Of a stretch of DNA of 39,998 bases, positions 1-39,998 are shown in pieces. The notes under the pieces were generated by a model. It had not been told where the DNA came from and did not search any database. It saw nothing but the letters and a program-made list of their open reading frames with translations. The DNA comes from Leptolyngbyaceae cyanobacterium CSU_1_3. Lineage in GTDB: Bacteria > Cyanobacteriota > Cyanobacteriia > Leptolyngbyales > Leptolyngbyaceae. The stretch's first letter is position 1; each line of letters opens with the position of its first letter. The stretch covers positions 1 to 39,998 of the forward strand of contig JAAUOZ010000031.1 in NCBI GenBank assembly GCA_012034655.1, written 5' to 3'. A program made the position numbers and the translations under genes.

Positions 1-23
1 GGAGAGGAAGCAGGAGTCCGTTT

Positions 24-50
24 CCCCTGCTCCTAAGTTGGGAGCAGGGG
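24..50. other. Intergenic hairpin downstream of hom
   Basis: A perfect 10-bp inverted repeat (CCCCTGCTCC, loop TAAGTTG, GGAGCAGGGG) lies about 80 bp past the hom stop codon. No T-run follows it on the minus strand, so it is not a classical intrinsic terminator. It could be an mRNA 3' end structure or a small dispersed repeat. Confidence 0.5.
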
Positions 51-131
51 TGAGGGGATGAGGGCGAAGATCTCCGGCATTGATCAATCCACATTCCCTA
101 GGAGGTGGTTTCAAGCTCCGTTGCTTCGGTT

Positions 132-1451
132 TCACAACACGCGCAACACGCTGGCAACGCTGGCAACAGTAGTCATGGCTTTAATTTCATCTAACGCCTG
201 GCGAAAGTTACCCTCGCGAACATCGTGGGTAACGACGACGATTTCAGCCGACCCATCGCGGATGCCCGTTTGCACCACTGACTCTAAACTGACTTCGTGA
301 TTGCCAAAACAAGTGCCCAACTTGCCGATTACACCGGGGTAATCTTGGGTGAGAAATCGAGCGTAGAAGCGGGTTATCAGGTCTTCGAGCGGCGCGATCG
401 TACAGTAATGCTGGTGGGAGCAAGCCAGCAGGGGATCAAGCAAGGGCGTACCGTCTGCCTGGGTCACTTGCCCTCGACCGACCTTGAGCAGTGCCGCAAT
501 ATTGAGAATGTCAGAAACCACGGCGCTAGCGGTCGGCCCGGCTCCGGCTCCGCGACCAAAGAACATCACCTGTCCGATCGGGTCGCCTTCGATCAAAATT
601 GCGTTGTAGACATCATTGACGCTAGCTAAGGGATGGGCTTTGGGTACGAGGGTTGGGTGTACCCGCAGTTGCAGTTGTTCGGGATCGGTTGCGGAGTCTC
701 GCTTGGCGATCGCGAGCAACTTGATCACAAATCCGAGTTTTTCAGCGTAGGCGATGTCTGTAGCATTGACCTGACGAATACCCTCGCAGTAAACTTCGGC
801 TAGTTTGATCCGTCCGCCAAAGGCCAGAGATGCCAGAATTGCAATCTTGTCGGCGGCATCAAAGCCATCCACATCGGCGGTGGGGTCTGCTTCGGCGTAT
901 CCGAGTTGTTGGGCATCGGCGAGAATTTCGGCAAAGTCGCCGCCCTCGGCTTGCATTCGCGTCAGAATATAGTTGGTTGTGCCGTTGACAATGCCCATGA
1001 CCGTGCGAATGCGGTTGGCACAAAGGGATTGTTTGAGCGGCTCGATCACCGGAATTCCGCCCCCGACGGCAGCTTCTAGCAAAACATACACCCCTGCCTC
1101 GGCGGCCGCTGAGAAGATTTCTTCCCCAAATCGAGCGATCGCAGCTTTGTTGGCGGTCACAACGTGTTTTTTGTGGGCGATAGCCTTGAGCATCAACGAT
1201 CGTGCAGGTTCAAGTCCGCCGATCACTTCTACGATGATGTCGATTTCGGGATCGCTGACGATCGCATCTAGATCAGTCGTCAGAAGGTTGAGGGGCAGGT
1301 CAACCGAGCGAGGCTTGTCGAGCGATCGCACCCCTACCTTGTGAATGACGAGTTCTTGCAGCAAGGGGTGTCGCTGAAACGGGTCGCGCAAGATGTCTAC
1401 CGTTCCTGCCCCCACTGTTCCCAATCCGAGTAAGCCAACTTTAAACGCCAC
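132..1451 (-). CDS. hom: Homoserine dehydrogenase
   Basis: This enzyme reduces aspartate semialdehyde to homoserine with NAD(P)H, the branch-point step toward threonine, methionine and isoleucine, in the cytoplasm. The 439-residue protein has the N-terminal Rossmann motif GLGTVG (residues 9-14), the TANKA segment (about 99-103) and the family signature GYAEADPTADVDGFDAADK near residue 185. A C-terminal ACT-like domain (about 360-435, ending near HDVREGNFRQALDEI) is the usual site for allosteric feedback by threonine. The length is normal for the two-domain bacterial form. It is transcribed alone on the minus strand, with a hairpin downstream and a long gene-free stretch upstream. Nothing is odd about it; identification is firm, while threonine inhibition is inferred from the family. 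Confidence 0.96.
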   Translation of the reverse strand: MAFKVGLLGLGTVGAGTVDILRDPFQRHPLLQELVIHKVGVRSLDKPRSVDLPLNLLTTDLDAIVSDPEIDIIVEVIGGLEPARSLMLKAIAHKKHVVTANKAAIARFGEEIFSAAAEAGVYVLLEAAVGGGIPVIEPLKQSLCANRIRTVMGIVNGTTNYILTRMQAEGGDFAEILADAQQLGYAEADPTADVDGFDAADKIAILASLAFGGRIKLAEVYCEGIRQVNATDIAYAEKLGFVIKLLAIAKRDSATDPEQLQLRVHPTLVPKAHPLASVNDVYNAILIEGDPIGQVMFFGRGAGAGPTASAVVSDILNIAALLKVGRGQVTQADGTPLLDPLLACSHQHYCTIAPLEDLITRFYARFLTQDYPGVIGKLGTCFGNHEVSLESVVQTGIRDGSAEIVVVTHDVREGNFRQALDEIKAMTTVASVASVLRVL

Positions 1452-2119
1452 AGTATTTTCCTACTACAACCGTTATCTAAGATCTTGCGCCTCTCCCAAC
1501 AACCGCTCAGAACTGAAATTTCTGGTTCATCGAAACCCATTGAAACGGGTTAAAACCCTGGTTCACCCCTTTTCAGAAGCCCGGAATTTTAATTTTGGGT
1601 GGGGTTAGGGCATTGTTGAAACGGGTTGCAAGATCTGAGTTACCCAATTCTAAAATTGTATGGGTCTAGGGCAGAAATACATCGACTCATTCGGGTTCAG
1701 CCTTCTTGCGTGGCAACCTCTCAATTTCTGGTTGCCTGGGGCGGGTCATCCATTCGCTCTGAATTCTCGTCTAGCACTGAATTTCAATGCTTCAATTTCT
1801 ACCTCTCAATTGTTTGTTGATCGTCCCTACGATCGTAGGGGCAATTCCCCGGTTGCCCAAAGCTTCGGGGTAGAAGGACGCTATTCCTATTCCTATTCCT
1901 ACCCCTACCGTTGTCCCACGATTGACAGCGGCCCGCAAAGATTTCGATCGTGAATTTCGATCGTGAATTTCGATCGTGAATTTCGTCCCATTATCATGGA
2001 GAAAGCAGGCTAAATTTTCTCGACGGGGCAAAGACTCCACAGATCCCCGGCTTTGATCATCCATGCCAGCTAGAAATCTAGAGCTTCAGCCCCATGATCA
2101 AGGTTCTGTCTCCAGCCCT
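1452..2119. other. Gene-free stretch with short repeats
   Basis: No convincing gene is visible in about 670 bp between the divergent hom and the small secreted-protein gene. The open frames here have no recognisable domain and read through low-complexity sequence. The stretch holds two copies of TTGAAACGGGTT (near 1540 and 1616), a short TATTCC-type run near 1881-1900 and a 13-bp tandem repeat at 1942-1985. Promoters for both flanking genes presumably lie here, but I cannot place them. Confidence 0.5.
1942..1985. repeat. 13-bp tandem repeat, 3 copies plus a partial
   Basis: The unit TTTCGATCGTGAA occurs three times head to tail and is followed by a partial fourth copy (TTTCG). Each unit carries a CGATCG palindrome, the core of the HIP1 octamer. 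It lies about 135 bp upstream of the preferred start of the small secreted-protein gene. Confidence 0.85.
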
Positions 2120-2434
2120 ATGACCTGCCCCACCTCTCTACTTTTGCTGACCACCACCACCACCACCCTCCTGTTTCCGGCTTCCCTGGTTCTGGCTCTT
2201 CCGCCGCCCAGCGACCCCCCAGAAGAGATCCTGCGAACCGAGATTATTACCGAAGCTCGATCGCCCCTCGACGGCCAGCCCCTCTCACCTGCCGACTATG
2301 CGGAGTTGCAAGTCAAAATCCAACAAGGGCAGCCGACCCCGCCCCAGGTGGCTCGGCCGGTTAAAAAAACGATCGGCTTACTCAAGCTACGAAAATTCAT
2401 TAGAAAAACTTTTCCCTTCATTCCAATTAAATAA
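2120..2434 (+). CDS. Small secreted cyanobacterial protein of unknown function
   Basis: The function is unknown. From the ATG at 2120 the product is 104 residues and begins with a signal-peptide-like segment rich in Leu and Thr (six consecutive Thr), ending near LVLALPPP. The mature part contains a run typical of a conserved cyanobacterial hypothetical family (EEILRTEIITEARSPLDGQP, LSPADYAEL), a basic patch and a hydrophobic end, FPFIPIK. An in-frame ATG at 2063 would add 19 residues before the signal peptide, so I prefer the later start. An exported periplasmic or thylakoid-lumen location is inferred. It stands alone, followed by a repeat-rich stretch. Confidence 0.7.
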   Translation: MTCPTSLLLLTTTTTTLLFPASLVLALPPPSDPPEEILRTEIITEARSPLDGQPLSPADYAELQVKIQQGQPTPPQVARPVKKTIGLLKLRKFIRKTFPFIPIK

Positions 2435-2522
2435 AAATTAGGGGCGATCGCGACAACCAAACACCCGGCAAAATGACTGCTACTAACCCGGCAATGTTTG
2501 CTGTTGCAAGTTTGGAGGTCGA

Positions 2523-2573
2523 GCTTCGGCTTTGCTCAACTCACAGAGCCGTTGAGGGCTGGGCAAAGCCGAA
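2523..2573. other. Long interrupted hairpin
   Basis: CTTCGGCTTTGC pairs with GCAAAGCCGAAG 12 bp perfectly. Inside it TCAAC pairs with GTTGA across a short bulge, giving a strong stem-loop immediately before the 15-bp tandem repeat. Neither flank has a T-run. It may be a dispersed intergenic repeat rather than a terminator. Confidence 0.6.
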
Positions 2574-2576
2574 GCC

Positions 2577-2681
2577 CAGTCTCATTCATACCAGTCTCAC
2601 TCATACCAGTCTCACTCATACCAGTCTCACTCATACCAGTCTCATTCATACCAGTCTCACTCATACCAGTCTCACTCATAA
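2577..2681. repeat. 15-bp tandem repeat, 7 copies
   Basis: Seven nearly perfect copies of CAGTCTCACTCATAC run head to tail. Two copies carry a C-to-T change (CTCATT) and the last ends in AA. Because the unit is 15 bp it stays open in several frames and gives artificial peptides such as HTSLT or IPVSL; I do not regard these as genes. It is about 200 bp upstream of the adenylate-kinase-like gene, within a 447-bp gene-free stretch (2435-2881). Confidence 0.92.
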
Positions 2682-2881
2682 TAGTGGGGCATCCCACTGC
2701 CGCGCCCTACCGGGGTAACGTTTCTATTAGTAGAAACCGCCTTAATGTTTGCTCAAATACGTTTACGGGATGCGCGATCGCACATCGCGTTACGTTGGAG
2801 AAGATATTTTGATCGGAAAATGGTTTGTGGGCTACAACCGCCAAGCGATCGACAGAATTTGAGCGAATCTGGGAGGAGCGC

Positions 2882-3433
2882 GTGAGATTAGTGATTTTAG
2901 GTGGGGCAGGGGCGGGTAAGGGCACACAAGCAGAATTGTTGCACCAAAAATTGGGCATTCCCTTTATCTCGACTGGGGAAATTTTGCGAACCGCGATTGC
3001 CACTCAAACCGAACTGGGCAAACAGGTACAATCTCTGGTGGAGTCTGGAGAACTCGTGCCCGACGAACAAATGATCGAATGGATTGGTCAACGACTCACC
3101 CAACCAGACATCACTCAAGGCTGGCTACTAGAAGGCTACCCACGCACGGCCTTTCAAGCAGAAGAATTGGACTTTTTGCTCGATGCCCTCCACCAACGGC
3201 TCGACTACGCAATTTCCCTCGAAGTTCCTGACTCCATCTTGGTCGAACGATCGCGCCTCAGAGCCAGAACCGACGATACACCAGACATTCTTCAGCGTCG
3301 CCTGATGCTGTTTCACGAACGCACACAACCCTTACTGGAGTATTATCAGATGCGCGATCGGCTCCTGCGAGTGGATGGCTCTCAAACCGTTGAGCATGTT
3401 CAGCAAGAGATTCTGAAGAAATTAGGGCATTAA
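2882..3433 (+). CDS. adk: Adenylate kinase family protein (short-LID form)
   Basis: Predicted nucleoside monophosphate kinase transferring phosphate between ATP and AMP in the cytoplasm. I start it at the GTG at 2882, because GGGAGGAG sits five to six bases upstream and the protein then begins MRLVILGGAGAGKGTQAE, with the P-loop GGAGAGKGT at once; an upstream TTG at 2825 adds a non-homologous tail. The 183-residue product shows the AMP-binding region (STGEILR), GYPRT where most family members have GFPRT, and a short LID lacking the zinc-type insertion (RTDDTPDILQRRL). Cyanobacteria usually carry another adk in the ribosomal-protein cluster, so this may be a paralogue. RNase PH follows 124 bp downstream. 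Confidence 0.85.
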   Translation: MRLVILGGAGAGKGTQAELLHQKLGIPFISTGEILRTAIATQTELGKQVQSLVESGELVPDEQMIEWIGQRLTQPDITQGWLLEGYPRTAFQAEELDFLLDALHQRLDYAISLEVPDSILVERSRLRARTDDTPDILQRRLMLFHERTQPLLEYYQMRDRLLRVDGSQTVEHVQQEILKKLGH

Positions 3434-3456
3434 GCCCAAAGGGGGAAGGGTGACGG

Positions 3457-3513
3457 GTGAAATGAAGTGAGATTGATATCGACTCACCCGTGAAATGAAG
3501 TGCGATCGATATC
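3457..3513. repeat. 24-bp direct repeat between adk and rph
   Basis: GTGAAATGAAGTG, two or three variable bases and GATATC recur at 3457-3480 and 3490-3513 with only two differences (period 33 bp). They lie in the adk-rph intergenic space, just before the rph start. Confidence 0.75.
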
Positions 3514-3557
3514 CATCCCCCTTGTGCGCCCTGATTCTTCTTCTTTTGAGGCTTTTT

Positions 3558-4277
3558 ATGACCTGGCAACGCCCCGACCAGCGACAACCTGATCAACTTC
3601 GTCCCGTCCAGTTTGAGCGTGGATTTACCAAATTCTCAGCCGGATCGGTGTTGACGAAATGTGGGGACACTCAAGTTTTGTGTACAGTTAGCATTCAACC
3701 CAAAGTGCCCCGGTTTTTAGAAGGCAAAGGTCAGGGCTGGCTCACCGCCGAATATCGGATGTTGCCCGGAGCCACGCCCGATCGCCAAGAACGCGAATTC
3801 CTCAAACTGTCGGGCCGCACCCAAGAGATTCAGCGCTTAATTGGGCGGAGTTTACGATCGGTGCTAGACCTAGAGGCTTTGGGAGAACGCACCATCACGA
3901 TCGATGCCGATGTCTTGCAAGCCGACGCAGGAACACGCACCGCCTCGATCACCGGAGCATTTGTTGCCCTACAAGATGCGATCGATCATCTGCTCAAACG
4001 CGGAGAACTGGAGCGATCGCCCATTGTTCATCAGGTTGCTGCTGTTTCCGTGGGGCTGATTCAAGAGTCCCCATTTCTCGATCTTGACTACCTCGAAGAT
4101 GTCACGGCTGATATTGATTTCAACGTAGTCATGAACGAAGATTTGAACCTGATTGAAGTGCAGGGAACCGCAGAAGCAGGAAGTTTTAGCCGAACTCAAT
4201 TAGATCAGATTATGAACTTTGCAGAAAAGGGGATTCGCGAGTTGCTAAAATTGCAGCGTCAGGCGCGTCAGCCGTAA
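3558..4277 (+). CDS. rph: Ribonuclease PH
   Basis: This is a phosphate-dependent 3'-to-5' exoribonuclease that trims tRNA 3' ends before CCA processing. The 239-residue protein (ATG at 3558) matches the family in length and motifs. It starts with RP.Q.DQLRPV, followed by [31 protein letters not shown], then [16 protein letters not shown], the catalytic-core segment [20 protein letters not shown], and a C-terminal [20 protein letters not shown]. Upstream in-frame codons from 3495 encode a Leu-rich stretch with no homology. Enzymes of this family form hexamers. It may be co-transcribed with the adenylate-kinase gene, though 124 bp with repeats separate them. Identification is secure. Confidence 0.95.
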
Positions 4278-4452
4278 ACTTGCGAGTTTGTTGTATCTGC
4301 CTCTGAGTGATTGACTCTAACCGAGTAACCGTGAAAAGTTTTCAACTATCAGCCAAAGAACTGAAATTTTGTGGTTTTTCGTCCGCGAAAAGTCATTAAA
4401 TAGAAGATGAAAATCGCGCTTTATACCTGATAAATACTGGTTTAGCCTGGGT

Positions 4453-4878
4453 ATGTCTCACCAAGACCATTTGACGGTTAACAGTGACCTCACCGTTCTC
4501 AACCATGTGCAGAAATGGTTTGAGCAACTTTGGCAACAAAACAATCCTCAGCCTGCCTGGCGCGACAGCCAGTTATATCGACTCAACCTGGCCCTAGCAG
4601 AAGGGTTTACCAATGCCGTTCGCCATGCTCACTCTGGCCTATCTGCCGACACCTCCATCGAAATTGAAGTGGCCCAACACGACGATCGTACCGAGATTCG
4701 CATTTGGGACTGGGGACAGCCCTTTGACCCCAACGGCATCGAAGAGCCAGAGCCAGGAACCTTGCGAGAAGGCGGCTATGGGTGGTTTCTACTGCGACGA
4801 CTCGCCGATCGAGTCAGCTACGATCGCTTGGGCCAGCGCAACTGTCTATTGATTGTCAAATATACAAATCAGGGATAG
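4453..4878 (+). CDS. RsbW-like serine/threonine kinase / anti-sigma regulatory ATPase
   Basis: Small GHKL-fold ATPase of the RsbW/SpoIIAB type (HATPase_c_2). Such proteins phosphorylate anti-sigma-factor antagonists or bind sigma factors. Visible motifs in the 141-residue protein are the N box (ALAEGFTNAVRHAH, about residues 50-63), the G1 box around IRIWDWGQPFDP (Asp and Gly conserved) and the G2-like EGGYGWFLLRRLAD. There is no sensor or receiver domain, so it is a stand-alone regulator. It lies 83 bp upstream of ftsH on the same strand and could be co-transcribed. No partner STAS antagonist or sigma factor is in the window, so its target is unknown. Confidence 0.85.
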   Translation: MSHQDHLTVNSDLTVLNHVQKWFEQLWQQNNPQPAWRDSQLYRLNLALAEGFTNAVRHAHSGLSADTSIEIEVAQHDDRTEIRIWDWGQPFDPNGIEEPEPGTLREGGYGWFLLRRLADRVSYDRLGQRNCLLIVKYTNQG

Positions 4879-4961
4879 AGGGAGCAGAGGATTGAGCTTG
4901 CTTCCCAAAACCGTGAGCTAGACTTGATACAAGCATCCCAGTAGGCAAAAGGCAAGCAGAA

Positions 4962-6890
4962 ATGATGAAAGGTTGGAAAGCATTGGCCAGTCGGAACCCC
5001 ACGCGCAAAAGTTCAGCCGTTACCCGCATGGTGATGATTGGCTGGGTAGTGGCCCAGAGCATCATGGTGGGAAATCCGGCGATCGCGCAAAACCGCGAAA
5101 CTCTGACCTACAGCCAATTGTTGCAAAAAATTGATGCGGGTGAAGTCGTCAAAGTCGAACTGGATGAAGCCCAGCGCGTCGCTAGGGTGCAGCTAGAGAA
5201 ACAGAAAAAGAATGAGCCGATGGTAGAAGTGCCCCTGCTCGATCGCAACCCCGAACTCATTGAGCGGCTGAAGGCAAATAAAGTCAGCTTCGATTCTCGA
5301 CCCACGGCTGACAACAGCGTTGTGATGGGGCTGGTAGCAAATTTGCTGCTGTTTATCCTGTTGATTGCCGGGCTGCTGCTGATTTTGCGCCGATCTACCA
5401 ATGCACCGGGCGGGCCAGGGCAGGCGATGAGTTTTGGCAAGTCTCGTGCTCGCTTTCAGATGGAAGCCAAAACAGGTGTGATGTTTGACGACGTAGCAGG
5501 CATCGAAGAAGCCAAAGAAGAACTGCAAGAAGTGGTCACTTTTCTCAAAAAGCCCGAACGCTTTACGGCAGTGGGTGCGCGAATTCCTAAAGGCGTGTTG
5601 CTGATTGGCCCCCCTGGAACAGGTAAAACCATGCTGGCTAAAGCGATCGCTGGGGAGGCTGGTGTGCCCTTCTTCTCGATCTCTGGCTCCGAGTTTGTGG
5701 AAATGTTTGTGGGGGTGGGTGCATCTCGCGTTCGCGATCTATTCAAAAAAGCCAAAGAAAACGCACCCTGCATCATCTTTATTGACGAAATTGACGCAGT
5801 GGGGCGGCAGAGAGGAACAGGAATTGGCGGCGGCAATGATGAGCGCGAGCAAACCCTAAACCAGTTGCTTACCGAGATGGATGGCTTTGAGGGCAATACT
5901 GGAATTATTATTATTGCCGCCACCAACCGCCCCGATGTGCTCGATTCTGCTTTGCTGAGGCCGGGTCGGTTCGATCGTCAAGTCACCGTCGATCTGCCCA
6001 GCTATAAAGGGCGACTGCGAATTCTAGAAGTTCACGCTCGCAACAAAAAAATGTCTCCTGAGGTTTCTCTTGAAGCCGTTGCCCGGCGGACTCCTGGCTT
6101 TTCGGGGGCGGAAATTGCCAACCTGCTAAACGAGGCCGCAATTCTGACAGCCCGACGACGCAAAGATGAGATCGGCGGGTTAGAGATTGACGACGCGATC
6201 GACCGCATCACGATCGGTCTCACCCTGACTCCGCTGCTCGACAGCAAGAAAAAACGCCTGATCGCCTATCACGAGGTGGGTCACGCCCTATTGATGACCC
6301 TGCTCAAAAACTCTGACCCTCTCAACAAAGTCACCATTATTCCCCGTTCGGGTGGCATTGGCGGATTTGCTCAACAGGCCTTCAACGAAGACATGATCGA
6401 CAGTGGACTCTACACCCGCGCCTGGATGACCGATCGCATCACCATGTCCTTAGGAGGTCGCGCTGCCGAAGCAGAAATTTTTGGGGAGGCAGAAGTCACC
6501 GCCGGAGCCAGTGGCGATCTGAGAGCCGTTGCTGACTTGGCCCGTGAGATGGTGACGCGCTATGGCATGTCAAAGCTGGGATTGGTTGCCCTCGAAGGGT
6601 CAGGCAACGAAGTTTTCTTGGGTCGTGGCTATACCCCTCGCAATGAATACTCTGAGGATGTCGCCGAACAGATCGATCAGCAGGTGAAGGCGATCGCCGT
6701 CCAGTGCTACGAAGAAGCGCGCCGCCTGATTCGTGAGAACCGTGCCCTGGTCGATCGCCTGGTTGATATGCTCTTAGAGCAAGAAACGATCGAGGGTGAA
6801 GAATTTCGGCAAATCGTAACAGAATATCGTGAACAGCCCAGCGATCGACTCGATAAGGTGGCTTCTGAGCAGACCAGCCTCCAAGCTTAG
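4962..6890 (+). CDS. ftsH: ATP-dependent zinc metalloprotease FtsH
   Basis: Membrane-anchored AAA+ protease that extracts and degrades damaged membrane proteins; in cyanobacteria FtsH paralogues handle photosystem repair and stress responses. The 642 residues show an N-terminal hydrophobic segment (about 22-42, ending AIAQ), a lumenal or periplasmic domain and a second membrane segment (about 120-143). The AAA domain carries Walker A GPPGTGKT (216-223), Walker B IFIDEID (272-278), the pore motif [12 protein letters not shown] and the second region of homology TNRPDVLD. The zinc site is HEVGH (437-441). The segment after it ([20 protein letters not shown]) differs from the usual DPVQKVTIIPRG, suggesting a distinct cyanobacterial paralogue. 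The exact start is uncertain; two adjacent ATGs lie at 4962 and 4965. Confidence 0.97.
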
Positions 6891-6909
6891 GATTGTGGAT
6901 TAAATAACC

Positions 6910-6959
6910 TGTGGGGCGGGTGTCTCACCCATTCGGACAGGCAAGATGCCCGTCCCACA
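6910..6959. repeat. Dispersed hairpin repeat after ftsH
   Basis: TGTGGGGCGGG pairs with CCCGTCCCACA (11 bp with one G-U) around a loop containing CACCCATTCGGACAGGCAAGAT. On the minus strand it reads as the widespread cyanobacterial intergenic motif GTGGGACGGGCATCTTGCC. It sits 20 bp past the ftsH stop between converging ftsH and folB and may act as a bidirectional 3' structure. Confidence 0.7.
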
Positions 6960-7005
6960 AGAATTGTGCAGTTTATTAAATCCAAGTTCCTTAGCTTATG
7001 GCGGG

Positions 7006-7413
7006 CTACGATCGGTTGCCAGACGGACGATCGTTCGCCTCCTCTCCCTGGCGGCGAGTTATGTCGATCACCAGTCTGCCGTCAAAGCCAGGAATGGGAG
7101 CCGCAGGTTTGATCATTTGGACGCGCACCTGTTCCACGGGGTGAAATGCTAGAACTGCTTCAGCGATCAGGGTAGCCAGCCGTTCTAGCAGCGTCAAACG
7201 TGAAGTTTGGACAATGTTTTGAACAATTTCAATGATGTCACAGTAGTTAAGTGTGTCTTGCAAGCGATCGCTCCGCCCTGCCTCGGATAGGTCTAACCAA
7301 AGGGTCAGATCGACCTCAAACCACTGACCCAAGGTTTGTTCTTCGGGGAGTGCGCCCGTGTAGCCATAGGCACGAATTGTTTGAATGTGAATGCAGTCCG
7401 CTACTTTTTCCAC
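7006..7413 (-). CDS. folB: Dihydroneopterin aldolase
   Basis: Converts 7,8-dihydroneopterin to 6-hydroxymethyl-dihydropterin plus glycolaldehyde in folate synthesis. The 135-residue protein has the family's opening (IHIQTIRAYGYTGALPEEQ), where the Tyr and Glu belong to the pterin pocket, then QWFEVDLTLWLDL, LNYCDIIEIV, LLERLATLIAE and the C-terminal VRVQMIKPAAPIPG with its catalytic lysine. Its start codon overlaps the stop of the upstream glycosyltransferase gene by 13 bp, so the two are translationally coupled or at least co-transcribed. A basic, polar C-terminal tail beyond the core (RRQGEEANDRPSGNRS) is slightly longer than usual. Confidence 0.92.
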   Translation of the reverse strand: MEKVADCIHIQTIRAYGYTGALPEEQTLGQWFEVDLTLWLDLSEAGRSDRLQDTLNYCDIIEIVQNIVQTSRLTLLERLATLIAEAVLAFHPVEQVRVQMIKPAAPIPGFDGRLVIDITRRQGEEANDRPSGNRS

Positions 7414-8906
7414 AAATTGTTGCCCTTAAATTGATAGCCCTTTTGCACATAGTAATTTTTAATCCATACCCCAAACCGAGTGATAGAAACAGTTTCAGGC
7501 GGTGACACTCGATCGAACTGAGCCAGAAGCTTGGGCGGCACTGGGAACCAGTCATCCGACAAAATGACCGCGTTTCGACCCTGAAGTGAGGAGTTGTTTG
7601 GATACCAAAAATCAAACTGATCAACCCGATCGGAGAGGGCAATGACCGCTTTGTTGTTTAACTGGTACGCTAACGCAGCAGCCGATCGGTAATCTGTTGT
7701 GATCAACAACGGCGATGCACCCAACATTTCTGCTTGTGTTGTCACTACTGTTTCTATTTTATCCCAACCAAACAACATGCGTGAATCTGGATCGGCATCT
7801 CGACTGACCAGGGCAGAGAGGGGTAGCAGCCCATAATGCATGACTAATAGTGTTGCAAAGAGCAATCCATAAAGTTGTGTAACCCAGAAAATAGGTTTAA
7901 CCTTGAGCGTTGAGTTTTGCGTTGAACCTTGAACGAAGAAAGCGGTGGGCAAGAGCGGGAAAAGCAGCAGGTAGGCGGTGATATTCCAATAGTAGAGAGC
8001 GGCAGAAACCAGAGAAAGTAGGATGAGAAAAATTGACGAAACTGCAAACACCCAGAGGGCAACCGTTGGGTAAAGTGAATTTTTGCGTATCAGCGAAGAT
8101 GGGCGTGTAAGACTGGTGTAGAAGCCTCGCCAATAGAAGGGAGAAACCACCAAAAATGAGACGATCGTAAACGCTAGAAATGCACCAACTTTAATACCAG
8201 GACTAGCCGGCTGAACGCTACGATCGAAGTAATAGTGAAAAGATTGAAATCCATTCGATATATTCCACCCCAACACCGGGATGAATGACAGAGACACGAT
8301 CGCGGCTGCCCCATAGAGACGACGATCGCGCCACAAAGCCCGAACTCGTCGATCGGCAATCAATACTGCGACGAACCCAAAAATTACAAAAATAGCGTTG
8401 TATTTACACAGCATCGCCAACCCGATCGCGATTGCAGAAGCATATAGTCGCCAGGTTTGCGCTTGACGATCGAGATAACCATCTAGAAACGTCACAAACC
8501 AGTAAGCAGCGATCAGCGAAAACGTAATCAACCAATGATCGTGCCAGGCTAAAGATAAGAAGAGAAAATACAGAGGAGATGCCAAAATCAAGAGTACAGT
8601 TAACAAAAAGTAATACTGAATCTCTCGGCAATACAGATACGAAATAATTTTATAATATGTATAAAATAATGCAGCATTACTGAATAAGTTAGAAAGCCGC
8701 AATGCAAATGTAGACCGACCAACGATCGCACTCAGACCGCCTTGAATCCAGGCGTTTAAGGGGGGATGATCATAGTAAGACCACCCTGGATTTTGCCCCC
8801 AGAGCCAATAATAAGCCTCATCCGAATTGGGAAACACCGCAAACCAAAACCCCAATCGCAGGAGCGCAAAAGCCACCAAAAGAAACAGCCAGCGTTTTGA
8901 GATCAA
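7401..8906 (-). CDS. ArnT/PMT-like membrane glycosyltransferase (GT39-type)
   Basis: Polytopic membrane glycosyltransferase that should use a polyprenyl-phosphate-linked sugar. The 501-residue protein opens with a membrane helix, then the family's first-loop acidic motif PNSDEAYYWLWG (D29, E30) followed by WSYYDHPPLNAW (residues 43-53), typical of the PMT_2/ArnT group. About ten further hydrophobic segments follow, and a soluble C-terminal part of about 120 residues contains ITTDYRSAAALAYQL and ends in a Lys-rich tail. It is the upstream partner of folB on the minus strand and diverges from the BMP transporter gene. The acceptor (lipid, protein or cell-surface glycan) cannot be read from sequence. 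Confidence 0.85.
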   Translation of the reverse strand: MISKRWLFLLVAFALLRLGFWFAVFPNSDEAYYWLWGQNPGWSYYDHPPLNAWIQGGLSAIVGRSTFALRLSNLFSNAALFYTYYKIISYLYCREIQYYFLLTVLLILASPLYFLFLSLAWHDHWLITFSLIAAYWFVTFLDGYLDRQAQTWRLYASAIAIGLAMLCKYNAIFVIFGFVAVLIADRRVRALWRDRRLYGAAAIVSLSFIPVLGWNISNGFQSFHYYFDRSVQPASPGIKVGAFLAFTIVSFLVVSPFYWRGFYTSLTRPSSLIRKNSLYPTVALWVFAVSSIFLILLSLVSAALYYWNITAYLLLFPLLPTAFFVQGSTQNSTLKVKPIFWVTQLYGLLFATLLVMHYGLLPLSALVSRDADPDSRMLFGWDKIETVVTTQAEMLGASPLLITTDYRSAAALAYQLNNKAVIALSDRVDQFDFWYPNNSSLQGRNAVILSDDWFPVPPKLLAQFDRVSPPETVSITRFGVWIKNYYVQKGYQFKGNNLWKK

Positions 8907-9079
8907 ACTTTTAAAAACAGATGTAAAAACGATCGTAGACCTGCGTAACCGCTCAGTCTGGTTAATTGTTAAATTGTTACATCAATTACACCTCGATCGC
9001 ATTTTTTCACATAGTCTACTTTGATCACTTGCCCTGATAATGATGTCTTGGCAATTCTTCCCTTTCGAGGAGTCATATT

Positions 9080-10276
9080 GTGAGTATTAGACGATCGCTC
9101 TATCTGCCCCGCCGTCAAGTAATTCGAGGTTTGTTAGGCACGGCTGCCTTTGGGATTTCTTCTCGATTGTGGGCAGGATGCAGTTCTAACCAGAGTCCTA
9201 GTGCTTCGACTCCAGACAGCCCTGGAGCCAGCCCCGCTGGTGACAAAGAGCTAGTGATGGGGTTCATCTATGTCGGAGCTAAGGACGATTTTGGCTGGAA
9301 CCAGTCCCACGCAGAGGGCAAAGAGGGGGTCTCTAAACTAGCAGGCGTGAAAACCGTCGAACAGGCAAACGTGCCCGAAACCACCGAAGTGCAAGAAGCC
9401 ATGCGAAGCATGATCGAGCAAGAAGGCGCAACAGTGCTCTTTCCGACCTCGTTTGGCTACTTCGATCCGCACATCGTCAAGATGGCTAAAGATTATCCTA
9501 ACGTGCAGTTTTTTCACTGTGGCGCACTCTGGAAAGAAGGATTACCCAACAACATTGGCAGCTACTTTGGCGATGTAGACGAAGCGCAATATGTGGCAGG
9601 TAGAATTGCCGCTCAGACCAGCAAAACTGGCAAACTTGGATTTGTGGCCGCCAAGCCCATCAACCCGGTGCTGCGAAACATCAACGGCTTTATGTTGGGC
9701 GCACGCAGTGTCAAACCTGAGATTACGATGCGCGTGATTTTCACAGGAGATTGGTCGCTGCCCGTCAAGGAAGCGGAAGCCACCAACTCCTTAGCTGACC
9801 AGGGAATCGATGTCGTAGGGATGCATGTAGACAGCCCGAAAGTCGTGATCGAAACGGCTCAAAAGCGAGGAATTTTCACCTCTGGCTTCCACACCGTTCA
9901 GTCGTCTCTTGCACCACAACTTTATTTGACAGGAACCGCCTGGGATTGGACTAGCGTGTATTCTAATTATGCTGAAATGATTAAAGCAGGCAAAACCCTG
10001 ATGAATGGAGGCATTCCCCATCTGATCAGAGGCAGCCTGAAGGAAAAATTTGTCAAGCTTGCGCCCTATGGTGCGGCGGTTGCCGATGCCACCAAAAAAG
10101 ATGCAGACGACACGATCGCCAAATTTTCCAGTGGCGATCTTGCAGTCTACAAAGGGGCGATCGAGTCTAACAATGGTCAGGTAAAAATTCCTTCAGGAAC
10201 CGCCTTCAAGATCACCGATCCGTCGCTCGACAAAATTGACTGGTTAGCCGATGGAGTCGTTGGCAGCGCTACCTAA
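9080..10276 (+). CDS. BMP-family ABC transporter substrate-binding lipoprotein
   Basis: Periplasmic binding component of a nucleoside- or purine-type ABC importer (basic membrane protein/PnrA family). The GTG start is supported by CGAGGAG eight to fourteen bases upstream. The N-terminus combines a Tat-like twin arginine (R11-R12) with a lipoprotein-type Cys at 34 (LWAGC; Trp at -3 is atypical), then a Ser/Pro linker. The mature domain shows ELVMGFIYVGAKDDFGWNQS, the helix ending ATVLFPTSFGYFDP, the hinge segment NNIGSYFGDVDEAQYVAGRI and KLGFVAAKPINPVLRNINGF, all family hallmarks. It is the first gene of a binding protein-permease-permease set. The ligand is inferred from the family only. Confidence 0.9.
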   Translation: MSIRRSLYLPRRQVIRGLLGTAAFGISSRLWAGCSSNQSPSASTPDSPGASPAGDKELVMGFIYVGAKDDFGWNQSHAEGKEGVSKLAGVKTVEQANVPETTEVQEAMRSMIEQEGATVLFPTSFGYFDPHIVKMAKDYPNVQFFHCGALWKEGLPNNIGSYFGDVDEAQYVAGRIAAQTSKTGKLGFVAAKPINPVLRNINGFMLGARSVKPEITMRVIFTGDWSLPVKEAEATNSLADQGIDVVGMHVDSPKVVIETAQKRGIFTSGFHTVQSSLAPQLYLTGTAWDWTSVYSNYAEMIKAGKTLMNGGIPHLIRGSLKEKFVKLAPYGAAVADATKKDADDTIAKFSSGDLAVYKGAIESNNGQVKIPSGTAFKITDPSLDKIDWLADGVVGSAT

Positions 10277-10428
10277 GGGGCTTGCGGATCAATAACATAC
10301 CAGCGTTAAGGGCACTGCCATGCCTCGACGAGTATTCATTTTTTCGGGTGTTTTATTGCCGCGATCGCCCCTAGCATTCTCCATTTCCGCTCGCAACGTG
10401 CCCTCCCCCATTCCCCACCCTCCTCCCC

Positions 10429-11517
10429 ATGCTCAGTTCTTCTCAGTGGCGCAGAACCGCCGAAGCAATTTGCATTCCCATTGGTGCGTTGATTTTTTCT
10501 CTGATTTTGTTTGGGCTATTTTGTGCGGCGGCGGGGGCAAACCCGTTTGCGGTCTATGCCGCTATCCACAAAGCGGCGTTTGGGAGTTGGTCGGCGTTTC
10601 AGGACACCTTAATTCGGGCGGCTCCGTTGATGTTGACTTCACTGTGTACGGCGCTGCCTGCCCAATTGGGGTTGGTGATCATTGGCAATGAGGGGGCGCT
10701 GGTGATCGGCGGAGTGGCGGCGATCGCGGCGGGTCTGGCGGTGGCAGGGTCGGCTCCCACGATGGTGGTGCAAAGTGTGATGGCGATCGCGGGTCTGGTT
10801 GCGGGCGGCGTGTGGATTGGTACAGTGGGCGCATTACGGCACTATCGAGCCGTGAACGAGACCATTAGTAGTCTGTTGATGAACTACATTGCCATCGCCT
10901 TACTGAACCATCTAGTGGGTGGGCCGATGCGCGATCCGAGTTCTCTCAATAAGCCGTCGAGTTATCCGATTCCAGAAATCGACAAATTGGGGATGCTGCC
11001 GTTTACGCGTGTTCATTATGGGCTACTTTACGGAATTATTGCCTGCGTGATTGCGTACTTTTTGATTCAGCGCACCACGTTTGGGTTTGCCGCTCGAACG
11101 GCTGGGGGCAACGTCAAAGCGGCAAGAATTGCGGGGTTGCCCGTGGGGAAATTGACGATCGCCATCTGTTTTTTGGCAGGGTCTTGTGCGGGGTTGGCGG
11201 GCATGGTAGAAGTGGCCGCAGTTCACGGTCGTGCGAATGAATCGTTGAATGCTAACTATGGATACGCAGGTATTCTCGTGGCATTCATTGCTCGATATAA
11301 TCCGATCGCGGCCAGCATTGTTGCCGTTTTACTCGGTGGCATTCTCGCGAGTGGTGGAATTTTGCAGCGAAGACTGGGACTGCCAGATGCGACCGTGTAT
11401 GTTTTTCAGGGTCTCGTTTTCTTGGTAGTTCTATACAGCGAATCATTGTACGGGCGGTTTGCCGTGTTCAAAGAACGCGATTCTGCTCCTATGGCCTCGT
11501 CTGCGATCGTTGAGTAA
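10429..11517 (+). CDS. ABC transporter permease, nucleoside-import type (NupP-like)
   Basis: Inner-membrane permease of the BPD_transp_2 family, which pairs with BMP-family binding proteins. The 362-residue protein has about eight to ten hydrophobic helices. Family landmarks are the ALPAQLGLVIIGNEGALVIG segment, NETISSLLMNYIAIALLNHL and the late loop FAARTAGGNVKAARIAGLPV, which is the likely ATPase-coupling loop. The ATG at 10429 has no strong ribosome site; the 152-bp gap after the binding-protein gene shows no other gene. The second permease follows 22 bp later. No ATP-binding subunit gene is found in the cluster. Confidence 0.9.
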   Translation: MLSSSQWRRTAEAICIPIGALIFSLILFGLFCAAAGANPFAVYAAIHKAAFGSWSAFQDTLIRAAPLMLTSLCTALPAQLGLVIIGNEGALVIGGVAAIAAGLAVAGSAPTMVVQSVMAIAGLVAGGVWIGTVGALRHYRAVNETISSLLMNYIAIALLNHLVGGPMRDPSSLNKPSSYPIPEIDKLGMLPFTRVHYGLLYGIIACVIAYFLIQRTTFGFAARTAGGNVKAARIAGLPVGKLTIAICFLAGSCAGLAGMVEVAAVHGRANESLNANYGYAGILVAFIARYNPIAASIVAVLLGGILASGGILQRRLGLPDATVYVFQGLVFLVVLYSESLYGRFAVFKERDSAPMASSAIVE

Positions 11518-11539
11518 ATTAACTTGATAGGAGTTAGGC

Positions 11540-12487
11540 ATGGCAACTGAAGCACTCGGCTGGTGGGGCGTTCCCTTGGGCATTATGGCGGGAATTTTGC
11601 GGGGCAGTGCCCCATTTTTGTTTGTGAGCTTGGGCGAATGTTTGACCGAAAAGAGCGGCAAAATTAACCTGGGACTAGAAGGAACGCTGCTGATGGGGGC
11701 AATGAGTGCCTATGGTGTTTCCTACCTGAGTGAGAAAACGGTAGGGGCGGCGATCGCGCCTTGGTTGGGCGTGTTGGTGGCTGGGTGCGCGGGGATGGTT
11801 TTAGGCTTCATTCATGCGTGGCTTTCTCAACAGCCCAAGGTCAATGATGTGGCCGTCGGGATTGCGATGATCATTTTTGGCAGTGGGGTGGCTTTCTTTC
11901 TAGGAAAGCCGTTCATCCAGCCGCCTGCCCCCCAGCTTCCGGCGTTTTCTCTCGGCTGGTGGAGCAGCATCTCGCAGGTGCAATCAGCCTTGCAGGTAAG
12001 CCCGCTATTTTTGATTGGCCTTGCGATCGCGCCCCTGATGGCCTGGTTTTTTCGGTCAACGCGCTGGGGGTTGTTCATTCGGGCGGTAGGAGATAGCCCA
12101 GATGCAGCGTTGGCGATGGGGGTTTCGGTCAAGAAAGTGCGGATGCTGTGCATTATTGTGGGCAGCTTTCTAGCAGGAATTGGTGGCGCTTATCTGTCGC
12201 TTTACTATCCGGGCAGTTGGTCAGAACGGATTTCGAGCGGTCAAGGGTTAATGGCGGTGGCGCTGGTGATTTTTGCGCGGTGGAATCCGATTCAGTGTCT
12301 TTGGGCATCGATGTTGTTTGGAGGAGCGCAGTCGTTGGGCCCTGCTCTGCAAGCGGTTGGCATTGAGGGTGGATACTATCTATTTAATGCGTCGCCCTAC
12401 ATTCTGACGCTGTTGATTATGATCATCACCTGTTCACCCAAGAAAACTCTTTCGGGCGCACCAGGAGCGTTGGGGACTATGACTTGA
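11540..12487 (+). CDS. ABC transporter permease, nucleoside-import type (NupQ-like)
   Basis: Second permease of the same importer (315 residues, about eight hydrophobic helices). The start at 11540 is supported by TAGGAG eight to thirteen bases upstream. Landmarks are GECLTEKSGKINLGLEGTLL near residue 33, the second-permease signature of this family, and the coupling loop FIRAVGDSPDAALAMGVSVK near residue 195. Together with the preceding permease it would form the heterodimeric membrane channel. An ATPase would have to come from elsewhere in the genome. The gene is followed by repeats and a MITE-like element, then ureC. Confidence 0.9.
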   Translation: MATEALGWWGVPLGIMAGILRGSAPFLFVSLGECLTEKSGKINLGLEGTLLMGAMSAYGVSYLSEKTVGAAIAPWLGVLVAGCAGMVLGFIHAWLSQQPKVNDVAVGIAMIIFGSGVAFFLGKPFIQPPAPQLPAFSLGWWSSISQVQSALQVSPLFLIGLAIAPLMAWFFRSTRWGLFIRAVGDSPDAALAMGVSVKKVRMLCIIVGSFLAGIGGAYLSLYYPGSWSERISSGQGLMAVALVIFARWNPIQCLWASMLFGGAQSLGPALQAVGIEGGYYLFNASPYILTLLIMIITCSPKKTLSGAPGALGTMT

Positions 12488-12576
12488 GGAAAGAGGAGGG
12501 AAAAAAGATGAAGGGGCAGAATTATTTATAAGACGCATTTCGCCTCCGCTCAAGGCTCAAAATCTCCCCTAAAGGA

Positions 12577-12600
12577 GGGTTGAGCGCAGTCGAAACCCGG
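12577..12600. repeat. Dispersed intergenic repeat (GGGTTGAGCGnAGTCGAAACCCG), copy 1
   Basis: This 24-bp sequence recurs with one or two differences at 35049-35072 in another intergenic region. It is preceded here by CTCCCCTAAAGGAG, a small palindrome. It looks like a short dispersed cyanobacterial intergenic repeat with no coding role. Confidence 0.7.
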
Positions 12601-12631
12601 CATCTAGTTGGCTTTAATTCCACCCTGCTAT

Positions 12632-12742
12632 TTGGTGGTCTGTCAAGAATTTTTTGAGGAATTTTTAGCTCCTCAAAAATAACCTCAAAAATAACCGGTT
12701 TCCCATTCCCGATCCGTCTATTAAAGTTTGACAGACTACTAG
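12632..12742 (-). mobile_element. MITE-like element, copy 1 (upstream of ureC)
   Basis: This non-coding element of about 110 bp is the inverted counterpart of the one at 23903-24001. Read on the minus strand it begins CTAGTAGTCTGTCA (12729-12742) and ends TGACAGACC. It shares TTTAAT, GATCGGGAAT, GGTTATTTTTGAG-like and AAAAAATTCTTGACAGACC blocks with the other copy. Terminal inverted repeats contain GTCTGTCA, and CTAG at the intact end fits the TA-within-CTAG target of IS630/Tc1-mariner elements. The left flank (TTTGGTG) has lost the CTAG. The element ends 17 bp before the ureC ATG, so it may affect ureC transcription. Confidence 0.8.
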
Positions 12743-12759
12743 ATTTGTGAGGAGTTTCT

Positions 12760-14469
12760 ATGAGTTATCGGATGCATCGCCGTGCCTATGCAGAAACCTT
12801 TGGCCCCACGGTGGGCGATCGAATTCGTCTGGCCGACACAGAACTGATAATTGAAGTCGAGCAAGACTACACCACCTATGGTGAAGAGGTAAAATTTGGC
12901 GGCGGTAAGGTGATTCGCGATGGCATGGGTCAGTCTCCGATCACCAACGAAGAGGGCGCAGTCGATGCGGTGATCACCAACGCGCTGATTTTAGATTGGT
13001 GGGGAGTGGTCAAAGCGGATATTGGGATCAAAGACGGCAAGATAGCGGCGATCGGCAAAGCTGGAAATCCCTATATTCAAGACAATGTGACGATCGTCAT
13101 TGGCCCTGGAACCGAGGCGATCGCCGGAGAAGGGCTGATTCTGACGGCTGGAGGCATCGACGCGCATATTCACTTTATCTGCCCTCAGCAGATCGAAGTG
13201 GCGATCGCCTCCGGAGTCACCACCTTGATTGGCGGTGGCACGGGGCCAGCAGCCGGAACCAACGCCACCACCTGCACCCCCGGCCCGTGGAATATTTACC
13301 GCATGTTGCAAGCGGTGGAGGCCTTCCCAATCAATGTGGGGTTTCTGGGTAAGGGTAATGCTAGTCAGCCTGCTGCCCTAGAAGAACAGGTGAAAGCGGG
13401 AGCCATGGGCTTAAAGCTGCACGAAGATTGGGGCACAACACCGGCGGCGATCGATACCTGTCTGAGTGTGGCCGATGAGTACGATATTCAGGTAGCCATC
13501 CACACCGATACCCTCAATGAGGCGGGGTTTGTCGAAGATACGATCGCCGCTTTCAAAAATCGCGTCATTCACACCTATCACACCGAAGGTGCAGGAGGAG
13601 GACACGCGCCCGACATCATCAAGGTCTGCGGCGAAGCCAATGTGCTGCCCTCTTCGACCAATCCAACTCGCCCTTATACGCTCAACACCCTCGACGAACA
13701 CCTCGACATGCTCATGGTCTGCCACCATTTGGATGCCAGCATTCCTGAAGACGTGGCGTTTGCAGAATCGCGAATTCGCCGCGAGACGATCGCCGCCGAA
13801 GATATCCTGCATGATTTGGGTGCGTTTAGCATGTTGTCTTCTGACTCGCAGGCGATGGGGCGAATTGGAGAAGTGATCATTCGCACCTGGCAAACCGGGC
13901 ACAAAATGAAGGTTCAGCGCGGAGCATTGCCAGAAGATTCCTCCCGCAACGATAATCACCGTGCCAAACGCTACATCGCAAAGTATACGATCAACCCAGC
14001 GATCGCCCACGGCATTGCTACCCATGTGGGATCGGTCGAAGTCGGCAAACTAGCAGATCTCTGCCTGTGGCGACCTGCTATGTTTGGCGTAAAGCCTGAA
14101 ATGGTCATCAAAGGCGGCATGATTGCCTGGTCGCAAATGGGCGATGCCAATGCCAGCATTCCCACCCCGCAGCCGGTGCACATGCGACCGATGTTTGGCA
14201 GTTTTGGGGGGGCGATCGCTGCCACGTCTCTGACGTTTCTTTCGCAAGCGGCGCTCAAAAAAGGCATTCCTGACAGGCTAGGCCTCCAAAAGCAAGCGAT
14301 CGCTGTGTCGGGCATTCGCACCCTCACCAAGCGAGACATGAAACTCAACGATGCACTACCCAAAATGGAAGTCGATTCTGAAACCTACGCGGTGCGGGCA
14401 GATGGGCAACTACTCACCTGCGAACCTGCAACCGTCTTGCCAATGGCGCAGCGATATTTTTTATTCTAA
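12760..14469 (+). CDS. ureC: Urease alpha subunit
   Basis: Catalytic subunit of the nickel enzyme that hydrolyses urea to ammonia and carbamate. The start is preceded by TGAGGAG with good spacing. The 569-residue length is standard. All metal ligands are visible: H136 and H138 (DAHIHFICP), the carbamylated K219 ([10 protein letters not shown]), H248, H274 ([15 protein letters not shown]) and D362 (SSDSQAMGR); the flap Cys-His is C321-H322 (MVCHHLD). The protein therefore looks active. No ureA, ureB or accessory genes ureD-G are in the window, so the urease genes are scattered, as in many cyanobacteria. A MITE-like element lies immediately upstream, and a nucleoside-type ABC importer precedes it. 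Confidence 0.98.
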
Positions 14470-14485
14470 TAAAGCTTGATAGGCA

Positions 14486-14520
14486 CAAAAAAAGAAGGGA
14501 CTGAGGTATGTCCCTTCTTC
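14486..14520 (-). terminator. Intrinsic terminator of the hli gene
   Basis: AAGAAGGGAC (14492-14501) and GTCCCTTCTT (14510-14519) form a 10-bp stem with loop TGAGGTAT. On the minus strand the hairpin is followed by a run of seven T, giving a classical rho-independent terminator about 65 bp past the hli stop. On the plus strand it also lies 22 bp past the ureC stop and could help end that transcript. Confidence 0.85.
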
Positions 14521-14582
14521 GAGAATCTGTAGGTTGCCCCACAGAATCTAGTTGACCAAAAACGCAAACTTGAGGCAAAAGC

Positions 14583-14759
14583 CTACATCAAACCGAGGAA
14601 GCGAAGCACTCCTTCATGGGCAAAATATTCAGTGATCAGAGCAGAGATGAAGCCGATCATGGCGAATCGACCATTCCAAAGCTCTGCCTGGGGAGTGAAA
14701 CCAAACTTCCAAGCATTGCGGTCTTCGACAACGGGAGCAGTCACTTTGTTTGTAGTCAT
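14583..14759 (-). CDS. High-light-inducible protein (Hli/Scp, one-helix)
   Basis: Small single-helix relative of chlorophyll a/b-binding proteins, which binds pigment and protects photosystem assembly intermediates under stress in the thylakoid membrane. From the ATG at 14759 the product is 58 residues; the in-frame upstream codon at 14780 is less likely because AAGAG precedes 14759 at eight bases. The Chl-binding motif is intact: E, N and R in AELWNGRFAMIGF, followed by a hydrophobic helix (ISALITEYF). The N-terminus lacks a transit or signal sequence, as expected. It diverges from an FBT-family transporter gene and has its own terminator. Induction by light is expected from the family, not seen in sequence. 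Confidence 0.95.
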   Translation of the reverse strand: MTTNKVTAPVVEDRNAWKFGFTPQAELWNGRFAMIGFISALITEYFAHEGVLRFLGLM

Positions 14760-14950
14760 GGCTGTTACTCTTGAACGCATTTGCTGTTTCTAATGTAAAG
14801 CAATATTACAAAAAGTGTCAAAGTATTAATTCAAAGGAATGCAATGCAATAAGTTTTGCTTATGATCGGCAAACTTCGAGCCAGGTGAACTTCGCCAGAG
14901 ATATGCCGCTATCATGGGAACTATTGATTGATATTTGTAACAAATCATCA

Positions 14951-16390
14951 ATGATTGTTTCCTCTTCTAGCTTCACCAAACTCAAGAATTCTCTCCAAGA
15001 GAAGATTTTCTTTGGTCACGAACCTTCAACGGAGTTGATCGCAATTTTGCTGGTCTACTTTGTTCAGGGGATTATTGGCTTATCACGTCTAGCAATCAGC
15101 TTCTTCTTGAAGGATGAGTTGGGGCTAAGTCCGGCGGATGTATCGGCGCTGCTGGGAATTGTAGCCCTACCGTGGATGGTTAAGCCTTTGTTTGGCTTCG
15201 TCTCAGACGGGCTGCCGATTTTTGGGTATCGCAGGCGACCTTACCTAATTTTGTCGGGCTTTTTGGGCGCAGCCTCCTGGGTGGCCCTGGCGACGATTGT
15301 TCATTCTCCCCTAACCGCCACCCTGACGATCGCCCTCGGCTCAATGTCGATCGCCATCAGCGATGTGATTGTCGATTCCTTAGTAGTCGAACGGGCGCGC
15401 CATGAATCGGTGAGCGGTGCAGGATCGCTGCAAGCTTTGTGCTGGGGTGCTTCGGCTGTGGGCGGTCTAATGACAGCCTACTTTAGCGGCGCGCTGCTTC
15501 AGCAGTTTGATACGCGCACGGTCTTTGCCATTACGGCCACCTTTCCATTGATTGTGTCGGCAGTGGCCTGGCTGATTGCCGAAGATCCGGTGAGCGAAAA
15601 ACCAGACTGGTCGATCGTCCGCAATCAACTAGGGCAACTTAAGCAGGCCGTTACTCAGAAAGCAATCTGGCTACCCACAGCCTTTCTGTTTCTCTGGCAA
15701 GCCACCCCCACCGCCGAGTCTGCTTTCTTTTATTTTTCGACCAATGAGTTGGGGTTTGAGCCAGAATTTTTGGGACGGGTGCGGCTGGTGACGAGCATTG
15801 CCGCCCTCGTGGGAATTTGGATCTATCAGCGTTTTCTAAAGACCGTGCCATTTCGGATGATTTTTGGCTGGTCGATCGTCATCTCTTCGGTGCTGGGCAT
15901 GTCAATGCTGTTGCTGGTGACTCATGCCAATCGGGCGATCGGGCTAGACGATCGCTGGTTTAGCTTGGGCGATAGCCTGGTGCTGACGGTGATGGGGCAA
16001 ATTGCCTTTATGCCCGTCCTGGTGTTGGCGGCAAGGCTCTGCCCACCGGGGGTTGAAGCCACCCTCTTTGCTTTATTAATGTCAGTGGTTAATCTAGCTG
16101 GGCTAGTTTCCTATGAGCTTGGCGCAGTGTTGACTCATTGGCTCGGCGTGAATGAATCCAATTTCGATAAGCTTTGGCTGCTGGTAGTCATTACAAATCT
16201 GACAACTTTGTTGCCGCTACCATTTTTGGGTTGGCTTCCGGCGGCGAACCAAGAGGTTGATGCTGATGCCCAGATCACCTTTGCGATCGAAGCTGACAGT
16301 TCCGCCTCTAAGCACCTGGCACAGCCATTTTTGCCCGATCTTGTTTCAGAATTAATTCCACGACGAGACACGATCGAAGGAGATCTGTGA
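14951..16390 (+). CDS. Folate/biopterin transporter (FBT/BT1 family)
   Basis: Twelve-helix MFS-related transporter of the FBT family; a cyanobacterial member is known to carry folates, though other members may have other substrates. From ATG 14951 the protein has 479 residues and begins MIVSSSSFTKLKNSLQEKIF, resembling family N-termini; alternative starts at 14903 and 14771 add Lys/Ser-rich residues without homology. Family motifs are FVQGIIGLSRLAISFFLKDE, SALLGIVALPWMVKPLFGF and GYRRRPYL in the second loop, plus SDVIVDSLVVERAR in helix 5. It diverges from hli across about 190 bp, and the carotenoid oxygenase gene follows 63 bp downstream. Confidence 0.88.
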   Translation: MIVSSSSFTKLKNSLQEKIFFGHEPSTELIAILLVYFVQGIIGLSRLAISFFLKDELGLSPADVSALLGIVALPWMVKPLFGFVSDGLPIFGYRRRPYLILSGFLGAASWVALATIVHSPLTATLTIALGSMSIAISDVIVDSLVVERARHESVSGAGSLQALCWGASAVGGLMTAYFSGALLQQFDTRTVFAITATFPLIVSAVAWLIAEDPVSEKPDWSIVRNQLGQLKQAVTQKAIWLPTAFLFLWQATPTAESAFFYFSTNELGFEPEFLGRVRLVTSIAALVGIWIYQRFLKTVPFRMIFGWSIVISSVLGMSMLLLVTHANRAIGLDDRWFSLGDSLVLTVMGQIAFMPVLVLAARLCPPGVEATLFALLMSVVNLAGLVSYELGAVLTHWLGVNESNFDKLWLLVVITNLTTLLPLPFLGWLPAANQEVDADAQITFAIEADSSASKHLAQPFLPDLVSELIPRRDTIEGDL

Positions 16391-16453
16391 GATTCCTAGA
16401 TAACGCGATTGCTCAAAGCATTAGTAAACACTAAAAGAAAAAGTTAAGCACGA

Positions 16454-17989
16454 ATGAGTATGCAAGGGTTTCAACTTCACGAACAGGCTTCTACAGTTCC
16501 AATTACGTCTTACAACATAGAAGAGTGGCAGAAGGGCTATCGCTCTCTTAAACAAGAGCATGATTATTGGATTGATGAAGTAGAGGGAGAAATACCACCA
16601 GAGCTAGAAGGAACTTTATATCGCAACGGCCCTGGGCTGTTGGATGTGAACGGACAGCGAATTCAACATCCGTTTGATGGAGATGGCATGATCTGCGCGA
16701 TCGCCTTTAAGCAAGGTCGTGCACACTTTCGTAATCGCTTTGTCCGTACAGAAGGCTACATTGCAGAACAGGAAGCTGGAAAGATCCTTCACAGAGGTGT
16801 GTTTGGGACGCAAAAGCCCGGAGGATGGTTTGCGAATGCTTTTGATATGAAAATCAAAAACATTGCGAATACTCAAATTCTTTACTGGGGCGGAAAGCTG
16901 CTGGCTCTCTGGGAAGCGGCTGAGCCTCACCAACTCGACCCGCGATCGCTCGAAACATTAGGCCTAGAATTCTTTGATGGTGCAATTCAACCCGGCGAAT
17001 CGTTTGCCGCCCATCCCTGGATCGATCCATCTTCACAATTTGACCAGGGTGCACCGTGTCTGGTGAACTTTTCCATTCAGGCAGGGCTATCTTTTACGAT
17101 TAACATCTATGAGTTAGACACCGCAGGCAAGGTTGTTCGCCAGCAAAATCACCCGGTTCCTGGCTTTGCCTTCATTCACGACTTTGCCATCACGCCCAAC
17201 TACTGCGTCTTTTTTCAAAATCCGGTGCGGTTTAATCCATTGCCGTTTTTGATGGGAATGCGATCGGCGGGAGAATGCATTCAGTTTCAACCCGACCAGC
17301 CGACACGAGTGATCATTATTCCTCGCAACACTGCGTCTCGCCCAAAACCGATCGTTCTAGACACCCAATCTGGTTTTGTCTTTCACCATGCAAACGCCTA
17401 CGAGCAAGCGGGCGAAATTGTGATCGACTCTATTTGTTACGAGAATTTGCCCTCGGTTGAGCCAGGGGCAGACTATCGGGACACTAAGTTTGAGAGTCTT
17501 ATGCCGGGTCAACTCTGGCGATTTCACCTGAACCTCGAAACCAAAACAGTCCAGCGCCAACTGCTAGAGCCTCGCTGCTGTGAGTTTCCCTTTGTGCACC
17601 CGGCTCAGGCGGGGCGGAAGCATCGATTTATCTATATGGGTGCGGCTCACACGGCCGATGGCAATGCGCCGCTCCAGGCAATTTTGAAGGTTGATGTGGA
17701 GTCTGATCAGCGTCAACTTTGGAGCGCTGCACCGAATGGATATGTCGGCGAACCTGTCTTTGTGCCGCGTGGAACTGCCGATGAGTCTGGGCTTTACACC
17801 GAGTTGCAGAGTGACGAAGATGAGGGTTGGTTGTTCACAATGGTGTACGACAGCAAATACGATCGCACTGATGTCGTCATTCTCGACGCAAAAGATCTAG
17901 AGAAAGGGGCGATCGCTCGTCTCCATCTCAAGCACCACGTCCCCTACGGGCTACACGGCAGCTTTACCCCCCATTATTTTGAATCCTAA
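16454..17989 (+). CDS. Carotenoid oxygenase, apocarotenoid-cleaving (RPE65/ACO family)
   Basis: Non-heme iron dioxygenase that cleaves carotenoid or apocarotenoid double bonds, giving retinal-type products. The four iron-binding histidines of the seven-bladed propeller are present: H187 (FAAHPWID), H242 (FIHDFAIT), H311 or H312 (FHHANAYE) and H501 (GLHGSFTP). The conserved N-terminal blade LEGTLYRNGPG and HPFDGDGM (residues 72-79) are also clear. At 511 residues it is close to cyanobacterial apocarotenoid-15,15'-oxygenase. Its substrate (apocarotenal versus full-length carotene) cannot be fixed by eye. The gene follows the FBT transporter by 63 bp and could share its transcript. Confidence 0.92.
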   Translation: MSMQGFQLHEQASTVPITSYNIEEWQKGYRSLKQEHDYWIDEVEGEIPPELEGTLYRNGPGLLDVNGQRIQHPFDGDGMICAIAFKQGRAHFRNRFVRTEGYIAEQEAGKILHRGVFGTQKPGGWFANAFDMKIKNIANTQILYWGGKLLALWEAAEPHQLDPRSLETLGLEFFDGAIQPGESFAAHPWIDPSSQFDQGAPCLVNFSIQAGLSFTINIYELDTAGKVVRQQNHPVPGFAFIHDFAITPNYCVFFQNPVRFNPLPFLMGMRSAGECIQFQPDQPTRVIIIPRNTASRPKPIVLDTQSGFVFHHANAYEQAGEIVIDSICYENLPSVEPGADYRDTKFESLMPGQLWRFHLNLETKTVQRQLLEPRCCEFPFVHPAQAGRKHRFIYMGAAHTADGNAPLQAILKVDVESDQRQLWSAAPNGYVGEPVFVPRGTADESGLYTELQSDEDEGWLFTMVYDSKYDRTDVVILDAKDLEKGAIARLHLKHHVPYGLHGSFTPHYFES

Positions 17990-18070
17990 CTGCCCGCAGA
18001 CAAGTAATACGATTTTTGGGTTTTAGGTTCTGGATGCTGGGTTTGATCCAGGATCTAGAGTCCAAAATTT

Positions 18071-18787
18071 TCAAGGTGATGGGCTACTGGTGGGGCTGGG
18101 CGGGGGTGAGGCACTCGGACTGACGGTTGGGCTGGGCGTTGAGGGAGCGAAACTGGTTGGGGTCGGACTGGCTTTGGATTTCTCTTTGGGTTTCTCTTTG
18201 AGTTGTTTCCATTCAGAAAGGGGTCGATCGACGGCATTCTGAAAATCGATCGGCACTTGCAAAACTGCCAGATCTTGAGTGCCATCTGTGGGCGGATCGG
18301 CAAGCGCATAGAGAAAACTGCGATTGAAGTTTGGCTTGCCAAGCAGCAAACGATGGGTTTTTTGGTTGTTGAGTTGCACTTCTACGGTGGCAAAAGGGGG
18401 TTCTAGCCCAAATTCTGATTTGCGCCCCACCGGAGTTGGCAGCGTGCGATCGCTCCGGCTGGTTGCCAGCAAACTGAGCAAAAATGCTACGGATGCCTCA
18501 TTTGCTGGAGTGTTTTCGGGAGCAATCATTCGCCAAGCAGATGAATTGATGGCTCCATTTTTTTCAGATCCGGCTGGGGCGGACTTCTCAAACTTTAGCG
18601 TCTGCTTAGAAATCTGCACCGTAAACGCGTTCACGTCCGCTTCTTTGAAAGCAAACACAGGGTTTGCCTCTGACTTAATTCCGGTTTGCTGAGAGGGTTT
18701 TTGCACCTCTTGAAGAAAGACAAAACCACCCAAAGCCAACGCACTAAACAGCAAAATCAGCGGAGTTTTTGAAGCTTCATAGCACAC
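18071..18787 (-). CDS. DUF4340-like membrane-anchored protein
   Basis: No enzymatic function is known. The 238-residue protein has an N-terminal hydrophobic anchor (about residues 10-27, LILLFSALALGGFVFL). It is followed by the pattern typical of DUF4340 proteins: FAFKEADVNAFTVQI, W.MIAPENTPANEASVAFLL, GLEPPFATVEVQL and HRLLLGKP. The C-terminal 40 residues are a Lys-rich linker and a Ser/Pro/Thr-rich low-complexity tail. In other bacteria DUF4340 proteins often accompany gliding or ABC-type GldG genes; none is seen here. It converges with the carotenoid oxygenase gene and lies just downstream of the response-regulator pair on the minus strand. Confidence 0.75.
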   Translation of the reverse strand: MCYEASKTPLILLFSALALGGFVFLQEVQKPSQQTGIKSEANPVFAFKEADVNAFTVQISKQTLKFEKSAPAGSEKNGAINSSAWRMIAPENTPANEASVAFLLSLLATSRSDRTLPTPVGRKSEFGLEPPFATVEVQLNNQKTHRLLLGKPNFNRSFLYALADPPTDGTQDLAVLQVPIDFQNAVDRPLSEWKQLKEKPKEKSKASPTPTSFAPSTPSPTVSPSASPPPSPTSSPSP

Positions 18788-18841
18788 TAGTTTTCACTAG
18801 AAGAAATACACGGCCCATTATTTTCATTCTCTCGTGCAGCG

Positions 18842-19240
18842 TCATGAATTTGGCAGCAGAGCCATGATCTGCTCAACAAAGATCTGATGATCTAAAACTG
18901 GTTTTGAGATGTAACCATCTGCGCCGCTTTGGTTGAGAAATTTCTCACGATCGCCATCCATCGCGTGGGCGGTCAGCAAAATCACAGGCAGATCAGAGGT
19001 TTGCGGGTCGGTCTTCAACATTTTGGTGATCTGAATGCCATCGACCATTTTGCCTTTGTAAATGCTGCGCGATAGAGACACATCCATCAAAATTAAATCA
19101 ACTTCTCGTGCCTGGGCAATTTGCAAAACTTCCTCAACATTTTCAGTAGATTTGACTACTAACCCGCCTCGTCGGTTGAGCACCGCAGAAAAAACTCGGA
19201 CATTTACCCGATCATCGTCCACAATCAAAACTGTTGCCAT
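18842..19240 (-). CDS. Single-domain response regulator (paralogue A)
   Basis: A 132-residue receiver-only protein with no output domain. The acidic pocket (VDDD, residues 8-10), phosphoacceptor D53 (LILMDVSLS), switch Thr 90 (LLTAHAM) and Lys 113 (YISKPV) are all present, so phosphorylation by a histidine kinase is expected. It resembles DivK-type regulators. Between D53 and the DG of the next helix there are about seven extra residues compared with CheY (SLSRSIYKGKMVDG). It is roughly 70% identical by hand alignment to the neighbouring regulator 147 bp upstream. No histidine kinase gene is nearby, so the partner is unknown. Confidence 0.93.
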   Translation of the reverse strand: MATVLIVDDDRVNVRVFSAVLNRRGGLVVKSTENVEEVLQIAQAREVDLILMDVSLSRSIYKGKMVDGIQITKMLKTDPQTSDLPVILLTAHAMDGDREKFLNQSGADGYISKPVLDHQIFVEQIMALLPNS

Positions 19241-19387
19241 GCGGCTGTTCTCCGTACTTCTGGCGATCGACTCAAAAGAATTTATGAAGCTTGACTTGCT
19301 AAAATGAAACTAGAGTAGTACTTATGTATCTACAACCTATAGATTGACACAGCCATCCGCCCCTCAACATCGCCCCCAATTATGACG

Positions 19388-19786
19388 TTACTCACTCGGC
19401 AACAGTGCCACAATTTGATCGACAAACGATTGATGATCCACCACGGGCTTCGAGATATATCCGTCTGCACCGCTTTGTTGGAGGAAGGTTTCGCGATCGC
19501 CCTCCATCGCATGAGCCGTCACCAAAATAACTGGTAGATTTGCCGTCAGGGCATCGGCCTTCAAAAGCTGCGTAAGTTGAATACCATTCATTGACTTGCC
19601 CTGGTAGATGCTGCGTGACAGCGACACATCCATCAAGATAATGTCCGCCTCACCCGCCTGGGCAATTTGGATCACCTCATCCACATTTTCAGTATGCTTG
19701 ACCGCCAACCCACCTCGTTTGGTCAAAATCTTGGAGAAAACACGGGCATTGATCAAATCATCCTCCACAATTAAGACGGTTTTCAT
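19388..19786 (-). CDS. Single-domain response regulator (paralogue B)
   Basis: A 132-residue receiver-only protein and tandem paralogue of the gene at 18842-19240. The key residues are the same: acidic pair in VEDD, phosphoacceptor D53 (IILMDVSLS), Thr 90 (VTAHAM) and Lys 113 (YISKPV). It has the same extended loop after the phosphoacceptor (SLSRSIYQGKSMNG). Being separated from paralogue A by 147 bp, each gene may have its own promoter. It diverges from the gyrA-like gene, whose start is about 155 bp away. The pair arose by local duplication, judging from conserved length and sequence; both copies look functional. Confidence 0.93.
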   Translation of the reverse strand: MKTVLIVEDDLINARVFSKILTKRGGLAVKHTENVDEVIQIAQAGEADIILMDVSLSRSIYQGKSMNGIQLTQLLKADALTANLPVILVTAHAMEGDRETFLQQSGADGYISKPVVDHQSFVDQIVALLPSE

Positions 19787-19941
19787 TCGCGGCTTCCTCT
19801 TTGCAAAATTTGAAACGACCCAGAACGATCAACGGCATTGCTCAACTGTGATAAGACCTTTAGGGGTGCAAGCATGTTAAGTGTGACTACACTGAAATTA
19901 GAACAAAGTTTTGTAAAGTTCGGAACGAAGGGACAAGGCTC

Positions 19942-22524
19942 ATGGCGAAACAGTTAAACATTCTCCCAACAGGCCAGGTTATCACGACTGCCCTGCACAC
20001 GGAGATGCAACAATCGTATCTGGAATACGCCATGAGCGTGATTGTGGGTCGAGCGTTGCCAGATGTGCGCGACGGTCTTAAGCCTGTCCATCGTCGAATT
20101 TTATACGCGATGCACGAGTTGGGGTTAGTGCCCGATCGCCCCTATCGCAAATGTGCCCGTGTGGTCGGCGATGTGCTGGGCAAATATCACCCCCACGGAG
20201 ATCAGTCGGTTTATGACGCGCTGGTTCGCCTGGTGCAAGACTTTTCCAGTCGGTATCCCTTGCTGGGAGGCCACGGAAACTTTGGCTCAGTAGATAACGA
20301 TCCCCCGGCGGCGATGCGTTATACCGAGACTAGACTCGCCCCGATCGGCAACGAAGCATTGCTGACTGAAATTGGAGAAGCCACCGTCGAATTTGTCGGC
20401 AATTTCGACAATTCTCAACAAGAGCCTACCGTCTTGCCGGCCCAGTTACCCATTCTGCTGCTAAACGGCAGTTCCGGAATCGCCGTAGGCATGGCAACCA
20501 ATATTCCGCCGCACAACTTGGGCGAAATCGTAGACGGGTTGATCGCGCTGATCGACAACCCCGATCTCTCAGACGAAAAACTGTTTCAACTCATTCCTGC
20601 TCCCGACTTTCCGACGGGGGGCGAGATTGTGGGCATAGAGGGGGTGCGCGAAGCCTACACCACAGGCAGAGGAAGCGTTCCGGTGCGCGGCATCACCAAT
20701 ATAGAAGAAGTTAACGTCGGTCGCGGCAAACACAAGCGAGTCGCTATCATCATCACTGAGCTACCGTTTCAGGTGAACAAAGCGGCGCTGATTGAAAAAA
20801 TTGCCGAACTGGTGAATCAGGGCAAAATTGACGGTATCGCAGATCTGCGGGATGAGAGCGATCGGGAGGGTATCCGCGTGGTGATTGAACTGCGACGCGA
20901 CATAAATCCGCAAAAAATCCTCAGTGCCCTCTATCGCCAAACCGCCCTGCAAAGCAATTTTGGGGTGATTTTCCTGGCTTTGAGTAACGGTCAACCCAAG
21001 CAGATGACCCTGCGCCAACTGCTGCAAGAATTTCTCAGCTTTAGAGAAACTACCCTGACACGCCGCTACCGTCACGAATTAGAGCAGGCAGAAAGCCAGA
21101 TTCATGTGGTCGAAGGTCGGCTCAAAGCCCTGTCTAATCTAGATGCGGTGATTGAAATTCTTCGCAATGCGCCCGACGGCAGCACCGCTAAAATTCAGCT
21201 ACAAGAACGGTTGGATTTGAGCGATCGCCAATCTGATGCCATTCTCTCGATGCCGTTGCGCCGCCTGACTGCCCTAGAGCGTCAAAGCCTGCAAACCGAA
21301 TTTGAGGAACTGACCCTGCAAGTTAAGGAGTTGCAGAAGCTATTGGGCGATCGCCGCGAACTGTTGAAAGCGCTGAAGAAAGACCTGCGAACCCTGCGAA
21401 AGAAATATGCTGACGATCGCCGCACAAAAATTGCGGCAATGGATATGAAACCAGAGGAACCAGACGGGCGATCGGGACGGGCCACCCAGCTCACCTCTGC
21501 GGCATCGGCTCCGTCATCTGCAACTGATGGCACGCTGGCGATCGAATTTGAGGAAGAAGCACAGGAAACAGTGGTGGAGATTACCCAACGGGGATATGTG
21601 CGACGATATTCTCCTAAAGCCTATGAGAAACAGGTTCGTACTCGCGCCGACAACACAGCGACGAATGGGCTAGAAGATAACGAAGACTTTGGAGTGCAAA
21701 CACAATATACAACTACAAAGGAATCGCTAATTGTCACGACGCGCAACGGTAAGGCATATGCGGTGAAAGTGGCAGAAATTCCCCAGGCTTCAGGGCGATC
21801 GCGCGGTACGCCTTTGGTGACATTACTTCCGGCAGCGGCTCAGGGTGTGCCCGATGGGATTGCAGGTAGCTTCATTTTGCCTGAAAATCTGGAGGATCAG
21901 TCACTCTTGCTGCTGACGCGACAGGGGCGAGTCAAACGGTTAGCCCTCTCAGAATTTACAGAGTTGACGGGTCGCGGGTTGACGGTGCTCAAGCTTAAGG
22001 AAGACGATCAATTACAGTTGGCCAGTCTGACGCAGGTAGGCGAACAGGTGATTTTGGCCACGTCGAGCGGTCGAGTGTTGCGATTTGAGGTGAACGATCT
22101 GCAAGTGCCGATCGCGACGCGCACGTCACAGGGCAATCCGGGAATGCGGGTTGGTAAAAAAGAGACGATCGTGGGATGGGCGATCGCAACTCTAGAAGAC
22201 ACCTTTCTGATGGTTTCTGAGCAGGGCTACGTCAAGCAGATGGAGGTGCGATCGCTGCGCCGTGCCAACCTGGGAGAACTGGGAACACAGGTTTTTTCCT
22301 TCACCAATCGCACGGATGTTCTCGCAGGAATCGTTGCAGCGTTGCCAGAAGCGTTGGTGTTTCTATTGACCAATGAGAACCATCTGGCACGAATTGATGT
22401 AGATGAGGTGGAGGTGCGGGGCAAAGATGAGAAAGGCGATCGGGCTGTCACCCTAGAAAAAACTGAGCGAATTGTAGATGTGAGCTTGCCGATTTTGTTG
22501 AGCGATTTTGAGGAAGAAGCATAA
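19942..22524 (+). CDS. gyrA: Type IIA topoisomerase subunit A (GyrA/ParC family)
   Basis: DNA-cleaving subunit of gyrase or topoisomerase IV, which partners a GyrB/ParE ATPase. The 860-residue protein has the winged-helix core, the segment [17 protein letters not shown] (residues 81-97) and catalytic Tyr127 within [10 protein letters not shown], followed by the tower region and coiled coil. The C-terminal half shows repeated beta-pinwheel blades (for example GRVLRF, GYVKQM). The canonical GyrA box QRRGGKG is not present; the first blade reads [19 protein letters not shown]. Position 88, equivalent to E. coli Ser83, is Gln. The family is certain; whether it acts as gyrase or as a ParC-like decatenase is open. 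Partner genes are not in the window. Confidence 0.9.
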
Positions 22525-22660
22525 GGGTTTGCCTTGAGCAGATTTGCTTTGGGTCAAGTCTCCAAATCTTAGGATGATTCTTGGGGCGACATCGATCAAG
22601 CAGGTGAGAATCTGGCTATCATCCTTCTATTTGTTCTTCATCTCCTGCGATCACTGACCC

Positions 22661-23928
22661 ATGAAATTTTCATTGCCGACGTTTCTGCCTCGCCTTCCTG
22701 CTCAGGTTTGGATTCTTGCCTTCGGTCGGCTGCTGTCTCAAGTGGGAACTGGGTTCACGCTCTTCTACGCGCCAATTTTCTTTGTCAATCAAGTGGGGTT
22801 GTCTGCGACGCAGGTGGGGTTGGGCATTGGTAGTGCCTCTATTTCGGGCGTAGTCGGGCGGGCAATGGGCGGATCGTTCACAGATTCGGTGTTTTGGGGA
22901 CGCAGACGGACGCTCCTCCTGTCGGCGGTGATTTCTGCGATCGCTCCTTTACCCTGGCATTGGCTCAAAATTTTCCGATCTTCGTCGTTGGCAATTTGTT
23001 CATGGGCATGGGTATGGGGCTATATTGGCCCGCAACTGAAGCCGTTGTCGCCGATCTGACACCTCCTGCTCAGCGCAACGAAGCGTATTCGATTACTCGT
23101 CTGTCTGATGCGCTAGGTTTGGCAATTGGCGTGGTTTTTGGCGGTCTACTAATTAGCACAACGGGGTTCTATCGAGCATTGTTTATCGTCGATGGAATTT
23201 CATTTTTAGTGTTCTTTTGTGTGATCTATCGCTCGATCGCTGAGACGAATCAGTCCACTAGTCACCCGTCTGCTCAAGTAGGATGGAAGACCGCCCTCAG
23301 CGATCGTCGCTTGCTAATCTATTGTGCCGTCAATATCATGTTCACGAGCTATATCGTGCAGGTAGACAGCGCTGTGCCGCTTTACTTCACCAATTTTCTG
23401 CAAATGGGCAATGCTAAAACAGGCTTTGCCCCCGGCATAATTAGCGCTTTGTTTGCCTGGTATCTGACGTTTTCGGTGGTGTGTCAGTTGCCGATCGCCC
23501 GTGCCCTCAATCGGTTGCGTCGTCCCCAGGTGTTGATGCTGTCGGCGCTGTTTTGGGGGGTCGGGTTTGCCCTCGTCGCCATTACAGGTCGGGTGTCTAG
23601 CTGGCATTTGTTTTGGGCGGTGCTGGCGTTGAGTGTGCTAGCGATCGCCACGATCACCTATACGCCCGTTGCGTCGGCTCTGGTGGTGGATCTGGCTCCT
23701 GACTCTCTGCGCGGCGTGTATCTAGGGGTCAATTCTCAATGTTGGGCGATCGGATATTTCATCTCTCCCCCGTTGGGCGGTTGGGCGTTGGATCAGTCAC
23801 CCCAGATTGCAAATCTTTTTTGGCAGCTTCTAGCGCTAACTGTGATTCTTGCGATCGGCATCTTGCAGATTTTCGATCGCACACTCAGAATGACAGATCG
23901 ATCTAGTAGTCTGTCAGACTTTAATTGA
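22661..23928 (+). pseudogene. MFS transporter, single-base frameshift
   Basis: A major facilitator superfamily transporter interrupted by one frameshift. The first frame (22661 onward) encodes helices 1-3, including GRRRTLLLSAVISAIA, and would end at 23059. The homologous continuation SFTLALAQNFPIFVVGNLFM lies in the -1 frame from about 22945 and runs to 23928. Joining GCGATCGC to TCCTTTACC with one added base restores a protein of about 422 residues with twelve helices, a normal MFS length. The break abuts a HIP1 octamer. No slippery heptamer is visible, so it is a mutation or a sequencing error. The last residues (SSLSDFN) and the stop come from a MITE-like element. The substrate is unknown. 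Confidence 0.82.
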
Positions 23929-24001
23929 TGGATCGGGAATAGGGAAGCGGTTATTTTTAAGGAATTTTCACCCCCTCAAAAAATTCTTGACAGACCCCTA
24001 G
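23903..24001 (+). mobile_element. MITE-like element, copy 2 (spans the MFS stop codon)
   Basis: A 99-bp element bounded by CTAG on both sides. The left end is CTAGTAGTCTGTCA and the right end, reversed, CTAGGGGTCTGTCA: 14-bp terminal inverted repeats with two mismatches. Inside are TTTAATTGATGGATCGGGAA and GGTTATTTTTAAGGAATTTT. The reverse complement aligns along its length with 12632-12742, copy 1 being about 12 bp longer. CTAG ends fit the target preference of IS630-type transposases (TA duplication). It has no coding capacity of its own, but supplies the final codons and TGA of the MFS gene. Confidence 0.85.
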
Positions 24002-24092
24002 CTAAACTGTGCCAACTTGTCTAACAGCGCGTAAACTTTGGTACAAAGAAATCACAAGAAATTAGCCCCAAGGATTGCAACGTGCGATCGCT

Positions 24093-25316
24093 ATGTTCAA
24101 AAGTCGCCTTCTCCTCAGTTTTGTTGCCCTGGTCGTCAGCTTTTGTCTCAGTTTGCTGATCGGAAGAGATGTTGGCAGAGCGGTCTCCACGGGCTTGATC
24201 ACAGCATTTGCGAGTTTTGTAGGGGCGGCAGTGTCGGCGCAGCGCTATCGCCAGTTTTTTCACCAGAGAGCCGAAGCGTTGACGATGCACATTCGCGAGC
24301 TACAACGCCGACGGGCTGAGGCTTACGATGCGCTGGTGGCGACGATGGAAGAGCACGATCGTCGTCTCAAGTCGTCCCCTCAAACGGCATTGCAGCCACC
24401 CAAAGAAGAAATCAGTTGGAACCTCACCACGCCCCAAACCACAACCAAATCATCCCCCTCCCCGCACAGCTTGCAAACCCACATTCAGCAACTCAAAGCC
24501 CAAGAAGCTGAATTGAACCGCTCACTGGCGGCAACGCTAACTGCAAAACAACGCGCCGAACTCAATCTGACCACCGCCCAGGCAGAACTGAACCAAACTC
24601 AAGCGCAAATCCTAGAGCAAAAAAATCTCAAAGAACAGATCGTTCGAGACATCATCCAACTCACCACCCAAAAACAGCAAACCGAATCTGACCTCTCTAG
24701 GTTGCAGCCTCAGTTGCAGGAATTGGAGCGCTATCGATCGGAACTCAGCCAATTCCTGACTTCCGCCGAACCCAAACGTCAGCAAGTTGAAACGGGGTCA
24801 AAATCGCTGCAAATCGCGATCGAGCAGTTGCAGCTACAAATCTCCTCTCTGCATGTAGAACTGAGCCAACTCGAAACCCAAATTCTCGATCGCCGCACCC
24901 AAAAAGAAGAACTCGATCAGCAAATCGAGCAACTGCGCGGAGCCATCACCGCCAGCCCGCCTGCGAAACCCTCACGCCTCAAAGCCCAAACGACCCGTAG
25001 CTTACCCACTGCCCCTCTGCGCTCTGCTGCCCCACCCGACGAATGGACACAATTGGTCACTCAGCTCTCAGAATCGCAATTTCAAGCATTGAGAGCGATC
25101 GCCGAACAGACGAATCCTAATCCCACCCTCAAAAAGATTGCCGAAAACAACCTGACGATGCCAGAACTGCTGATCGACGGCATCAACGAACAAGCGCTAG
25201 ACACGATCGGCGACATGATTCTCGAACCTGGCTCAGGCTCAACTGTGCCGACGATCGCGCAAGAGTATCTCCAGACGGTGCAGACGTTGATTATTGGTCG
25301 TGTTGCGAGACGGTGA
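24093..25316 (+). CDS. Membrane-anchored coiled-coil protein with TerB-C-like C-terminal domain
   Basis: From ATG 24093 the product is about 407 residues. Near the N-terminus are two hydrophobic helices (LLLSFVALVVSFCLSLLIG and an Ala/Gly-rich STGLITAFASFVGAAVSA). A long region rich in Gln, Glu and Leu follows (about residues 60-305) with heptad-like runs such as LQTHIQQLKAQEAELN and LQLQISSLHVELSQLE, predicted to be coiled coil. After a Pro/Arg linker a globular end (about 320-407) contains SESQFQALRAIAEQ, NNLTMPELLIDGINEQALDT and IGDMILEPGS, resembling the TerB-C domain of Ter stress proteins. A TTG at 24075 is an alternative start, but AAGGA abuts it. Helicase and DUF2791 ATPase genes follow on the same strand. 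Its role is unknown. Confidence 0.75.
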   Translation: MFKSRLLLSFVALVVSFCLSLLIGRDVGRAVSTGLITAFASFVGAAVSAQRYRQFFHQRAEALTMHIRELQRRRAEAYDALVATMEEHDRRLKSSPQTALQPPKEEISWNLTTPQTTTKSSPSPHSLQTHIQQLKAQEAELNRSLAATLTAKQRAELNLTTAQAELNQTQAQILEQKNLKEQIVRDIIQLTTQKQQTESDLSRLQPQLQELERYRSELSQFLTSAEPKRQQVETGSKSLQIAIEQLQLQISSLHVELSQLETQILDRRTQKEELDQQIEQLRGAITASPPAKPSRLKAQTTRSLPTAPLRSAAPPDEWTQLVTQLSESQFQALRAIAEQTNPNPTLKKIAENNLTMPELLIDGINEQALDTIGDMILEPGSGSTVPTIAQEYLQTVQTLIIGRVARR

Positions 25317-25393
25317 AAATTGATGGGGGCTACGCTGCGCGAGAAGAATGGGGGATAAAGTTGAACAACTTCGGTTTGCAGGGGTTGGGTCGT

Positions 25394-26209
25394 TTACTTG
25401 CGGTTGCGTTTGAGAGCGACTCCGGTTCCGAGGGCAGCGATCGCTAGAAGACCGATTGCAGGGTTCGATTCGGGAACCGATTTGATGGGCGTAGGATCTT
25501 GGACAGTGTTGGCGCGTAGCAGCCAGTTGCCAAGCGAATAGGGAACCAAATTGCTGAGCGGAAGCCTCGGCCCTAGCAGGCTTCCGCCGGCTTGGCTACC
25601 AGTCGGATTGATAAGGTTGACCGACCCAAACCACGATTTACCCTGCGGCATCGTCGTATCAAAGGCCGCCGGAAATTGCCCTTGACGTTGCTCTGGAAAC
25701 AGTGCCCCTACAAAAAATCTGCCCTCTACCCGTCTCGCCTGATCAAACTTGACATTGACAAAGGCGCTTGGTCCTTTAGGTGTGACCTCGGTTTGTGCCT
25801 GCGACACCACCTTTAGCGTTTTGTCTTTCTCGTCATATTGATAGAGAAAAAGACTGGCGACTTTGGGCTTGCCGTTCTGATCTTTGCTGATGTCTAACAC
25901 TGTCTCTTGGTTGGGGCAAGGATTTTCGGTTGCCGCACCCCAGGCTAGCGAAACCGAATCGATCCACTCACCCTCTGGCTCGACCTCAAACTCGTTCAGC
26001 CACATAAAGTCGGCGAGTACAGTCCCCACTTCGGCAGTGCAATTCCCTGTTTTTTCGTCGAACTGGCGCAGGCCGACGGCGCTCTCGGCAACTCCATCAT
26101 CCACAAGGTACTGCGGATTGAGAACCACCGCTTGGGCAGAGGTGGCAATGCCGATCGTTAATACAGCAGCCCCAATGGTTGCCAGTGCAGGTGTAAATTG
26201 CTTGTGCAT
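25394..26209 (-). CDS. PEP-CTERM sorting-domain surface protein
   Basis: Secreted protein of unknown function destined for exosortase processing. The 271-residue product starts with a signal peptide (HKQFTPALATIGAAVLTIGI, cleavage expected after AQA). It ends in a PEP-CTERM tail: VPESN, a hydrophobic helix (IGLLAIAALGTGVAL) and the basic cluster KRNRK. The mature domain has Asp/Glu-rich stretches and conserved-looking segments such as RFFVGALFPEQRQGQFPAAF, without a recognised catalytic motif. The ribosome site GGGGAAAG precedes the start. It is on the opposite strand from its neighbours, between the TerB-C-like gene and the DUF2791 ATPase gene. No exosortase gene is visible in the window. 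Confidence 0.85.
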   Translation of the reverse strand: MHKQFTPALATIGAAVLTIGIATSAQAVVLNPQYLVDDGVAESAVGLRQFDEKTGNCTAEVGTVLADFMWLNEFEVEPEGEWIDSVSLAWGAATENPCPNQETVLDISKDQNGKPKVASLFLYQYDEKDKTLKVVSQAQTEVTPKGPSAFVNVKFDQARRVEGRFFVGALFPEQRQGQFPAAFDTTMPQGKSWFGSVNLINPTGSQAGGSLLGPRLPLSNLVPYSLGNWLLRANTVQDPTPIKSVPESNPAIGLLAIAALGTGVALKRNRK

Positions 26210-26855
26210 GAGGCTTTCCCCGGCGAAGGTGTGATACGAATTCAGGAGCGAGTCGAAATTAGTCTAGATGCAACAAAGCAATGACGGTAGAAGTTCTAAG
26301 TCGTCTGCGGTAACTTCATCAAAGTTTGATCCGTACTACTTAGTTCTTACTACTCAAATTTTGACGACATCCCCGGACAAATTGCTCCCGGTTTCAGGGT
26401 TTTGACGGAGAAGTTCGGCAATTCGGCGGAAATACCAAAACATTAATTCATCTGAAGTGATAAATGTGACCCTGTTGATTCAAAAAATACTGGAATGATT
26501 ACTCACTTTCTCTCTCATCTTCTTCCCTAGAACAAGATAAATTTAATTTGATTCAAGTGTCAGTAGTTAGTAAAAAAATTTATGAGGAAATTGTAAATCT
26601 ATGGATTTTCCATGAATTTCTCTAAATTATTGATGAACTTATCAAGAGTTCCGTGATGGCTCTATTGTCAGATCAACTGAAAAGTGCGTCAGCCATCTCC
26701 ATAGAGTCCTGAGGCAGCAGGTCAGGCAGAATGCACGGCACTGCAAAAATCCGGCACTGCAAAAATCTCTCGATAAAAATCTCTCAACTTCGCCAAGATT
26801 GCTATAGTGATACGCTGAGTGCGAGTCAATTGCTCAAAATTTTGCTCAAAACCCT
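26210..26855. other. Gene-free stretch, divergent promoter region
   Basis: About 646 bp between the divergent PEP-CTERM and DUF2791 ATPase genes, with lower GC than the surroundings (AT-rich around 26440-26650). I see no gene. Near the ATPase gene are direct repeats: GGCACTGCAAAAATC at 26737-26751 and 26753-26767, overlapping AAAAATCTCTC twice at about 26761-26787. These could be regulatory sites, but no known operator matches. Confidence 0.5.
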
Positions 26856-28214
26856 ATGGCACTGCCTAAAGTCTCGAAACGAGTTTCAACAGCCCTGATT
26901 AATGCCCTGGGTGCAGGGGTCGTGCCTCGTTTGGGGTTGGAGCAAATTGCGGTAGGACGAGAAAAAGAAATTGCCACGCTTCAGCAAGATTTGGAGAATA
27001 TCGCAGCAGGTGGCGCGGCATTTCGGTTTGTGATTGGTCGGTATGGGGCTGGAAAAAGCTTTACGCTGCAACTATTAAGGAGTTGCGCCCTTGAAAGAGG
27101 CTTTGTGGTGGCAGACGCAGACATTACGCCCGATCGTCGCCTCAGTGGGTCGAATGGCGCAAGCATCGCCACCTATCGCGAGTTGATGCACAATCTTTCG
27201 ACCAAGAGCCGACCCGACGGTGGCGCACTGGCAACTATATTAGAGCGCTGGATTGCAGCAATTCAAACTCAGGTGGCTCAAGAGACTGGCTCAAAACCCA
27301 ATGATGTAGGGTTTGATGGCTCGGTGGAGGCAAAAATTCGGGAAGTGACCCAGGATGTTTCTGACTTGGTGAATGGGTTCGAGTTTGCCAATGTGATCAT
27401 TGCCTACTGGTCGGGCTATCGCCATGACGACGACACCAAAAAAGAATCGGCGCTGCGCTGGCTGCGGGGAGAATTTTCAACCAAAACTGAGGCAAAGGCT
27501 GCCCTGGGCGTGCGAGTGATTATTGACGACGACACCTGGTATGACTACATCAAGTTGCTGGCGCGATTTGTGGCTGACATCGGCTACAAGGGGCTGATTG
27601 TGGTTCTAGATGAGGTGATTCACCTGTTCAAAATTACTACTAGCGTGTCGCGGCAGAATAATTATGACAAGCTGCTGGCAATGTTTAACGATGCCATGCA
27701 GGGCAGGGTAAGTCATTTGGGAATGCTGATTGGCGGCACTCCCCAGTTTCTAGAAGATCCGCGTCGAGGGCTATATAGCGATCCGGCGTGGCAGCGGCGC
27801 ACGGCCGAGAGTCGGCTGATTAGCCAATCGGGTCTGGTGGATACGATCGCCCCTGTGATTCGTTTGGAACCGTTGACGCGATCGCAAATCTTACAGCTAT
27901 TGCAGCGCTTGGCGGAGCTACACAAAAATCACTACGCGGATACCAGGGGGCTTTCGACCCAAGACCTGCAAGAATTTTTGCGAGTGATGGGCGATCGCGT
28001 GGGTGCAGATAAACTGATCACACCGGGGGAAATTGTTCGCGACTTTATGACGGTGCTGAATGTTTTGCATCAAAACCCAAAACTATCGCTCACCCAGTTG
28101 TTGCAGGGTCAGATGTTGCCGGGAAAATTGTTGCAGGGGCAGCTTCAGCCCGCCGCCCCACACAAAGTGCCGCAGCCCGATCAAGAAGGAGGGTTTGCTG
28201 AATTTACCGTTTGA
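26856..28214 (+). CDS. DUF2791-type P-loop ATPase (BrxD-like)
   Basis: Predicted AAA/ORC-like ATPase of the DUF2791 family; BrxD of some BREX systems belongs to the same group. The 452-residue protein has Walker A GRYGAGKS (61-68), Walker B IVVLDEVIHLF (DE at 252-253) and the diagnostic segment IGGTPQFLEDPRRGLYSDPA (about 291-310) followed by QRRTAESR. The C-terminal quarter is Gln/Leu/Pro-rich, with short repeats LLQGQMLPGKLLQGQLQP. Family members are thought to work with SF2 helicases in DNA-related stress or defence roles; here an Lhr-like helicase gene lies 2.4 kb downstream on the same strand. The 3' end overlaps the convergent PEP-CTERM gene by 34 bp. The biological role is not known. 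Confidence 0.85.
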   Translation: MALPKVSKRVSTALINALGAGVVPRLGLEQIAVGREKEIATLQQDLENIAAGGAAFRFVIGRYGAGKSFTLQLLRSCALERGFVVADADITPDRRLSGSNGASIATYRELMHNLSTKSRPDGGALATILERWIAAIQTQVAQETGSKPNDVGFDGSVEAKIREVTQDVSDLVNGFEFANVIIAYWSGYRHDDDTKKESALRWLRGEFSTKTEAKAALGVRVIIDDDTWYDYIKLLARFVADIGYKGLIVVLDEVIHLFKITTSVSRQNNYDKLLAMFNDAMQGRVSHLGMLIGGTPQFLEDPRRGLYSDPAWQRRTAESRLISQSGLVDTIAPVIRLEPLTRSQILQLLQRLAELHKNHYADTRGLSTQDLQEFLRVMGDRVGADKLITPGEIVRDFMTVLNVLHQNPKLSLTQLLQGQMLPGKLLQGQLQPAAPHKVPQPDQEGGFAEFTV

Positions 28215-29227
28215 GGCGATAGCTCCCGCCGCCGCCGGCCCAAAAGACACCCGCTAAGACCAATTAGCCCAACTAGCACAGAGGGTTCTGGAATTTTTCT
28301 GCGGAGTTCGTCGCCTGCGCCTCTTTGCACTTTGAGCCGGGGAGTTTCAGCCCGTTGAACTTTATAGCTTTGAACGCCAGCGCTTGCACCCTCAGTCTGT
28401 CGAACTTCAACAGTCTTCATATCAGCATTTTGAAACTTGATCTCAGCCGACCCATCGGCGATCGAGGCGGCCGTTCTCGCCATAGCTGGAGCAAGCAGGG
28501 CAGGCTTGAAGGCGATCGCGGTATTGCTGAGATCAATGCGGGCAATTTTTACACTGGCTCTGGCGGAGGTGGTGTTGTCGCCAAAGAAAAGAGCATTAGG
28601 GTTGGAATAGAACAAGCCTTCGGGCGAATAGTCGCGCAGTTTGCCACTGAGAATCGGAGCTTGGTAGTTGCGATTGGCAAACAGATTGTAGGAGTCACCC
28701 AAAATAGATAGCTCGTAGCGGGTCATGGCTCGACCAGGGTTGAAGGAATTGGCCTCGCCACGGGTGAATCTGGGTGGTTTGGTTACGCCGTCGTTTGGGC
28801 CCAAATAGAACCCGTTTTTTGGGTAGAATTTGTCCACAGTCCTAATTCGATGCCTCGCTTATCAGAGCCGAGAGCAATCACGCTGAACCCGGCACGATCG
28901 TTGGAACTGTGGTCTTCAGACAATAGTTGCACATTGAAGCCGAGGGTATAGCCACGGGTACGGTTCAATGCAAAGGCGGCGGGGGCAGTTATGGCGTAAC
29001 CAGCTTGCAGGGCATTGTTGGCAGTGGTGTTGAGGGTGGTTGTGCCTGCGCTGACTGTTTGAGTTGCCCCAGGGGGGACGGAAAGACCTCCAGCCTTGGC
29101 TGCTGAGCGATGTGTTTTTGGAGCCATCGTAGAGGGTGAACGTGGCGGCATGGCTGGAGGTGGCACTGGTTAAAACCGTGGTCAACAGCGTGAGGCTGAC
29201 GGTGACAGGAATCCAAATAAGTTTCAT
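28181..29227 (-). pseudogene. PEP-CTERM protein broken by two compensating frameshifts
   Basis: Three stretches in two frames together make one PEP-CTERM surface protein. The signal peptide and start lie at 29227 (KLIWIPVTVSLTLL, ending SSHA), followed by TFTLYDGSKNTSLSSQGW. The middle (PPGATQTVSAGTTTLNTT to GIELGLWTN and IWAQ) is in another frame; the rest (DGVTKPPRFTRGEANS to the IPEPS tail, hydrophobic helix and GRRRR) returns to the first. The breaks fit an extra base in a run of six G at 29072-29077 and a lost base in TTT at 28794-28796. Corrected, the protein is about 348 residues. After GRRRR it runs on 14 residues into the convergent ATPase gene. Sequencing error is likely. Confidence 0.8.
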
Positions 29228-29360
29228 CTGACCTCAGTAGCATCATATTCGGATACAAGCTACCACTGAATCTACAGAATTTTACTGAGTTTAGATCAAC
29301 TATACAAAATCTTGATGGAATGGGCGATCGCACACCATTCGCACGCTATTTGAAGTCAGT

Positions 29361-29460
29361 TATCAACGCTAAGAAGCTATATCTCTAAATGCCTATGAAT
29401 TAAACTATCAACGCTAAGAAGCTATATTCTTAAACGTCTATAGATTAAATCATCAACGCT
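29361..29460. repeat. 45-bp imperfect tandem repeat
   Basis: The unit begins TATCAACGCTAAGAAGCTATA and recurs exactly 45 bp later (29361, 29406), with a partial third copy (ATCAACGCTAA) at 29452. The remainder of the units is diverged (CTCTAAATGCCTATGAATTAAAC versus TTCTTAAACGTCTATAGATTAAATC). It lies in the 322-bp gene-free stretch (29228-29549) between two secreted-protein genes. Confidence 0.85.
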
Positions 29461-29484
29461 AAAACAACGCTGAAATTAATCGAA

Positions 29485-29526
29485 CCAAAAAGAGGATGTG
29501 ATCGCACTACGGTCAGTCACATCCTC
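29485..29526 (-). terminator. Intrinsic terminator of the Pro/Thr/Ser-rich secreted-protein gene
   Basis: GAGGATGTGA (29492-29501) pairs perfectly with TCACATCCTC (29516-29525). Read on the minus strand the hairpin is followed by TTTTTGG, about 25 bp after the stop codon of the upstream minus-strand gene, which is the position expected for a rho-independent terminator. Confidence 0.8.
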
Positions 29527-29549
29527 AAAATAGAGTTAAGACTCAGAGA

Positions 29550-30245
29550 TCAAGCGCTACAAACGGGGCGATCGTTAGCATTCATCCGCACTTTTCCCTC
29601 TGAGCCATTGATCATAAAGGGCACTTCTTTATCATCGACAACACGCACAAAAGCGGGCTTGTCTGCGGCACAGGCTCGAATTGCGGCTGCCCAGGCTTGA
29701 AGGTCGCGCGCAGTTTTGTCGGTGATTGGGGTGTTGCTGGTAATTGAGGCATCCTTGACGATTCGCAACTTCATCGGCAGGGTGAAAAATGCCGGAGTCA
29801 CAGGCGGCGTAGGAAACGACACTTCTGTGATACCAGTGATAGTCTCTGACTCAAGCACCATGGTTTTCGCAGTTGGCTTGGCATCCGCAGCCGGCGTAAC
29901 CGTAGGACTAGACGTAGAAGGAGCGATCGGGGTGGCAGGCTGCACCTCAGTCGGAGCGGGGGCAGAGGGAGTTGCTTCCGGAGCGGGCGTGGAAGGAGTT
30001 GCTTCGATCGGCGGCGTAGTCGAAGGAGACATTTCGGGGGAGGGTGTCGTTTCGGGTGAAGGTGCGGCGGGCGGTGTCACGGGCTGCATCTCTGTAGCGG
30101 GCGGTGTCGTAGGGGTTGTTTCCGTAGACGGCTTTTCAGAGGGAATGGTGGGCAGCGTTTCCGTAGACTGCGCCGTCACTGGGAGTGTATACCCCATGAG
30201 AATTGCGACGACACTTGCAGCAGCAAATTTCTTTAACATAACCAA
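29550..30245 (-). CDS. Secreted Pro/Thr/Ser-rich protein of unknown function
   Basis: A 231-residue protein that I cannot assign to a known family. It has a signal peptide (LKKFAAASVVAILMGYTLPV, cleavage expected after TAQ), then about 100 residues of Pro/Thr/Ser/Ala-rich linker with repeated TTP, PEATPS and APSPETTP-type units. A C-terminal globular part of about 95 residues (from MVLESETITGITEVSF) includes one Cys in IRACAADKPAFV and another in RPVCSA; these may form a disulfide. GGAG stands six bases before a TTG at 30245 and twelve before the ATG at 30239, so either may be the start. An intrinsic terminator follows. The linker suggests spanning or attachment to the cell wall. Confidence 0.72.
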   Translation of the reverse strand: MVMLKKFAAASVVAILMGYTLPVTAQSTETLPTIPSEKPSTETTPTTPPATEMQPVTPPAAPSPETTPSPEMSPSTTPPIEATPSTPAPEATPSAPAPTEVQPATPIAPSTSSPTVTPAADAKPTAKTMVLESETITGITEVSFPTPPVTPAFFTLPMKLRIVKDASITSNTPITDKTARDLQAWAAAIRACAADKPAFVRVVDDKEVPFMINGSEGKVRMNANDRPVCSA

Positions 30246-30649
30246 TCTATCTCCGTTATCAGTCTGAGTATCAACGTCATCTTACGACGTGTGCTGCACC
30301 CTGGTTTGCGCTTGCTTTTGATACTGGTACAAGCTTGATACAAGCAAGGTTCACAGTTTTATTGCAGATCGGTGATCTCCGTGCAGACTAACTAACATTG
30401 GTTACGTTCCTCAATATTCCTAAAGATAGATTTCTATTGTGTTACAAAAATTAGTTCTTTTGACCGATGTGTCGAGTAGGATAGGTTCACATCTTTGTGT
30501 GCCAAGCAATGCAGCCAATTTTTGCTAGATATAAATGAGTTATCTTCAATCAAGCGATCGCCGCTGTGGGGCAATTTTTAGTTTTGCAGATCTTAAACTC
30601 AGTTTTTAGTAATCATCCCTGGGTTGTATAGTTTCACACGATCGCAATC
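30246..30649. other. Gene-free stretch between divergent genes
   Basis: About 400 bp separate the minus-strand secreted-protein gene from the helicase gene. No gene, hairpin terminator or known operator was recognised. GCTTGATACAAGC, a small palindrome, occurs near 30331; a similar CTTGATACAAGCA is found before ftsH near 4925, too short to be meaningful alone. Promoters for both genes must lie here. Confidence 0.45.
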
Positions 30650-32839
30650 ATGCAAACTTCTTTTACTCGTCTTGCGCCGTTTATTCAAGACTATATCTAT
30701 AGCAATGGTTGGACTGATCTGAGGCAAGCGCAAATCGAGGCCTGTCGGGTTTTATTCGACACAGAGGCGCATTTGTTGATCGCTGCCGGAACGGCATCTG
30801 GAAAGACAGAAGCTGCTTTTTTGCCTGTGTTGACGCTGCTCTATGAAGACCCACCCGTGACCGTGGGCGCGATGTATATCAGTCCGATTAAGGCGTTGAT
30901 TAATGACCAGTTTGATCGCTTAAATGATTTGCTGAAATATGCCGATATTCCGGTTTGGGCGTGGCATGGCGATGTGACGCAAAGCCGCAAAAAAAAGTTG
31001 TTATCTCAGCCTAAAGGTATATTACAAATTACACCCGAATCGCTAGAGAGTTTGTTGATCAACAAAAGTAATGATCTCGATCGTCTTCTAGGTGATTTGC
31101 GATTTGTGGTGATTGATGAGATTCATGCATTTATTGGCAGCGATCGCGGCGATCAGATTCTCTGTCAGTTGGCTCGACTTGCCAAACGAACGAACAATCA
31201 GCCCCGGCGGATTGGGCTGTCGGCAACTTTGGGCGACTATGCTTTGGCAGAAGAATGGCTGCGAGCGGGCACTCGTCAAACGGTCATCACTCCCAACATT
31301 CAGGGCGGGCAGCGCAACATTCAACTTTCGATCGAGCATTTTTATGACCCAGGGCTGGTTGTTCGCGCCCAGGGAGAGACCAAAGATTCGGCGTTCAATC
31401 CCTATCATTTGCACCTGTTTCAACAGACCCAGGGGCGCAAGTGCTTGGTGTTTGCCAATGGTCGCACGGCCACGGAGGAAGCGATCGCAGCCCTGCGAGA
31501 AATTGCCCGTGCTAAAGGGTGTCCTGACATTTATCACGTCCACCACGGGAGCATTTCGGCGGCGCTCAGAGAAACCGCAGAAGCCGCGATGCGAACCCCT
31601 GATAAGCCCGCGGTAACGGCTGCCACTGTGACCTTTGAGATGGGCATTGATTTAGGGCAACTCGATCGCGTCATTCAGTTAGAATCTCCTGCTTCGGTGG
31701 CAAGTTTTTTGCAGCGATTGGGACGATCGGGGCGGCGAGGCGGGGCGGCAGAAATGCGATTTGTTTGTGCAGAAGATAAGCCCACGGGCGAAGAATCGCT
31801 ACCCGAACAAATTCCCTGGCAGTTGTTGCAGTGTATTGCCATTATTCAGCTTTATTTAGAAGAGAAATGGATTGAGCCAATTCGCCCGGCAAAATATCCA
31901 TTTAGCTTGCTCTATCACCAAACAATGAGTGTGCTGGCTGCACTGGGTGAATTGTCTGCGGGTGCATTGGCACAGCAGGTTTTGACGCTGGCTCCATTTC
32001 GATCCGTTACTCAGGATGAATATCGACAAATTTTGCGATATTTAATTGAAATTGATCACATTCAAAAAACTGTTGAAGGAGGATTAATTATTGGATTGAC
32101 AGGCGAACCTATTGCACGAAACTACAAGTTTTATGCAATTTTTCCTGACATAGAAGAGTATACCGTCAAGCACGAAACAAAGGCGATCGGTAGTATTGTC
32201 GTTCCACCCAGTGAGGGCGATCGCTTTTCGCTGGCGGGCCGAATTTGGGAAGTGCTTGAAGTTAATTCAAAGAAAAAAGTAATTTCTGTTCGATCGACTC
32301 AAAAAACAGCTACATCTAGCTCCTGGCGAGGCAGCGCTGGAAATATTCATACTCGTATTCTGCAACGCATGAAGCAAGTTTTGCAGGAAAAAACGTCATA
32401 CTCCTATCTGCAATCAGGCGCAAACGATCGCTTAAAAGCAGCCCGTGAACTGTCAAGAAATGGATTAATTAGCCATCCAGTGGTCTTGTTGGATGAAGAA
32501 ATTTGTTGCATTTTTCCCTGGGCAGGCACGGTCGAATTTCGCACCCTAGAACGATTTTTGAGATTCCACTGTAAAGCAGCACTGGGTATCAAAAGTGTGA
32601 AGGCACGATCGCCTTATTTTCTGATTGTGAGATTGGGTAAATGCCAGGTCGAAAATTTGGAATATGAACTGCGATCGTTTGCAGAAAGATCGATCAACGT
32701 CAATGATTTACTCGACCCAGAAGAAGCGCCCAAACTACAGAAGTATGATGAATTTATTCCCCCGAATCTACTTCGCAAAAGCTTTATTACAGACTATCTC
32801 GACCTTGAAGAATTGGCGAAAACAATTCAACGCTGGTGA
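30650..32839 (+). CDS. Lhr/BrxHI-like superfamily 2 DEAD/DEAH-box helicase
   Basis: A 729-residue DExH-box helicase. Motifs in order: Q-like LRQAQIEA (24-31), motif I GTASGKTE (47-54), Ia YISPIKALINDQ, II DEIH (156-159), III SAT (191-193), IV CLVFANGRTATEE, V VTFEMGIDLG and VI QRLGRSGRRG (355-364). The 360-residue C-terminal half carries winged-helix-like and beta segments (GRIWEVLEVNSKKKVISVRS) as in Lhr-type helicases. It most resembles the helicase that accompanies DUF2791 ATPases (BrxHI of BREX). Such an ATPase is encoded 2.4 kb upstream on the same strand, and ruvC follows. DNA unwinding in repair or defence is inferred from the family; the cellular task is unknown. Confidence 0.88.
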   Translation: MQTSFTRLAPFIQDYIYSNGWTDLRQAQIEACRVLFDTEAHLLIAAGTASGKTEAAFLPVLTLLYEDPPVTVGAMYISPIKALINDQFDRLNDLLKYADIPVWAWHGDVTQSRKKKLLSQPKGILQITPESLESLLINKSNDLDRLLGDLRFVVIDEIHAFIGSDRGDQILCQLARLAKRTNNQPRRIGLSATLGDYALAEEWLRAGTRQTVITPNIQGGQRNIQLSIEHFYDPGLVVRAQGETKDSAFNPYHLHLFQQTQGRKCLVFANGRTATEEAIAALREIARAKGCPDIYHVHHGSISAALRETAEAAMRTPDKPAVTAATVTFEMGIDLGQLDRVIQLESPASVASFLQRLGRSGRRGGAAEMRFVCAEDKPTGEESLPEQIPWQLLQCIAIIQLYLEEKWIEPIRPAKYPFSLLYHQTMSVLAALGELSAGALAQQVLTLAPFRSVTQDEYRQILRYLIEIDHIQKTVEGGLIIGLTGEPIARNYKFYAIFPDIEEYTVKHETKAIGSIVVPPSEGDRFSLAGRIWEVLEVNSKKKVISVRSTQKTATSSSWRGSAGNIHTRILQRMKQVLQEKTSYSYLQSGANDRLKAARELSRNGLISHPVVLLDEEICCIFPWAGTVEFRTLERFLRFHCKAALGIKSVKARSPYFLIVRLGKCQVENLEYELRSFAERSINVNDLLDPEEAPKLQKYDEFIPPNLLRKSFITDYLDLEELAKTIQRW

Positions 32840-32930
32840 GCAAAATTAACGTGAATTCGATGTTGCCAAAAGTGCCCTCATCCTCCCGGCTTCCTGCTTC
32901 CCAAGCAGACAGAGGAGCCGCGCGAGGGGG

Positions 32931-32967
32931 TGGGGGTGAGGGCAAAAGTCTAGTCGTCGAAACTGAC
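32931..32967. repeat. Dispersed 36-bp repeat, copy 1
   Basis: TGGGGGTGAGGGCAAAAGTC followed by TAGTCGTCGAAACTGAC recurs with five or six differences at 35121-35156. Both copies are intergenic and in the same orientation, 2.2 kb apart, flanking the ruvC and blaI-type genes. Confidence 0.7.
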
Positions 32968-33078
32968 GCTAAAAATACGTTAACCTGTTAGCCAGTGCTT
33001 CTACAGAAGGGCTGCTTTGTCGAGATCTGTGGTTCAATCCATTCATCCAGCACAACCCGACCTCAACCCACGCAACGG

Positions 33079-33602
33079 ATGAAGAAACCTTCTGCCGCCT
33101 CCCTGCCCCTGCCCATTTTGGACTTGCGAGGCAAGACCATTTTAGGGATCGACCCCGCGATCGCTACGATCGGTTACGGGGCCATCTGCGATCAAACGGT
33201 GCTCGACTATGGTGTGATCGTCACTCCGGCTAGTTCCCCTGTTTACCAGCGCCTCAAGCAGATTCATGATGACGTGTGCGAACTGTGCGAAGCGCTCAAG
33301 CCCGACTTTGTGGCGATCGAGATGCCGTTTTTGCTAGAGAAAACACCAATGCTGGCAAAGTGCTGCGGGCCCTAGGCGTGATCGAACTGGCCGTCGCCGA
33401 AAGCGGCATGACAGAGCCAATTTTTCTCCACCAGTCCCAGGTCAAATCTGCCGTTGCCCAATATGGGGCAGAGAAGTCAGAAATTCAGCAAGCGGTGATG
33501 ATGATCTTCAACCTGCCAGAATTGCCCAAACCCGACGATGCAGCCGATGGGCTGGCGATCGCCTACACTGCCCAAACCGGGGCACGGGCCAACGTCCGCT
33601 AG
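33079..33602 (+). pseudogene. ruvC: RuvC-like Holliday junction resolvase, single-base frameshift
   Basis: RuvC resolves Holliday junctions during recombination. The first frame (ATG 33079) gives ILGIDPAIATIGYGAI with the first catalytic Asp, then VAIEMPFLLEK with the catalytic Glu, and would stop at 33375. The continuation TNAGKVLRALGVIELAVAES, HQSQVKSAVAQYG and KPDDAADGLAIAYT with the final Asp pair lies in the -1 frame to 33602. One added A in the AAAA run at 33340-33343 restores EKNTNAGK and a 174-residue protein of normal RuvC length. All catalytic positions are then present. A lost homopolymer base or sequencing error is more likely than decay. It follows the helicase gene and converges with the M56 peptidase gene. 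Confidence 0.83.
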
Positions 33603-33613
33603 CCTACGCTCGC

Positions 33614-34456
33614 TCAAGTGTGAAATGGAACTGCTAACAAAGGCAGCGAAACCCACAAGAGCCACAGCCACGATCGTGTACCCTCAGAGGACCCCTCTTC
33701 CGAAGGTTTCAACAGGGCATCAATTCGCTCATTCAGACGATTTTTGACAACGGCGCTACTAAAGGAAGCACAAAGACCTTCTGGCTGAATTTGAGGCGCA
33801 CTAACCACCCACAACAACGCTTCTGCCAAAAGCAAGGGATCAACCGTTTGGGCTGCCCAGCGATCGGCCCTCAGTTCTCGTAAAATCAGCAGTTCTTGCC
33901 AGAGCGCCTCGGTCTGAGGTAGCCAACAGGTTAAGCGTCGCAGCCCGCCTAGCCAAAAAAACCAGAACGTATCGTGATAGTAGGTGTGCCCCTGCTCGTG
34001 TACCAGGACGCTCTCAAGATGTTCGGCATCCAGAGTTTCGAGCAAACCTTGACTAATCACTAACTCTGGCATCCAAAACCCAACCTGAGCCACAAACGGC
34101 GTGGAATCTGGCATGACATGAGCCGTTTCGCCGCATAGCTCGGTTTTGGGGTAAGTACGAATTTTTTGCAGCGATCGCCGCCCCTCTAGGGCCAACTTCA
34201 CGACCCAAATCAGCGCCCCACTTAGAAACCCGATCGCTAAAATATAGCTTCCCAAACCTTCCCACCAGCGCACCATCTGACCCCGCGGCCCCATACACAA
34301 AATCGCAATCGCCGTAGTCAGCAACAGCAGAGGGGAGAAGAGAAACAGCCCCAAAACCTTTTGCCAGCGATGGACCCCGCGATCGCTGGAGTCAAACCAG
34401 AGGCAACGCACCCCAAACGCCAGAATTAGAGCAGATGACAGCATAATCAAGTGCAT
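33614..34456 (-). CDS. M56-family membrane metallopeptidase (BlaR1-like, short)
   Basis: Membrane zinc peptidase related to the protease part of BlaR1/MecR1, which cleaves the paired BlaI-type repressor after sensing a signal. The 280-residue protein has about four hydrophobic helices and the zinc motif HEQGH (153-157, within LVHEQGHTYYHD), followed by ELRADRWAAQ with the likely third zinc ligand Glu. There is no penicillin-binding sensor domain at the C-terminus, so beta-lactam sensing is unlikely. Its ATG overlaps the end of the BlaI-type repressor gene by 10 bp, the usual two-gene arrangement. The stop lies 11 bp from that of the converging ruvC gene. Confidence 0.9.
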   Translation of the reverse strand: MHLIMLSSALILAFGVRCLWFDSSDRGVHRWQKVLGLFLFSPLLLLTTAIAILCMGPRGQMVRWWEGLGSYILAIGFLSGALIWVVKLALEGRRSLQKIRTYPKTELCGETAHVMPDSTPFVAQVGFWMPELVISQGLLETLDAEHLESVLVHEQGHTYYHDTFWFFWLGGLRRLTCWLPQTEALWQELLILRELRADRWAAQTVDPLLLAEALLWVVSAPQIQPEGLCASFSSAVVKNRLNERIDALLKPSEEGSSEGTRSWLWLLWVSLPLLAVPFHT

Positions 34457-34875
34457 GATTTTCCCTCCCTGGCTTTGCGTGCGGCTTGTAGTTTTTGGGC
34501 GATCGCTTCTAGCTGCTCGACGCTGGCTTGATCCAAACTATCGGCAAAGGCGGCAACCACATCAGGATTGCCCACCGCCAAGAATTGATTTAACTGTTCA
34601 TAGGCCTGGAGGGCTTTGGCTTCACCCTGAGACACCAGGGGCCGCCACGAAAAACTGCGGCTTTGTTTGTCGCAGGCTAACCAGCCCTTTTTGGTCAGAC
34701 GATTGAGCACTGTAGTAACGGATGTATAGGCAAGTTCGCGATCGGGGTTGGCGAGAATGCGATCGTGAACATCTTTGACGGTGACATTGCCCAACTCCCA
34801 AATGATTTGCAGAATTTCTGCCTCTAGAGGGCCGAGAGAAAGCTGTTTTGGACGATGATTCGGCAAGAAAGCCAT
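34447..34875 (-). CDS. BlaI/MecI/CopY-family transcriptional repressor
   Basis: A winged-helix repressor of 142 residues. The DNA-binding domain (about residues 12-80) shows the family pattern LGPLEAEILQIIWELGNVTV, VKDVHDRI, then AYTSVTTVLNRLTKKGWLA, the recognition helix and wing. The C-terminal helices mediate dimerisation. It is co-transcribed with the M56 peptidase, whose gene overlaps by 10 bp, suggesting proteolytic derepression of this operon and possibly of distant genes. Such proteins normally autorepress at a dyad in their own promoter; I could not identify a clear dyad between 34876 and 35000. The inducing signal is unknown. Confidence 0.93.
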   Translation of the reverse strand: MAFLPNHRPKQLSLGPLEAEILQIIWELGNVTVKDVHDRILANPDRELAYTSVTTVLNRLTKKGWLACDKQSRSFSWRPLVSQGEAKALQAYEQLNQFLAVGNPDVVAAFADSLDQASVEQLEAIAQKLQAARKAREGKSCT

Positions 34876-35005
34876 TTCGCTTTAGTAATAATATTGACCC
34901 TGTCTCAGACTATCTCAAACTCAAATGTTAGAGGAGCGCGATCTAACCACTCAAGTTTAAAGCTAAAGAATCTGCGAGTTAATCATGTACCACTCGCCAG
35001 ACTGA

Positions 35006-35072
35006 GACTCTGCTCAACCTTCAACCGTCGAGGGTTAAGCAGAGTCGAGGGTTGAGCGGAGTCGAAACCCGA
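35006..35072. repeat. Hairpin plus dispersed GGGTTGAGCGGAGTCGAAACCC repeat, copy 2
   Basis: GACTCTGCTCAACC (35006-35019) pairs with GGTTAAGCAGAGTC (35033-35046) with one non-Watson-Crick position. It is followed at 35049-35072 by the same 24-bp repeat as at 12577-12600. The right arm and the repeat are themselves related (GTCGAGGGTTAAGCAGAGTCG, GTCGAGGGTTGAGCGGAGTCG). It lies in the 282-bp stretch between blaI-type and bcsA genes, where no gene is visible. Confidence 0.7.
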
Positions 35073-35120
35073 TTCACGGGTCTTTTATTTTCAGGCAACT
35101 TCTAACAGTCCATGTATTGG

Positions 35121-35156
35121 ATTGGGGTGAGGCAAAAGTCCAGTCGTTGAACTGAC
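35121..35156. repeat. Dispersed 36-bp repeat, copy 2
   Basis: TTGGGGTGAGGCAAAAGTCC followed by AGTCGTTGAACTGAC matches the copy at 32931-32967. It ends one base from the bcsA stop codon, so it forms the start of that transcript's 3' untranslated region. Confidence 0.7.
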
Positions 35157-35157
35157 C

Positions 35158-37731
35158 TTAGCTTAGACTCTTGACCAGTTGCTTGATCTTGGTTTCCTGT
35201 CGCTCCATGATTTGAGCGGGGAAGCTCATCTCTAACACCACGCGACTGCCCCTTTGATCGACCACAGATTCCACATCATCCACTTGAGCGAGCAATCGCT
35301 TGGGCGTAGGCTCATTCTCATCTTGGCTGAGCAGCAACCCAACGAGTGGCTGGTTGTGCCCTAATGCATCTAAGTCATGAATCATACCCGTCGGCATTTC
35401 TAGCTGCAAGCTGCGCTGATTGATCTCCGTGGCCACTGCCTGGTAGAAGTGCCCGCGCCAGTAGATTTGAGCATGGGCATGGATGGGCTTCCGCATCTTG
35501 AGATTGCTAGGAGCCGCCTCCCGTTTGCGTAACGATCGCCCAATGCTGCTGGCAATAAATCGAAACGACTCCATCGGGTCGTCTACATTGTCGCGCTGCT
35601 GAGAATACCACTCTTGTACGTCTGAGTAGATCACCACGCTGACGGCATCCAGTTGAGAACGGGTCAGATTGATGAACTCGATCGACAACATTGACTGAGA
35701 TTCATTGATTGGCACAATGCGAATAATTTGCCCCGTCACAAAGGCTCTCGCCCCATAATCGCCAATTAGTTCAATCTCAACTTCATTCACTAGATCTGAC
35801 CAGGAATCGAGAATCATCTGACATCCAGTTTCACTGATGTTGGCGGTTGTGCCTCTAAGGGTGCGTTCTTCGCTGTAGATCACGGCGCTAATTTTACGAT
35901 CGAGGCGATGGGCCCGACGCAGTTGTGGTTGCTCAAACGCCACCAGCAGCGCTGACGCAATCAAAATCAGGTTAAAGAAACTCCAGATCATGTTGACCAA
36001 CACCGCCTCAGCATCCTGGGGACGAATGATCAGCCAAAAAGGAACCGCCCCGATCGAAGCGGCTACCAAAGCTCCTGCCAGCACTAGCCCCCGCGCAGAA
36101 GCCCAGTCGAAGGTGCGCTGTGTCACCGAAAGCCCTTTATCTGTGACGTTAAACGAACCCAGCTTGGGATTGATCAGCGCCAGCATTGTCACCAGGCCCG
36201 CATGAAAGGACATGGCAAACTCGTAGATCTCGTTCCAAAAAGAGAAGCGAACGTGCTTGTAGGTGATGTAGTTGGCATAGGTGGAGATGAAAAAATGGGG
36301 GAGCGCATAGGCCAGCGTTTCTAGACCCAAACCGCGAATCGGATTGATGCCAAACACGAGAAACAAAGCCGGAGCCAGGGCGTACATCAGCCGAGGAAAG
36401 CCATAGAAGAAGTGGGAAGTTGCGCTGAAGTAGCAGATGCGTTGCGGAATCGACAGCCTGAGCTTAGGGTTGAAAAGCGGATTCTCAATGCGTAAAATCT
36501 GCGCCATGCCTCTCGCCCAGCGAATTTGCTGGCCCACATAGGCAGAAAACTTCTCAGGAGCAAGACCCGCCACCATGATGCGATCGTAATAGACCGACTC
36601 ATAGCCCAGCGAGTGCAGCCGCAGCGAGGTATGGCAATCTTCTGTCACCGTCTCAACGGCGATACCCCCCACTTCGAGCAAATGGGATTTACGCACCACC
36701 GCCGCCGATCCACAAAAGAACGCCGCATTCCAAAAATCGTTGCCTTTTTGCAGCACCTTATAAAAAAGCTCGTTGCCCACCGGAATTTTGCCCCCCGTCT
36801 GCAAGTTGCGCTCAAAGGGGTCGGGATTGTAGAACCAGTGGGGAGTCTGCACCAACGAAACCTTAGGACGATAGAAAAATCCGACGGTCTCTTTGAGAAA
36901 ATGCCTGACCGGGATGTGGTCACAGTCTAAAATCAGGATCAGGTCGCCGCTAGTTTTTCTCAGGGCTGTGTTGATGTTGCCCGCTTTAGCATGATCGTTA
37001 TTGTCGCGGGTTAGCATTGTACAGCCGAGTTCTTCGCACATTCTTCTCAAGACTTCTCGGCGCGACTTAAGCTTCTCCGCCCGCCCATCATCCAGAATGT
37101 AGACGCGCTTTTTGTCGGCGGGGTAGTCGATCGCCAGTGCCCCCAGGGTGGTTTTGCGAACAATCTCTACATCCTCGCTGTAGGTAGGAATGTAAATGTC
37201 TACCGAAAACAACTCACTAGGTGGAATGTTCGATAGATCAACGGGGCGGCGTTCTTTAAGTTGCAGAGTTTGAAAGAACGCCAACACGAGGGTCAAGATC
37301 GCGTACAGTTCTGCGACATAAAGCAAAACACTACAAATCGCATCCAGCCAACCACTGGTTAAATTCAGGGTGTAGTTAGTGCGGTAATAGAGATAGCGAA
37401 AGGTCGTGATCAAACTTAGCCACACCATAAACAGGTGCAAATATTGACTGGTTTGCTCTTGGGGTTGTTTTTGCTCTAGGGTAGCCACCAACCAGCCCAC
37501 CCCGACGAGAATAACTGCAACAAGACCCTGCTGCCACACCGTTAACGGCGTGATGATCAACGGCACAGACAGCAGCATCAACAGCACCATCAGCCAGATA
37601 AGCTGGGTGCGCCCTACGCCGCCGAGGGTACGATCGAAGAAATTAGGAATCAGGTCAGCCAGCCAAGCGACCAGTCGCTCGCTTTTGCTGCGATATCGCT
37701 TTGGCTCTAGCTCAGAAGTTTGGCTTGTCAT
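35158..37731 (-). CDS. bcsA: Cellulose synthase catalytic subunit (BcsA-like, with PilZ)
   Basis: Processive membrane GT2 glycosyltransferase that polymerises UDP-glucose and extrudes the glucan. The 857-residue protein shows N-terminal helices (about 42-155) and the GT2 domain with DDG (214-216), DCD (269-271, ILILDCDHIP), TED (363-365, TVTEDCHTSL) and QQIRW (401-405), all needed for activity. More helices and a C-terminal PilZ domain follow (about 610-700, RRAHRLDRK then NISETG), the expected c-di-GMP site. It follows bcsB with a 6-bp gap, so they form an operon and c-di-GMP activation is inferred. Extra sequence after PilZ (about 150 residues) is unassigned. The product (cellulose or a related glucan) cannot be proved from sequence. 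Confidence 0.95.
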   Translation of the reverse strand: MTSQTSELEPKRYRSKSERLVAWLADLIPNFFDRTLGGVGRTQLIWLMVLLMLLSVPLIITPLTVWQQGLVAVILVGVGWLVATLEQKQPQEQTSQYLHLFMVWLSLITTFRYLYYRTNYTLNLTSGWLDAICSVLLYVAELYAILTLVLAFFQTLQLKERRPVDLSNIPPSELFSVDIYIPTYSEDVEIVRKTTLGALAIDYPADKKRVYILDDGRAEKLKSRREVLRRMCEELGCTMLTRDNNDHAKAGNINTALRKTSGDLILILDCDHIPVRHFLKETVGFFYRPKVSLVQTPHWFYNPDPFERNLQTGGKIPVGNELFYKVLQKGNDFWNAAFFCGSAAVVRKSHLLEVGGIAVETVTEDCHTSLRLHSLGYESVYYDRIMVAGLAPEKFSAYVGQQIRWARGMAQILRIENPLFNPKLRLSIPQRICYFSATSHFFYGFPRLMYALAPALFLVFGINPIRGLGLETLAYALPHFFISTYANYITYKHVRFSFWNEIYEFAMSFHAGLVTMLALINPKLGSFNVTDKGLSVTQRTFDWASARGLVLAGALVAASIGAVPFWLIIRPQDAEAVLVNMIWSFFNLILIASALLVAFEQPQLRRAHRLDRKISAVIYSEERTLRGTTANISETGCQMILDSWSDLVNEVEIELIGDYGARAFVTGQIIRIVPINESQSMLSIEFINLTRSQLDAVSVVIYSDVQEWYSQQRDNVDDPMESFRFIASSIGRSLRKREAAPSNLKMRKPIHAHAQIYWRGHFYQAVATEINQRSLQLEMPTGMIHDLDALGHNQPLVGLLLSQDENEPTPKRLLAQVDDVESVVDQRGSRVVLEMSFPAQIMERQETKIKQLVKSLS

Positions 37732-37737
37732 GGCGAT

Positions 37738-39998
37738 CTATCCTGCAACGCGCTTAAGGTAAAGCTGGGCAACTCCATAGAGCACCAGCGAAAGAGCAAT
37801 AATGCCCGTCGGCAACAGATACCAGTGATCCTGCAAAAAGCGACGAGCTTTGGCTAAGGGGTCGAGATCTTCGATGCGTCTTGAGGAACTGGTTTGGAGA
37901 AATTGAAGCTGATAAGCGTTGGAATCGTAGGGCGAGAGATTTTGTTGAGTAGCACTAACTAGAACCGTGTCGTCCTTGAGTTGATAGAACCACAAATCAT
38001 TGCTAAGAATGTCTTGCACCTGTTTCAGCCCAGTTTCTTCCTGACCGCTCAACCCAACAAGCACGCGATCGCCATTCCAGGGGGAAAGGATGCTTTTGAT
38101 CACGCCACCGTTGTCGGGGACGGATTGAATTCGCGCCTGATCCGATTGGCGAGTGAAGGCATCGAGCAGGCGAAATCCCTTCTCTGACTCAAACACTTCT
38201 TTGAGGGGGAAGCGATCGCGCGTGCCAATTCCTACCAAGTGACGCTCTTTTTTGATTGATTCTGGGAGTTTGCCCGCCTCGTAGACTTCGAGCTTGACAG
38301 AATTCGCCTGGCTGAGTCGCCCCATCCGCTCGCTGAAGCTCATCAAGGTCATCAGGTCGGCATCGCTGGGCTGGTCGGGCAGGACGATCGCCGTTTGTGA
38401 CAGATCCTGAGGAGCGGTAAACGGGAACCCCGTGGTCATCAGTTTTAAGTCGGGCAATTGGATGGAGTTCTCTCGTCTCAGATTGAAGTCGGTGTCGCCG
38501 TGCACCGTTCCCCAAAGCTGATCGTCTGTCACCTGCCCACATTCACCCGCTTGTTTGGGCGACAGCTTGAATGCCACATCAATCACCGAGTTTGAGCGAA
38601 TCAAGTTTTCTGGTAGGTTGACACTAAAGGCCTCATTGGTTGCGCCTGCATCGGAGGTGAGCTTCTTGCTACCCACGCCTACGCCATCAATTCGCACTTC
38701 TATCGCCGAATTTTTGGGATCGATCTGAGCACTGTAGCTGTAGCGTAAATTCATCGAACTGCCGCGCAAAAAACGATCGTCTGGCAATGCCCGAAACGCC
38801 ACCTGCACCGGAGGAGCCGAAGATCCGCGCACCGTCACATCTTTGAAGGGCTTGTTGTCTAAGCCCTTCAAGTCGCTCAATTGAAAGGTGTTGGCAGTCG
38901 GAATATACCGTGACCAGGCACGCGGATCGGGGGATGGAGCCTCCACCAGGTCGTTGACGAGAATGGCTTGCCCTGTGCCAATTTGCCCACTTTGCGGTTG
39001 AATCAAAAACTGTACGGCTTTGGCTACACCGTCTGCACTGTTGCCTGACGCAATCAGAACGGGAACGCTACCGTCTCTAGTTGTGGTCAACATAAGTACT
39101 CCGACATCGCCAGGTAAGGGCGTTTTGCTGCCATCGGTGATCTGATTGTTGACAATCGTAAAGGGCAATTTCAGCGCTTTCAGGGCTGGCTGGGTTTCGG
39201 GCGTGCCGATGATTACCAGCCGATCGTTCCAGGCAAATTTTTTCAGATCTTTGACCAACTGCGTCTCCAGGGGACGAAAATCAGCCAGCCGACCCATCTG
39301 GGTCTGAAAGCGACTGGAGGCAGTCAGCCAGGATTCATCCATTTTTGAGGGTACGAGATAGCTGATCCGGCTGGCATCTAGCCCCAGGTTGTCAAAAAAC
39401 GGGAAGGGATAGCGGCTAAAGTCGAGGGGAATTGACTGAGTTTGATAGTCGAAAACCAGTTTAGAGTCAGACAAAACCTCTGACCAAAGGCTTTTGTCTT
39501 CGGGGTTAGAGCAAGTGGGAGAGTTTTGCTGCTGGGCGACGATCGTAATTTCGTTGTAATCTTGAAGCAAATTGGCCGGAATATTGACCATCGCTTCACC
39601 CGTCTGAGCTTGCTTGAGATTTAACGGCACGCTGCCTACACTCGTATCGTTAACCCGCACAATCAGGTTTGATTTGTTGGCGAGCAAGGCTGGAGAATGT
39701 TGAAAATGCACGATCGCCTGTGCAGACTTTACCTGCCAATTTTTAGGACGAGTAAAGCCCAATCGCGCTTCTGAATAAACCCCCTCTAGGCGAAATCGAT
39801 TGCCAATCACGGGGCTGCGATTAAACTCCAAAAGATATCGACTGAGGGGGCCAGTGCTCGCAAGCTGAGGTTCTGCGGTTTTTTTCTCTGGCTCTGGGGG
39901 CGTTTCGGGGGCCGGTTCGGCGGGAGGCAGGTGGCGAGGTTCGGGGGTCGACGGGGGCCTGGTTCGGGTACGAAGGGTGCAGGTTGGGGAGCCGGGGC
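37738..39998 (-). CDS. bcsB: BcsB-like cellulose synthase periplasmic subunit, 5' end beyond window
   Basis: Periplasmic partner of BcsA with carbohydrate-binding and flavodoxin-like domains and a C-terminal membrane anchor. The visible protein runs from a Pro/Glu-rich region through LSRYLLEFNRSPVIGNRFRL and repeats of the BcsB fold (SALLANKSNLIVRVND-type and SVIDVAFKLSPKQAG segments). It ends in a transmembrane helix (LLPTGIIALSLVLYGVAQLY) with the basic tail LKRVAG. The frame stays open to the window edge, so the start is missing. Near 39953-39957 the Pro-rich stretch (PAPQPAPFVPEP) is in another frame, suggesting an indel in a run of five G. The bcsA start lies 6 bp after its stop. Any BcsC-like or upstream gene is outside. 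Confidence 0.88.
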   Translation of the reverse strand, partial: PGSPTCTLRTRTRPPSTPEPRHLPPAEPAPETPPEPEKKTAEPQLASTGPLSRYLLEFNRSPVIGNRFRLEGVYSEARLGFTRPKNWQVKSAQAIVHFQHSPALLANKSNLIVRVNDTSVGSVPLNLKQAQTGEAMVNIPANLLQDYNEITIVAQQQNSPTCSNPEDKSLWSEVLSDSKLVFDYQTQSIPLDFSRYPFPFFDNLGLDASRISYLVPSKMDESWLTASSRFQTQMGRLADFRPLETQLVKDLKKFAWNDRLVIIGTPETQPALKALKLPFTIVNNQITDGSKTPLPGDVGVLMLTTTRDGSVPVLIASGNSADGVAKAVQFLIQPQSGQIGTGQAILVNDLVEAPSPDPRAWSRYIPTANTFQLSDLKGLDNKPFKDVTVRGSSAPPVQVAFRALPDDRFLRGSSMNLRYSYSAQIDPKNSAIEVRIDGVGVGSKKLTSDAGATNEAFSVNLPENLIRSNSVIDVAFKLSPKQAGECGQVTDDQLWGTVHGDTDFNLRRENSIQLPDLKLMTTGFPFTAPQDLSQTAIVLPDQPSDADLMTLMSFSERMGRLSQANSVKLEVYEAGKLPESIKKERHLVGIGTRDRFPLKEVFESEKGFRLLDAFTRQSDQARIQSVPDNGGVIKSILSPWNGDRVLVGLSGQEETGLKQVQDILSNDLWFYQLKDDTVLVSATQQNLSPYDSNAYQLQFLQTSSSRRIEDLDPLAKARRFLQDHWYLLPTGIIALSLVLYGVAQLYLKRVAG

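What the first reader, a model, noticed from the sequence alone, without database searches (positions are those of the whole stretch)
24093..32839. Dispersed TerB-C / DUF2791 ATPase / Lhr-like helicase set
Three plus-strand genes within 9 kb encode a membrane-anchored coiled-coil protein with a TerB-C-like end, a DUF2791 P-loop ATPase and a large SF2 helicase. The last two resemble BREX BrxD and BrxHI, yet no pglX, pglZ, brxC or methylase is here. I recall comparative-genomic work linking Ter-domain proteins with helicases and DUF2791 ATPases as a DNA-processing stress system, but cannot verify it. Other genes on the opposite strand lie between the members, so it is not a simple operon. A membrane-tethered, ATPase-loaded helicase machine, for defence or genome maintenance, is my inference.
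Basis: partly seen in the sequence, partly recalled or inferred. Interest (0 to 1): 0.72.

Follow-up and report, generated by a model that had tools for sequence, protein, structure and literature searches.

The report
Dispersed, membrane-anchored Shango-type gene set
A cyanobacterium carries, scattered among ordinary genes, the three parts of a known anti-virus system called Shango, with one part rebuilt as a membrane-anchored protein; relatives keep all three genes even when they lie megabases apart, which suggests the proteins work together without needing to be in one operon.

Summary
The three plus-strand genes are homologues of SngA, SngB and SngC of the anti-phage system Shango: SngB (E 4e-172) and SngC (E 1e-246) match the Shango models far better than BREX BrxD or BrxHI, and the first protein has a TerB_C end (E 2e-13). 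They form a distinct cyanobacterial variant: SngA lacks TerB_N and is instead a two-helix membrane anchor, a coiled coil and the TerB_C tail. Of 146 cyanobacterial genomes, 29 have all three families and only 5 others have any one; 20 of the 29 have this variant. Linkage runs from a tight A-B-C operon to genes 3.5 Mb apart, yet protein distances track RpoB (r 0.85-0.93), so inheritance is mainly vertical. In 22 genomes with B but no C within 10 kb, the distant C was checked and is always the matching type. One lineage lost B and C together and kept a diverged A. The window preserves the loosened cluster in A-B-C order; the same genome also carries a canonical TerB_N-type SngA-SngB pair and a separate SngC. 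Coupling of the three is well supported. Whether the variant does defence or genome maintenance is not shown.

The parts
24093..25316 (+). SngA-like protein, 407 aa: membrane hairpin, coiled coil, TerB_C tail; no TerB_N
   Evidence: PF15615 2.4e-13; PADLOC SngA 3.5e-16, profile positions 303-525 of 528; 21-sequence alignment; AlphaFold2 model
24108..24239 (+). Two predicted transmembrane helices (about residues 6-24 and 30-49)
   Evidence: Hydropathy maximum 2.67 here; hydrophobic N-terminal pair conserved in all 21 aligned sequences; helices 5-24 and 27-94 in the model
25038..25310 (+). TerB_C tail domain with conserved MPxLLIDxIN motif
   Evidence: Invariant motif columns; C-terminal domain model pLDDT 85, pTM 0.78
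25394..26209 (-). Interposed PEP-CTERM-like secreted protein; not part of the system, but a marker of the conserved arrangement
   Evidence: Homologue at the same place between A and B in Myxacorys and before B in Phormidesmis
26856..28214 (+). SngB-like ATPase, 452 aa; Walker A GRYGAGKS around residues 61-68, DE at 252-253
   Evidence: PF10923 1.6e-163; PADLOC SngB 3.8e-172 against BrxD 7.9e-58; motifs invariant in 20 sequences
28181..29227 (-). Interposed PEP-CTERM-like gene split over frames; not part of the system
   Evidence: ORFs; weak PEP-CTERM match 0.0031, below Pfam cut-off
29550..30245 (-). Interposed proline-rich secreted protein; marker of the conserved arrangement next to SngC
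   Evidence: Homologue beside SngC in G033, G046, G107 and Phormidesmis priestleyi ULC007
30650..32839 (+). SngC-like SF2 helicase, 729 aa; motif I AGTASGKT 46-53, DEIH 156-159, QRLGRSGRR 355-363
   Evidence: PADLOC SngC 9.8e-247 against BrxHI 2e-130; motifs conserved in 20 sequences

Best explanation
This is a cyanobacterial variant of the three-gene Shango system whose operon has loosened. Shown: the three families are co-retained across cyanobacteria regardless of distance, inherited mainly vertically, matched in subtype, and under purifying selection with catalytic motifs intact. Inferred: SngB, an ATPase of the BrxC/BrxD family, loads or powers the SF2 helicase SngC on DNA; SngA tethers the pair to the membrane through its hairpin and coiled coil, with the TerB_C tail as the docking end; the machine meets incoming or aberrant DNA near the membrane and unwinds it or blocks its replication. 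No nuclease domain was found in the three proteins, so destruction of DNA, if any, would need host nucleases. Identity and coupling are about 0.9 likely; a defence role about 0.6.
For: Model scores for SngB and SngC. 29 of 29 genomes with B and C also have TerB_C. All 25 genomes with B and no C within 10 kb have SngC elsewhere, and 22 of 22 examined are the same subtype. Subtype is one clade in both trees. RpoB correlation 0.93/0.90/0.85 for B/C/A. Joint loss of B and C with a changed LLID motif in the remaining A. dN far below dS. Shango restricts phages in P. aeruginosa and E. coli (PMC10250203), and SngC falls in a helicase clade defined by defence systems (PMC12278908).
Against: No phage or plasmid test exists for this subtype. 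Vertical inheritance and housekeeping neighbours are unusual for a defence system. SngA lacks the TerB_N and TerB domains found in the other SngA proteins checked here (TerB itself in only some of them). Complex formation and DNA target are not shown. G128 keeps an intact A without detected B or C.
Confidence: 0.62

Rival explanations
1. A domesticated genome-maintenance module, related to Shango but now serving chromosome replication, segregation or repair at the membrane rather than phage defence.
For: Protein distances follow RpoB; stable chromosomal sites, for example A beside the same genes in G079, G114, G134, G099 and G127; housekeeping neighbours in the window; no plasmid record with 60% or more identity for B or C.
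Against: Present in only 20 of 146 genomes and lost as a set in one clade, so dispensable; the family and its helicase clade are defence-associated; SngA evolves fast.
Confidence: 0.28
2. SngA of the window is a bystander: only SngB and SngC form the working unit and the TerB_C protein has its own role.
For: A survives alone in four genomes and is often the unlinked member.
Against: A lies next to B in all 48 Nostocales loci; every genome with B and C has a TerB_C protein; the LLID motif is altered in the three family members that lost B and C; A-C distances correlate beyond the species signal (partial r 0.65, exploratory).
Confidence: 0.07
3. A remnant of BREX that kept the BrxD and BrxHI pair.
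For: PF10923 and helicase superfamily are shared; BrxD and BrxHI models match second best.
Against: SngB and SngC models score far higher; true BrxD/BrxHI-like pairs exist in other cyanobacteria with E near 1e-42 and 1e-135 and without TerB_C; trees separate them by long branches.
Confidence: 0.03

Closest known systems
Shango (SngA-SngB-SngC), P. aeruginosa and E. coli; Millman et al. 2022, Johnson et al. 2023 (PMC10250203)
   Same: All three protein families, A-B-C order, intact ATPase and helicase motifs
   Different: SngA has no TerB_N or TerB but a membrane hairpin and coiled coil; genes often unlinked; mainly vertical inheritance; SngB and SngC lie in a separate clade from Klebsiella-type and canonical cyanobacterial Shango; no phage test
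Paenibacillus plasmid Shango (NZ_CP045296, NZ_CP011513)
   Same: Nearest SngB (54 and 52% identity) and SngC (48 and 43%) outside cyanobacteria found in the plasmid collection; A-B-C gene order
   Different: SngA has TerB_N and TerB_C; compact cluster on plasmids
BREX BrxD-BrxHI pair
   Same: Same ATPase and helicase superfamilies
   Different: Much weaker match; BREX core genes not found near here; no TerB_C partner
Ter-dependent stress response systems (Anantharaman et al. 2012)
   Same: Links Ter domains with DNA-processing genes, as cited in PMC10250203
   Different: Paper not held here, so its gene sets could not be compared directly

Membership tests
Shango | SngB-family ATPase | tested here: met
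   PADLOC SngB 3.8e-172, residues 4-419 of 452
Shango | SngC-family helicase | tested here: met
   PADLOC SngC 9.8e-247, full length
Shango | TerB-domain SngA (TerB_N, TerB, TerB_C) | tested here: inconclusive
   Only the C-terminal part matches: TerB_C met, TerB_N and TerB absent; homologues of the subtype G082 and G107 the same
Shango | Three-gene operon | tested here: not met
   Not met in the window (gaps 1.5 and 2.4 kb with opposite-strand genes), but met in the same subtype in G082 and G091. I therefore file this as a Shango variant, not as canonical Shango
Shango | Anti-phage activity | not testable with these tools
   Needs phage challenge
BREX | pglX methylase, pglZ and brxC present | tested here: not met
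   No such model in the window proteins scanned with PADLOC
BREX | BrxD above the curated cut-off | tested here: not met
   NF033438 197.5 bits against cut-off 350

The most novel reading that the evidence does not exclude
A Shango-type set that works as an unlinked, vertically inherited, membrane-tethered surveillance machine of the chromosome: a defence system turned housekeeping (or the reverse), which surveys that require gene clustering would miss.
Probability: 0.3. Interest if true: 0.72.

Novelty: new variant of a known kind. Interest (0 to 1): 0.52.

Why it matters
Defence systems are found mostly through gene clustering. A subtype whose parts are co-retained and type-matched while megabases apart shows that the three proteins depend on each other. 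It offers a natural coupling test for the unsolved Shango mechanism (joint loss of B and C, with change in A's tail motif), and it suggests that clustering-based surveys undercount such systems in cyanobacteria. The membrane-anchored SngA also hints at where the machine acts.

Tried and rejected
BREX membership: rejected on scores and missing core genes. Chance neighbourhood: rejected by co-occurrence. Mobile carriage of this subtype: no plasmid record at 60% or more identity, no plasmid match for SngA, five phage records with distant SngC matches, one of them near full length. Solved structures: no match for SngA or SngB at E 0.1, and no Shango-named helicase among the matches listed. Fold search of full-length SngA returned mainly coiled coils, none significant. 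The C-terminal domain gave mostly MarR/LysR-type regulator matches, all with E above 0.1; the tail is acidic, which argues against DNA binding, so a winged-helix fold is only a lead. Literature on a Shango mechanism or on this subtype: none found in the held library.

Full report
Identity. The window holds three plus-strand genes at 24093-25316, 26856-28214 and 30650-32839. Pfam gives TerB_C (PF15615, 2.4e-13), PF10923 BrxC_BrxD (1.6e-163) and an SF2 helicase with an Lhr winged helix. The PADLOC models name them: SngA 3.5e-16 (C-terminal part only), SngB 3.8e-172 and SngC 9.8e-247, against BrxD 7.9e-58 and BrxHI 2e-130 for the last two. These are the parts of Shango, a three-gene system with TerB, ATPase and helicase domains that restricts phages in P. 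aeruginosa and E. coli (PMC10250203).

Two sets in one genome. The window's own assembly has a second TerB_C protein directly before a second SngB on contig C350, and a second SngC in pieces on contig C40. That second SngA is split by a frameshift and carries TerB_N and TerB_C, with TerB just under its cut-off. The window's SngA has only TerB_C.

Architecture of the window's SngA. In 21 aligned sequences the protein starts with two hydrophobic helices, continues as a coiled coil and ends in a conserved tail around MPxLLIDxIN (in G089 the reading frame breaks before the motif). AlphaFold2 gives helices 5-24 and 27-94, further long helices, and a compact C-terminal domain. In three genomes (G024, G039, G052) a second, longer TerB_C protein lies beside sngB; in G024 it carries a WD40 propeller behind the tail and ends 49 bp before sngB.

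Co-occurrence. In one sample of 146 cyanobacterial genomes, SngB (E below 1e-70) occurs in 30, SngC (below 1e-200) in 29 and TerB_C in 33; 29 genomes have all three. Only five others have any: one SngB fragment and four TerB_C proteins. Fisher p is 9e-30 (B-C), 4e-25 (A-B) and 1e-26 (A-C), with the caveat that genomes are related. Twenty of the 29 have the window's subtype; nine have only the canonical one.

Linkage. G082 and G091 have a tight A-B-C order (gaps 51-237 bp). The window has gaps of 1.5 and 2.4 kb. G107 has A and B 0.66 Mb apart and B and C 3.5 Mb apart on one contig. Among 80 named loci, A lies next to B in all 48 Nostocales loci, while C is often absent within 10 kb. All 25 such genomes tested have a SngC elsewhere; 22 of these were examined and all are the window subtype, scoring 1285-1343 bits on the subtype model against about 400-550 for canonical ones. 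On the RpoB tree, A-B linkage and B-C linkage each need at least 4 changes, presence 2.

Ancestry of the window's layout. The order MFS, A, PEP-CTERM-like gene (minus), B, proline-rich gene (minus), C survives in pieces elsewhere: MFS-A-PEP-B in Myxacorys, PEP-B-proline-rich-C in Phormidesmis priestleyi ULC007, proline-rich-C in G033, G046 and G107, MFS-A in G107. The window therefore preserves a loosened cluster that is broken further in relatives. That it once was a tight operon is inferred from G082, G091 and the Paenibacillus clusters.

Inheritance. SngB and SngC trees each make the window subtype one clade (100/100 and 99/97), with the window next to G089 (Phormidesmis priestleyi) in both. 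Protein distances follow RpoB with r 0.93, 0.90 and 0.85 for B, C and A. A wider quick tree places Paenibacillus plasmid Shango with this subtype and the other Shango sets, including the canonical cyanobacterial ones, apart from them. Paenibacillus SngA has TerB_N, so the simplest reading is that the cyanobacterial lineage lost TerB_N and gained the membrane and coiled-coil part; the opposite order is not excluded.

Selection and joint loss. dN is low (0.08-0.13 for B and C, 0.10-0.38 for A) against dS of 0.9-3.0 or saturation. Walker and helicase motifs are conserved in 20 homologues. In one clade of the window's family B and C are both gone; three members keep A, two of them at the same chromosomal site as A in G079, G114 and G134, and their LLID motif is altered. 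G128 also lacks detected B and C but has an intact motif; its assembly is fragmented.

Mechanism. I commit to this: SngB powers or loads the helicase SngC on DNA, and SngA holds the pair at the membrane, docking by its tail. Shown: families, intact motifs, coupling. Inferred: the complex, the membrane site, the DNA target. Defence is the likelier role because Shango restricts phages elsewhere and SngC belongs to a helicase clade made up of defence systems (PMC12278908). Against it stand vertical inheritance and neighbours that look like housekeeping or ordinary metabolism: homoserine dehydrogenase, FtsH, an ABC transporter, urease, gyrase A, RuvC and cellulose synthase. PADLOC found no defence system among the neighbours scanned; its IetA matches fall on FtsH's AAA domain.

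Noticed in passing
22661-23928, 28181-29227, 32995-33602: MFS transporter, PEP-CTERM-like gene and RuvC are each read in two or more overlapping frames; with the split SngA and SngC of the second set this points to assembly errors or pseudogenes in this genome.
   Followed up: partly
L008:4505-7932 (own genome, contig C336): A cassette of two BrxC/BrxD-family ATPases with an unmatched upstream protein; PADLOC gives only weak BrxD and SngB matches, so it may be an unnamed system.
   Followed up: partly
L113:3748-6555: An SngA-like protein with a repetitive coiled coil, the TerB_C tail and a C-terminal WD40 propeller, directly before sngB; an IS-type transposase (12312-13103) lies between sngB and sngC.
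   Followed up: partly
33614-39831: M56/M48-like peptidase and BlaI/CopY-type repressor beside a CelA-BcsB cellulose synthase pair, all on the minus strand.
   Followed up: no
own genome, contigs C350 and C40: The canonical second Shango set has SngA-SngB together but SngC on another contig; in G063 the canonical SngB and SngC are about 122 kb apart, so loosening is not confined to the window's subtype.
   Followed up: partly
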